From Termitomyces sp. T153 (Eukaryota > Basidiomycota > Agaricomycetes > Agaricales > Lyophyllaceae), in assembly GCA_018296165.2 (NCBI GenBank), contig JACKQL020000021.1, positions 558,001 to 622,000 of the forward strand: a DNA stretch of 64,000 nucleotides, given 5' to 3'. Under the pieces are notes generated by a model, which ran no database searches, was not told the origin of the DNA, and saw nothing but the letters and a program-made list of their open reading frames with translations. The position numbers and the translations under genes were made by a program. Below are positions 1 to 64,000 of this stretch, one piece after another; position 1 is the stretch's first letter; the number at the start of each line of letters is the position of its first letter.

Positions 1-1895
1 ATGGAATCCACATCAGGTGCATCCTTGATTCTATGATGGCGATGGAAAAAGATCAAGATGTGCATATGTGGAAGTCCTCTCTTTTGGAATTCAATGGTAT
101 GAACATAAGCCACACAGCTGCCAAAGAGACCTTCCTTGATCTCCTTTACCACAGCATTTTTCTTGAGTTCAAAAACTCTGGCAACAATATCAGGTCAATT
201 AGCAGCTGTTTGCCTTTTCCCATTGACTGCAGGTTCCTTCAAGAGAGCTTCTTCAATTTCTGACCACTTTGGATTGGCAGTCATAGTCAAGAAGAGGTCA
301 GGTTTTCCAAAATTCCTGCAGATAGCCATAGAGTCCTGGAATAATTGCTGCATCTGTCAATCACTTCCAGTATGGGAGGATGGGAGGATAACACATCGGC
401 TTTGTGGGGTGACTTGTTCATCTCCAGCAGCAGCATCCACTACTCCCTGATAGACTTCAGCTCTGATCTTTTTCTGATTGTGTCGAATCCAATTCAACTT
501 GTTTTGTTCAGTGGAAGCCCATGCATCCACAACATATTGTTGAAATAGCCTCCCACTCCAGAGTAATGGTGCATTGAATTCCAAAGTCCTTTGCTGCAGC
601 CTATATGCATAATATGCTGTTTGGGTGACCTTTGCTGATCTTTGTTGATTCTGTGGTCCAAAATGAGAGCAAATGTTGGTGTGAAATCCAGGCTGTCCAG
701 TGGGAAAGATGATGGTATAATGCAATGGAGTGTAATATGGATGCAAGTGACTGATCTGCTTCAATTGACCTCCATGCAAGTGCAAGACTATATCACAATC
801 ATTTGATCGCTCTTCTGAGCCATCTCCTGGAATTACAGCTGCAACTCCCTCCTGTTCATTAGGGTCATTATAGCATCAAGGATCTCCAAAGTCAGCTGTA
901 AGCTTGACAGAAAGTCTTTGTGGTTGGCCTTCTGGAACTTCTCCCATAATCTGCCTGGCCTGCTTGTATAAGCCAATGAAGGGATTGACTCTAGCAAGCA
1001 TATCCTGCAAAGAGGCCATTATCTGAGGATCAAGCCTGGGATTGTTCTGTTGACAAAAAGCCAATTGCTGATTGTGATCATAAAAGTAGAGCTGTGCATA
1101 TACAGGAAGATTGCCTTCAATAGGAAGCAAGGCACCTGTCAAATGATGTAGTTCTCCATTGATCCTAAAGCTGTATGGTCCAGGTGCATTGGTAATAGCA
1201 TAATCAATTTTGACTCCCAGAGATGTGAATGCAAAGGCTGCATTGTATTGACAGATTGATGTTTTAAAGGTGTTAGAGAGAGGATGATGCCTATGGAGCA
1301 GGTTCAGTAAATCTGCTGGAGCATCTCAAAGCCTGGGCAAATTTACTTGGCCTTGTAAGCAGCACATGCCAAACTTTGGGCTGTTTCTAGTAGACTTGGT
1401 GAGCTTTTCAGCATCAAAATGTAAAGCCTGGCAGTGTGGAGATATGACAGTCATAGGACCAAGATAGTGTGGAGGGTATCCAAACAAGTAAGGTTGCCTT
1501 CCTCTTGGAACAGGCTGAATAGGACCAAGCTGTGGTGGAATAGGAAGCTCAAGGGGAGGCTGTTCAGCAGGATTTTGTAGTCCTGCTGGATGGTTGGGTA
1601 GGGCAGGGTCCAAGTCTTCTGCAGGTCTCTGTTGAGCAGGATCAACATATTCCAAGCCATCATCAGAAGACATGTTATCCTGAGGACCCAATGGATCATC
1701 AAGGGGAGGATCCAATTGCTCTGCTAGTTGATGTTGAGCAGGATCAACATATTCCAAGTCATCCTCAGAAGGTATATCATTCTGAGGACCTAAATCATTG
1801 AAATCCTCTTCTAGATCAGCTTCATGTTGCTGTTGCCAGCCTTGTAAAATCTTTTCAGCCATAGCTGCATTCAAAGGCCTATGTTCAGGATTCAA
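1..1895 (-). pseudogene. Helitron Rep (HUH rolling-circle replication initiator), 5' part, decayed
   Basis: This is the Rep portion of a Helitron transposase, a protein that nicks and strand-transfers DNA for rolling-circle transposition. Reading the minus strand downward from 1895 I see an acidic linker with a repeated DxLEYVDPAQ motif, then a cysteine/histidine segment ending in FGMCCLQGQVNLPRL (about 1326-1440). Next come the Helitron-like N domain (GPYSFRINGELHHLTGALLP, about 1110-1190; LYKQARQIM near 960), the HPYYTPLHYTIIFPTGQPGF block (about 690-750), GRLFQQYVVDAWAS (about 515-560), and FLTMTANPKW (about 270-300). The HUH signature LPHMHILIF lies at about 45-72. The window edge cuts the gene there, so the Tyr motif and helicase are not seen. 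Stops and frame changes near 1320, 870 and 350 break the frame. CpG is nearly absent. The family call is firm; the original exon structure is unknown. Confidence 0.85.
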
Positions 1896-1933
1896 ATCTA
1901 TATGCTGTTCAACTTTGTTAGTTAAAGTAGCAT

Positions 1934-3001
1934 TTAAATCTGTTTTAAACTAACCTCTGGCATAAATTGCTCTTCTTCCTCTCTTTCTCTCTCCTGGCTC
2001 AGAATAGCCAATGCTTGTTGTTGCCTCTCCTGCTCCTCAGCTATAGCAATTTGTCCAAGTCTTTGTTGCTCTTGCAGCACTGCTAGTGCCTCCTCTTGCT
2101 GCCTCTTCTGCTCTTCAGCCAGAGCACTATGTCTCATCCTTTGTTGCTCTTGCAAGGCTGCTAGTGCTTGCTCCTGTTGCCTCTGTTTCTGCCTTTGTTG
2201 CTCTTGAAATAGAGCTAGTGTGTGAGGGGGAGGTGGTACCATTATGGGCATCGGTTCTGGTACAGGAGCTTTTATAACTCTTCCATGTATAGGAGCAGGC
2301 AGATGGGGCACCAATCTAGATAAGGGATTCTGTAAAGGGGCATCCCATCCTTCAGGCAGATGGGTTTCAGGAATATCCACAGTAGCTTGAGCAACAGCAG
2401 GCTGATTGACTGGTCCCAGCCTATTGACTCTTTCATATACAGGCAGAGGTGGCACCGGCAACACATTCTGTAAAGGGGCATTCCAACCTTCAGGCAAATG
2501 AGTTTCAGGAATACCTGTAGTTGCAATAGGCTGATTGAGTCTATTGACTCTTTTCTGTATAGGAGCAGGCAGAGGAGGCACCAATCTAGGTAAGGGATTC
2601 TGTAAAGGGGCATTCCATCCTTCAGGTAAAACAGTTTCAGGAATGACCATAGAAAATGGATCAGCAGCAGCTGCTGGCTGCCTAATAGGTCTTCCTGAAG
2701 AGCCAGAAGTGGTGGCTATAGATTGGTGATTAAGCCTCAAACCCCCACTTCTCATATCCCCAGATCCCATAGATTGATTGTTACCCCCAGTTCCCATACA
2801 CCCAGGCCCCAATTGAAGTGGTGGGACAACCACAGTATTGATCTGTTCTAAAGATCTATTGTTTCTATTTGCACGACAATCATCAGGATCTGTCATTTGT
2901 AACTGTTCAAGTCTCCTTTGAATCCTAGCTTGTTGCCTTTGGCTTTCAGGAGTAGTAGGTGGTTGCCTGAAACATCCATTGTTAAGCAATTCAACACTCA
3001 A
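1934..3001 (-). CDS. N-terminal extension ORF upstream of Helitron Rep, with triple repeat and Q-rich coil
   Basis: A 355-codon open frame lies directly upstream of, and in the same orientation as, the Helitron Rep remnant. It is probably the N-terminal part of that protein or its first exon. Visible parts are a basic QR-rich N-terminus, a Gly/Met/Ser-rich stretch, three copies of a PETxLPEGWxAPLQN repeat separated by Pro-rich linkers (about 2290-2640), and a Q/E-rich predicted coiled coil (EEQ/LQEQQR repeats, about 1960-2215). No enzymatic motif is visible. The start Met at 3001 opens the longest frame but is not otherwise proven. The frame is long for such CpG-poor DNA, which may reflect low-complexity codons rather than constraint. 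It could instead be an independent accessory ORF of the Helitron. Confidence 0.55.
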   Translation of the reverse strand: MSVELLNNGCFRQPPTTPESQRQQARIQRRLEQLQMTDPDDCRANRNNRSLEQINTVVVPPLQLGPGCMGTGGNNQSMGSGDMRSGGLRLNHQSIATTSGSSGRPIRQPAAAADPFSMVIPETVLPEGWNAPLQNPLPRLVPPLPAPIQKRVNRLNQPIATTGIPETHLPEGWNAPLQNVLPVPPLPVYERVNRLGPVNQPAVAQATVDIPETHLPEGWDAPLQNPLSRLVPHLPAPIHGRVIKAPVPEPMPIMVPPPPHTLALFQEQQRQKQRQQEQALAALQEQQRMRHSALAEEQKRQQEEALAVLQEQQRLGQIAIAEEQERQQQALAILSQEREREEEEQFMPEVSLKQI

Positions 3002-3640
3002 AAACCATTAAAATTGACTTGCATGATGAGATATTTGATGTATCAATAGCTCAATGTGGTTAAGGAGTTACTAATAAGCTTGTTAGTCAACATCAATCAA
3101 TCAATAGATGTGACCAAACATACTTTGTTGTGTGGCCTCCTTTCCACAACCTCGGAAATGCCCATTGTTTGGTCATGTTGTGTCAAAAAACATGCAAGGC
3201 ATGAAAAACAGTGTCCACTAAATTGTGTTTGGCCTTTTTGACACCTGCAAACTATCTGGCATGTTTCACACATAGTCAAAAGATTGTATATATATATTAA
3301 AGCTGTCTACTGTAATTTTCTCTGAAGAAAACATGTTTAAACAGCCAAAAACAGCCAACTTGTATTATATTCACCTTTAAAAGGCAATTCTTATGTAAGA
3401 ATTGGTCAGCATTAGTCACACTTACTTCAGCAGAATCCCAAAAAGTCATCCACACAGCCACTTTCCCAGGAGTCATCGCATATATTATAGATTATATCCA
3501 AATTTTTGTCAAAGTGTCCACACATAATTGGTTGAGAATTGGTTTGTCAATCATGTAATAATGAAATAACAACTTGTTGGTTGGAATTCAGATGCTGCAT
3601 CTCAAGTGAAAGATGTCTCAAATAAGTCAAGTTGAATGCC

Positions 3641-3740
3641 TCAAATTCTCACCATTGTTGGAAATGTGCATCCATGTTATGCACCATCATGATGAGTTAT
3701 CATGAGGGATATACTTTCCATCAGGGTTTGAATGAAGGTA
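3641..3740 (+). repeat. CpG-decayed copy of segment 13917-14020
   Basis: The segment aligns by eye with 13917-14020, just beyond the stop codon of the F-box/WD40 gene. Every obvious CG in the island copy (for example TTCGAA, CACCGTG, ATCGCGAGG, AACGAAGG) reads TG or CA here. It lies upstream of the Helitron Rep ORF, so it may be a captured host fragment or a shared unclassified repeat. Confidence 0.6.
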
Positions 3741-4715
3741 TAGCTACTTCCCATCAAGTGGTGCAAGGTTTGAAGGATGGGACATCTACCTAGCTTGAAA
3801 TAGAGATGTGACATAGCTTCCTGTATGGTTCAGAACATCTGTATACACAAAATCATCCATAATGTTAGTTAGAACTCAAGAACTAGTTTTGACACCCATC
3901 AACCACCCATCCAGATCATATCTGGGATTGAAAACATTGAATCGACCTTTTCTCCCCTGCATATTAAGGAGAAATATATTTCCAAGGACAATTGTCACTG
4001 GTTGGCATCAGCAAGCTCATACAACACACCAATTTTCAATCAGTCAAATCCTAACAAGCAATCCAGTCCCCATTGTAATTTGGCACATCATTCACTTGCA
4101 CAATGGTCTTGTCAATACAACAAGAGTGCTCATGCTCTGCTACATATTGCATGGCTGGAAGGACATAGCATTTAATTGGGCACCAGCCAGACTGTGCTGA
4201 AGCCAATGGAACAAAATCTGGCTGATGACAAATAAGGCATGAAGATGGTCATGTGATACTCATGGGGACAGGACTTACCCATGAAGCAGCATCTGAGTGC
4301 ACAGAGGATTTGAGTGGAGACTGAGTATTTGTCATTTGGTCCACTCATGACATTCATTACTCAAACAACATAATTTGAAGAGGTAGCAACTTATTAATCC
4401 TCTTCAATGCAAGGAGAATGATTTATAAAATAAAAAAAAGAAACATTACCAAGCAAAATTAAGCTGCTACCCACAAGTGTTGCAGCAGGTTGTGAACAGG
4501 GAAAGGACAGACTTAGTCTGAGATGGAACTATGCTGGAGTTTCATATTTAGTAGATAGGAATATGACAAGTGCCTGTCTATACATACCTGGAGTCTTGTA
4601 TTCAGTAGATAGGAATACAAGATGTCCAGGGAGTGAAAATAATCTAGTCTATCATGTGAGACAGGATGATGTCAATGGTGTCATAGTCTAGAGTTGTGAA
4701 AAAAAAGGGGGGGCA

Positions 4716-4747
4716 GGTTGTGGCACTACTGGCACCTTGTTTTGACA
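4716..4747. repeat. Copia LTR-edge motif, copy 1
   Basis: Thirty-two bases identical to 12395-12426, containing TGTGGCACTACTGGCACC and preceded by an A8G7 purine run. The second copy abuts the start of the Copia internal region, so this is probably the edge of a solo or truncated Copia LTR. The far end was not found. Confidence 0.5.
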
Positions 4748-6017
4748 GAAGGAATGTAAACAGGCTTTATTTTACTGTCATATACCACTTGTCATAGCCA
4801 GAACCAATGACAATCAAAGTGCTTTAGATGACCCATGTGTTCTGGTTGCTTGGAGACAGAGATAGTGGATTGATTATTGACATTAATGTGCTCCTATGCT
4901 GCCTAGTGCCATGCAGGAAACCTAAAAAGAGGATCTAACACTAGTCACTAGATAGGGTAGCTGGCAGTAAGAAGTTAATAGATGAGGGTGAGTCAGTAAC
5001 TGTCCCAGAGAACTAGAGTGAACAGGGTGTGTGTGGAGTGCAAAGTAGCAAGAGTTGCTATTGCTAGCCTGAGTCACTAGATGATAACAAAAAATCACTA
5101 ATGAGAGAAAGGGAAAACAAATGAGAACAAAAACATTGCTAAGGGGAGAGCAAACTAAGTGGTATGAGGGGAGTTGGAAAAGAAACAGGCAAGTGACAAT
5201 AAAGAGACTAAAACAGAGGATGAATGCAAACTAGTTGCTAGCCATAGTTGCTAGCATTGCTAAGTCAAAAATCATGCTAAGGGCACCACCACACAAAGTT
5301 AAAGTCAAAGTCAGCAAGACTTGTTGCTAAGTCATTGTCAAAAGAGAGTGAGAGAGAGTGAGAGATAGAGACAAAGTGAAATCTCAAGCTGGTAAGCTTA
5401 GAGAGAGAGAAGGGGGAACTGTACTCTGTTTGTTTGATGGTAGTTCAATGATGAGGGTCTATGTACAGGCAGTATTTATACTGTTTGTAGGTATAGTATG
5501 GGAAAAAAAAACAATAGTTGCCACTAGCAACAGCATCTGCCAAAGTGTTTATGATACATACAAGGTGTCAATCTGTAACTAAGTGAAAAAAATAAGCAAA
5601 GTCAATGTGATGCATAAAGGTGATCAATCACAAGAAAAGAGTGAGTCCAATGTCAATACCTGAAGTGTAAATGCCATTCAAGTATGTTTGTAAGCTCAAC
5701 AAGAAAAATGATAAGTAAGAAATCACATGACTGTCAATATATCCATTTTTGGTGAGAAAGCTGTGTTGTCACCAAGAAAGTCATTAGTGATTGTTGCTAA
5801 GAGAGGTCTTGGCCTTGTTGTTCTAGACCCAAAGTTCGGACTCCATGTGATATGGCTCATGATTGATAAGTCTTGTGGTTGCTAAAATCCCATACAAAGG
5901 CTACATCATTCCAGACCTTGGGGCTAGGCCTCACATGCTGAGTGTTGTGACTTGTGCCATATCAAAATAGTCAGCTGCTGTCCAGTCCAAAATGCCAAAA
6001 ATGGTGCTCAGCAACAA

Positions 6018-6043
6018 GCAGGTCTTATCATTCTCCCCTATGC
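6018..6043 (-). other. Putative PPT / 3' LTR boundary of Gypsy D
   Basis: On the minus strand a purine tract (TAGGGGAGAA, 6031-6040) is followed directly by TGATAAGACCTGC, a TG-beginning sequence. The arrangement matches a polypurine tract abutting the 3' LTR of the minus-strand Gypsy D whose pol lies at 8830-10950. Its position beyond the antisense ORF matches family A. Confidence 0.4.
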
Positions 6044-6198
6044 TGAAATCTTGACTGTTCTCAGTCAACTCAAAGTCTCATGATCACTTGCTTGGTCTGT
6101 GCACCTAGAGTGGTGAGAATAAAAGCACTAGCAATTTTGCTTGAACTTCATCAACACTCCCTGCTTTCATCTTATCTCCTCCTCTATCTTGATCTTAT

Positions 6199-8260
6199 TG
6201 CTATGTCATCAGATCTTACCTCCCAACTTGAAAAGATCACAATGGCCCACACTTTCCTTGATTGGGTCAACCATTTACTCTCTGTGGCTTGTGCATCCTT
6301 GGCAAAGGATCCTTGTTTGGCAGTGACCACCATGTTCCAGACCTGGCTCCAATGGTTCAAAACTGTGGGGAGTGGAGTTGAGTGGCCCAAGTTAGCAATG
6401 GTCAAGAAGGAGTGTTGCCAGTTGTATGAGAGGTACAAGGAGGAGGAATGGATTCAACCATTTGACAAGCACTTTGTAAGTTCTTCTTTAACTTCTTCTT
6501 AGTGACAAGGTTAATGATTCTTCACTAGACTCCTCTTTTGCCTTCTTTGGAGTTTTGATGGAGGATCTGGTGGCTGGCATGACAGTAAGTGCTGGCAACA
6601 TTGCTAGTGCTAGCAAATTGGCTAAGGTAACTTCAGCTTTTCAAAGAAGAGTTGTCACCAAATGACCAATTCCTCTGCCAGCACCCTCCACATGCATTAG
6701 TGGTGATGATGGGGGTGGAGCAGAGCAAGGGCTGTGGGAGCAAGGGTAGCATAAATCAAGGGGACATTGGGGAGGCTGGGCCCTCAACTCCCAAGGGTGG
6801 AGTTGGTGGCATTGCTAAGGGGTTGGTGACATTGCCAGGAGTGGTGACAATCCTGAAGAACAAAGGGAAGGGGCAGGGCAAGGCCAGAGAAGAGGAGGAG
6901 GAAGAATTTGAGGTAAGTTATCATTCTGTCACTAACTCTTGATGGTGATCACTAATATCATTGCAGGAACCAATTGAAGACAACTTTACTGATAAGCACT
7001 TGGCAGTGCTCCTTTGCTGGCAAAAGGTGTTGATGGTGGTGGATATGGAGATGGGAGCTGGGGTAGTGCTAGGGAAGGCAAAGGGGAAGTCAACAGCATT
7101 GCTAGCCAAGCAACAGGCATTTACACAGGAACAAGGCATGGTAAGTGTTTAGCAGTCTTTGCTATCACAGTTGCTATTAATTCTTTCCTAGTGTGACAGC
7201 TGCTGGGCAGAGGACAACCAAGAAGGCTGCTGATACCCAACAGGGGCCCAGCCTTGCTATTGCTGCAACCATAACAGGAAGGACTATTTATACAGCAGTA
7301 AGTTGTCAAGGAGTACTGGCAGAAAGTTTGTCAGGAGGATTGCAGCAAGGACAGCTTTGGTTCAACAGGTGCAGGCATTTGTGGAGTGACAGAGGGAGTT
7401 GGCAAAGAATGGCAAACCTATCCAGGTCAAGCATTCCAGCTTGCTCCTGCTGAAATTGCAAGATGGGACAATGGTTGGAGGTAGCAGGGTTACTAAGGGT
7501 AAGTGGCCAGAGAAGAGCAAGGAGGTGATGGAGAGCAAGGACAAAGATGGCAATAAGGGCAGCAACAGCAGCAGTGACAAAAATGACAACATGCCCCTGG
7601 CATGAAAACATTCAGCAAGTCCAACATCCATTGCTAGTGCTAAGTGATCAAGGACTGTCACTAGCAAGCAGGGCAAGAAGGAGACAGAGGATGTGGAGAT
7701 GAGGGAGAAGACTCCCTTGGCAACAATTGCTGAGGTGGAGCCAGCAGTTAGCAGAGGGGAAGTTGAAGGCAAGGAAGAAGTGGAAGCAGAGGTGATAGAT
7801 GTGGATGAGGATGAGGATGAGGAGGGCAAAGATGAGGAGAGGATCAGATGAAGGGTAAGTGGCTTTGTTTGCCATTGATCATTTGCTAACAGTCTTGCTA
7901 GGGGACCTGGAGCAGCATGCCACTGCAACAGGTTGGCAACAACAACTTGGAATGGCTGGGGGAGGACCTGGCTTGGCTGACACTGCTAATGTCAGTGGTG
8001 TTGCTATTGGATTATGACAAGAGGGCAGCTGGAGTAGAGTGGTGATTCCAGAGGGAGTTGGAGGCAGTGAGGGAGGAGTTGTTGGTGGCAAGAGTGAGGT
8101 TCTCTGATGCCAAGAGGTCATTAGTAGCACTGGCAGGGTATTGAGGCAACTGTCAGGCATTCTTGGCCTGGTAGCAGGAGAACAACATTGGTGAAGAGGA
8201 CAGGGAAGAGGGGGAGATGGAGGAGCTCCCTAGCAACAACACCAACCTTGAAGCTTAGCA
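6199..8260 (+). pseudogene. Antisense spliced accessory ORF of Gypsy D, with Cys-rich cluster
   Basis: An intron-containing gene remnant runs opposite to the Gypsy D pol and tail-to-tail with it. The first exon starts at MSSDLTSQLEKITMAHTFLD (6199) and is Trp/Cys-rich. Introns with good signals lie at 6476-6528, 6913-6966, 7141-7191 and 7855-7901 (GTAAGT donors, CTAAC-like branch points, YAG acceptors). Splicing 7141-7191 brings the first Cys directly after EQGM. The array that follows is CX2CX8CX8CX2CX6(C to Y) at 7192-7287, with a TGG-to-TGA stop inside it. Acidic, Glu/Lys-rich low-complexity sequence and a C-terminal helical segment follow. CpG is nearly absent and stops are present, so this copy is dead. 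The Cys spacing suggests a zinc-binding, possibly Zn2Cys6-like, DNA-binding module; this is inference. The family is not one I can name. Confidence 0.6.
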
Positions 8261-8829
8261 ACTGCTGCTCTCATGTACATATATCTTGATTAGTAGTTTT
8301 GTATTGATGCAGACTAGCCCCCTTAAGAGGCTTTATATTTTATTGTACTTCATAGACTGGCCCCCCTTAAGGTGCCCAACAAACTATAAATTATTTCTCA
8401 ATTGTTCAAAGCAATAAGAGAAAAAGCAAGAATAAAAAGCAAGACAAACTACTTGGTACACACTAGCAACTGTTGCTTGACAATGGAGGAAACACTCAGT
8501 AGATCATCATGGCATGAAAACCCCCAGAGGTGTGCCAAGTGCTAGCAACAACAGCAAAGTGCAGCATTGAAAGCAAGGGAATAGTAATGTAGAATGTCTG
8601 TGAAAGGCTTTTAAACAATGGTAACATGAGAAAAGAGTATTGAAAACAAAAAGACTTAATATTTTTGTAAGGTATTTTGATGGTTTTTCTGAATACTAGC
8701 AAAGAGTATAGTGAGACAAGATGCAAAGTCAAGAAAGATTGCTAGGGCTTAATGAAAGTTATGTTTTTATTTTTCTTTGCTGGCATTGTTGCCAGTGTTG
8801 TTACTGTCTATAAGGTTGGTTTGCTCAAG
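8261..8829. other. Spacer between the convergent antisense ORF and pol of Gypsy D
   Basis: AT-rich, CpG-free sequence between the 3' ends of two convergent reading frames. No gene is visible. It probably holds the two 3' untranslated regions; AT-rich tracts such as TTTATATTTTATTG at 8330 could serve in polyadenylation. Confidence 0.4.
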
Positions 8830-10950
8830 TTCATGGAGTCAAGAGGTATTGATGTCAAATGCATTGCTAGGCACTGAGATGTGTTCTCTAGCAAAATAGG
8901 GTACTAGGCAAAAGGCAGCTATGAGGCGGTGCAATACTGAGCCATCTAATTTATAAAGAATGTAAGAGCCACCACAGTTGCAAGAGATTACCACCAAGGG
9001 GCCTAGGTATTGAGGCTTCATTTTCTTGTTGTGTGTTACTTCAATTCTAGTGTTTTGCATAAGTACAAGATTGCCAGCTTGGAAGTTGTAATTGTGGATT
9101 GTAGTGGCATGTTGTGCTTCAAATCAAATGGCAGCTAAGCAACAAGTGCTAAGAACATTGTTGTGAAGGTGGTCAAGGTCCTCTTGGTGACATTGAAGGT
9201 CAATTGCTTGGCAGGCTATAAGATCAGTCATCAACAAGAACAAGTTTAGCAGTGGTTGCAGGTATGTTGCTTCAACTATGTTGGCAGGTAACAGAGGGTG
9301 GGTACCCATTGTTGCATAGTAAGGGGAGCAACCCATTCCCTTGTGAACTGTAATACATTCTGACCAAAAGACTGAGTAAGTAGCTGTACTCCACCTAGAC
9401 TGATCACTATTAACTGCTTTGAAGAGAGCTTGGCAAACATTGAAATGGGGTCACTTGACTATATCATTAGTGTGCTTGTTGTATCCTGAGATCTGGATAT
9501 GATGCAAGTTATACCTCTTTGCTAAGTATGTGATGGCTTTCAGGATGGGAGATCCATTGTTGGTAATGATTTTGCTAAGGGCTCCCCATCTACAGATGAC
9601 ATCCTTGTATAACCATTTGGCAATAGCTTCAGTATTCTCCCTAGCAAGCATGTGGAACTTGGTGTAATGAGTTAGCAAACAGCATCCTTGAATAATATAC
9701 TTGAACTTATTGGATGGTGGCATGAACATAGTGTCAATATATATCTTGCTGAACAAGGGTGCTGGCATAGCAACAGTTGGTGGGATGAGAACTTTAGTTG
9801 TCTGATGGACCTGGCAGAGGTGACAAGTATGGATATACCACATGATATCAGCACTAATTTGAGGCCACCAGAAATGTTCCAGGAGAGCTGAGTGAGTAGC
9901 AAAAAGTCCTCTATGTCTCAAGTCATCATGCATGGCTTTCAAGACTCATAAGTGACTGTTAGTAGAAATAAAGAGATTGTGTGTGCCATCTCTGCTTTGT
10001 TGCCAAAGCTTGCTGCCAGTGATAAAGAACATTGAGGCATAGCAAATGAAAGTGGCATATTTGTTGTCACTAAGGCCTTCAGGTCTGATGAGGTCATTAA
10101 GCCATCTCTCAACTAGAAGCATGTGAGTGTCACTAGCAATAGCTTTAGCACTGTGGGGTACATTGCTATAAGTGGTGGTGCCATCATCATGGAGAGGCTG
10201 AATGTTGTTGCTGTTTGCTAGTCATGGGGCATTGCTATCATTGCTAATAAAAGTTGCTCAAGGCTGGAGAGGCTGGCTGGAACTTGATAAGAGGGGGTAA
10301 TTGATGTGAGGCTGAAGAGACTTGGCAAAGGAGTGGCAGCAGCAGCTGGACTTGGTGAATGAAGCTATGCAGGCAATTGATCCAATCCTCATAAACAGAG
10401 TTGTTGCTATCATCAGGAAGGGGGTTGCTAGGCTGAAGCAGTCATTGCAAAAGACCATCAGGGCCATGGAAGGTTCCTTTGATGTGAATGAGCTCAAAGT
10501 GGAACATCAATATTGTCATGATCCAATGGTTCATACTAGCAGAAGGCTGGATGCCAGGTTCTGTAACATTCTCTTGATATAGCAAGCATCAACTTCAATG
10601 ATGAGGTTCCTAACACCAATAAGGTACATTTGCAAGGCTTGAAGTGCTCAATAAAGTCTATAGAGTTCCAACTTAGGCTGACTGAATCTACCTTCTCTGT
10701 CATTAAGCATAATTGACCCAAAGCAGTTGTAGCAATATTCTTTGCAGTTGTTGCTAGTGCACTGGGACAGGTAGTAACCAACAGCAATATATGAAGTGTC
10801 AACCACTAAGATGACTGGGTCAGGCAATTAATAGTCAATTGGAACTAAGGGCTTAGTGTCTTGTAAAGCCTTAACAAGGTCTTGCTGAGCATTGATCTGG
10901 TCTGGGCCAAATTCAATTCTTTGAAGGCACTGAAGGTATTGCTTTTCCAG
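8830..10950 (-). pseudogene. pol: Gypsy D pol remnant: RNase H, integrase, C-terminal domain
   Basis: Part of a Ty3/Gypsy polyprotein read from high to low coordinates. RNase H is recognised at about 10300-10830 by VVDTSYIAVGYYLSQC, LNDREGRFSQPKLELYRLYR and EVDACYIKRML. The integrase zinc-binding and core domains are at 9451-9942, with HDDLRHRG, WYIHTCHLCQ, an Asp in YIDTMFMP and an ITNNG block where ITDNG is usual. The integrase continues at 9124-9336, and the C-terminal module KMKPQYLGPLVVI is at 8839-9060. The integrase Asp of ITDNG reads Asn, a CpG-type change. Gag, protease and RT are missing; the sequence runs into a Copia fragment near 10950. An antisense ORF lies downstream (6199-8260). 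Stops and CpG loss show it is inactive. Confidence 0.8.
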
Positions 10951-10959
10951 CACATGACA

Positions 10960-12394
10960 TAAACTTCCATTCAGCATGTGCTGTCATCAACAAAGACACA
11001 CCACCATCTGTAATTATTTTGGTGTCCACCTACTGCCATTGGACCATGCACATCAGAAGACACTCCTCCAAGGACCTCTGTAGCTTGATCTGCTACTTGT
11101 GGGAAAGAGGTGTGGTGCTGCTTTTCTTTGATGCATGGTTCACAGATATGTTGGATGGGAGAGTTTGATGTAACTCTTAAGTCTTTGGTAAGACTATAGC
11201 AGTGTGCTTTGATGAGGAGATGACTGTTGTTCTGTCCAGATATGACATGAGAGTCTTATTTATAATGGCTGAGAAAATGAGGTCATCTTGAATGTTGAAG
11301 AATAATTTGTGACCATGGAAAGTGACAGTAAATCCTTGGTGCACACTAAGAGTTGTGATGGAAAGTAAATTGTTGGCTAATTCAGGTACAAGAAGGATGT
11401 TTGTGATGACCACATCTCTCAAAGCTTTTCCATTCCTATGCTTCCCCACCAGCCTAAACAGAACATCTCCCTTCCCAATGGAGTACACAGTTGTATCATT
11501 TGCAAGGTGGATGGGAACTCTCCATGGCTTAAGGGAGTTCAGGAGGAACCACTCATGATGTGGTGTCATATGCACCATGGCACCTGAGTCTGTGTTCCAT
11601 AGGGTGTTAGATGGCAATAAGGGTAGGGAGGAAGATCAACAAATGGCAGCTTTAGTTTTGATGGCAGGCACATCACATCCTTTTTTGATCTTTGCTGATT
11701 TGGTTGTCTTGGCTACACTGGCCTTGGCTGTTGAGTTCCATCCTTGTCAGCCACCACATTTCTTTGATTTGAAGGAATTGTCTTTGTTAATGTGTGACTG
11801 TGTGGCTGGGAGGTGCAGACATTCCATTATCTTGTGTTCCTTCTTGCAAAGGTAACATATAACTGTGCAGGAAATGGCAGTGGCAATAGTGGCAGCAGCT
11901 TCTTTGTCTGCAGCAGTACATTGGGTCTCAGTACAAAAAGCTTCCTTTATCATGTCTTCAGAGGTTATTCAGCATCAGCATGGACAAAGCAAATGACCCA
12001 TAGTCCTCTCAAGGCAAGGCATGGAGCATAGCCATGGTACAGAGTTTGTTGTTGAGCATCTCCAGAGTATATGTTTGTGTGATGTTCCATCAGAATTGAT
12101 GGTTGGAGGGGGGTGAAGGAATCAAATTTGTTGCATGCAGCCTTTGACATGAGTACATAAATGTGTCAGTGTCTCTTCTTCACATAGCCATACCATGAAA
12201 AGATTGCTCAACAAATCAAAGCATGCATTCGGCACAGATTTTGAATGTATTTCTCAAAGCTTTGCCCACATCAGTGCTGGTTTATTGTGGATGTGGTCCA
12301 CATGGATTTTATTCCCTCATCAAGCCATTGGTAAATTTCACCAGCTGCTCAATTGCTTCAAAGCTGATAAGAGCTTCATATGATAAAAGGAGGG
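10960..12394 (-). pseudogene. Ty1/Copia gag, protease and integrase start, decayed
   Basis: Read on the minus strand, the order is gag, then protease, then the start of integrase, as in Copia. The gag zinc knuckle CYLCKKEHKIMEC (CX2CX3HX4C form) is near 11816-11860. The protease motif WNTDSGA followed by HMTPH is at about 11540-11610, with the catalytic Asp retained. A gag-pre-integrase-like segment follows (LANNLLSITTL). The integrase beginning is at 10985-11135 (HHTSFPQVADQ, SSDVHGPM, VFVDDST). The rest of pol is missing; the element is cut near 10950 against Gypsy D. Several stops interrupt gag. The neighbouring LTR edge begins at 12398. Confidence 0.8.
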
Positions 12395-12426
12395 GGTTGT
12401 GGCACTACTGGCACCTTGTTTTGACA
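12395..12426 (-). repeat. Copia LTR edge, copy 2
   Basis: TGTGGCACTACTGGCACC begins at 12398, right next to the 5' end of the Copia internal region, so on the minus strand this should be the end of the 5' LTR. The same 32 bases occur at 4716-4747. The outer LTR end was not located. Confidence 0.5.
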
Positions 12427-13050
12427 CAAGAATACCTTGTATTCGACTCAAGTAGTGGTAGCTGAACTTACTGTTACCAACATCCTCATTACTGCACAGG
12501 CTTTCAGACAAATCCCTCCTTTTAATGTACAGGTATCATGTTGTGCATGGCACAAGGGCCAACCTACCTTCTCAGTGGTCTGTTGATGCCAGATATCCCA
12601 CTGCCTTTAGATCCACAAGGAGAGCACAGCATCTTCATGTGACATTGATCAAGGTGTCCTCAAATGGGCTCAGAAGAACAACTACTCCATAGTTTCTCTA
12701 TAGAATGATTGGTGTTCCTCATTTCAAGACATATTTTGCACATTTGAGATGAGGAGGCTGATGACCTTGTAGAAGGAATCCCTGATTGTCTGATTGCTGC
12801 CACTAATTGATATGCTTGAGAGAGATAAAGTGCACATTGTGTCATCAACTTCATACAGAATCAGAGAGTTATCCGATGTGCTTTGACATGAATCTCATTT
12901 GAGTATGCTTTGTTGGGATTGCCTTAAATTTCAACAGCACAGCCCTGCAAGCAAAGTCTACTATAGACCTCCTTCAGATAGATCTACGGGGAGAGCCTGT
13001 GGCTGTTATGCGAAGGACATGGGCCCCGACGACGCTTGCCTAGCGGAGTA

Positions 13051-13092
13051 GTATTGGGAGTAAGGGAATAAGTATTGGGAGTAGGGGAATAA
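13051..13092. repeat. 21-bp tandem duplication
   Basis: Two adjacent copies of GTATTGGGAGTARGGGAATAA that differ at one base. No function is evident. Confidence 0.8.
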
Positions 13093-13916
13093 TTGCAGTC
13101 GGACAATATGCATGATAAGCAAGTACCTAAAAGATCATCGGTGACGATTTTGGATGGGTATCGCCGACGGAGATTGAAAACGGCATACGTCGCTTATGGT
13201 CAGGTGAGGTGACACTCTGTGACCTGTCGACTGGGTTGCGCCGACTGCGTGGTAGGGATAGTACTGTAGGATTTTCGATAATTAGTTCAGATAACGGGTA
13301 ACACAAACCCGCATGAGCTCAACATGGTTCTGGTCGCGTATCACGGCTAGTAAGGCCAAACAGATGTACGCCCACTGCTCAGTACCAGTGCTTGCCTACA
13401 AAAGGGTGAGAAAGTATTTGGCTAGGTCTTGAAAAGGAAGCACTCTGGGGATTTATGTTCCTAATAGAGAACTGCTTATTATTCTTGCCCAAGTACTACT
13501 AAGTTGAAGTACATCATAGATTATTGGCTGGCATGTGCTATTGTCATTGATCAGGCATCTTGATTTGATCTAGCGTTACCAGAGTCTGATCGTGAATGAG
13601 AGGGCTTGGTCAGTGCAGCTTACTACTTACCGGCGGGAGACTCGCCGGTGTAAATGAACTATTGTCGAGTTCCGTTCAAATTCAAGCTTGGCGTTGTTTC
13701 CGTGCCATTCGACAACATCCACCTCCTCTGTGCTTCAGTCATAGATGTTCAGTTACTATAGAACATACGACTTGTACTACGATCCATGATATAACAAAGT
13801 AGACAAAACACAACAAAGACAATCACAAATGACAATCTGATTCTAAGCCTGTTGATTCGTTGGTGTCGATTAGTATGGTCTCTTCGAGTTTAATTTCCAC
13901 GAAATCAAGTCAACGC

Positions 13917-14020
13917 TTAAATTCTCACCATCATTCGAAATGTGCATCTCCGTTATGCACCGTGATGATGAGTTATCGCGAGGTATTTGGTATCAACAAA
14001 GGTGTGAACGAAGGTATAAA
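13917..14020 (+). repeat. CpG-retaining counterpart of repeat 3641-3740
   Basis: Located about 100 bp beyond the stop codon of the F-box/WD40 gene (that gene is on minus). It matches 3641-3740 except at CpG sites and a few other positions. It may be a common unclassified repeat or the source of a Helitron-captured fragment. Confidence 0.55.
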
Positions 14021-14124
14021 TGTATGCATAGTAGAAAACAAAACAAAGGTATGATCCTTCCAGCCAAATCTAAGCTTATCCAAAACGAGAATGGTCCAGC
14101 TCCAAGATATAGTCCAAATCCAAG

Positions 14125-17100
14125 CTACTTCTCTTCCTCTTCCTCGTACTCACCTTCACCCTCCCCCTCTTCATCTTCTTCATCCTCACCCGGAACCAGC
14201 TCTCTCTCCCTCTTATACTCATGTCCCACAAAATTCATAACACTATCCCAGCCGATGATCAGCATCCCAAACCCAGCAAAAAAAAAGAGGGAAAGAAGAA
14301 GAAAAAGAAAAACTCACTAAATAGTCCCATCCGCACACCCAACCACAACCTCCTCATGACTCAACTGCATCGACATCGGATTTTTCTCCGGCGTAGCAAG
14401 ACCTCCAAACTTTTGCGGCAACGCTCCCAACAGCCCCCTCACACCTGCTCCAGGCTGGGCCAACGCAGCCCAAGCACCCGTGAGCACACGCACATCGGTG
14501 TCGATGTTAACCAGTGTAGAGTCACGCACAACCGACGCCTCATCTCCTACTTTCCCATTCTCTTTATCACCACCCCCATCTTCCTTAACAACCCCCTCAC
14601 CAAAACTCACCTCCCTATCCCTATGCGTCGTCACAAAGATCTACCACAAAAAGAAACCGCATCAGACAACAACCCATCAACAACAAGAAGAATCAAAACA
14701 AAACAACACCCACCCTCCTATCAGCCCCTGCTCTCGAACTAAACCTCGTAGCAGTAACAACCCTCCTCTTCCTTGGATCAACCGCCCCAACCGCAACATC
14801 CGTCGGTGTCTCCACAACCGCCACAATCTTCGGCGGCGCCGTCAAAATCGCCGCTCTCCCAAACCTAACCGGAAACAGTGGTGTCCCAGCACGCGACGAC
14901 GGTGAGAGGTGCTGGCCGTTGCCTGTCGGTGTTCTCGGCGAGCTGAGGGAATGATGACTAGCGCCGATGTTGAGGCTGAGCCGGCCTTTGATGGCTAGGG
15001 GCGTGTGATGTGTGGGGGCCGGGGCGAGCGAGACGCGCCGGGCGGGGGTGGTGATTGGACCGGACAGGGAGGATGTTGAGCGTGCGAGGGAGGAGATGGT
15101 ACGTGCGCGTGGGAGGGCAGCAGAGGAGATCGGGGAATGAGCTACTGCGGCGATGGGTTCAGTCCCTTTCTCTTTTTCTTTATCTTTCTCTCCGTCGCTT
15201 TCTTGCCATTGCAGGTGGATGATGACGGATTTTGTGGCGCACTGCGAAAAGCAAAATTAGTCAAACCTATCCGTTCTGAGAGAGGGGGTAGCGTACCGTC
15301 ATTTGAGTGCCCTTCGCCGCGAACCACCTAGAGTCAGATTATCAGTTCCATGGACCAAAGCACCCAACGCATATATATACAACGAAAAACTCACTGAAGC
15401 ATATTATTCGGTGCCGTTCCCACATTATACAACTTTGCATTCAACACCGGATCGCCCGCTCCAAGCTCACTCAACTTGAACTGCGAAATCATCTCTCGTC
15501 TCTCTACATGTACACTCATCAGTCTCGCCGCGCAAAAAACCAAGCCACCAAAAATTATCAAAGCCAAAACCATCTCGAACCGAAATCATCAAAAGCCAAG
15601 ATCCGAAAGAAAGAAAATTAAAGAAAAAAAGAAAGAAAAAAAGAAGAAGAAACCCAAACCACTCACTAATCGAAAAAACCCTAACAATCCCATCAATCGT
15701 AACACCCACGACCCTCTCCCCCTCCTCCTCACTCCACCCCTCCCCCCTGACAATCTGCACCCCAATATTAATCGTCGTCTGCTGTCCAAACCGCACAATC
15801 TTCGTGCCCAGCCGCCAGTCCCAGCACACCAGCGCCTTATCTGCACCCGCGGACACGAGATTCTTCGAAGAGAGCGCGACGGCGCGGATACCGTTTAGAT
15901 GCCCGGCGAGTTGTTGGAGAGGCGTAAAGGTCAATGAAGAGAATAGGTGGACACGGCTGGGGGGGAGGGGAGGGAGGGGGTATGTATTAGATTCGATGCA
16001 TATATTTTACTTTGTTTAAGGCGAAGAAGGAACACTCACCCAACATCGTGGAATCCAACCACGAAAACCTCTAAAAAAACACACACCACCCAATCAACAC
16101 CACGTTTTCCTCCTTATAAAAAGAGATCACAACAACAAAGAAACACGCACCCTCTTCTGCTAGAAAATCAACACAGCTGACTGGTTTCTTAACTTGCAAA
16201 CACTTCTTCATCTCCCCCGTCTCTACGTCCCAGAACCTGATCGTCTCGTCATAGCTCCCACTGATCAACCTTTTACCTCTTAAAAGCAGCGTCGTGCAGA
16301 AATTCGTGTGGCCCGTGAGGAAGCGGATCGATTGAGGAAGGGCGTGGTGGAAGTTGGCTTCACGGTGATGCAGCGCGCGGTAGAGCGGTTCCCTGGGGCG
16401 TGTTAGACGGTGAGGGGTAGGGAGGGACAAAGGGGAACGTACCATCCTTCGGGTGTAGCAGGCGGTCGGACCGGGGATGGGTCTGTGGCCGTTATACGTA
16501 GACAATGGTACCGCCAGAGTCCAGGGTGGGAAACTATCGCGCGCCACTGCTGCGAGACCTGAGTATACACGTCTTATCAGCAGCATTTCACAAAAGGCAG
16601 AGGATAGACCGTACCGCGCGCACACCAACGAGCTCTTTGATCGAGAGGTGTTTGAGAACGCGAAAAGCGAGATCCGGGGAGAGCTTCCCGACAATGTCGT
16701 ATGTCGATTTGGCGTATTTCTCAAGAAGGAGGATTTGGAGACGGATGTCGCCTGGTAGACATGCTGTTGGTTGCATGCCAAGTCAGGTGTGAGCGAGGAA
16801 TTTTCAAGGAAGATAACAGACAGTCCAAGATGATCGCAATGAGCCTCATACGTTGCTCCCTGTTCAACCCCCTCAACGCCCTCCTAACCTCCTTCTCACT
16901 GAAATTATGACCTCTTCCCTTCAGCGCCTTAACCAACCTCTCCCCAAACGCATCCTTATCCCCATCCTCGCTCTCGTCCTCCGAAAACTCCTCATCATCG
17001 CGATAGCCAGCCCAATACCCCTTCCTGCGCTTGCCGCCACACACACAGCGGTCATCGTCGAGTCCGACCATAGGCTGAGTGGGTGCATTTGGCAGAGACG

Positions 17101-18011
17101 CGGAGTTTGCACGGAGAACGCGGACTTCGGCTTGGAGAGCGTGGAGCTGGGCTGCGGCGGATGCTTGAGCGCGTTCGAGCAGGCGTTTGTAGTGTAGAAT
17201 TTTGCGCGTGTGTAGGTCTTGTATTTTGGAGAGGGCCGCGGACATCTGGAGGTTGGGTAGTGAGAGAGTATGTAATGATAGATTTACGTACCTCTTCGTC
17301 GACTTCTCCGTCGTTAACGTCAGTGAGAAGTTCCATGTCCATATCGTCTGTTTCGCCGCCCCACGACGAAAACGCTTGCATTGCACCAGAACCATTGGTC
17401 ATCGCGAGGCTGTCTGAGTCTGCCAGGACGCCCTGCTGGGACCACGGCACGCCAGGCAACGACGACTTTTTCGAGGGCGTCGAGCGAAGTGTGGTACTAT
17501 TATTAAACACGCTTCCATTGCTCGTGCTCGTGCTCGTCAGATTCATCCTAGGCGGGGTACTCTGTGGCGTCGTCGTCGCCCTGACCTTTGCCCTGGGGCT
17601 CGGGGACGTGAAGCTGATGGTCGGGGACGCTGTCTTGAGCGACGACGAGGTCTTGCGCGGGGGCGTCATGGACGTGATGCGGGCGCGCACCGGAGACTGT
17701 ACGGGGACGGCGGGGGCCGGGGCCGGAGTTGTGTGTGTGACGTAGACGGACGTCGTGCGGGTGGTGCGGGCAGAGCCGGCGGCGGACGGCGGCGGGCGGG
17801 GCGGCGGTGCCGGCGGTTTGGGGACAGGCACGGGGATTGTCCGGCGGGAAGGGATCAACGACGAACGTCGGGCGGCACTCGCCGGCTGAGGCATTGGCGT
17901 GGCATTCGGCGATCGCGAGGACGGGGCGCGTGATCGCGTCACAGCAGGCAGCGATCGACTGAACCGCGTCGACGCCTCAGACGGGGCGTTTGACGTCGTT
18001 TTTGCAGTCAT
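14125..18011 (-). CDS. F-box and WD40-repeat protein, 12 exons, 1012 aa
   Basis: Probable substrate receptor of an SCF ubiquitin ligase: the F-box would bind Skp1 and the WD40 propeller the substrate. I assembled exons at 17292-18011, 16852-17245, 16615-16751, 16443-16558, 16151-16392, 16040-16070, 15667-15956, 15395-15503, 15297-15327, 14714-15241, 14318-14640 and 14125-14242. Each has GT-AG borders, and the total of 3039 nt is in frame. The start is the first ATG (18011). Residues 1-240 are Ser/Thr/Pro-rich and disordered; 241-290 are coiled-coil-like. The F-box is about 388-440 ([22 protein letters not shown], then [15 protein letters not shown]). WD40 blades follow from about 475 ([55 protein letters not shown]). 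A Ser/Pro-rich insert covers about 700-860, a last blade ([10 protein letters not shown]) is near 960-974, and the tail is acidic. Exons 6 and 9 are 31-nt micro-exons. The specific orthologue is not identified. Confidence 0.85.
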
Positions 18012-18428
18012 GACACGCGTCAAGCAGAAGCGTTAGTCACTCGTAGTTGAGACACTATAAGGGGTATACAAAAGCAAGAAAGAACAATCAGATACAAGGT
18101 ATACGTCGAGAGTGCCAACGTCGTTCGACTTTTGGCTGGCTTGTGTATCATCATGTTTGTATGCACGCGTCTCGACCCGCTGATCCCATCACTTCTTTTA
18201 AAGTACAACTTGAGTATTCGAGAGTTTTTCCAAGATATATGTATAACAAAATTGTAGTTGACAACAAGAAACACATGAGTTCGGCCACAATGAACTTGAC
18301 AAATCACAAGTTATACATGACTTTTCAGATAGTAACTCCGGACAATGGAGAGTGAACGTTGGAACGAGCCTAATGAATACACTCGGTCAGTTCGACAAGG
18401 TCGAATCTGGAGTAAATCACATACCTTA

Positions 18429-18906
18429 TTAGACGTCCGAGCTCGGGACATGATCAAACCATTGCGGCGGCTTGTCCCATCCATGCACTGCGCGATAGGA
18501 TTCAATAAGCTCTTTATCCAACGCCCTCTGTCGGTCTAATAAGGACTTGTTGGTCGCAATAATGAGACCCAATCTTGCAAAGTTTGTCTCCGTAGGTCTT
18601 TTTGTCTCGAACGCGGGTAAGTCGTATATGGTTCTCAGGTAGACTCTTCGCCAGCTTGTCCATAGCATTTATATAAATCTCATTCGGGTAGCCGTGTTTC
18701 GCAGCCCATTCTACGACATCTGGGGGTTCATAATCCCAGCCGAACGCTTTGAATTCTCCGTAATATTCCCGAAGCGGTGGAAGCTCGTCTGGTGAGCCAC
18801 TGAGATGATGACTCAAAGTTAGTTAAGTACTTGAATGTCATAATATGATGAAGTATGATTCTTACCTTGCAATATCGTCGTCGTTGTCGGAGGTTGCCTG
18901 AGCCAT
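18429..18906 (-). pseudogene. Small unknown gene, tandem copy 1, with +1 frameshift
   Basis: Two exons: 18866-18906 (MAQATSDNDDDIA) and 18429-18799, intron 18800-18865 (GTAAG to CAG). The encoded protein matches copy 2 closely: SPDELPPLREYYGEFKAFGW, then the C-terminal LLDRQRALDKELIESYRAVH. Between them, an AAAAA run (18599-18603, minus sense) shifts the frame by one base relative to copy 2. The intact reading then ends early with a different tail. Either the gene is newly dead, or the run is an assembly or sequencing error. I do not recognise a domain. The protein is small, acidic at the N-terminus and rich in Trp/Tyr/Asp, with no signal peptide or membrane segment. Confidence 0.65.
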
Positions 18907-19460
18907 TGTCGCAAAACAGGTGGAGGCTTGGTTCAGAAGCGTGCAAAGTAGGGTTTGGTTTGACTTATCAAGAAACGTTGATATGTCCAAATCACTGATG
19001 CATTGATGGCCAGATCCGTGACCCTTGAAGCCACGCAGCAGACCTTCCGAAATCCTTTAAGTTACTATATGGAACACTAGCCACATCCCTGACTTAAGTA
19101 CAAGCTAAGAGTGATTTTCTTTTGCCAGTGTTATTCGAGTACCATTGTGGACGCGTCTCGACTCCTATTGATCACATCACTTCTTCTATTATAAAGTACG
19201 CGCTACATCACTAGTACTAGCAGATAGTATCCGAGAGTTTTCGCAAGGATATATGTATAACAAAATTGTAAATTGACAACAACTTTAGAACACATGAGCT
19301 TCCACCACAATGAACATAACAAACATAAGGTTTTAGATAGTAACTCGAGCCAATGGATAGTGAAGCTCAACTTTGTACGAGAATCCGAGCCTCATGAATC
19401 CACTATTCAATTCGACAAGATCAGATCTCGAGTAGCATGTATACCTTAGAAACCTAAATA

Positions 19461-19901
19461 TTAGAGGTCCGAGCTCGATACATGATCAAACCATCGTGGC
19501 GGCTTGTCCCATCCATGAACGGCACGATACGATTCTATAAGCTCTTTATCCAATGCCCTCTGTCGGTCCAATAAGGACCGGTTGGTCGCAATGACGAGGC
19601 ACATTCTAAAAATGGCTCCGTCGTCGTCTCGAACACGGGTAATCCGTACATGTGACTCAGGTAGATTGTTCCCCAGTATGGTGCAGGAGTTAATATAGTC
19701 CTCATTCGGGTGTCCGTGTTCCTCAGCCCATTTGACGATATCTTTGAATTCATAATCCCAGCCAAACGCTTTGAATTCGCCGTAATGTTCACGAAGTGGT
19801 GGAAGTTCGTCTGGCGAGCTATCAAAGGAAATGAGTTAGTTACCGTGCCATAACATGACCAAATGCTGGTTTCACCTTATAAAAGGGGTGATCTGAGCCA
19901 T
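19461..19901 (-). CDS. Small unknown protein, tandem copy 2, 127 aa
   Basis: Two exons, 19876-19901 (MAQITPFI) and 19461-19818, joined over a 57-bp intron (GTGAAA to TAG) give 384 nt in frame with a TAA stop. The first exon matches copy 1 in length phase and first residues (MAQ), which supports the start. The second exon carries SPDELPPLREHYGEFKAFGW, HPNEDYINSC, ITRVRDDDGA and LLDRQRALDKELIESYRAVH. The protein is soluble with no catalytic motif I can name. CpG is present throughout, as in host genes. The close duplicate and shared gene structure argue that it is a real, host-encoded gene; function unknown. Confidence 0.75.
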
Positions 19902-20329
19902 GGTTCTGAATTGCGAAATCAGGCAGCAAAGATATGTTGATAATACTTTATACATTTATGGCCAAGTGTAGCGCGAGCGTGACATCATCCTCCGCCTAAA
20001 CCTTGCAACCTTACAATTTTCATTCCTACTTACTCCGTACTCACTCCCGTGGTGCTCCGTACTATATATAATAGGCCTATCTGTATTTGATTAGGCAGTT
20101 CTTACGAATATAGGACTTACACCAGTTCTTTAGTGAGAACACCCTTTTGTGACCGTACTCTGCTGTTTTCAGCGGACTACTGTTACACCAAGCCACGCGT
20201 GACGTGGCACCGGCAGGACCATCCGAAATCCTATCTTCGGCCACACTGGCCGCATCCCTGGGAGTGACGAACTTTCTTTTTTGCCAACGTTGTTCGGTCT
20301 TTGTATCATCGTGTTTGCACAGGACATGT

Positions 20330-20600
20330 TGTCTTATCGCATCACTTCTTCTATCAACTTCAGTATGCGCAGAGTATTTGAGAGTTTGCACAAGCAAGAA
20401 GGATACATATATGTATAAAAAATTGTAGTTGACAACAAGAAACACACGAGCTCCACAATGAACATGACAAACATGAGTTTTTGAATAGTACAAGCCAATG
20501 AACATTTGAACGAGAATCCGAGCCTAATGAATCCACCCATTCAGGCCGACAAGGTCAAATCTGAAGTAGATTACATACCTTAAAAACCTCTTATTCTGAG
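20330..20600 (-). other. Truncated third unit of the tandem array
   Basis: The sequence matches the 3' flanks of copies 1 and 2, including GAGAATCCGAGCCTAATGAA and the stretch leading up to the stop codon. It breaks off about where coding sequence should begin (near 20590). The coding part is absent, replaced by CpG-poor DNA. Confidence 0.7.
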
Positions 20601-21079
20601 AGCAGAGGCTCAAGAGACATATTTATCAAATGTCAATGATGAAGCTGTAGCATTCATTGTTCACTGTTGCAGTGGCTGTGCACTTATATCATCAGACTTT
20701 TGGTGGTTCTCCAAAGTCTATGAATGATCTAGAACATTTGAGAAACATCATATGGCCTAAATCAGAGTTGCCAGGGCAGAGGCCATTTGACTGCACATAG
20801 AACCCTGTATGTAAGTGGGATATGCCTGATGTTCCACAACATTGATTACTGTTTAGTCATACTCCTTGACATACTTAAACCTACTTGGTCATTTAGTATT
20901 AGTCATAACATAGCCACCAAGGTAGTATATAAAGTGGTCTACAAGATAGAATATCCTCAGATCAAACAATAGCAGTGTTCACCAGGTCTATGCATTGAAC
21001 TGACTGTAGGCAACTCCAATGTCACCCCCTAGCTTAGCTCACTGTGTTTGCTGCTTGCTTGCCCCTTGCTTGACTCTTA
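20601..21079. other. CpG-poor sequence flanking a Tc1 insertion
   Basis: No gene. This is old repeat-type DNA between the end of the host island and the Tc1 end at 21080. It contains a GTAGTATATAAAG TATA-like string near 20922 and could be a decayed LTR, but I found no partner. Confidence 0.35.
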
Positions 21080-21702
21080 CAGTGGCTCAAAAAACTGTCC
21101 CAATGTTTTATACTTTTTGAAAGATGACATTGGCATGAAGGATTGGAAGTATTTAGAATTCTGGTTAAATCATGTAAAATACTATGGCATCATAGCTACA
21201 AACTGCATTTTAGTTCATGTAATTTTCAATCAAAACTGATGGAGTAATGGCCATTTGAAAATATCCACTCATTGTTACAGTTTTTTGAGCATCTCTGATT
21301 TTACAGGCTTGTCCTTATTTTAGTCAGAAATAAAGAGTAAGTTGCATGTGGGAATATCAACAGAGTCATGTGACCATGTTTGGTTATATTTGGGAGTGGC
21401 TCAAGATGGTTGAACCACATCTTGACCTTCAACCACCATCATGAAAGCTACTTCTCCTGCACAGTGCTCTACTGTTGCTTCTCTCCTTGCTCAAGGATAT
21501 TCTCTGCATCAGATTGAGGCCAAAACTGGTCTAGGGAAGTCTACTATTGGGAAGGTTGGTAGAGAGTTGGAGGTGGACAAGGAAAACCATCCTGGAGGCC
21601 ATCCAGCTAGCTTACTCTATGTGATAAACAGGCTATTGTTTGACAAATCTCAACTGGGAGACTGGATACAGCTGTTCAGGCCACCAATTTTATCAATAAC
21701 AT
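21080..21702 (+). mobile_element. Tc1/mariner-like element 1, left part
   Basis: The element begins CAGTGGCTCAAAAAACTG directly after a TA dinucleotide (21078-21079), as expected for Tc1/mariner. A matching copy starts after TA at 40224. The transposase N-terminus is encoded from 21441: MKATSPAQCSTVASLLAQGY, then a helix-turn-helix GLGKSTIGKVGREL. The left end carries an inverted pair, CAAAAAACTGTCCCAATG at 21088 and its decayed reverse complement at 21270-21287. Homology to copy 2 stops at 21702 and resumes at about 28835, so the element was split by later insertions. Confidence 0.75.
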
Positions 21703-21803
21703 TGATGTGAAATTGGTGAAATTGGCTTAGTTTTCAAACTCAGCTCAAAACTCCAACTCACAAAGGTATTTAGGACTTTGTTTCACATAGCTCACTCTAA
21801 AAG

Positions 21804-22956
21804 TGTCATGACCCGTTCCCCGAAACCCCGCACATCGTCCATCAACCCCCCGAACCCCCAAAGGGACCCCCAACGCTCCGCCGAACTTCCGCCCATGCCC
21901 CGCGCCTACTTCGGCTAACTCCGACGCCTCCCCGGCTAACTCCGACGGCCCCCTGGCCAACTTCGGTGCCTGCCCCACAGCCACTGACACTTACCCTGGG
22001 CCTCCCGAACCCCAAGAACCACCCCCACTGTTCCCGATCTTCGCCACCCCATCATCAACTAAACACCCTGACCTATTCCAGAGTATCACGACAACCTCGG
22101 GGCAACCCGCGTTCTCCAATGATCCCATCAACGTATCAGCGCGGCATGATCCTCGATCACAACCGACACCCACCCCCTCCGTCGAGCTCCACCAAGCCCT
22201 GCCGCCACAGCCGACGTACCCCGAAGTCCTCCGGTAGTCAGTATATAAGTCATCGAGTAGCTCTTCGTACCCTAGTCTTGATATTGCTTAACGTTACCTA
22301 TGGTCTGATTGTTTCCTTTTTGTGTTTCGTGTTTCGTGTCTCGTTTTCTTATCTCAGTCTCCTGGTCTTATCTCAGTCTCCCGGTCTCATCTCAGTCTCC
22401 CGGTCTTGTCTCGTCTCCATTTCGTTATCGTTCTCGTTATCGTTTCGTATCTCTATTCGAATCTACTCTTGTCCCATATCAACACCATCCCATTTTGTCT
22501 GACGCTGTCTTGGTGACTCCGTCCAATCATTGTACCCAAGTCTTCATCAACCTTAACGACCTCACAAACTCCGCGATTACAATTACGAACCCCGACACTC
22601 CTTTACCAGGTCTGAACCTCGCTCTTTGCTCGGTCCCGAACTCCATCAGCTCCAAATGATCTCCCATCAAAACCCGGCTCCGCTCCCACTGATCACACAG
22701 CCGCCTCATCCTTCGCCTCTGCAAATCCCCCGTATGGCCTTCTGCCTGAACCCCGCCAAGACCGTCTTGTTTCCTCACAATCCGACTTCTCCGGACCTCC
22801 CCGGATCTGTCTGGATCACATCCCCCCAACTACCCACACGAGCCACCATGGCCCGGAACGTCTTCGAGTGTTTGGTTACCAGTGCAAGGGGATCACGCCC
22901 GCCTAGTAAGGACTCGCCCAGTGCAGCTGAGCCCCCGAGGTCAGCGGAACCTGACA
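21804..22956 (+). repeat. Gypsy A1 5' LTR
   Basis: 1153 bp, TGTCATGACC at the start and GAACCTGACA at the end. It contains a TATATAAG box (22242-22249) and three tandem copies of a TCTCAGTCTCCYGGTCT-like unit (about 22340-22410). All ORFs inside it are LTR sequence, not genes. Confidence 0.92.
22242..22249 (+). promoter_or_regulatory. TATA box of the Gypsy A LTR
   Basis: TATATAAG within the 5' LTR, repeated identically in the 3' LTR near 27343. In decayed family A LTRs the same position keeps AGTATATAAA (for example about 45367 and 50360), so it is a conserved promoter element. Confidence 0.6.
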
Positions 22957-25400
22957 TAATATCAAGACTCTACCTTACCCCGTCCATGATGCCTGCATTA
23001 TCTCCACACACACAATCAAATAACTCCGATGTCTATGGTCTACCCGTGCCGGGGAACCCTTATGATTCATACAGCCCTGCCCAATTTGCCAAGGCACATT
23101 GAGTTGCAGATCCGACACCAAACGTCCCCTCCGCTCCGGTTACTTTCATACAACGGCTCCCCCCACGGACACCCTCCCCAACTCACACCCAACTCCCAAC
23201 CCCTTGTGCAAACCGTCAAATCATCTTCCACCCCACTCTTACACTCTCCGCCAACTCCGCTCTCTTGCGCAAAGTTGGCCCCGACATCACCCAAAGAATA
23301 ACATCCTAAAGCCTGGCGACCATCCGACCAAACAAGTAACAAGGTCTCCGGCACCGCGCCAGCCCTCCGACCAACAATAACGCCAACCCGCCGCGGAACA
23401 GTCACCCACTGCGCGAGGATCGCCAGCTACGAAGAGACCACTGAGAACGCGCTTCCCTGAAGCCCGCCTGTGGATTCACCAGCCCACCAGCAACCCCGCA
23501 GACCGATGAACGCAACTAATCACCAACAACATCACCAAGCCCTATTATCGACCCCCTCCAAGGAACTAAACCCTCCGACAACTAGCCTCGAAACCACCGA
23601 AATCAAGCTCGACCCAACAACCCCAACCACAGGACAAGAACCTCAGACCCAGGCTATGCTCCAACCCCATGACCTGCTTCCGGACCTCGATTGATCGGCC
23701 GTCACCTCTGCCCAACAAATGAAGGGGCCCCGACTCCCCCGACCCGACCCCAACAACCCCGGAACAAGACCAAAACATCCCCGAGCCTCTAGACGTTAAT
23801 AAGGAGAACCACGGCACCCCACTCCTGACAAGGGACAACTCCAGACCACGCCGCTATTTCACCACCCTCCCCCACACAATCCGGAGCCCCCGACAATGAG
23901 GACCCTGGACGCCAAAACCCCCCGCATGCCACCCCTGAGCTTAAACTCCACCACCAGACTACGCCACCTCCCACGAAGGAATCCCCAGCATAGGAGCCAC
24001 CCCGAACTAACTATAGGAAAAAGGACCCTATACGAAGTAGTTCCCTAAGTACTCTAAATTCGCTGACATGTTCATATAAGGGAGGGAGAAGCCCCACCAT
24101 CATCCAGAAAACGACGATGGGCCGTTCAAGCGACCCGACGACCCAAAGGGCACGCGCTCCGATATCCTCAAAGGACCTCCCCCACCCGGCTCGACGACCC
24201 AAACAACCCCGCGCCAGCCTAAAACTGTCCCACCCAGACCCCTCCAAACCCTTCAATACAGCTCCAGACCCTGGCGACACGACTCCAGGGCCTCCGCTCC
24301 AACTACAACATTTGACCAAGAGAACTCATGGCGCCAGTTCAACAATGATGCCCTGGTAGCCCCAACTCCGCGACAGAAATCACCACCCACTCCGAACCCC
24401 ACACCTACACCGGAATATGTCCGCCCGAACAGGGACCACATCACCGGAGCCTCCAGAAAAGTGGGCAGTGCCTCCCCCCACTGCCACCCCCACACTTGCA
24501 ACGATCTCCGGGCTGCTCCGGAACATGAATGAAGAGTAGCCTCGACCCTGCCGCATCTCCCGGGGAGCCCCACTCCAGTGCATCCCCGCGGCCGACCCCC
24601 CCGCCGCCCCAACAACCATGAACAACCAGCAGACCCCCACCAAGTGACCCTTGAGTTGACTCCGGGACCACCTACTTCTTCCCGATGAAGGAACCACCCA
24701 CCCCCGAACCTCTGAACTCGAGGAAGTATCAGAAATACGTAAGACCCCCTTTGTCCGCCTCGGGCTTACTTTTGGTCAGGAGAGCAATATCACATAAATG
24801 ATCCGGAACCCCAAATTTTGGCCCCGGACCCAAAGGAACTGGCTGGGACTGATCACCCCGCATCCTACCCCCTCGGTCATTGACACTCCGGAGCACACCA
24901 AAGCGCCACCCGAAGCATGCCCGCCCACAGACGCAACACTCCGGAACACAACCCCGACCCGGACCAACTATACCGCAAGGACAAACCTCGCCTCACCGAA
25001 CCCCGCTAATGAAAAAGGCCCCGCCGCCCTCGCCACCAGTGCCGGCGTAAGGGCCAGACCATGGGGAGACCCCCATTACCCCCCGCCAACCGCACTGCCA
25101 AGACAACTAAAGCCCCGAACCCGTTGGGCACCGTAAAAGATTCGAAGGCCCATCCTCCAATACCAACACGGCGCACGTCCCCTACACCCCCAGTCGGAAC
25201 TTCCAAGAATCGAACTCAATGACACCGCCCGAAATGCCGGGAACCCCCACCGGAGAACTCCCACCACCCCCACCGGACCTTGGGAGCCCTCCTGCGATGC
25301 CCCGCCCCATCCTGACAAACCCTGGGACTAGCCAGCACAGATGGCACTAGCGGGCGTAACCCCCGCCTCTGGACTCACTAGGGATTCAACTCCCTCTCAC
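22957..25400 (+). pseudogene. Gutted gag-pol region of Gypsy A1
   Basis: This is the sense-strand interior. Scattered matches to decayed element A2 remain. The stretch around 24030-24090 (AAGTAGTTCCCTAAGTACTC, then TTCGCTGACATGTTC) corresponds to the segment before RT at 39138-39190. The stretch 25290-25400 (GGCACTAGCGGGCGTAACCC) corresponds to the tail of A2 at about 42800-42900. RT, RNase H and integrase motifs are absent and there is no long sense frame. The loss is by deletion, not CpG decay, so it predates this insertion. Confidence 0.65.
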
Positions 25401-25562
25401 ACCCCTGCGTGTTTCGCTTACTTCGCCCTCATACAAAACTAAAATCTCACTTCACACGCCCAGGGACCAAGAAAGGACATGTTCGCGTACAAAAATCATA
25501 TATACAATAGGCGGGGAAGGCAGCAAGTCCGAGAGCGACAAGAAATGAGGCCCACACCCATC

Positions 25563-26693
25563 TCACTCCCTCCCCAGACCCCCCGGCAACCCAACCCCCA
25601 GGTCGACCTCCATCTGGGCCCACACCACCGCTAAGATCTCCGCCAACCCCAGCAATGCCTCCCCCGCGTTGGCCGCCACCTCCCACCACGACCCCGGGGC
25701 CACTGCATTGCGCCGCCGATGCCCCGCCAACAACCTCTCCAATCGCGCCATCCCCTGCTGCAACTCCGGAGGCCGGACTGCGGACCCCTGCGTCAACCCG
25801 TCCTGAATCGACGCAAACACTGCAGAGGCACCGTCCAAGAGGACCCGATGCTCCCGCACCCAGCCTAAACCCAGAAAATGAACTGTCAATAACAAACGGA
25901 GGAACAGGAGACAACTCACGAAGGATCCCCGTGCGACCTGAGGCGGCCTCGTTGGCCAGCCAATCCTCTCTCCGCCTCGCCACCTCCAGCTCCACCCACA
26001 ACGCATCCCCCTCCAGAACTTGTCCCCGCCCCTCCGCTTCCCCCGCGGGCTGCCCCTCCACCTGCGCCAGACGCTCCCGCAAACCCCGCACCTCTAGCGC
26101 TCGCTCCGTCCCCACGCGCACCAAAGTATTCCTCTCCCGCTCCATCACTTCCTTCTCCGTCTGCGCCACGTCACGATCCTCCCTCGCCCATCGGAGCTCA
26201 CCCTCCCGTACTGCCAACGACGTCGTCAAGGCCTCCACCTGCTTGCGAAGGAAGACCTCCGTGATCGAAGGAATCGGCGCGGGGGGACTCGACGACCGTT
26301 CTGAGGGGACGCCCGGGACAGGAGAAAAGAGGGAGGACTCCGGAGGCCCCGCCGACAACTCGCGCCCATGCGGCCTCTTGCTGGGTCCCGCCCCCGAGGG
26401 CGGGGAAGCTCGACGCTTTCCCCAAACCATCGCCGAGGATGCCCCCTTCCCCTTTGGCAACGCGGGACAAAACTTGGTCCGTTTCGGAACCCCCGGAAAA
26501 TCCACTACCACTACCACGGACGACTCTAAGGGAGCCCCGTCAATCATCCCGAAAAGAAAGGTCGACAACACTCACGACTCCGGTCCCTGATGCTACCCCG
26601 GCGCCGACGCTCAAACTCCTCACCCCCACTGTTGTACACCACCACCTCGTCCAAATCGGCGGGAGAGACTACTGGAACACTGGGGGAAGACAT
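25563..26693 (-). CDS. Intact antisense spliced ORF of Gypsy A1, 341 aa, coiled-coil protein
   Basis: Three exons: 26576-26693, 25920-26525 and 25563-25864. Introns are 26526-26575 (GTGAGT to TTAG) and 25865-25919 (GTGAGT to TTTAG). They sum to 1026 nt in frame. The start MSSPSVPVVSPADLDEVVVY lies about 210 bp inside the 3' LTR, so the LTR or its edge may drive antisense transcription. Residues 1-39 are acidic then Arg-rich (RRRRGSIRDRS). Residues 40-125 are basic and Pro/Ser-rich with likely nuclear-localisation stretches (GKRRA, PSKRP). A coiled coil spans about 128-205 (SITEVFLRKQVEALTTSLAV and EKEVMERERNTLV), and the C-terminus is helical (WVREHRVLLDGASAVFASI). Decayed A2 and A3 keep the same order, with an added Cys cluster in A2. 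The gene runs tail-to-tail with pol. Function unknown. Confidence 0.75.
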
Positions 26694-26891
26694 GACAAAA
26701 TTTGGGAAACCCCGGGGCACGCCCAAAGCTTTTAATTGATTGAGGAGGACCCTGACAAAACGGCGGCCGCGCTTCGACTTCGTCTCCCATGCCGCTATCA
26801 CTCACTGCAGATTGATCAATATTGCTCGGCTTCGACTCCCATGCCCCGCCGATCCCCGCCCTGCCCCCGCGTCTCGAAGGGTCTCGACGCT

Positions 26892-26904
26892 GAAAGGGGG
26901 GTGA
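26892..26904 (+). other. Polypurine tract of Gypsy A1
   Basis: GAAAGGGGGGTGA immediately before the 3' LTR: the plus-strand primer site. The same form occurs at 44909-44920 (A2), and in reverse at 46634-46646 (A3). Confidence 0.75.
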
Positions 26905-28057
26905 TGTCACGACCTGTTCCCCGAAACCCCGCACATCGTTCATCAACCCCCCGAACCCCCAAAGGGACCCCCAACGCTCCGCCGAACTTCCGCCCATGCC
27001 CCGCGCCTACTTCGGCTAACTCCGATGCCTCCCCGGCTAACTCCGACGGCCCCCTGGCCAACTTCGGTGCCTGCCCCACAGCCACTGACACTTACCCTGG
27101 GCCTCCCGAACCCCAAGAACCACCCCCACTGTTCCCGATCTTCGCCACCCCATCATCAACTAAACACCCTGACCTATTCCAGAGTATCACGACAACCTCG
27201 GGGCAACCCGCGTTCTCCAATGATCCCATCAACGTATCAGTGCGGCATGATCCTCGATCACAACTGACACCCGCCCCCTCCGTCGAGCTCCACCAAGCCC
27301 TGCCGCCACAGCCGACGTACCCCGAAGTCCTCCGGTAGTCAGTATATAAGTCATCGAGTAGCTCTTCGTACCCTAGTCTTGATATTGCTTAACGTTACCT
27401 ATGGTCTGATTGTTTCCTTTTTGTGTTTCGTGTTTCGTGTCTCGTTTTCTTATCTCAGTCTCCTGGTCTTATCTCAGTCTCCCGGTCTCATCTCAGTCTC
27501 CCGGTCTTGTCTTGTCTCCATTTCGTTATCGTTCTCGTTATCGTTTCGTATCTCTATTCGAATCTACTCTTGTCCCATATCAACACCATCCCATTTTGTC
27601 TGACGCTGTCTTGGTGACTCCGTCCAATCATTGTACCCAAGTCTTCATCAACCTTAACGACCTCACAAACTCCGCGATTACAATTACGAACCCCGACACT
27701 CCTTTACCAGGTCTGAACCTCGCTCTTTGCTCGGTCCCGAACTCCATCAGCTCCAAATGATCTCCCATCAAAACCCGGCTCCGCTCCCACTGATCACACA
27801 GCCGCCTCATCCTTCGCCTCTGCAAATCCCCCGTATGGCCTTCTGCCTGAACCCCGCCAAGACCGTCTTGTTTCCTCACAATCCGACTTCTCCGGACCTC
27901 CCCGGATCTGTCTGGATCACATCCCCCCAACTACCCACACGAGCCACCATGGCCCGGAACGTCTTCGAGTGTTTGGTTACCAGTGCAAGGGGATCACGCC
28001 CACCTAGTAAGGACTCGCCCAGTGCAGCTGAGCCCCCGAGGTCAGCGGAACCTGACA
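26905..28057 (+). repeat. Gypsy A1 3' LTR
   Basis: 1153 bp, the same length as the 5' LTR and over 99% identical by eye. It ends GAACCTGACA and is followed by the AAAAG duplication. Confidence 0.92.
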
Positions 28058-28062
28058 AAAAG

Positions 28063-28829
28063 TGTCATACAAAGTAGATTTTGATTGATTTAGATTACAA
28101 ACTCAACCAGGTCAAGTCTGATCACAAGGCTCAAGCAAAATATAATAAATTTTGAGCCTGAAGAAAATAATAGTTTATTGGCCTAAGAAACCTGCTCCCT
28201 GGGGATTTCTGAGCCATAGCTAGTACTTTGCTTGTTCAATAGGCTCAAAAATCCTCTCCTTTTATACCCCTCAGTCTGCACACAGACCATGGCTTTTCCA
28301 CATGTTTTCATCATCATCTGGGAGTGTGGTCAACCAGTTGGTGGGCTGAGCTGCATGGTTGGGCCTTGGCATGCACTTATTTTTGGCATTGGCAATTCAG
28401 GTTTGATCATGCTGAGGCCTAGGCTGCTCTTTTGTCTGTCCCTTTTTCTCTCCCTTTGTCCTCTCCTTTTGTCTGCTGATCCTTATCACTGTGGACTTGA
28501 GGGCTGTTTGGTTCAAGTTGGTTGGTTAGAGAAGGGAGGGGCTAGCTCTGGATTGAGGGAAAACTTGGATTGTTAGCTGAGATCAATTCTTGGCCCCTGC
28601 CATCAAAATTTGATGGCCAGCTTCTTGGCTGTTTGTCAACTGACTTTGGGTTCATCCTTGGTTTTACATGGGAGGTTTTACTTTGAGGTATGCCTTACAT
28701 TTACAGTTTTCAATGTTTTTCACCGGCTTACAGTTTTCAGCTGTTTTCATTTGTAAAGTATATTGTTTTATAATATACTTTAACTAGGCTTTTTCCTCTG
28801 CCAATCTCATTGTTGAGAACTGGTGTATC
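28063..28829. other. Right part of the unclassified insertion
   Basis: CpG-poor and non-coding. It continues the sequence interrupted by Gypsy A1 (left part 21703-21798) and ends GGTGTATC before Tc1 sequence resumes. The ORF at 28232 carries no motif. Confidence 0.4.
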
Positions 28830-28832
28830 GAT

Positions 28833-28992
28833 ATCATTTCCAATCCTTTCTCTCCTCAGACTGTCTGGAATGTGCTGAAGGAGGAGGTATATTGGTCTGC
28901 CTGCTACAAAGAGGAAAGTTCCTATGCTTAAAGCTAGACATTGGCAACTATGACTTAAATGGGCTCAAGAGTATCAGAACTGGACTTTGGAG
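28833..28992 (+). pseudogene. Tc1/mariner-like element 1, right fragment
   Basis: Resumes the transposase reading of copy 2 with IISNP..SPQTVWNVLKEE, then TKRKVPMLKARHxQL and LKWAQEYQNWT. It stops at about 28992, where minus-strand Gypsy B sequence begins. The catalytic DDE domain and right terminal repeat are missing. Confidence 0.7.
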
Positions 28993-29991
28993 TTTGCAAT
29001 GTCTACACAGACATTATGGAACTTGCCAGGGACCTTCATGTTTACCCTGGCTCCATAGTTTACTATGGAATGACTTCCAATTGTCCCAAGCTGCAGGGTG
29101 ATTGGAAATGATGGTATAATTCCAGAGGTTGTGCCTCCAGAATCCCACAGTGTCCACACTTGTTGGCCATTCACCTCCACTCAAAAGATGAGACATTTTT
29201 TATCTTGTGCTGACAGCACAAGTAAGTCCATGGCATCTTTAGCTGCCATAATCTGCACCTTGCACATACAAACCTCATTGCTAGGTTTGTGTGCCCTATG
29301 CTTGGCAGTAGTGACTTCAGTGAGAGCAAATGGTCCCTCACTGTCACTACCCTAAGTATAGCAGTCATTCTCATATATTTCCAATTCAATGTACTCCTCA
29401 TCATTCTCCTGAGTCCCTTTGGACTTATCTACTTGGTTATAATTGGCTTCAGCAGGATCTTCATCCTGCTCATTGTCAGCATCTTCCATATCCAAAGGAG
29501 CAGCAGTATGTGCCACTTGCATGAACACTCAAGGGGCTGGCCTAGCTGGCTCCCTGCATTTGCAGGCAAAATGCCCAGCCTTTCCACACTTGTATCAGTC
29601 TGTAGATTGTTTGGCATTCTTGCCTGATTGGCCTGAAGCTATGGCCAACATGTTCTTTTCTGCAGCAAGATGCTTTCTTGCCACCTGCACCACTCTCACA
29701 GGTTAACCTGGGCCCTCACTGACTTGCAGAGGCATAGGCCTTGAGGCCATGCATGCAGTGAGCCTCACCAGTCTAGGCAGTTGCAGGCAGATATGATGTC
29801 CTGCTACCTCTGTTTGCTTGGCCAAGGCAGTCCCAAGCTTTAGAGACTGCACTGCAGCTAGTGACAGTTGTTGCCCTGACCAGCTCTTCATGCTATGCTC
29901 TAAGTAGTGTGCTGCAGTCTTGATGCTGTTCTCATAGGCTTTTGCCTCCAAGATAAACTCCTCAACAGTGTTCACTTTGGAAGCTAGTCTG
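28993..29991 (-). pseudogene. Gypsy B gag C-terminus and protease, part 2 of an interrupted element
   Basis: Minus-strand reading from 29986: VNTVEEFILEAKAYENSIKT (gag), a zinc knuckle in the form (C to stop)YKCGKAGHFACKC near 29555-29600, an acidic linker, and then a protease-like segment WDSGGTTSGIIPSF with LGTIGSHSIVNYGA (28985-29180). It continues in frame from 36395-36929 once Gypsy C is removed. The same family occurs on plus at 56083-57420. Truncated against Tc1 at about 28992. Confidence 0.75.
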
Positions 29992-30359
29992 TGTCAGGGA
30001 ACTTCCATTTCCAACCTCCACAACCTGTTACAGCATCTCCACCACTTGTTCAATGTCTCTGGGGCCTGTTCCAGAGCTATAGAGATCTCTGGAGAACTGC
30101 AGAGCTCTCTGTATTATCTCACCAATCATTGTTCTATGGTTAGGACTAGCTCTGGCTTTCTGTACAGTAGTTCCCACACCTCTGCTGCCCACTAATGTGC
30201 CATGCCAAGCAGCAGGGATCCTTAGACTTGTTCTCTTTGGATTCCCCTCTGCTAGGTGGTTAGTTACTAATTATATCATTGTCTACTTGCTAATATACTT
30301 TGGATTTCCCTCTGCTAGCTGTGTGACTCCAATCCACCACTCTGGAGGTCTCCCTTACA
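29992..30359 (+). repeat. Gypsy C 5' LTR
   Basis: 368 bp, TGTCAGGGAAC to CTTACA. It pairs with 36027-36394, with many transitions between them, so this insertion is older than Gypsy A1. Confidence 0.88.
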
Positions 30360-30465
30360 GCAGAACAAGTCTCCTAAAAGTGGTCTGGAAGCCCCTCATA
30401 GCCACAAGGAACCTCTGAGCCACTATCTGTTGCTTCCCCACCAGGATTAAGCACCATGGTATTCT

Positions 30466-31677
30466 ATGTCTCAGCTTGCCAACCCAGACACACTCTTGGA
30501 GGCTCTGGCCCCACAGAACAAAGCCTGTACTTGCCTGCTACACCTAGAAACCCAGGTGCAATTAATGCAATCATCTCTCACCCATCACACAACCAAACTC
30601 TCCACCCTTCATCAAACCACAGATCTTATCTCCCAATTGCTCCAGGTGCTGCTTGAACACCTAACTCCTACTCCCACACCTCCCCCACCTGCAGAACCAG
30701 CCCCAACTGCATCTGTACCTATTTCTGCAGCTCTGGTGACCCTACAGCCATGGATCCCATGCCCCATGCTACCAGATGTGTATGATGGTGCTTGCTCCAG
30801 TGGGAAACATTTCCTCCAATCCTCCCTTACCTACATCCACCTCAGTAGGAATGCCTTTGACTCTGACACATTGAAAATTGCCTGGGTGCTGTCATACATA
30901 AAGACTAGATGTGCCTCCACCTACACATTACAAGTTTTCTATTGCTCTGGAGGTGTTGGAAGTTTCCCAGACTGGGCTGCCTTTGAGAAGGACTTCCATG
31001 TGCAGTTCTTCCCACTAGACCCTGTCAAAACCACTGCCTTGACACTATGTGACAGGAAGCAATATGGGCAAGGGAAGCATATGCTAGACAAGTACATTGA
31101 CTCCTTTTGGGCATTGGTTGAGCAAGCCACCTATTCCAATGGCCTTCAGTTATGCCTCACATTCTGGGATGGCCTGCACCCTGCACTGGTGGAATGCATT
31201 GACAATCTTGTAGTCTTGTAGAGGGTTGCTTCATGGTACAAGGTGGCCTGGGATCAGTGGCAACTCATGGAGATCCAGAGAGAGCTCCACCACCCACATT
31301 CCATGCTGTGCCTAGCTCTGGTCACCAGCTTCTGCCACCCTGTACCTGCTCACCCAATGCCTGCCTCTACTTCTGCCATCCCTGCAACATGACCCCTGCT
31401 GTCAGGTATCCCCATGGATATGGACACAGCCAGACAGCTCTGTGCCATGCCACTACTGTGCTGGAGATGCCAGAAGCCCAGGCACATTGCACAACACTGC
31501 CTCTTGGGTCTGGAGGTATGCTACCTCTCCATGGTGGAGCAGGAGAAACTCCTCCTGCAGCTGCTAGCAGCAAAGGATGCCGCCAGAGCTCTGTTGCCAG
31601 ATGAGCCAATGCTGGAGTTGACCCCAGAGGAGATTAGCACATGTGCATCACCCCTGGAGCTGGAGGAGGATTTTTAG
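30466..31677 (+). pseudogene. gag: Gypsy C gag
   Basis: A 251-codon frame from MSQLANPDTLLEALAPQNKA carries a coiled-coil-like N-terminus, a Pro-rich linker and a capsid-like segment (FLQSSLTYIHLSRNAFDSDT; DWAAFEKDFHVQFFPLDP), ending at a stop at 31219. After a broken stretch the nucleocapsid knuckle CWRCQKPRHIAQHC (CX2CX4HX4C) lies at 31459-31500. An acidic tail follows to a stop at 31675. The structural protein is not functional because of the internal stops. Confidence 0.75.
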
Positions 31678-31899
31678 TTGAGCAATGGATGAGGTGTATG
31701 CCTCCATTGCTAGGTGCTAACAGGTTCTCATGTCTGTCAATAGAAAATGAAATTGCCCTTTCCAATGCCCTTCATTCTGAGACAGAAGAACCTCAATGTT
31801 CCTCTTTAGACATACAAATACCAACTCTGGAGATTGAGCCAAGCTCCCCAACACCTATTAGGGTCTGCTGGTGCTGCCTCACCTGGGCGTACCAAATGC

Positions 31900-34800
31900 T
31901 CTGACAGTATGTGATGGCTTCCAGCCCATCTGCCAACTCCCTGCACCTTGATGTAGAGATAGAGACCATGGACACTCAGCAAACCTGTGGAGTCACTGCT
32001 CTTTTGGATAGCAGAGCAACAGGACTGTTTTTGGACTCAGAGTTTGTCAAGCACCATGGCCTGACCATGCAGCCCCTCCCCAAGCCCATTCTGGTCTACA
32101 ACATCAACAGAACACCCAATGGAGCAGGCATCATCAGCTCAATAGGCAACCTTGTCCTCCATTATTGGAATCATGTGGAGTGTGCTGTTTTTGCTGTTAC
32201 CAGCTTGGGTAGGCAGGATATGATCCTTGGTTTCACATGGCTTCACAAGCACAACTCCAAAGTAGATTGGACCAAGAGGGAAGTAAGCATGAGCAGGTGA
32301 CTTTGGAAGTGCTCTGCCTGCACTGCCAAGGACAGGGATAAACACTGGGCTTGACTTCAAGAGCACACAGCCATCCATGCATATTGTGCAGGGCCTCTCC
32401 CCTTTGCCAATCTGGACCTCCTGGATTCTCTGCCTCTGGTGTTCCCTTGTAGAGAGGCCCTCTATAGGGATGACCAGAGTAGTGGCAGAGCCCTGGAGGA
32501 GGAGCATGGAGAGGAGTTTGGTGGCATACACAAGCCAGAGCTCCTGGACAAAGTGATAGAGGTGGGGGACCAGATCTATACTACCACCATACACTTGCCA
32601 TTCTGCATTGCAGAAATCCAGACTAGCCAGACCACATCCCAGCAGCTGGCCCAGGTGGTTGCTGCTAACACCACACTCTGAGAGTTCTGAGATGTTGTAT
32701 CCCCCTACCTCCATATATTTGAGGATGTTTTCTCCAAAGCCTCATTTGACTTGCTCCTGGAGCACAAGTGGTGGGGCCACACCATTGAACTGCTGCCTGG
32801 TTCCACACTCTCCAGCTGTAAGGTCTACCCACTAGCACCCAGGGAGCAGGATGAGCTCAATGCCTTCTTGCAAGAGAACCTAGACTCTGATTGCATACAC
32901 CCTTCCAAGTTTCTAATGGCTTCTCCTGTCTTCTTCATCAAGAAGAAGGATGGCTTGCTCCAACTGGTCTAGGATTATTGGGTTCTCAATGCCATGATGG
33001 TGAAGAAATGCTACCCCCTCCCCTTCATCTCCAAGCTCATTAACAACTTCCAGGGTGCATGATACTTCACTAAACTGGACATTTGGTGGGGCTACAACCA
33101 CATGCATATCCCAAGGAAGGACACAAATGGAAGGCTGCCTTCTAGACCAACTGGGGGTTGTTCAAACCTCTTATTATGTTCTTTGGACTCACCAATAGCC
33201 CAGCCACCTTCCAGATGATGATGAACAACATCTTCTGGGACCTCATTGTGGAGGGCATAGTGTGTGCATACCTCAACAACATTCTCATCTACACCAAAAT
33301 GCTGGAAGAGCACTATTGGATCACTTGCCTCATCTTGGAACATCTCTGCCAGCACCAGCTCTACCTCAAACTGGAGAAGTGTGAGTTTGAGCAGACTCAG
33401 ATTGAATATATGGGCTTGATCATCTTGTAGGGAGCCATGGAGATGGACCTGGTAAAGGTAGCAGGTGTGGCAAAGTGGCTGGAGCCTGAGAACAAGAAGG
33501 AGGTGCAGGCATTCCTTGGCTTTGCAAACTTCTACTGGAGATTCATCCAGGACTTCTTGTATCATGCCCATCCACTATTTCACCTCACTGGAAAGGATGT
33601 TGCATGAAGTTGGGGGCCTCTGGAGCAGATGGCTTTTGATGCCCTCAAGTGTGCTGTGACCTTGGGACCTGTCCTCCTCTTTCTAAACAATGATTCCCCC
33701 TTCCAAGTAGAAGCTGACAGCTCTGGCTTTGCCACTGGGGCCATTCTTTTGCAGCATTCCCTAGAGGATGGGAAGTGGCATCCAGTGGCCTTCTACTCCA
33801 AGAGCCTAAATGTGATAGAGTGGAACTATGAGATCCATGACAAGGAGATGCTGGCCATCATCCAGTCATTTAAGGAGTGGTGGCACTTTCTAGAACATGT
33901 GCATGGCACAAGTTTGAAGTCTGGACAGATCATAAGAACCTTAAATACTTCTAGACAGCTAAGAAGCTCAACTGCTGACAGGCTCAGTGGTCCCTTTACC
34001 TCACCAACTTTGACTTCTTGTTGCATCACAAACCCAGCCAGAGTATAGGAAAACCAGATGCCCTGTCCTGGACAGCAGACCATGGCACAGGGGGGGGGGA
34101 GGACAATAGCAACATTGTGCTCCTCCACTCCAAACTATTCACAATCCAAGCCATGGAAGGTCTAGCTGTTGAGGGAGCAGAGGTAGACATCCCCTGGGAC
34201 ATCCAGCAGAGTAATTGGGATGGTTAGCAGGAGGAACTCATTGTGCAAGCAGCTTGGGCACTGAAGTTGAGGCATACCACTGGCACTAAATTGGTCCATG
34301 CAGACAAATGGGTGCTCCTGAATGAGATCTTGATCTTCAGGAATTGTATCTATGTGCCCAACATTCTGGAGGTTTGCTGGAGAATTGTAGAGCAACACCA
34401 CAACTCCCACATTATGGGGCACCCTAGACAATGGGAAAAGGAAGCTAGTATTGCAGAACTACTGGTGGCCTTAGATGTCCTGGTATATTGGGTCCTACAC
34501 TAGCACATGCAATTTCTGTCTCCAGACCAAGCCCTAACACTGCCTTCTCTCTGGACAGCTACACCTGCTGCCTGTGTCCACAGAACAATAGAGCATTGCC
34601 TCTGTGGACTTCATTGTAGAGCTCCCCAATGCCCATGGTTATAATGTGATCATGGTAGTGATGGACCTGTATGGCAAGCGAGCACACTTCATTCCAACTC
34701 ACACCACTTGCTCTGCTATGAGCACCACAAACCTGTACTGAAGGAACATCTGAAAGCTCCATAGCCTCTCTGATGCCTACATATCTGACTAAGGGCCACA

Positions 34801-35985
34801 ATTCATAGTGGACTTCACCAGGAAACTCTACTGACTACTCAGTGTGAAGCTTCACACCCCTACTGCCTATCACTCACAGTCCAATGGCCAGACCAAACAT
34901 GTAAACCAGAAGTTGGAGCAGTACCTCTGTCTCTTTTGCAACAAGTGCTAGGATGACTAGGATGAACTCCTCTTCAATGCTGAGTTCCAATACAACAACC
35001 ACATTCATGCTTCCACCCAATTTTTTGGATTCTTTCTTGACACCAGACAACACTTGTGCATGAGCTTTGAACTCTGGGCTCAACTCAGAGAATGAAGCAC
35101 TGAATAAATTTGTGGACTGGATAAAGAAGTCATAGGAGGAGGCCTGAGCAGTGCTGGTAAAGGCAAAGGATGACATAGCATGATACTATAACTGTAGAAG
35201 GACCCTGGGGCACAAATACCAGCCTGGAGATCAAGTCTATCTGGATGCCTCCAACATTACAACTACCCAGCCTTCAAAAAAGCTGTTGCACCACTAGTTG
35301 AGACCTTTCACAGTGGAATGGCAGGTAGGGCCCCTAGCCTACTGACTCTGGCTCTCTGCAGGGATGTGCCAGCTTCATTCAGTGTTCAATGTGGTCCAAC
35401 TGACTCTGGCCTCAAAGGACCCTATTCTGGAGCAATGTCTGCCACCCCTGCCACCTCTAATGGTGGTTGACAATAATGAGAAGTACTATCAAGGAACTGC
35501 CAATGCACATGTTTGGTCATGTGATTGGTCACATGATCAGTTGCCATGTGCATTCTGTGCAGAAGCCACATGGCAGGGTCACATGACTTGAGTAGATTTT
35601 CTGAACCCTACCATTGGAAACCCTCAGGCTTGTTCTCTTTGGATCTCCCTCTGCCAGGTGTGCAGTCCTACTTGTAGACATTGTACTATGCTGAATAGAC
35701 TTTGGATCTCCCTCTGCCAGTTGTGTGATTGAGCCACAGCCTCCAGAGGTTGCTCTTACAAGTACAAGGTTGAGGAAATCCTGGATAGTTGTTTATTCCA
35801 GCAATGACTACAATACAAGGTGAAGTGGAAGGGTTACAGGATCAAGGATATCTCCGGGGAACTGCAGGAAAATGTACATGCCCCAGAGCTCATCAAGAAA
35901 TTCCACAGGAGACACCTAGATGCTTCATGCACCATACAAGGAATCTACTCTATTTTGCCAGCAGACTAAGCAATCAGGACTTTTT
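31900..35985 (+). pseudogene. pol: Gypsy C pol: protease, RT, RNase H, integrase, chromodomain
   Basis: The protease is at 31911-32300 (ALLDSRATGLFLDSEFVKHH; DSG is DSR). RT is at about 32700-33430, with YFTKLDIW and the catalytic loop YLNNILIY in place of YLDD. RNase H is at 33629-33900 (VEADSSGFATGAILLQ, EIHDKEMLAI). The integrase runs from 34243 (VEQHHNSHIMGHP), with the core at 34590-34910 (VDFIVELPNAHG; PTAYHSQSNGQT). The chromodomain-like end is near 35766-35960 (YKVEEILDS). Many stops and shifts occur, and the solo LTR at 35487-35760 interrupts the linker before the chromodomain. Confidence 0.8.
35482..35765 (+). mobile_element. Solo LTR (family E) inside Gypsy C, TSD AGTAC
   Basis: A 274-bp insert (35487-35760) from TATCAAGGAACTGCC to GCTCTTACA, flanked by AGTAC on both sides (35482-35486, 35761-35765). 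Its end resembles the Gypsy C LTR end (TTGCCCTTACA), so it belongs to a related family. A partial copy is at about 52790-52935. Confidence 0.75.
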
Positions 35986-36026
35986 CTACTCTGCATGTTG
36001 GAATGCTGCACACTAGAGGGGGGTGA

Positions 36027-36394
36027 TGTCAGGAAACTTCCATTTCTGACCTCTGCAACCTATTCCAGCATCTCTGCAGCTTGTTTGACATCTCTGGGGC
36101 TTGTTCCAGAGCCACAGAGATCTCCAGAGAACTGCAGAGTTCTTTGTATTATCTCACCAATCATTGTTCTAGGATTAGGACTAGCTCTGGCTTTCTGTAC
36201 AGTAGTTCCCATGCCTCCACTGCCCACTGATGTGCTGCACTGAGCACTGGGAATCCTTAGACTTGTTCTCTTCAAATTCCCCTCTGCTAGGTGATTAGTT
36301 ACTAATTGTATTGTCATCTACTTGCTAATATACTTTGGATTCTCCTCTGCTAGCTGCATGACTCTGATCTGCCACTCCAGAGGTTGCCCTTACA
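36027..36394 (+). repeat. Gypsy C 3' LTR
   Basis: 368 bp, TGTCAGGAAAC to CCCTTACA, preceded by the purine tract GAGGGGGGTGA (36016-36026). Confidence 0.88.
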
Positions 36395-38690
36395 GTCTGC
36401 CATTGTATATCAACACAACAAGCATGTCAGAGGGTATCCCCTCTAGAAACTGCTCACAAATTGTGAATTCATCAGAGAACATTGATATGTTTTGAGCATG
36501 GTTGAGCAAGGCATTAAAGAAACCTTGCACTCCCTCTTTGACAACATACACTGCATTGTGGGCATCTTGCATTGTTGTGGGTTGTACAAATTGGTCATAC
36601 AATCCAAGTATTACATATTTGAACCTCCAGTGGGACTGGGCCCTATTCACATGAATTACATGTTGTAGGTACCATTTCAGGATGCCCACAGCTAGAGCAT
36701 CCATAAGGATTAGGACTTTCTTGCATTTGTGACCATCCCCACCATATTGTGCTACTGCATAAAATATGCAGATGCTTATGAGCCAGTTCTCAAGTTTACT
36801 AAACTTGGCTGACCCAGCATAAGGAGTGATCATCTTAGACAGATCCCTCCTTTTAGGCTTGAGTCCTTCAGAAATTGCCAGGTGGACTGCAAGCAGTTGT
36901 TTCATCACCACTCTTAGCCAATTGTGCATTGTCTGGCAGTGATATTTGTGGGCTTCTTCTACTCCTCAAATAGTAAATTGTCCACAATGTTGGGCAGCAT
37001 TGAAAATCACCATGCCTGTCTTTTGGGGAGGACTGTAGCCCTCCTCCTACCAGCTCTGTGACCAGCATTGTTCCCATTACCTACTGGACCATTATCTGGT
37101 CTGTCTGGGTATAGAGGGCCCCCTCCAGGGGGCAGTGATGGTCCTCAATCAGTAAAAGGCAGTCCTCTCCCTGGTCCTCCACCATCACCTCCTGAACCAT
37201 GTAGTCCACAATATGGCATTGAGGGTAGAGTGGACATAGAAGCACTACTAGGCATTCCCTACCTTGGATCTTCTCCATTCCATGCTTGGTTGCCAGGCCA
37301 ACTTAGGGGGCTGTTCCCTCCTTGTTCAGCCTGTTGTTGATGTGCTGTGGAGCTATTTCTAGTCCCAGCCATCCTTGTCTACTAACAGAGAGTGAGAGTA
37401 TTGCTCTTCCCTCTTAATTGGCTAAGTCCATTTTCATGGAACATACCCCTCAGGCCAAGCATCATAGAACACCACCCCTTAACCATCCATGTAGGACTGT
37501 TCAAAATCTTCCATGTTACCATTGTGGAATTGCTGCAATGCAATTCTGTCTTCCCAGGTCAGTGCCCTAGGGGTAGACCCAGTATGTCTATGTCACACTA
37601 TAGGTTGCTCAACTGTGATGACCGACCCAGCCTCTGTAAAGGCTAAATCAGGTGCTACAATTATACCTAATGTAGCCTGTCTTGCTGCATAATCACATGG
37701 CCTTTCTCTAGGCTGCTGTGACACCTGCAATAGATTCAATGCTTTGTTGACTGGGGATAGTGGGGATAAGAAATCCCCACCTAGATATAGAGAAGGCATT
37801 GCAGATGATGCCTGTGATCCCCATGACTTCTTCTACTGGAAGTAGTCTGTTACCTCCTGTGCTAAGAAAATCATGTAAAGTTCCATGAACTTTACTGGGT
37901 TGGTTGGGATGATTCCCTCATCCAATGACCACTGAATTGCTATGTGCTTAGCTACCCTTGCAGCTAAGCATTGCTCAAGCTGATTCTCCCAGAATACCAA
38001 CACCCTCCTGTGGAGGATGCTGTCTGGATGCACTTTACCATCCATATCCAAGGTGTCTCTGACATTCTCTAGAATTGTTTTGATAAATGCTGATAGCCCT
38101 GCTGTATACAAGCTCAGTGTGGTTCCAGCACACTCTCATACAGGGCTATGGGCCTTGTGAGGAGCATCTTCCCCACTCCTCAGCAGTGTAATCACCATTG
38201 AAGAGTCATGTTGACCTCCCACAGCCTCTGGGAAGAATTTCAGTCCTCCTATTCACAGTGCTGTAAGTGCATACAAGCAGGTTTTCCCTTGTTTGTCACC
38301 AATGGTACACCTTCTGGGTCTACTGTTAAGTACACTGAGTACAAGGCACTCAAGTGCCTTTAGTAGTGATGCTCATCAGACCCTCCAGAGGTGGTTGAAC
38401 AAGAGTAGCTGCTGGCAGCCCTTGTGGCATCACCCAACTCTCTCTCCCCATGCCATGGTGCGACATGACCAGATCCAATGGTTTATGTGGGGCACTTTGC
38501 AATGCTCCATCAAACTCTGGTTCAGACCTAGGCCCAAACACCTGACCTTCCATGGTCACCACCATGCCCATTGCAGAAGGTGAACATTGAGATTTTAATG
38601 TTCTGATTGTAACTAGTGGCAGTGAACTTCTTTCTGGAAGTTTGGCTTCTTGCTTTGCACATGAGTAAATGCTCATTTGACTTAGGAAAA
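36395..38690 (-). pseudogene. gag: Gypsy B gag N-terminal and leader region, part 1 of an interrupted element
   Basis: The best part is 36390-36929: MITPYAGSAKFSKLENWLIS, KWYLQHVIHVNRAQ, FKYVILGLYDQFVQPTTMQD and GVQGFFNALLNHAQN. These are typical of Gypsy gag of Agaricomycetes. It joins in frame, over the removed Gypsy C, to 29986 downward. From 36930 to 38690 the minus strand keeps fragmentary frames (for example 37833-38111, acidic and helical) that should be the gag N-terminus and leader; no motif is clear. Confidence 0.65.
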
Positions 38691-38912
38691 TGTAATGTTT
38701 CTGTTACAGTTTGTGCAGCTTATAGTTCACACCTTGTTAGTCAAAACTAGTCAATGGATCTTGTCTACAAAGTATGAAGTAAGGCACTGTCTTATGTAAT
38801 TACAATACTAGTATTTAATAGGTAGCATCAGGTGATGCTACCATATAATAATAATAGATAAATTACATATTATACCATATGAACTAAGATAGGTAACAGG
38901 CACTCTGTTACA
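38691..38912 (-). repeat. Gypsy B LTR, copy 1
   Basis: 222 bp, TGTAATGTTTCTGTTACA to CACTCTGTTACA on plus. Its reverse complement aligns with 54757-56082 (after removing a nested LTR): TACTTTGTAGACA, CTGTAACAGAAA. It is the 5' LTR of the minus-strand element. Confidence 0.75.
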
Positions 38913-41900
38913 GTGGTGCCACAACTCCAGACCCAGCCACTACTGCTTCAACATCCACCCTCATCAATCCCAAAGCCCTCAACATCAAAATCATTGGCAT
39001 CATGCCTTTTGCATGCATCCTACAAGATGATACCCCTGCCTTCCAATTACAAATCATGCCAGCCCTACTAGAAGAGTACCTCCATGCAGAAACCACCCTG
39101 CTGGAATAAAAAACAGAGGAACAAATCCTACACAAAGTAGTTCCCCTGGAATATCATGAATTTGCTGATGTATTCTCTGAAGGGAGTGCAAAAGAACTTC
39201 TCCTGCACTGCTCCAACAATCACAAAATTAATCTCAAAGAAGGCACCTTGCCCCCATTTAGCAAGATTTACAACATGTCATGTCTGAGATCAAACTCCAG
39301 GCCCTGAAGGATTACTTCAACAAAATGCTTTGCAAAGGTTTCATATACCCATCGATCTCTGCTGCCAGCACTCCAGTCCTGTTTGCCAAGAAGAAGGATG
39401 GGTCTCTCTGACTCTGTATTGATTACTGGGGACTCAACAAAGTCACCAAAAAGAACCAGTATCCCCTCCCCCTGATTGGAGACCTTGTTGACTGCCTCTG
39501 CAGTGCCAGATCTACACAAAAATAGACCTCTGCTTGGGCTACAACAATATCCAGATTGCTCCAGGGCATGAATGGAAGAACTCTTTGAGTATCTAGTGAT
39601 GGCCTTCAGAATGACTCACTCCCCTGCTGCCTTCCAGTACTTCATGAATGATATCTTCCACAACATGAACAATGTCTTCATTATTGTGTACCTGGACAAC
39701 ATTCTGATCTACTCAAATTCTTTGGAGGAACATCCAGAGCATGTCCACCACATCCTAAAACAACTCCAAGAGTATCACCTTCATGCCAAACCCAAGAAAT
39801 GCTCCTTCCATATGACAGAGGTCAAATACCTTGGAGTCGGGAGTACACATGGACTCAGCCAAGGTCAAAGCCATCCTCAGTTAAGAAGGTACAGTCCTTT
39901 TTGGGGTTTGCTAACTTTTATTGCCAATTCATTGACAACTACTCTGGAATCACCAAACCTCTCAAATGACTCATGTGGAAGGACACACCCTGAGACTGGG
40001 ACAGCAAGTGCCAAAGTGTATTCACCCTTCTCAAGAAAGCCTTCACCTTGACCCTGGTCCTCTGTCATTTTGACCCATCCCTACCAATAGTCCTTGAGTG
40101 CAATGCCTCCAACTAAGCCATTGCCAGAATACTCTCCCAGTTGGACTCTGGAGGCAAGGATCTCTGCCCCATTGCCTTCTACACCTGCTCAATGATCCCT
40201 GTGGAGCTCAACTACAATATCTACAGTGGGTCAAAAAACTGTCCCAATGTTTTATACTTTTTGAAAGATGACATTGGCATGAAGGATTGGAAGTATCTAA
40301 AATTTTAGTTAAATCATGTGAAATACTATGGCATCGCAGCTACAAATTGGATTTAAGCGTATGTAATATAAATCAAAACTGATGGAGTAATGGCCATTTT
40401 GAAATATTCACTCATTGGGACAGTTTTTTGAGCATCTTCAACTTTGCAGATTTATCCCTATTTCAGTGAGAAATAAAGAGTCAGTTGCATGTGGGAATAT
40501 CAACAGAGTCATGTGACCATGTTCGGGTCTATTTTGGAGTGGTTCAAGTTGGTTGAACTACATCTTGACTGTCAACCACCATCATGAAAGCTACTTCTCC
40601 TGCACAATGCTCTACTGTTGCTTCTCTCCTTGCTCAAGAGTATTCTCTGTGTCAGAATGAGGCTAAAACTGGTCTAGGGAAGTCTACTATTGGGAGGATC
40701 AGTAGAGAGTTGGAGGTGGACAAGGAAAACCATTCTGGAGGCCATCCAGATAAGCTTACTCCTTATGATAAATAGGCTATTGTTTGACAAATCTCAACTG
40801 GGAGACTTGATACAGCTGTTCAGGCCACCAATGTTATCAACAACATCATTTCCAATCCTGTCTCTCCTCAGACTGTCTGGAATGTGCTGAAGGAGGAGGG
40901 GTATTGGTCTGCTACAAAAAGGAAAGTTCCTATGCTCAAAGCTAGACATAGGCAACTATGACTTAAATGGGCTCAAGAGCATCAAAACTGGACTGTGGAG
41001 AACTGGAAAAGAGTGTTTCACTGTTAATCTTTGTCTCATCAAATCCTTGCCATTATCAAAGCCTTCCACCAGTGGAGGGCCTACCTTGAGTGATTTCCAC
41101 ACCACACCCAAGTCTACTCTGACCATAACAACCTGCAATAGTTTACAACCACAAAACAGCTCAGCTGCCACCAAGCTTGTTGGTCCAAAACCCTCTTGGA
41201 GTATGACTTCACTATCCACTATTGCTCCAGATGACTTGGCATGATGCCCAATGCCATCACCTGGAGGCCCAACATGTATCCAAAAAGGTTGTTTGAGGCT
41301 GAGCAGAATGTGTTCAACCATCAAGTGGTAATCCCCCCTGAGCATTTGCATGCCATGCTGATTATGAAGGAAGAAGGGATCCTCCACCAAATCAGAAATG
41401 CACCTCCAGACTCCTTTTTTGCCCAGCACAATCCCTGCAACAACTCCACCAACAAGTCAACCATCAACAAACCTTTCATTCTGTCTCTGGACATCCACCT
41501 CCTACTCTGGAGTGGACAAATCTATGCCCCAGAACACAAGCCCTTCTGCCTCAACATACTTCAGCAACACCATGATCACAAACTCCAAGGTCACTTAGGA
41601 ATCCATAAGACTCTCCAACTCATGTCCAAGACTTACTTTTGGCCAGGAATGAAGAAGGACATCACATGATATGTGAGGGCCTGCAAACTGTGCCTCCAGG
41701 CCAAAGTACCCCACTACTGCCCTTATGGCCTGCTGAAACCCCTCTCCATTGGCTAGCACTCTTGGTCCTCTATATTAATGGACTACATTGTCAAACTCCC
41801 TGACTCTGAAGGCTTCAATGCAATCCTTGTGGTTGTCTGCTGCCTCACCAAGCAAGCCCTTTTAATCCCCTGCCACACCACTGACAATGCTCCAGAGTTT

Positions 41901-42840
41901 GCTAAACTATTCCTTGAACACATCTTCTCCAAGCACAGAGTTCTGGACAACATCATCTCTGACTGTAGCCCATTATTTGTCTCCCACCTTTGGCAATTGC
42001 TATGTCAGACACTCAAAATCAAAACCAACCTCTCCACTGCCTATCATCTGGAGACTAATGGACAGATGTAAACCAAACATTGGAGCAGTATCTCCACCTT
42101 TACATTGACTATTTACAAAACAACTGGCATGCAGAACTCCTCCTCACCAAGTTCATTTACAACAACATGCCTCACCCCACCACCAGAGTGTCCCCTTTCT
42201 ATGCCAACAAGGGCTACAACTCTTGGCTCACCCTATCCCTCAAGGATATCCTCTCCCATGTCACCCAAAAAGTTGCCAAAGACCTCCAATCACTTCACCA
42301 GTTCCTCTGGGATGAAATCAACACTGCCAATCAAGCCTACTCCAAACATGCCAATGCCCAATGCAATCCCACCCCTAACTGGCCCTCCAGCACTCTGGTC
42401 TAACTCAATCAACATAATCTTAAGACCTAGAGGCCCTCCATCAAGCTTGATCACAAGCAACTTGGCCTCTTCAAGATTCTCTAGAAGGTCTTGACACATG
42501 CCTACAAACTCAACCTAAACCTGGGCCTGAAGGGCCTTCACCCTGTCTTCCATGTCTGCCTTCTTGAAAAACATGCCCCAGACCCTTTCCCTAGATAGTG
42601 CCCTAGTTGACTGCTCCCTATTGAAGTTGAAGACAAATACCACTACAAAGTCAAACAAATCCTCAACTCCCACCTTGTTCATGGTTGACCCCACTACTTG
42701 GTCCGCTGGAAGGGTTATGGACCTGAAGACAACACTTGAAAGCCCCACAAAAACCTCTCTAGAGCCTCTGCCAAACTCTAGGATTTTTATCAATGGTACC
42801 CCACCAAGCTCCAGGACCCCTAGGACTAGTCAATACAGAT
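38913..42840 (+). pseudogene. pol: Gypsy A2 pol: RT, RNase H, integrase, chromodomain
   Basis: Decayed plus-strand pol. Pre-RT is at 39138-39200 (VVPLEYHEFADVFSEGSAKE). RT follows at 39260-39840: KGFIYPSISAASTPVLFAKK, then [20 protein letters not shown] and the catalytic loop YLDNILIYS. RNase H is split by Tc1 at 40224 and resumes with YSDHNNLQ at 41116. The integrase zinc domain is at 41560-41700 (HHDHKLQGHLGIHKT, CKLCLQAK), and the core at 41778-42075 (MDYIVKLPD, NIISDCSPLF, YHLETNGQ). The chromodomain is at about 42640-42780 (YKVKQILNS, HYLVRWKGYGPEDN). Gag and protease of this copy are missing. Frames are broken by many stops. Confidence 0.85.
40224..41010 (+). mobile_element. Tc1/mariner-like element 2, truncated
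   Basis: Starts CAGTGGGTCAAAAAACTG after TA (40222-40223), inside RNase H of Gypsy A2. The transposase N-terminus is at 40584 (MKATSPAQCSTVASLLAQEY), with an HTH GLGKSTIGRISREL. It reads on, with a frame change near 40770, to SPQTVWNVLKEEGYWSATKR, KAQEHQNWTVENWKRV, and stops at about 41010. There is no DDE domain or right repeat. An exact 18-bp inverted pair lies at 40232-40249 and 40413-40430. Confidence 0.8.
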
Positions 42841-42899
42841 GGTAGTAGTGGGTGTAACCCCCACCTCTGGATTCATCAGGGATTCAACTCCCATGAGTA

Positions 42900-44890
42900 A
42901 CTCCCTGCATGTTCTTACTTTTTTATCTCCTCATATAATCTAAAAACTCAACTGCCCAGGTCAGAAGTCCAAAAAGATTGTATAAACAAGTTTACTGGTA
43001 CAAGATGTTACAAAGGATGAAGGCAACACCAGCACAGAAACTGCAAGACACTAGGCCCAGACATCTCTCACTCCCCCTCTCCCTTGGGAACTCCCCTCCC
43101 TGCCTCTCCAGCCCCCAAATTGACCTCCATTAGTGCCCTGACCACAGTCAGGACCTTCACAAGCTCTGGCAATGCCTCCTTTGTGTTCACTGCTATCTCC
43201 CACCATGCTTCATTGCCAGTGCTCTACTAACAGCTGTTCCATCCTGGCCATTCCCTGCTCCACCTCTAGGGGATGGCCCTCAACCACCTGTGCCAGACCA
43301 TCCTGAATGGAGGCAAACAAGGCAGAGGCCCCATCTAGCAAGAGCTGGTGCTTCTAGACCCAGCCTAACCAAGACTATATGAACGTGATCAAGGACAAAA
43401 GAACAAAGACTCATGCAGGACCCCCACCCTCCCCATTGCAGTCTCACTGAACAGCCACTCCTCACACCTCCATGCAGCCTCCACTTCCATTTGAAGTGCC
43501 CCACCCCCCAAAGCATTTCCCTGCTAACCCTCCCTCTCTAGCTGTACCAGCCACTCCCACAGCCCCTACAGCTCCAAGGCCCACTCTATGGCTATCTGCA
43601 TGGCAGCCTCCTGACCTTATCAAGCCACATCCTTCTCCTGCTATGCTGTGTCCCTCTCCCTGTGTGCCCCATCTCAATCCTCTCCAACTCTCCAGAGCTC
43701 CTTCTCTTGCATCATCAACATTCTTGTCAACCCTTCCACCTGCTAATGAAGAAATGCTTCTGTGATTGAGGGCACTGGCTCAGGGGTGCCCACAGAACAT
43801 CTCATTGATGCTCTGGAGCTAGGAGAGTACATGTGGACCCTTAGAAGGGCCAATGCCTCACCCCAGGGCCTCTTGCTAGGCCTGGCTTCTAGAGGTAGGG
43901 AGGCTCTTCATTTCTCCTTGTCCACCCTCACTGGTGCAGTGCCTCCTCCTTGCAACTCCCCTGCAGTAGGCCTACCTTTCCTGCTGACCCTCCCCCATGC
44001 TCCAGTGCCCTGGCCTTCCTTCTCTCACTCAACTGCCCCCTCATCTAATCCAACTCCCACCCCTGCTCTACAGCAATGCAGGCCACACACCACCCCAACA
44101 ACACAGAGCACTTCTTGTGCCTTGAGTGGCACAGAAGGCAGATGGACAAGTCCCAGTAGGACTCCACAACTGGCCTGTCAAATTTGCATGGCTTTCTCTG
44201 CCAGGCACAGAGGGCACACTAGAGGTGCTTGATTAGTGGGGACACAAGCAAAACAGATCGGAACCTCACTGGAGCTTCACTCTGACACTATTATAGGGTT
44301 GGGGGACCCCATGCCCATGCTAGCACCTCTGCAAAGACCTCCAGCATTACCTTTGCCTAGGGAACCTTCTAGGACTCTGGATTCATGACCACCATTCCCA
44401 GCCCCAGACTGGGCCTTGAGGAACAAACTGGGAGCACTGGAGATGAACAATGGGAAGACCCTGCTCCTCTCCTGGAGCCCCTGGAGGAACCTTCCACAGC
44501 TGCAAATGTTTTTGACAGAGATTAGAAGATACTCCACACAAACAATGAACACTGATGTTGACAGTGCCTAGCCTAGGCCTTACTCTGCTCCCCACAATAA
44601 TCAGATTCCTGGCAACACTTGTTATTCTCCTCCCACATGTTCTCACTGCTGTCATTGGAGGGGAGTGGCATTGAGAATGCTGCTAATGAAGAACCAGAGG
44701 AAGACATTGGAAAAGTCAGGAAGCAATGGGGTTCATCCTAGCCCTCTTTTAATTTCTTGGAGAGCTTTCTAATGGACAATGATCCTGCTTTGACTTTATT
44801 CCCCATGCTGCTGCTGCTGCTGTGGTTTGATCAATATTGCTTGTGCTTCAATTCCCATGACTCTGCCAATCCCTGACCCATGCTCTGCAC
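42900..44890 (-). pseudogene. Antisense accessory ORF of Gypsy A2, with Zn2Cys6-like cluster
   Basis: Decayed counterpart of the A1 antisense gene, in the same place between pol and the 3' LTR. Reading minus from about 44880 there is an N-terminal region, then an in-frame array CX2CX6CX15CX2CX6C (44218 down to 44108: CALCAWQRKPC, then CLLCHSRHKKC). Basic PSKRPWGE follows at about 43880, then the coiled-coil start VPSITEAFLHQQVEGLTRML at about 43700-43770, and the C-terminal helix LLLDGASALFASIQDG at about 43295-43350. The last-intron donor reads C|ATGAGT (43413-43414) where A1 has C|GTGAGT. Several stops. The cysteine spacing is that of fungal Zn2Cys6 DNA-binding clusters; the role is inferred. 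Confidence 0.65.
44108..44218 (-). other. Zn2Cys6-like cysteine array in antisense ORF of Gypsy A2
   Basis: Thirty-seven codons with cysteines at 1, 4, 11, 27, 30 and 37 and no stop inside. The C-terminal half is basic (HSRHKK), as in Zn2Cys6 transcription factors. In A3 a related CVSCCSRHEK segment lies at about 47435-47470. Confidence 0.6.
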
Positions 44891-44908
44891 CTCAAGAGTC
44901 TTGATGCT

Positions 44909-45880
44909 GAAGGGGGGCAATGTCACAACCCACTCCCTGAGCCCCCAAGCCTTGTTCCCAGCCACCTTGCTTCCCTGGAGTTTCTCCCAATGCCCCCTCA
45001 AACTTTCCTAACCTTTGTTCACCTATGGTGCCCACTCTGGGTAACTCCAACACTTCTTTAGTAAACCCCAATGGCTCCCTGGCTAACTCTAATGTGTTCC
45101 CCACAGCCTCAATGCTTTCTCTGCCTCTCCCAAGCCTGTGGAACCCCCTGTCCCTGATGCTAGCATATGCCATCAGTTTGTCACTCTGGTTTACTCAACC
45201 AGCTCTGGAGCATCACAATGATCCTGGAACAACCCACATTCCCAACTGATCCCATCAGTATATCACTGCAGCCCATTCCCTGATCACAACTAACACCCAT
45301 TGACTCCACATGGCCCTGACAAACTCTGCCACCAGACCCACTAACTCCCAGAGCTCTCCAGTAGTCTGTATATAAATTGTAGAGTAACATCCCATACTCT
45401 AGTCTTGATATTGCATCACTTGGTTTCCTGTGTCTCATGTTTCTTTCTGTTATGTTTCCCTGTTTCATCTCTATTTCTATTTTTAGTCTCAAATCTATTT
45501 CCCTTCTCAGTTCCATCTCATCTTGCCTTTGTCTTGTCTTGACTGTCTCTGTTCCCTTTGTTGTTTCTAAGTTCCTTTCATCTCTGACATCATTACAAAC
45601 TCCATGCACATGCTACAACCCTTCAAACATTCTTACAACAACTCCAGACCTTGCCCTATACTTGGCTCCAGAACCCATCACTCTTGATTGATCCCCCATC
45701 AAACTCCAGCTCCACTCCCATCACTTGCAAAGCCTCTGCTTACCCCATAGCCCACACACTTGCTTATAGAATTGTACCTGACACCCACCCAAGCCCAATG
45801 TTTAATATACTTGGTCTTAGACTCTCCTGGACCACCCCAGACTTGCTCAGACCTCAGCTCCTACAAACCCCACTAACCCC
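44909..45880 (+). repeat. Gypsy A2 LTR with preceding purine tract, 3' end missing
   Basis: GAAGGGGGGCAA (44909-44920), then TGTCACAACCCACTCCC. The body aligns with the A1 LTR (CAGTATGTATAAATTG TATA region at about 45367, CTTGATATTGC, TTTAATATACTTGGTCTTAGAC). The match is lost near 45880 before the usual GAACCTGACA end. Confidence 0.75.
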
Positions 45881-45889
45881 ATGCTCCAA

Positions 45890-46260
45890 ATCCCACCAAC
45901 CCCATGCTCCACTTCTTCCCCAGGCAAGAACCACTCAGCACTAATAAACCTCCAGGGCCCTACCCACCTATCCAACTCAATGCTGCCAACCTTTGCAAGA
46001 CTCCACACTCTCTAGATACCAATCCTAATAACTCCCAGGACCCCAACAATGTTCCAGACCCCATTGAAGAGTAGGAGGCCCTGCATGCAAATAGGATCAA
46101 GAACAGGCTCTGGATTGACATACCAGAGGAAACACAAGAGAAACAATAAAAAGAGGATGCATGTATCTTATGCAGAGAGCAGGGACATTTCATCAACAAT
46201 TGCCCTAAATGCCAAGTGATAGGATGTGCCATATGGACTATTGATGGCAAAGACTGCAAT
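45890..46260 (+). pseudogene. gag: Gypsy A gag C-terminal fragment with zinc knuckle
   Basis: The reading NRLWIDIPEETQEKQ and CILCREQGHFINNC (CX2CX4HX4C) near 46170-46205, with IDGKDCNC at its end, matches the same segment at 63505-63665. It lies right after an LTR, as gag should. It is cut at 46260 by the minus-strand LTR of A3. Confidence 0.75.
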
Positions 46261-46633
46261 TGTCAGGTTCTGCTGACCACAGGGGCTCAGCTACACTGGG
46301 CAAATCCTTACTAGGCAGACATGATATCCTGCACTGATAACTTGGTGTTTGGAGAAGGTCTAGACATTGGGGACTTGTGGGGACAAGCAATAGGGAGTGA
46401 TCTGAACAAGTCCAGGATAGTCTGAAGAGGCAGGGGAGGCATCAATGGCTGCAGGGAAGGCATTAGAGTTAGCCAGAAGGCCATTGGGGTTTGCCAGAGA
46501 AGTGTTGAAGTTACTTGGAGTGGGTGCAAAGGGTGGACAAAGGTTGGGGGAGTTTGACAGGGTGTCAGGGGGAGCTCTGGAAAAGTGAGCAGGTTGGGAA
46601 CAAGGTCAGAGGTCCAGGAAGCAGGTTGTGACA
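46261..46633 (-). repeat. Gypsy A3 3' LTR, internally deleted
   Basis: TGTCAGGTTCTGCTGACC to GGTTGTGACA on plus: both family A LTR ends, reversed, but only 373 bp instead of about 1.1 kb. The reversed purine tract TCACCCCCCCTTC follows (46634-46646). Confidence 0.8.
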
Positions 46634-46639
46634 TCACCC

Positions 46640-48240
46640 CCCCTTCAACATTGAGACTCTTGAGATGTGGAGTGCAGGTCAGAGATTGGTGGGGCATGGG
46701 AATTGAAGCTAAGTAAAATTGATCAAACTGCAGTGAGCAGCAGTGGCATGGGGAACAAAGTTGAAGCATGACTACCAATCATCAGGAGGTTCTCCTCAAG
46801 TCATTAAATGGATCAGACATACTCCAGGGTTCCCAAACTCTTTGCCATGTCTTCCTCCACTCTATTCTCAGCATTGTCAGCTATCCTCAGCATTGTCAGC
46901 TATCCTCAGCATTGTCAGCATCATCTGCATTGGCATCAACATCTCCTGCTCCCTCTTCCTCAGGGGAGTCTGATTTCCATCATGGCCACAGGCAGGTAGA
47001 GGCTATGTACTGTAGCCATGAGTGCAGGTCTGTTTTTTCTGTGTTCCAGAGTTGCTAATTGAGTTCAACAGAATTGTCTGCAGCTGTGGCTGGCCTATTG
47101 GGGGTCCCATCTCAAGGCAGAGTTCTAGCAGGATTGGTTTTTGTGTTGGCAGAATGGTTCTTGAGACCCAATTTTGGCCTGAAGAAGATCCAGGTCATTT
47201 CCAAGGCACTGCAGGTTGCTCAGGTGGAGGTGACTCCAGAGAAGTTTGTGGAGGCAGTGGAGCAGGTGCAGGGTCTTCTGACTCTGGAATGGTGCCAGGC
47301 AGAAGCTCCAGTGAGTCCCTTATATCTGTTGTGCCAGGTTCTGAGGTAACTTGATGTTATAGTGCACTCTTTGTTCTCGCTGCAGGGATCACTGCAGTTT
47401 TGAGGAGCCAATGCAGGGCTCCCATTGAAACACTTTGGTGTGTGTCTCATGTTGTTCAAGGCATGAGAAAGTGCCCAATCTCATTGAGTTAGCAAGCAGC
47501 CTGCATGTCAGAGGAGCAGGGATGGGACATGGCATGGGTGGCCAAGCAGTTACTCAAGGGGTGCAGGGGAAAAGTGTTGAGTTGGAGGTCTAGAATAGAG
47601 GGCAGAGTAAGTGCAAAGTAGCCCACAATGAAGGTGGGACCCCTACAAGGTGGGCAGAGAGAGGGGGTACCAGCAGCGCATGACAAGGAAAAACAAAGGG
47701 CATCTCCCTTGCTGGAAGTAGGGCCCAGCAAGTAGCTAAAAGGAGAGGAGTCAATGGTGGGCCCTCCAGAGCCACATGTGTACTCTCCTACATTGGGGGT
47801 TTGGTGAGGGGGTCTGGCAGGGGCTCTAGTCCTTCTCCAGTACTCTCTAAGACATTTTAGCAGTGGCGAGCAAAGGTGTTGTCCTGACTGCTGGCATTGC
47901 ATCAGGACAAGATCCAAAGGATTGAGGAAGACTACAACATGGTTCAGTGGGAGCGTAACAAGGTGTGGAGAGACTGAGATGTAGTGCAGTGGGAGTTAGG
48001 AGTGGCTATGCACACAATCATAAAGGGATTGTTGGAAGTGCAAGGGCTGCAAGAGTGGCTGGGATAGTTGGAGGCACAGGTGGAGCAGAGGGCAGAGGTG
48101 CAGCAAGGGGCCATAGAGGCAGGAGGGGCTAGGGTGGAGGCAGGGAGGCAACATAAGGAGTGGCTAGCCAACAAGGCAGCCTTGGGACAGAGAGGAGTTA
48201 TGCATAAGTCCCTTTGTTTCTTGTTCTTCTGATCCTACTG
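46640..48240 (+). pseudogene. Antisense accessory ORF of Gypsy A3
   Basis: A3 is on minus, so its antisense gene reads plus. Following the reversed PPT there is an N-terminal region (about 46770-47000) with a 19-bp repeat (CTCAGCATTGTCAGCTATC, two full copies and a partial third, 46868-46925). Next come an intron-like GTAACTTG to GCTGCAG (about 47345-47386), a degraded Cys cluster (CVSCCSRHEK), and a helical segment (47900-48190: REWERNKVWRD-like, EVQGLQEWL). The last intron's donor is ATAAGT (48204-48205), after C, where A1 has GTGAGT. Stops throughout. Confidence 0.55.
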
Positions 48241-49199
48241 ATGTTAGTTGGTTAGACTAGGTCCAACAACACCAAGTTCTCTTGGATGGAGCATTGGCAG
48301 CACATGTTAGTGCAGGATGGATTAGTGTGGATGCCTGGGGAGCTTCCTCTAGAGTTGGAGCAGGGTTTTAGGCAGATGGGAGCAAAGGAATGCAGTGGAC
48401 CTCAGAGCATGCTGGGAGGTAGTGACTGATGTAGGGGAGCCATTACCTGGGCAGCCAGAGGTCCTCACCATAGTGGTTGCTCAAATGGAGGTTGATTTAG
48501 TCAGGAGTGTGGTGTGGAGGATCCTGGAGGAGGAGGGAGAGTGAGGGAGTGGTCAGACCTGGGTTTCTTGCTATCTTGTGCTTCCATAGTTCCACCTGTA
48601 TGATTTTGCACCTCTTTTAGCATTGTCCATATCAAGTTTGTTTGCAGTTCTAGTGAGTGTGTAAAGTTTCAGATTGTAAGAGGGAACAAGTAAGTGGAAA
48701 CATGCAGGGAGTTATTCAGGGGAGTTGAATCCCTAATAAAACTAGAGGTGGGAGTTAAACCCACTAATGCCATCTGTGTCAACTAGTTCTGGGGTTGCTA
48801 GGGCTTGGCAGAGCATGGCAGGCATAGATTCCAGAATTTGACAGGGGTGCTGAGGGTTTCTCTAGAGCTCCTAAAATGCCTTGAGGGGGTCAATGGGCAG
48901 GGTGTTGATCTGAGCGTGCTTCTCAGAGAGTTGGACTGAGGTTGTGGGTGGGTGTTCTCAGGTCCAGAATTATGCTAAGCATTGGTGGTTGGGCTTAAGG
49001 GTGGATTTCTGGGCCTTAAGTACACTTTGGTGGTGGCTTTGGTTTCTGTTCCAACATGGCTGGTGGAGGGGGCAGAGATTTTCTGGCAACTTTGATTTTG
49101 CTCTGATGCAGCTAGTAGAGGGGGTGGAAGTCCCTTTTGATGGCAGTAGAGAGGACAGAGTAGAGGTTGTCCTTGGAAGCAAGATAAGTTGGAGATGGG
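48241..49199 (-). pseudogene. Rest of antisense C-terminus and pol remnants of Gypsy A3
   Basis: 48250-48550 corresponds to the C-terminal antisense exon (LLDGALAAHVSAGW-like on plus). 48700-48830 is the reverse of the A1 segment 25320-25400 (GGGAGTTAAACCCACTAATG). The remainder to 49200 resembles the gutted pol of A1, with no domain left. Confidence 0.45.
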
Positions 49200-49583
49200 A
49201 GTTCTTAGCAGTTAGCTGGAGCAGGCACTGTGGGTCAATGAAGGTTGAGGTGAGTTGGAGAAGTGTTGGGGAGTGCTCTGAGAAAGCAGAGTGACTTGGG
49301 AGGAACTCTGGAGGTGTGGGAGTGGGTCATGACATATGCCAGGAGAAGTGTTGGAGAGGTGTGGGGGCCTTGTAAGTGAGAGGGAGAGCTGAGAAGGCCC
49401 ACAGGAGATGGATCAGAGTTTGCCAGAGGTTGTTGGGGTTTGCCAAAAAAGCATCAGGGCTGGCTGGGGCAGGTGCCATGGGTCAACAATGGTTGGAGTG
49501 AGTTGGGGGGATTGTTGGGGAGGGATCTGGAGAGGCAGGGTGTTCTGAGAGGAGGTCTGGAGGTGTGAGACTGGGTCATGACA
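49200..49583 (-). repeat. Two adjacent truncated family A LTR ends
   Basis: Two partial LTRs in minus orientation ending GGGTCATGACA at about 49336 and 49583. The second is followed by the reversed purine tract (TCACCCCCTCTTC) and the start of another antisense region. Confidence 0.65.
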
Positions 49584-50029
49584 TCACCCCCTCTTCAGCA
49601 TTGAGACCCTCAAGATATGGGGCATGGGTTAGGGATTGGTGGGGGCATGGGAATCAAAGCATAAGCAATATTGATCAAACTGCAGCTGCTGCAGTGGCAT
49701 GGGTAACAAAGTCAAAGCAGGATTGTCACCCATCAAGAAGCTTCTTTGAGAAATTAAAAAGGGTCAGGACATACCCCAGTGCTTCCCCAACCTTTCCAAT
49801 GTCATTCTCTGCTTTCTACTCAGCATCCTCTTCAGCATCTCCAACTCCTTTGCCCTCCAATAGCAGTAGCACTGAGGCATAGTCCAAGCACAAGGGGGAG
49901 GGGTCTGACAAGCAGTGGAGTAGGAAGGTCAATGCAATGTACTGGAGTCATAGGTGCTCTTGCTATGTCATCATGTGGTGCTAACCCTTCTTGCAGAACT
50001 GTCAGTGGCAGTGGCAGGGTTCTCTGAGG
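49584..50029 (-). other. Internal fragment of a further minus-strand Gypsy A copy
   Basis: Matches the region following the A3 LTR (TTCAGCATTGAGACCCTCAA; TTGATCAAACTGCAG; antisense ORF start at about 49690). Homology fades near 49900-50030, where a plus-strand LTR begins. Confidence 0.5.
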
Positions 50030-50964
50030 CTTTGCCTCCCAGCGCTTCCTCAGCAAACCCCAACAACCCACTGGCAAACCCTGCCACATCTCCTGTGGGC
50101 CTCCTCAGCTCCCCCTCCTGCTTATAAGGCCTCTGAGCTCCTCCAACACAATCCCTGCCTCTGACGCACATTGTTTGACCAACCCTGCAACCCATGCAAC
50201 CTCCCCCAGAGTCCCCCAACAACTGTGAAATGGGCCACGTCTGCATCAGAATATCATTATGGCCCACTCCCTGATCAGAACTGACACCCATCCACTCTGC
50301 ATGGTTCCAATGAGCCCCACTATTGCCACCTCAAACCCCAGAGAAGGTCCAGTAGTTAGTATATAAAGACATAGAGTTGCACCTGTTACCTTAGTCTTGA
50401 TATTACATTAACTGGTTACTTGTGTCTCATGTTGCTTTCTGTCTCTGTCTCTATCTTTAGTCTCAAATTTATCTCTTTTCTCAGTTCTGCCTCATCTCAT
50501 TTCTGTCTTGCCTCAACTGTCTCTGTTTCCTTTGTTTTCCTAAGTCCCTTTCATCTCTGACATCATTGTGAACTTTGTGCATGTGCTACAACCTTCAAAC
50601 ATTCTTATGACAACTCCAGACCTTGCTCTTTGCTCGGCCCCAGAGCCCATCAGTCTTGATTGACTCTCCGTCAAACTCCAGCTCTGCTCCCATCATTTGC
50701 AAAGCCTCCACTTACTCCGCAATCTATTTGCGTGCCTACAAACTTGTTCCTGATGCCCACCCAAGCCCAAAGTTTAATATACTTGGTCTTAGACTTCTCT
50801 GGGCCACTCTGGACTTGCTCAGACCACTTCCCTTAGCTTCTCCTTGCAAGTCCCACTAGTCCACGCCAACTCTGGAGTGCCAGGTTATAAGCACAGGATA
50901 TTGTGTCTGCTTAGTAAGGACTTGCCCAGTGTGGCTAAGCCCCTGTAGTCAGCAGAACCTGTCA
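50030..50964 (+). repeat. Family A LTR fragment, plus orientation
   Basis: Ends GCAGAACCTGTCA (50964). It contains the AGTATATAAAG TATA region (about 50357) and TTAATATACTTGGTCTTAGAC. The 5' end is truncated. Confidence 0.7.
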
Positions 50965-51760
50965 GCACAGATGTACATCACTCAACCACTCCTGCGACCT
51001 ATGCAACCACTCCAGAGTCCCCCAATAACTGTGGGATGGACTGCATTCCCATCAGAATATCACTGTGGCCCACTTTCTGATCAGAGCTGACACCTGTCAT
51101 CCCTGCGTGGCTCCAATGAGCCCTGCTGTCATGCCCCCAACCTTTGGAGAAGGTCCAGTAGTTAGTATATAAAGACATAGAGTAGCATTCATTACCTTAG
51201 TCTTGATATTGCATTAACTGGTTACTTGTGTCTCATCTTCTCTCTGTTTTGTCTCTGTTTCTATTTTTAGTCTCAAATATATCTCTTTTCTCAGTTCCAT
51301 CTCATCTCAACTGTCTCTGTTTCCTTTATCATTTCTAAGCTCCTTTCACCTCTGATGTCATTACAAACTCTGCACACATGCTATGAACCTTCAAACATCT
51401 TTATGACAATGCTGGACCTTGCCCTACACTTGGCCCTGGAACCCATCAGTCTTGATTGATCTCCCATCAAACTCTGGCTTGGCTCCCATCACTCATGAAG
51501 CCTCTGCTTGCCTCACATTTCATTTACTTACCTACAAACTTGTTCCTGATGCCTGCCTGAGCCCAACATTAAATATACTTGGTCTTAGACTTCCCCAGAC
51601 CACTCCAGACTTGCTCAGACTGCTTCCCTTGGCTTACTCTTGCAAGTCCCTATAGTTTGCACCAAGCCTGGAGCACTACGTTATAAGTGCAGAACATTGT
51701 GTCTGCCTAGTAAGGACTCACCCAGTGTAGCTGAGCCCCCATAGTCAGCAGAACCTGACA
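50965..51760 (+). repeat. Second family A LTR fragment, plus orientation
   Basis: Directly follows the preceding LTR. It begins mid-LTR (CACTCAACCACTCC) and ends GCAGAACCTGACA (51760), with a TATA region near 51167. The two adjacent LTR copies suggest recombination between elements. Confidence 0.7.
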
Positions 51761-51769
51761 GTCACCCAC

Positions 51770-52140
51770 ATCAGTACCAGAGTTTTTAGATGCTGGATCA
51801 TTAGTGGAAATGCCAAGTCTGCAGGATCAGTTGTTTTACTTCCAAGGATCAACATAGATGTTTCTGAAGATTTGCCAATTCCATTGTGCAGGAGACAATT
51901 TCCAGTTTGATTGGCCTTTGCTATGACAATCAACAAGTCTCAAGGTTAATCAGTCAAGCATGTTGGATTGGACCTTCAATAATCAGTCCTTGCACATGGC
52001 CAACTTTATGTTGCACTTTCTTGGTGCACATCAGGAGATTGTATCACAGTCATTTTGAATTCAGAAAATATCAAGAAAGACTGCTAATATTGTCTATCAA
52101 GAAATCCTGAATGGTTTACAAATGTAAGTGTAATTTTTGA
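51770..52140 (+). pseudogene. Helitron helicase C-terminal fragment
   Basis: Plus-strand reading LAFAMTINKSQG near 51910-51945 and LAHGQLYVALS near 51985-52020 are the conserved C-terminal Pif1-type helicase motifs of Helitrons. RRQFPV precedes them. Stops interrupt the frame. It begins right after a family A LTR, so the upstream part was lost. It may or may not belong to the same Helitron family as 1-3001, which lies on the other strand about 50 kb away. Confidence 0.75.
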
Positions 52141-52789
52141 TACATTGAAATATCAGATTGCTAACCTCTATGAATTGCAGCACCTAATGTTAATGAGTTG
52201 ACAGTGTAGTATAGATATTCTCAATAGTTTACAAATGTAAGTGGGACAGTTTACAAATTTACTTTATTAGTACTAACTTTTATAATCTTTGATTTTTTAA
52301 TATAGACCAGTGGACTGTAGTGATTTCTTGATAATGTAATATAGATATATGTTTAGTTTGTATATAACATCTCAGCATTGGATTGTAATAGAAAAGAAAT
52401 ACTGAGCAAATTGAATGAAGTAAGGTTAAGTCTGGATGTTAGCATGAGTTAAGAGAATGCAAAGACCTAACCAAATGGGTCCAAGACTTAGTATTGAGTT
52501 AGAAATACAAAGACCTCACCAAACAGGTTTGGGACTTAGCATTGAGTTTGAAATACAAGGGCCTAACTGAACAGAGTGAAGTTGGGTCTGGGATGAAGCA
52601 AGAGCAATAGACCCATGCCTTTGGCATGGACTGTAGCTTGTTCAGACCAGTATGGTGCCTTCAGTATTGACACAGGCTTATGTAACTGATGACCAATTGC
52701 TGACACATCACTTTTGTCTTTTCTTTCAATCATACTGTACAGTTGTTTCTTATGCTTCTGAAGCCTTGAAAGCATCACACCTGGTCTAG
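52141..52789. other. AT-rich, CpG-free non-coding sequence
   Basis: Probably the 3' non-coding end of the Helitron fragment plus other repeats. The phrase AGACCTAACCAAA / AGACCTCACCAAAC / GGGCCTAACTGAAC recurs imperfectly at about 52464, 52512 and 52559. I did not find a convincing Helitron 3' hairpin with a CTRR end. Confidence 0.35.
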
Positions 52790-52935
52790 AGAGTTCTCCA
52801 GACTTATTCTCTTTAGATCTCCCTCTACCAGGTGAGGAGTCATGTTTGTAGACACTGTACAATATTAAATAGACTTTGGATCTACTTCTGCCAGTTGTGT
52901 GACTTTGCCACAGCCTCCAGAGGTCACCCTTACCC
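52790..52935 (+). repeat. Partial family E LTR
   Basis: TTATTCTCTTTAGATCTCCC to CTCCAGAGGTCACCCTTACC aligns with 35630-35760 of the solo LTR in Gypsy C. The 5' half is missing. Confidence 0.6.
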
Positions 52936-53510
52936 AATCAGCCATCTTCACCCACCTGCTGCATTGACCAGCAGAGGTGGTGAATGCCTCCTTGGCTGCA
53001 ATAGAGAAACCATCCACAGGCTCTATCCACCTAGCTGCAGCCCCAACTGAGGCTGGGCCCTCCTGATAGGCAGTGGCAGCATCCTTCAGCCTGTCTGCAG
53101 CACCAGTTGCACCTTCCCAGGCTGCAACTAAAGAAGAGTCCATGGAACTGGATGCTCACAAAGAGGCTTCTGCCCTCACTACTGCAAGCTCAGAGGTGAC
53201 AGATTCTGTTGCCCTTGGCCCTTTGGGCACTGCTGTAGCAACTAACATTGCTACTCCTGTTGCCTCCAAATCCAGAACTACTAGCTTAATTGATACATCT
53301 AATGTTACCTATGAGTGCTGGGCTGACATTGTGAGCAATGAGGAAGCTTTGTCCTTGCAGATGGACAAACAGGCAGGTTGAACAACTACATATAGTTTAA
53401 TATGGATATATCTACCAACAGGCAAGCTGAGTGCCCATTCATTGCATATGGCACACATACTTGGGCAACACACCAGTATAAACTCTGTCCAACCACCTCT
53501 ATAGGACCAA
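52936..53510 (+). other. Unassigned ORF-bearing repeat fragment
   Basis: A 102-codon frame at 53073-53381 is Ala/Ser/Thr-rich (ATKEESMELDAHKEASALTT). No domain is recognisable and the DNA is CpG-poor, so it is more likely part of a transposon (for example a gag-like N-terminus) than a host gene. Confidence 0.3.
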
Positions 53511-54598
53511 CCAATTGTCAGGTTCTGCTGACCAGGGGGGCTCAGCTGCACTGGGTGAGTCCTTACTAGGCAGACACAATGTCCTGCACTTATAACCTAG
53601 CACTCTAGGGATGGTGCAGACTTCAGGTACTTGTGAGGGAAGCTCAGTGAAGTGGTCTGAGCAAGTCCACAGTGGTCCAGAGAAGTCTAAGACCAAGTAT
53701 ATTAAATGTTGGCTTGGGTGGGCATCAGGTACAAGTCTGTAAGCAAGTGTATGGGCTGCAGGGTAAGCAAAGGCTTCATGAGTGATGGGAGTGAAGCTGG
53801 AGTTTGATGGGTGATCAATCAAGGGTGATGGGTTCTGGGGCTGACCATAGGGCAAGGTCCAGAGTTTTTGTAAGAATGTTTGAAGGTTTGTGGCATGTGT
53901 GTGGAGTTCATAATGACATCAGAGATGAAAGGAACTTGAAAATGGTAACAAAACAGAGATGGACAAGACAAGACAAAGGCAAGATGAGACAGAACTGAGA
54001 AAGAAGATAGATTTGAGACTAAGAATAGAAGGTGAGACAAGACCAAGAAATGTAACAGAAAGGAAACACAAAACACAGGAAACCAAGTAAAGTAGTTAAG
54101 GTAATATCAAGACTAAGGTAACAGATGCTACTCTATGTCTTTATATATGAACTACTGAACCTTCTCCAGGAGTTGAGGGCATGGCAGCAAGGGTTGTCAG
54201 AGCTGCACTGGGTGGATGGGTGTTGGCTCTGATCAGAGGGCAGGCCACAGTGATGTTCTAGTGGGAGCACAGTCTGTTCTGTAGTTGTTGGGGAACTCTG
54301 GAGTGGTTGTGTGGGTCATGGGGGTGGTTGAGTGATGTATGCCTGGACCAGGGGGAGTGTTGGAGATGCTTGGGGGCCTTGTAGATAAGAGGAGGAGCTG
54401 AGGAGGCCTGCAGGGGGTGTGCTGGGATTTGCCAGAAGGTTGTTGGAGTTTGCCAAGGAAGCACCAGGGTTAGCCAGGACAGGTGCCATAGATGAACAAA
54501 GGCTGGAATGAGTTGGAGGAAGCATTGGGAGAAGCTCTGGGGAGGTGGGGAGTTCTGGGTGAAGGTCTGGAGATCTGGGAGTGGGTTGTGACACCAAT
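53511..54598 (-). mobile_element. Solo family A LTR, minus orientation, TSD CCAAT
   Basis: The LTR spans 53516-54593 (1078 bp), TGTCAGGTTCTGCTGACC to GGGTTGTGACA, flanked by CCAAT at 53511-53515 and 54594-54598. Single LTR, no internal region: product of LTR-LTR recombination. Decayed at CpG. Confidence 0.85.
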
Positions 54599-54756
54599 CT
54601 TACATACTATGCCTAACATAGGGACCTGTTAGGGTCTCCAGTGCTACCTTGTAGGTAGAATGCCATATCACACCCCTCTTATTATCTACTGATAGCCAGT
54701 TGTTTCTGGAGCCATCACATATATGTGGGACTATTAATGGTCTCAAAAGAGAGGTA
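54599..54756. other. Short flank between two solo LTRs
   Basis: CpG-free sequence with no gene. It is the target DNA into which the CCAAT-flanked LTR and the Gypsy B element inserted. Confidence 0.4.
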
Positions 54757-56082
54757 TGTAACAAAGTTGTCATGACCCACTGTCAGACCTCCAGACCTCT
54801 CCCAAGCTTCTCTGCTACCCTGGAGTCCCCACCAACACCCCCTCAACTCACCCTGACCTTTGTACACTCATGGTGCCTGCCCTGGCTAACTCCAATGCTG
54901 CCCTGGCAAACCCCAATGGCCCCCTAGCAAACTCTGACATGTTCCCTGCAGACCTGTCACTTCCCATTCTCCTTCCAAACCCCTGGGCCCCTCCAACACT
55001 GTCCTGATCCTGGCATATGTCACTGACTTGTCACCACAACTTGCTCACCTAGTCTGGAACATCCTGACAACCCCGGGGCAGCCCATGTTCCCATCAGTTC
55101 CCATCAGAATATCACTGCAGCCCACTGTCTGATCAGAACTAACACCTGTCAACCCCACATGGTTCTGACAAGCCCCACCATTGCACCCCAAGTCCCTGGA
55201 GAAGTTTCAGTAGTCAGTATATAAGCCATAGACCAATATCTGTTATGGTAGTCTTGATATTGCCATTATTCTCTTGTTACATTCTGTGTTTGTTATGTTC
55301 CCCAGTTTTGTCTTGGTTTCTATCTCAAGTCTCTAGTCTCATCTCAATTCTATTTTGTTCTCATCTCTGTCTCATCTTGACTTTGTCTTGTCTCATCTGC
55401 CTCAGTTTCCTTTATCATTGCCTAAGTTCCTTTCAACTCTAACTCTGTCCCTACTCTTCAATCATAATTATAATCATGCGATTACAACTCCATACATTCA
55501 TATCTAATGCCAGAATTGCTCTACAATCAACACCAAAATCTATCAACATCAATTGATCTCCCATCAACTGTCCAGTCCCAATCCTGTTGTTTGCATGACC
55601 TCCACTTACCCCACATATTCAATACTTGCCTCCAAACTTGTGGCTGATGCAATGCTAAGCCCAACCCTTGATGTACCTAGTCTTAGACTTCCACCCCAGA
55701 CTTGTTTGGACCACTTCCCCTACATTATCCTCACAATTATCCAACATCTGGACCTCCTAGGAATGCTAGGTTATAAGTGCAGGACATTGTGTCTGCCTAG
55801 TAAGGACTCACTCAGTTAAGCTGAGCCTCCATGGTCAGCAGAACCTGACAAGAGTGTCCAGTGGATCTCATATTACTTTATCAATTTATATGTAGACATG
55901 TATAATTATTTATTATATTTGTAGTCAATGTAGTAGTGTCACATGACACTACTCTAGAAATTGTACCTACTTTACTTACATAAGGCAGCACCTTACTTGA
56001 TACTTTGTAGACAGAATCATGACTGGTTTTAACTTACAAAGTGTGAATCAAAAGCTGTGCAATCTGTAACAGAAATGTTACA
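54757..56082 (+). repeat. Gypsy B LTR, copy 2, interrupted by a solo family A LTR
   Basis: Begins TGTAACA (54757-54763), continues after the nested LTR with AGAGTGTCCAGTGG (55851) and ends CTGTAACAGAAATGTTACA (56082). It aligns with the reverse complement of 38691-38912. About 240 bp without the insertion. Confidence 0.75.
54763..55855 (+). mobile_element. Solo family A LTR inside the Gypsy B LTR
   Basis: 54768-55850 (1083 bp), TGTCATGACCCACTG to GAACCTGACA. Flanks AAAGT (54763-54767) and AGAGT (55851-55855). The uninterrupted B LTR reads TGTAACAGAGT, so AGAGT is the original target and the left copy has one G-to-A change. Confidence 0.85.
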
Positions 56083-57420
56083 CATTGAATGTGACAGTGA
56101 ACTAGCTCCCAAAGTGAACATAGTCAAGGAACTCAGAGGCTAAGGCCTATGAGAACAGTGTAAAGACTGCTGCACACTATTGGAAGCACAGCTTGATGCA
56201 ACAGTTGGATGAATGCAGTCCCTGGCTCCATTGCAGTGCTCCATGTGGACTATCCATATTGGAGACTATGCTGGCACTGACTTGATGGGGCAGAGTGCTT
56301 GTTGCAGACATTGCAAGGACCTAAGAGGCCAGTGATAAAGCAGACACTACAGCCTAGAGCAGCAAGAGTTGTTCCTAGGCTCAGTGGTGCTCTTCAAGCA
56401 GCAAGGAATCATCTTACCTCAGGCCACCAGGTTTTGCTCATTGCTTTGGGACAAGCAGGCAAAGATCTAAGCCAATCTGCAATATGTTACAAGTGTGGAA
56501 AGATAGGGCACTTTGCACAGCAATGCAAGCAGCCAAGGAAACTAGCTCCTCACATGTTTGTCAGAACAGCACATACTGCTACTTTTTCTGACCAGGAAGA
56601 TGCCAACAGGCAGGACAGAGATCCTGCTGATATTGAGAAGGCAGAGCATGTGGACAAGTCCAGTGCTGCTCGGGGTGAGGAAGATGAGTACATGAACTTT
56701 CAGATGTATGATAAGGAATACTACACTTGTGACAATAATAGCAAGGGATTGTTTGCCCTCACTGAAGTCCCTGCTCACAAGGCTAAGGCACTTGAACCTA
56801 TTACTGCATGTGCAAGGTATGAATCTCTGGCTTCTAAAGAAGCCACAGAGAGACCAGTATTGCTTGCACAACAACAGAATGCCTTGTCACCTGGGTAGAC
56901 ATCAATGACCATAAGATGAATGTTTTGGGATTTGGTGAGTACCACCTCAGGTATGACCCTGTCATTTGTCCATGTGAGTGGTATCTATTGTGGCTTCATT
57001 AGCCATACTAATTACCTTACAATTAGGAAGATTGGCAGTCATTCCATATTAAACAATGGAGCCAGAGTCACCATCAAGGTCCCTGTAGAATATAGCAATG
57101 TCTATATAGACATTGCCAACTTTGATAAGTATATGTTTATCAGTACCCTATTCATGAGGACAAAGAATGTCCTCCTGAACCTTGAAAATGACAGTGTGGC
57201 TATTAATGGAGTAGCAGCTCCAGCTCATCAATTGGAGCTGGAAGATGTGGATGGAGATCTGTGCCACTTTTCTACAGTGAAAAAGCACAATGAAGAAAAG
57301 CTGCACTGACTGGCTGGTAGTACAAAGCTTGATACAGTATAGGACATAGTCTGTTTGGGGATGACCTGTCTCTGCTGCTCTCAAAGGAAGAGTATTCAAA
57401 ATACTCTTAAAAGGGGGGAA
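56083..57420 (+). pseudogene. Gypsy B gag C-terminus and protease, copy 2
   Basis: A 200-codon frame at 56299-56898 contains the zinc knuckle CYKCGKIGHFAQQC (56487-56528). An acidic linker ends in GLFALTEVP. The protease-like part is at 56920-57309: STTSGMTLSF, KIGSHSILNNGARVTIKVP, NVLLNLENDSVAINGVAAP. The active-site DSG is lost to a shift (WDLVSTTSG). The N-terminal gag half is missing between the LTR and 56150. Confidence 0.75.
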
Positions 57421-58599
57421 CCACTAGTAGCAAGACCTGCAAAAGCAAAAAGATAGCTGGTAGGCACTAGAACTAGTGGCAATATGGCCAATCCATCATT
57501 TCCAAAGGTAAGGATAGATAATGGCACAGATGCAAAGGAGCAACATGAGGCCTCACAGCTGACTAAATGGAGGATTTGGGATAGACAAATCCCAAAACCA
57601 ATGCTTGAGTGAGCATATGCTCTCTGTATGCCCCAGGCATGGAATTATGTCATAGCTGACCTGATTATGCAGGAGGGGACTTAGAGATCCAACCCTGTGT
57701 TGGAAACCTACTGACAGGTGATGGTGGATGAAATGTTAGAGCCCAGTAAGTTTCATTATTTGCTGAACCAGCAAAAACCTATGACAAAATTCCATCCTAC
57801 AGAACTGGATTTACCAGGCAAATCAGAAATTTTTTAATGGCTCTGCATGATAAGTATGCAAGAGAGCCTCCACTTCTAAAGGAATTTTCCAAGGATAATC
57901 ATATTCCCATATGGAGAGGTGGAAGGTTTCTCCTGCTAAACTCACTGAAGACAACATTCTGCACCTTTTTCAGCAGTGGTATGACAAGTTTTGAGACATT
58001 GTCAATGGCAGAGATAAATCCCATTGACAAGTCTGAGTACTACTTGTACTTCATGTTGAGGTTCCCCAAGTCATTGCAAATTGACTACTATACTATGTGC
58101 ATGCAAGAGCTGGCAGCAAATCCATGTGGCCCTTTCCCTTATTGACCCCCTGCTCCTTGTTGCACTCTGAATAATACATCACCATGCCTGACATAAACTC
58201 ATTTGAGGAAACCTCAAACATCTCTGCCAAGCTCTCATAGGGACAGAGGCCCCCAGACAGGCACTTTCCCTTTGTCCACTTGGCCCCTCCTCTGCCTCTG
58301 TGAGACCTGCTCTATTCCCCACCCCACTCTGCCTGTCTCAGACCCTCTGCCACTATCTTAGACTCCCTGCTGCCACTGCCACCATCTGGAAACCCTCAGA
58401 ATGGTACTGTACTTTATCATGGTCAGTCCCTAGCATTGATCTTGCCTTAGTTCATCCTAGCACAGCTTCCTAATATTGTCTCAGTTTCCTGGCTTACCTC
58501 AGTTTCCCAATTCATCTCAGTTTCCTGACCTCTCTGCTTTCTAACTTGATTTTGCCCTGAGTCTCTCAATCCCAAAATGAAACCCTTGGATGGGTCATG
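57421..58599 (+). other. Unassigned decayed repeat sequence
   Basis: Follows the Gypsy B protease. A 102-codon frame at 57837-58145 (MALHDKYAREPPLLKEFSKD; EYYLYFMLRFPKSLQIDYYT) looks coding-derived but I cannot assign it. 58150-58600 is C/T-rich without motif. CpG-depleted. Confidence 0.3.
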
Positions 58600-59060
58600 A
58601 ACCTTGAACACAACTCTCAGAAAATGACTCAGTGAATGAGTTTGTGGACAGGATGAAGAAGACACAGGAGGAGGCAAAGGCAGCATAAGTGTAGGCAAAG
58701 AATGACATGACATGGTATCATGACTGACAGCAGCACACACTTGCCTCTGTCTACAAGCCTAGAGACCATGTCTACCTGGATATTTCTGACATAAAGCCAA
58801 CAAGACCATCTCAGAAACTATCACATTGTCACCTTGGCCCATACATAGTTGAGAGACAGGTAGGACCATTAGCTTGCCAGTTGAAACTCCCTGCAGGCCT
58901 GCATCAGGTGCACCTGGTCTTGATTGTTACCAAGCTGTTCCCAGTTCCAGAAGACTCCATTTCTGGTCATCACCCTAAGCCACTACCACCACCAATTCTG
59001 GTTGATGATGAGGAGTATGAGGTGGAAGAAATTCTGGATAGTAGGGTATTCTAGAGAAAT
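58600..59060 (+). pseudogene. pol: Gypsy pol tail: integrase C-terminal and chromodomain start
   Basis: The reading NEFVDRMKKTQEEAKAA, HVYLDISDI, LSHCHLGPYIVERQVGPLAC, LPAGLHQVHLVLIVTKLFPV and EYEVEEILDSRVF is the GPY/F region and linker to the chromodomain of a Gypsy family close to C. Isolated fragment with stops. Confidence 0.7.
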
Positions 59061-59949
59061 CCCATTCTCTAGGTTTTCTGACTTGTCCTACCTCCAAACC
59101 TAGCCCTGCCAGAGATCCTACAACCTCTGGATCATCCATTTAACTCCCCATCAAACCCAAATGCTCCAGAATGACTACTTTAGTCATTGCAGTCCTCTGA
59201 CTGGCAGTCTGTTTGCTCTATAGTGAGAGAGCTCCCCAGGTCACATGGACCTAACACAGACTTCACCTTTCAGCTCACAAATCTTTGGCAACCATGGCCT
59301 TGATAGTATTAGAGATTTGGTTATCTTCTCTCGAAACAATGTTCTGCATGTTGGTTTGTCATTCTACTCTCAGAACCGGTGTGGCATTGTTCTCATCATT
59401 AACTCTAACTTGACCAAGCTTTCACTCTTGCTCTGTTACCTCCATAACATTGACACATAGCTCTTTATCTTCTTGATTACAACATGAGCCAATGTACTGA
59501 AGATTCTTTGTGCTGAGGACTTGTTCAGAAAAACCTTCCCTGACACAATTGCCCTGGAGTGCAGCAGTGTGGGGATAGTTCGAACTATATAGGCAAGCAT
59601 TCAGATCAAATACTGGGGTTTACGAGGCGTAGGTAGAGGCGAGCAAAGGAATGCGAAAAATTAATTGTACGGAAAAGCTTGATATCCTGAATGTATAGAA
59701 TTAACAACTGGCACAACAGTTTTGATGAGAGCAGCTTGTGTTCTCAGTGATTCAGAGATGTTTTTACAATAGAGATGTTATCTACAATAGAGATGTTTTT
59801 ACAATAGAACTTTACTAGGCGGTAGGGCAGGTTTGTTATTGTTGTTAAGAACATTGACAATAGTCATTTATCTTAGAGCTTGGTAAGAGTGACATGAAAT
59901 GATAACTAAGTGTACTGCAATACTTCCTGAGCATGTCTGACCAGGCCAC
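59061..59949. other. Repeat-to-host transition downstream of the terpene synthase
   Basis: No gene. CpG returns near 59575 (TTCGAACTATATAGGC). A TTTTTACAATAGAGATG-type unit repeats at 59760-59805. Confidence 0.5.
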
Positions 59950-61246
59950 CTAGGCACCAGCATACTGCTTCCTCCATTTTTCTGGCAAACGATAATGAGC
60001 AACATCCAGATGGAAACGGCTGCCAAAAAATATGTATCAGGAAAGCCAGAAAAAGGATGCATTATCCGACATACATGTATCCCTGCTCATATTCCTTGAA
60101 TGCCTTTTGTGCTGCTGGACTGTCCTTTAAGATGCGATAAGCACGCTTAGCAACTACAATGGTCTCGTCAGAGACATCTTGTAGAATCTTTAAAGGCCCT
60201 TCGCCGGTCACACGGGCCATTGTCTGGCAGTAGTTATGCAGTTCGCCATCCATCTCCTCCTTGTAGAAGCTGCAAACAGGAGATTACATGAGCTAGAGCA
60301 TTCAGATGTAATAACTGGGTAGGAACTAGCCTCAAGACATCGTTAAGAAAGTTAGTGAACACAAGGATTTCGGGAATAGCCTGGATATAATCAATGACAT
60401 CTGGGTGATCCTTCTTCGGGAAGCACGCATACGCATAGAAGCCAGAAATACCTGCATCACATTAGTGTGATAAATCCTGAGACGATCATATAACGGTACT
60501 CACCGCTGAGGTTTCGCACATAATATGGCCAGAGAACAGCATCTGTGCTCTGCTTCATGTTTTTACTGAGTGAACGGACCTCAATACAGCTGCCGAGCAT
60601 AAATGTCACTGATGACATGATCATTTGATCAGCGACGTAAGGTTCGTAGTGCTCGTACAGACGCAGCATGAATGTGGCATAGCAGTCAAGAACAGGGTGT
60701 AATTGGGGTTTGCGAGCGTGAAAACGGCCTTGAAACTGGACAAGTGGCTCGAGGATATCGTCGGCAACGTTATCCATCCACTTCATACCCCTATGGTTGC
60801 GATATTCATTAGTATGTGGTGTAGAAATGGGAAAATAAGTAACAAACGCTGTACAAATGGCAATGATAATCTTGAGGTCGAATTCATGGGCGGGGTAGAA
60901 GAGCTGCACGACATCGCTGTCAGCATGGATACACACAAGGACGAAGACAGAAGTAACCAACTTCTGCAGCAGCTGTGCCTACATCGACACATTTCAAAAA
61001 GCCGTCAGCAGCCTTGCCAATGTTCCATGAATCAAGTTCATCGATGACAGCCTTGCGAAGAGCAGAGTCCTGAGGGAACGACGGGGGGTTGTATTCCAGA
61101 GCGCACATAAATTTTCCAGCAATCTTGAGGATCTCCTCGGCGTCTTCCATCTTACTAGCCTTTCCGTCTGCTCTAGAGGGTAACACACCGATGTATTTAG
61201 TCTCGTCTATCGCTTTATATGTGGGCTTATCCATTTCAGCGACCAT
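59950..61246 (-). CDS. Terpene synthase of the trichodiene-synthase-like (TRI5) family, 335 aa
   Basis: Class I terpene cyclase, expected to convert farnesyl diphosphate to a sesquiterpene in the cytosol with Mg2+. Six exons (60962-61246, 60844-60903, 60504-60780, 60331-60451, 60075-60269, 59950-60019) sum to 1008 nt in frame. The Asp-rich motif is D118NVADD (60757-60774). The NSE triad N244-D245..S248..K251-E252 (NDVLSFYKEE) spans an intron. Other family blocks are FYPAHEFDLKIIIAICTAF, then SGISGFYAYA, YIQAIPEILVFTN and the end FHLDVAHYRLPEKW. Length fits the family (about 330-380). Donors are GT except in 60270-60330, which is GC-AG. The start ATG at 61246 is the first in frame. No cluster partners such as P450s are visible; decayed transposons lie on both sides. 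The product is unknown, and activity is not proven. Confidence 0.88.
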
Positions 61247-62391
61247 TGTGAACAGCCTAAATGAAAAATGAGAAGATTGAGGAATACGTAGCTCGAGACG
61301 ATGTGGGTCGGTTTTGGAGATACTTAGCTGTTACTCTATTTGGATTTCTAACCTTTTAAGAGGACCGACTGATGGATAACCCCGCAATGTACGGTGACAA
61401 CATCTATAGATCCTATCATGAATTCTCCAAGAATGAGTCGAATCGTGGGTCGCTACTGATCTTCCGTAAACATCTAGAAGACAAAAAGTGATTCTAATCA
61501 ATCTCCTTTGGATGTTATCAACCGACCGATGCCGATGTCCTAAGTATCGAAACTTGTATTGGGCAACGCGATCTGCCCTGAACGCACTGAGCCCTCTGGC
61601 CGCCGCATTGATCCACATGGATTGTCCAAATCGCAGGCACGGGGGGAATGCGGAACGCGTTTCGAACTGAGGCGACGCGGTCACATGTCCTTCAAGTTTG
61701 ACTTCTTGATTTCGTACCACTGTCATTTCGCGTACCTCCTACTAATGTATACTTCATCAGCGTTTTTTTTGCCTTGCCACTCTACTGTCTATCGGTCTCG
61801 AGGTCTTAGCGACATTCACATGTGCATTGTTGTAGTAATTACCTGGTCAATTGAAGCGTTCACTGGACTCATCGACTTCTGATCAATGCATTGAGAGCGG
61901 ATTTCATGCGAATTCCTCAGCTCCATTAGAGTTTGACAGTCCTGCCTGGAATTTATGAATGATATTAAGCGAATTCGGACTGAACTCGGACAATTTAAAG
62001 ATAGGAGTAAAAGTGGCCCGTCAGGGCAGATCGTTTTTGAGTTCTGGATCCGGATAAAAAAATGCCCGCTACTGCGTAGAGGGTTTGACGTGATGGATCG
62101 GGCAAGATAGTAGGGGGGGTTGCCCAGGGTGTCACTGTCTCCTCTTTGTATCATTCACACTATCACATTTCATTGTTTCATTGTCTCCGAATCACTTATG
62201 TCACTGCGAGCATAGTCAGGAAGACTTCGTCGTCTCACACTGCGCTTGCAGGTACGTACAAAATTCTTTATTCCGACGTCGTCTCACACTGCGTTCGCAG
62301 CGCTCGTCATCTAGATCGTATTACATCTCGCATTTTCTTATCTGTAGATCAATAGATCATCTATTGCTTCGATCCCGGAGGACTACGTGGA
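61247..62391. other. CpG-retaining intergenic region upstream of the terpene synthase
   Basis: No supported gene; the 131-codon frame at 61331-61726 on minus has no motif. The first few hundred bases should hold the terpene synthase promoter. A 24-bp direct repeat lies at 62228-62251 and 62277-62300. CpG content falls abruptly near 62400. Confidence 0.5.
62228..62300. repeat. 24-bp direct repeat, period 49
   Basis: CGTCGTCTCACACTGCGYTY, then GCAG, occurs at 62228-62251 and 62277-62300, with two transitions between copies. Confidence 0.8.
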
Positions 62392-64000
62392 ATGCCGATG
62401 GCCACATGGGCACTCCCTGCTCCAATGAAACCAGCTTACCTCCCCCCAATGCACTACTACACCTACCTGGTCCCTGCTGCAGCTCCAGTCCCTCTGGAAC
62501 AACCAGATAGCTACTCCTCCTCTCAGCTCCAACTCCTCACTCAAGTTCCCCCCTCTTCAAGAAAGCAACAGGTCAAAGCCTATGTCCAGCAACATGGAGG
62601 AACCCACTGGAACTCAAAATGAAGCTCTGGCCCTCATCCCCTGCCAGCAGGAAGAACATCCAATATTCTGAGGTCTCTCAACCCTGCTGGAGGCCTCTTC
62701 AACCAACCTGCTACCCACACCCTGGCTCTCTCTGCATGCCCTAGGGCAAACTTCATCCCCAGCACCTTCTGCACCTGGGACCAACTTACTGTACCCAAAC
62801 TGCATGCCCTGAGACCCCCCAACAATGACCTCACCTCCAACCACACCCTCTCCTACATTGATGAGCCAGAGAACCCCAGTGGAGGAACTGCCCCCAGGAA
62901 CAGAACTCCAGGGTTCCTTGAGGACAGACCTCCTCATTTTGACCTCTGCACCCCCTGTGGTGATATCCCTCCAAATGCACCCCTGCCCTGCCAGAATGCC
63001 CCAGCTCCTCTGCATCAACCCACAGGCCATGGACTGCCTAGACTCCCTTTCCTTGCTAATCCCCCTCAACCCCCACCAATCCCCTTACCTAACTGACCCA
63101 CTGACAGCTTTGGACCACTGACCCCTGGGTGACCCCTCCCTTTTTGCTGGGCCCTGGGACCTCCCCCAGGCTGCACTGGTCCACCCTCAGGCAGTGGACC
63201 CCCCAATGGCAGACCTCCAAGTGGATGAAGCCTGGCCATGGATAACTTCCCCCCTCAGCATGGAGGCAGGAACAACAAATGTTATTACTATTACAATGCC
63301 AGACTTCCACATCAAAACCAGAATACCCAAGACAACACCCACAATGCATTGGCCCAAGAAGGAAAGCTCAACATTCAGAAGCTGGAGTCCTTCACTGGCT
63401 GCAACCCCCAGAAATGGAGAATCTTCCTGACCCAATCTCTTACTATGTCAATGCTCCAGCCTCTGCCAAAGAACAGGAGGCCTTATGCAGACACAAAATT
63501 TGGAACAGGCCCTGGATCAACATACTGGAGGAAACTCAGGAGAAGCAACCAAAAGGGGGCACATGTATCTTATGTCATGAGCAGGAACACTTCATTGGTA
63601 ATTGCCCTAAACACCAGGTGATGAGATGTGCAATATGTACTATTGATGGCAAAGACTGCAATTACCAGTCTATGGAAAAGAAGTCAGCAGTTTAGGTCTG
63701 GAAGACAGACTAAATTGTGGATCAGACACCAACATCTTCTCTGCCCCAGTCACATTCCTCCATGCAATGATTCTCTCTGCAGACACCCTCCCAGCACACC
63801 TTCCCTTGCACTCCTTGCACACCCTTCTCCTCCATACCACCCTCCCTTTCTCTGCCAGCTCCATCCCTACTCTGGTCAACAGTAGTGCCACTAACAACTT
63901 CATTGACAAATCCCTGACAGTGCTTGCTCTACAACACTTCTAGCACCTCCCCACCCCCATCCTCCTCAAGCTCTTTGATGGCAATCCTATCTCTGCCAGA
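62392..64000 (+). pseudogene. gag: Gypsy A gag and protease start, runs off the window
   Basis: Starts MPMATWALPAPMKPAYLPPM (62392). The gag core motif KLESFTGCNPQKWRIFLTQS is at 63370-63430. A deletion then leads to NRPWINILEETQEKQ and the zinc knuckle CILCHEQEHFIGNC (63565-63605). The protease follows near 63860-63990: LVNSSATNNFIDKSLTVLAL, then PTPILLKLFDGNPI. The protease triad reads NSS where DSG is expected, a CpG-type loss of the catalytic Asp. Stops occur in the linker. No LTR is directly upstream, so the 5' end was lost or lies elsewhere. Confidence 0.75.

Follow-up and report, generated by a model that had tools for sequence, protein, structure and literature searches.

An antisense gene with two predicted introns is under purifying selection in a gag-pol-less LTR retrotransposon family of Termitomyces

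What does an antisense gene do for a retrotransposon in which neither gag nor pol can be detected? This question is raised by element A1, located in a 64,000-nucleotide stretch of DNA from Termitomyces sp. T153 (the window). A1 is a complete insertion with the hallmarks of Ty3/Gypsy LTR elements, namely LTRs with TG..CA ends, a polypurine tract, and an AAAAG target site duplication (Table 1). The position of the polypurine tract identifies the plus strand as the sense strand of A1. The two LTRs differ by 9 mismatches in 1153 bp, every one of which is a transition. No match to reverse transcriptase (RT) or integrase was detected in the sense interior (best E 0.07), and zero gag matches were obtained in A1 with composition correction on; weak proline-rich "gag" matches, down to E 1e-6, appeared only with the correction off. 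The preliminary description had reported a sense interior without usable gag or pol, in agreement with these searches. Since RT and integrase are absent from A1 and present in its relative at locus L071, A1 is a non-autonomous relative of Ty3/Gypsy elements, without its own RT, RNase H, and integrase.

We scanned the A1 interior in 19 copies for a further conserved gene, using 16 overlapping scan windows in six frames. Such a gene was rejected: p was at or below 0.05 in 6 of the 96 window-frames (lowest p 0.007), approximately the level of chance, and three of these six, at 24157-24606, give a weak hint of coding. Rfam and tRNA searches gave no matches within the 64-kb window. The noncoding segment 24708-24968 of A1 showed 70-87% identity in related loci, and in L062 and L064 (86-87%) the identity exceeded that of the adjoining exons. 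A structured RNA in this segment was rejected (z 0.76, with shuffles doing as well); the segment may have a function in packaging or some other function in cis.

Table 1. Coordinates of element A1, its antisense gene, and related features (window positions except for L071, which is numbered on its own locus)
Feature	Position	Strand	Remarks
Target site duplication AAAAG, left copy	21799..21803	.	flanks A1
5' LTR of A1	21804..22956	+	1153 bp
A1 interior, gag-pol-less, without robust coding frame	22957..25562	+	six-frame scan, 19 copies
Antisense exon 3	25563..25864	-	helical C-terminal module, LLDGASAVFASIQDG
Predicted intron 2	25865..25919	-	55 nt, GTGAGT..TTAG
Antisense exon 2	25920..26525	-	basic region and predicted coiled coil; helix from model of homologue P0005
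Predicted intron 1	26526..26575	-	50 nt, GTGAGT..TTAG
Antisense exon 1	26576..26693	-	start codon; copy alignment, codon tests
Conserved block, start codon to 3' LTR	26694..26904	-	holds AATATTGATCAA at 26812-26823 and TATA-like AATTAAAA at 26730-26737
Polypurine-tract-like AAAGGGGGG of A1	26893..26901	+	
3' LTR of A1	26905..28057	+	1153 bp
Target site duplication AAAAG, right copy	28058..28062	.	flanks A1
A2, decayed RT	39412..40185	+	70-88% to L071 RT, four pieces
A2, decayed integrase	41325..42685	+	72% to L071 integrase
A2, decayed antisense gene, just behind integrase	43071..44878	-	core match 43913-43098, E 2e-29; longer queries extend
A3, decayed antisense gene (element sense minus)	46885..48541	+	core match 47594-48499, E 8e-19; longer queries extend
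L071, RT	2514-3344		
L071, integrase	3675-5039		
L071, antisense gene	7102-5415	-	
L071, LTR match	from 7318		

The spliced antisense frame (26693-25563, minus strand) comprises 341 codons plus a stop, and the exon coordinates and splice junctions of the preliminary description, with two introns, proved correct as given. Long chance frames are common here on both strands; the sense frame at 25511-26590, for example, has 359 codons. The mere openness of a frame is therefore weak evidence, and we relied on the comparison of copies instead. Copies were sought in the same genome as the window (72.4 Mb, 307 contigs) with the antisense gene as query; elements without the gene fall outside the sample. 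We analyzed 40 copies, the window copy and 39 others at 93-97% identity, which were the best 40 of 576 candidates and as a sample lean to close copies. The ATG and the AG at both acceptors were kept in all 40, and GT was found in 36/40 copies at donor 1 and likewise in 36/40 at donor 2. As for stops in other copies, 22/40 gave a straight reading of 341-343 aa, and the remaining 18 did not read through. The open frame was combined with all canonical splice sites in 17 copies. In the variant tests, gaps were ignored and bases inserted with respect to the window copy were left out, so that 26/40 copies look stop-free there versus the 22 that are truly open. Across the 39 copies, 5 gap events were counted in 1026 exon bases versus 50, many of them shared, in the 200 bases adjoining exon 3; these counts exclude cuts at alignment ends, which would add 1 event in the exons and 5 in the exon-3 flank.

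Among the 541 variable sites at 25363-26893 in the 40 copies, 312 were CpG transitions, and all 8 donor-site losses were GT to AT changes at CpG. This CpG-dominated pattern of variation suggests methylation- or RIP-like decay of the copies.

Raw dN/dS in the antisense frame was 0.26, 0.44, and 0.28 for exons 1-3, the lowest of all frames in each exon. The sense frame with the same third positions gave 0.37, 0.48, and 0.38, and the remaining frames gave 0.70-1.43. However, raw values fell to 0.30 in one frame of the exon-3 flank. This, together with the abundance of CpG transitions, indicates that raw dN/dS is misleading here; noncoding DNA also yields values that are too low. We therefore took as the main measure N/S values matched by base change and CpG context. 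Rather than lying near 1, the context-matched N/S of the spliced antisense frame was 0.60 of the neutral expectation (0/2000 shuffles as low), compared with about 1 in noncoding controls, and the values for exons 1, 2, and 3 were 0.60, 0.60, and 0.65. No low N/S was found in any frame of the two 200-bp flanks (lowest p 0.126). The deficit persisted with trinucleotide matching (0.66) and after CpG variants were removed (0.45). The mirrored sense frame gave 0.57-0.77 when context-matched, 0.74 when trinucleotide-matched, and 0.57 without CpG variants, and in each discriminating test its constraint was weaker than that of the antisense frame; it looks constrained because it has third positions in common with the antisense frame. 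With CpG left out, variants at codon positions 1, 2, and 3 numbered 41, 28, and 85, and the low variability of position 2 fits the antisense frame and not its mirror. The copies fall into two subfamilies of 22 and 18 members, and all seven near-fixed coding differences between them were synonymous (2.0 expected, p 0.0003); the same seven are also synonymous in the mirrored sense frame. Single-copy variants (N/S 0.63) showed the same deficit as shared variants (0.67), and selection before insertion and decay after it are therefore not separated by these values.

We also compared exon 3 of A1 with 24 distant loci. This comparison used 27 of 31 loci (3 of type I and 24 others, several with stops) and leaves out L041, L052, L054, and L071, where the alignment was gapped, short, or missing; the 24 distant loci are mostly of type II, the placement of L050, L057, L063, and L068 being hard. 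Raw dN/dS was 0.26, versus 0.45 for the mirror and 0.76-1.40 for the other frames, and differences at codon positions 1, 2, and 3 numbered 473, 409, and 698. For variants present in at least 3 loci, the context-matched N/S was 0.55 (0/2000) and that of the mirror 0.67; without CpG the values were 0.46 and 0.58, respectively. In the control noncoding segments 24708-24968 and 25179-25562, compared in 22 and 23 of the same loci, raw values were 0.44-0.88 but context-matched values were 0.88-1.22 (lowest p 0.25). Since raw values are low in the flank and in noncoding DNA too, it is only with context matching that the gene can be told from the controls.

These comparisons concern elements that themselves resemble A1. 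Segment 24708-24968 was common to 26 of 30 more distant loci; in one of these the match covers just 58 bases and in another 101. Loci L072-L077, drawn from both subfamilies, aligned to the gag-pol-less interior of A1, with about 140 bases of that interior missing from L076 and L077. RT or integrase was found in none of the 30 related loci within 1.5 kb on each side; the gag frame present in L043 is located on the far side of an LTR and is part of the L071 element. Given the shared gag-pol-less interior, the absence of RT and integrase matches, and the lack of a robust interior frame, the elements compared in these constraint measurements had no detectable gag-pol themselves. These results show that the A1 family has a single detectable gene, the antisense one, and that its codons are under purifying selection.

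Related antisense genes were of three types, with products of 341-359 aa (type I, that of A1), about 500 aa (type II), and about 514 aa (type III), and in all three the gene sits in the same place before the 3' LTR. A Cys-rich stretch, C-x2-C-x5-C ... C-x2-C-x4-H-x2-C, is present in most of the type II and III members seen and absent from type I. Because the residues flanking the missing part align between type I and its relatives, type I looks like an in-frame loss of this stretch, in a comparison not polarised by a tree. The type III gene of L071 sits behind RT (PF00078, E 5e-33) and integrase (PF17921, PF00665), in the domain order PF00078, PF17919, PF17921, PF00665. The frames of L071 itself contain interruptions, and the two LTRs of this element share 86% identity across the part that matched. 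Its integrase frame matches SH3_Tf2-1; no chromodomain model matched, and the frame ends shortly after what may be the beginning of a chromodomain. A2 and A3, previously described as decayed relatives, are real relatives (E 2e-29 and E 8e-19), and A2 retains the order of L071 in decayed form, with RT and integrase followed by the antisense gene. That A1 carries an antisense protein gene of an LTR family, kept in a gag-pol-less derivative, is thus supported by the context-matched N/S, the intact copies, and the gene order of L071. Annotated proteins of Termitomyces T112, J132, and Mn162 include 341-aa ones that align without gaps through both predicted junctions, for example P0005 (84% identical). 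Among the matches listed (120 of 200, 85 of 85, and 120 of 145), the homologues were Termitomyces proteins, numerous per genome, and none came from outside Termitomyces. Termitomyces is an agaricomycete, in keeping with the Agaricomycete comparison envisaged in the preliminary description.

The predicted introns and the sequence upstream of the start codon are also conserved. Intron 1 occurs as two natural variants, GTGAGT/TTAG and GTAAGT/GTAG (22 and 18 copies by acceptor), with four donors decayed to AT, and its position is the same in L071. The position of intron 2 was the same in all 21 sequences, A1 included, that had both flanking motifs, of 34 searched; the acceptor was AG in 21, and the donor was GT in 16 and AT in 5, with a search pattern that allowed only G or A as the first base of the donor. 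The 211-bp block between the start codon and the 3' LTR aligned across all types (19 sequences, not every match included) and contains a near-invariant AATATTGATCA as well as AATTAAAA about 40 bp before the ATG. Intron positions and block persist in relatives that are only 38-62% identical in protein, and we infer that this block is the antisense promoter.

In a Pfam scan of the antisense proteins, no domain reached its cut-off. Six Cys-rich proteins gave 8.6-12.0 bits for PF00172 (Zn(2)-Cys(6)) against a cut-off of 21, and the A1-type proteins scanned gave no match to this model. Pfam bZIP models and PF04195 (TRP28) did not match the antisense proteins, and solved-structure relatives were absent from one search and reached a best E of 0.36 in another. 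Two structure models were poor overall (mean pLDDT 50 and 44). The model of P0005 contains one long helix at residues 127-196, with pLDDT 81-89 over residues 131-180; its N-terminal 120 residues and its helical C-terminal part are of low confidence. The basic stretch GKRRASPxxGxGPSKR is near-invariant across types. The plain reading of these features would be a dimeric nuclear factor.

We hold with moderate confidence that the spliced antisense frame is the element's own gene under purifying selection and that its protein is likely a nuclear coiled-coil factor regulating mainly the copy that encodes it. Antisense transcription would start from the conserved block upstream of the ATG, and the predicted introns would be spliced in vivo. 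The protein would enter the nucleus by means of its basic stretch and would dimerise. It may then act in cis, tuning LTR transcription or the chromatin state of the encoding copy. In elements that borrow gag and pol, help given in trans to all copies would hardly be rewarded, so by this reasoning the encoding copy probably benefits.

The alternative that survives best, although we regard it as unlikely, is that the protein serves relatives with gag and pol in trans, for instance in nuclear entry of the integration complex, and that the gag-pol-less copies are refreshed by recombination. The same gene stands behind integrase in L071 and A2, and accessory roles for plant antisense genes are proposed in passages of a review (PMC7264820). 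However, the noncoding interior of A1 is found in 26 of the 30 related loci and the proteins of A1-related loci share only about 33-44% identity with the L071-type protein, which together give no sign of recent refreshment from the L071 type. We give a low probability to an elaboration of the cis-regulatory reading, in which a gag-pol-less LTR radiation lives by one antisense, intron-bearing cis regulator. Here, repression would come from the full-length antisense protein of the gag-pol-bearing family. The Cys-less A1 type would have lost the Cys-rich stretch in frame, retained the coiled coil and the C-terminal module, and become a competitor that, by dimerising, releases its own copies from this repression.

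It is improbable that the antisense RNA is what matters, pairing with the sense transcript or feeding small-RNA silencing, with the open frame incidental. The promoter-like block is conserved about as much as the exons, and passages of PMC7264820 discuss double-stranded RNA roles for such loci. Yet constraint tracks codons, with the frame switching at each intron, and the seven differences between the subfamilies are all synonymous, patterns that a role of the RNA alone would not produce; such a role could nonetheless coexist with that of the protein. Capture of a host gene by the element appears doubtful, although an ancient capture remains conceivable. The introns are of the spliceosomal type and, being on the antisense strand, would survive reverse transcription of sense RNA, as would presumably hold for any antisense gene in a sense-transcribed genome; the introns predicted here fit this rule. 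Against capture, homologues among the matches listed are confined to Termitomyces with numerous members per genome, and the gene occupies one place before the 3' LTR in three types. That the sense frame 25511-26590 is the real gene, with the antisense pattern as its mirror, is very improbable. In exon 2, where third positions are common to both, its values come close to those of the antisense frame (raw 0.48 versus 0.44; context-matched 0.64 versus 0.60), but the same contiguous frame gave 1.28 in its exon 3 part, has a stop in 21/40 copies, and conflicts with antisense codon position 2 being the least variable, both with CpG out and between types; on these grounds it was rejected. A chance open frame in GC-rich decayed DNA has a negligible probability, common as long chance frames are here, in view of the copy intactness, the context-matched N/S, the uniformly synonymous subfamily differences, and the conserved position of intron 2.

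Antisense genes in LTR elements are a known kind, represented by Grande and Retand in plants and Boty in fungi, and according to passages of PMC7264820 their functions are unknown. Boty of Botrytis cinerea, a fungal LTR element, carries an extra gene in antisense orientation, located between pol and the 3' LTR (PMC7264820, in part), named brtn in passages of PMC8365987. Boty and A1 are thus both fungal LTR elements with an antisense gene, compared here by description and not by the brtn sequence; a difference is that the A1 gene belongs to a large gag-pol-less family in which no other gene can be detected. The maize element Grande carries gene23, described in the same review passages as an antisense gene of the 3' internal region that has an upstream promoter of its own and encodes a nuclear protein; these passages do not speak of introns. 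Grande is a plant element, and the position and upstream promoter of gene23 resemble, again by description, those of the A1 gene, whose promoter is inferred. In plant Retand elements, passages of PMC11963269 describe antisense TRP28 ORFs as a constant feature of the region between pol and the 3' LTR, report antisense coding regions in all cases, and note that some elements are non-autonomous; retention of such a gene in a non-autonomous element is therefore not new in itself. TRP28 corresponds to Pfam PF04195, whereas the A1-family antisense proteins have no PF04195 match; the main text of PMC11963269 does not contain the word "intron", and its passages hold no codon-level selection test. HBZ of HTLV-1 is a spliced antisense product read from the 3' end, a nuclear protein that lowers the 5' LTR activity of its own virus (PMC10186651, in part). 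HBZ is driven from the 3' LTR, whereas the promoter-like block of A1 lies outside the LTR, and HBZ is a bZIP protein, whereas A1-family proteins have no bZIP match, so the likeness is only one of working. Fungal Gypsy elements with an additional ORF of unknown function, its strand not given, appear in passages of PMC2864245. A description of this particular antisense gene was not found in the open-licence literature. New here are the two predicted introns, the existence of protein forms that either have or lack a Cys-rich stretch, and the codon-level selection in a family in which no second gene can be detected. In an autonomous element an antisense gene could serve any step of the cycle; where it is the sole detectable gene and its codons are still selected, the question narrows to what the encoding copy gains. 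As a small system with a single gene, the A1 family also provides natural protein forms in which the Cys-rich stretch is present or absent.

Several further observations concern the surroundings of these elements. Part of a type II-like antisense gene lies at L071:8283-9212, beyond the 3' LTR match of L071, and elements with different antisense gene types are therefore tandem or nested there. Within 32973-35474 of the window, another decayed Gypsy-type RT (33119-33799) and integrase (34442-35474) show mostly 38-42% identity to L071 and belong to another lineage. The stretch 62597-63039 is 54-75% identical to part of the L071 gag frame, with no L071-matching RT or integrase beside it within the window. 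Both flanks of A1 (21078-21702 and 28901-28992) match closely spaced sequence between the RT and integrase of A2 (40222-40846 and 40909-41000), and A1, with some further sequence after it, thus seems to have been inserted into a different copy of that A2 stretch.
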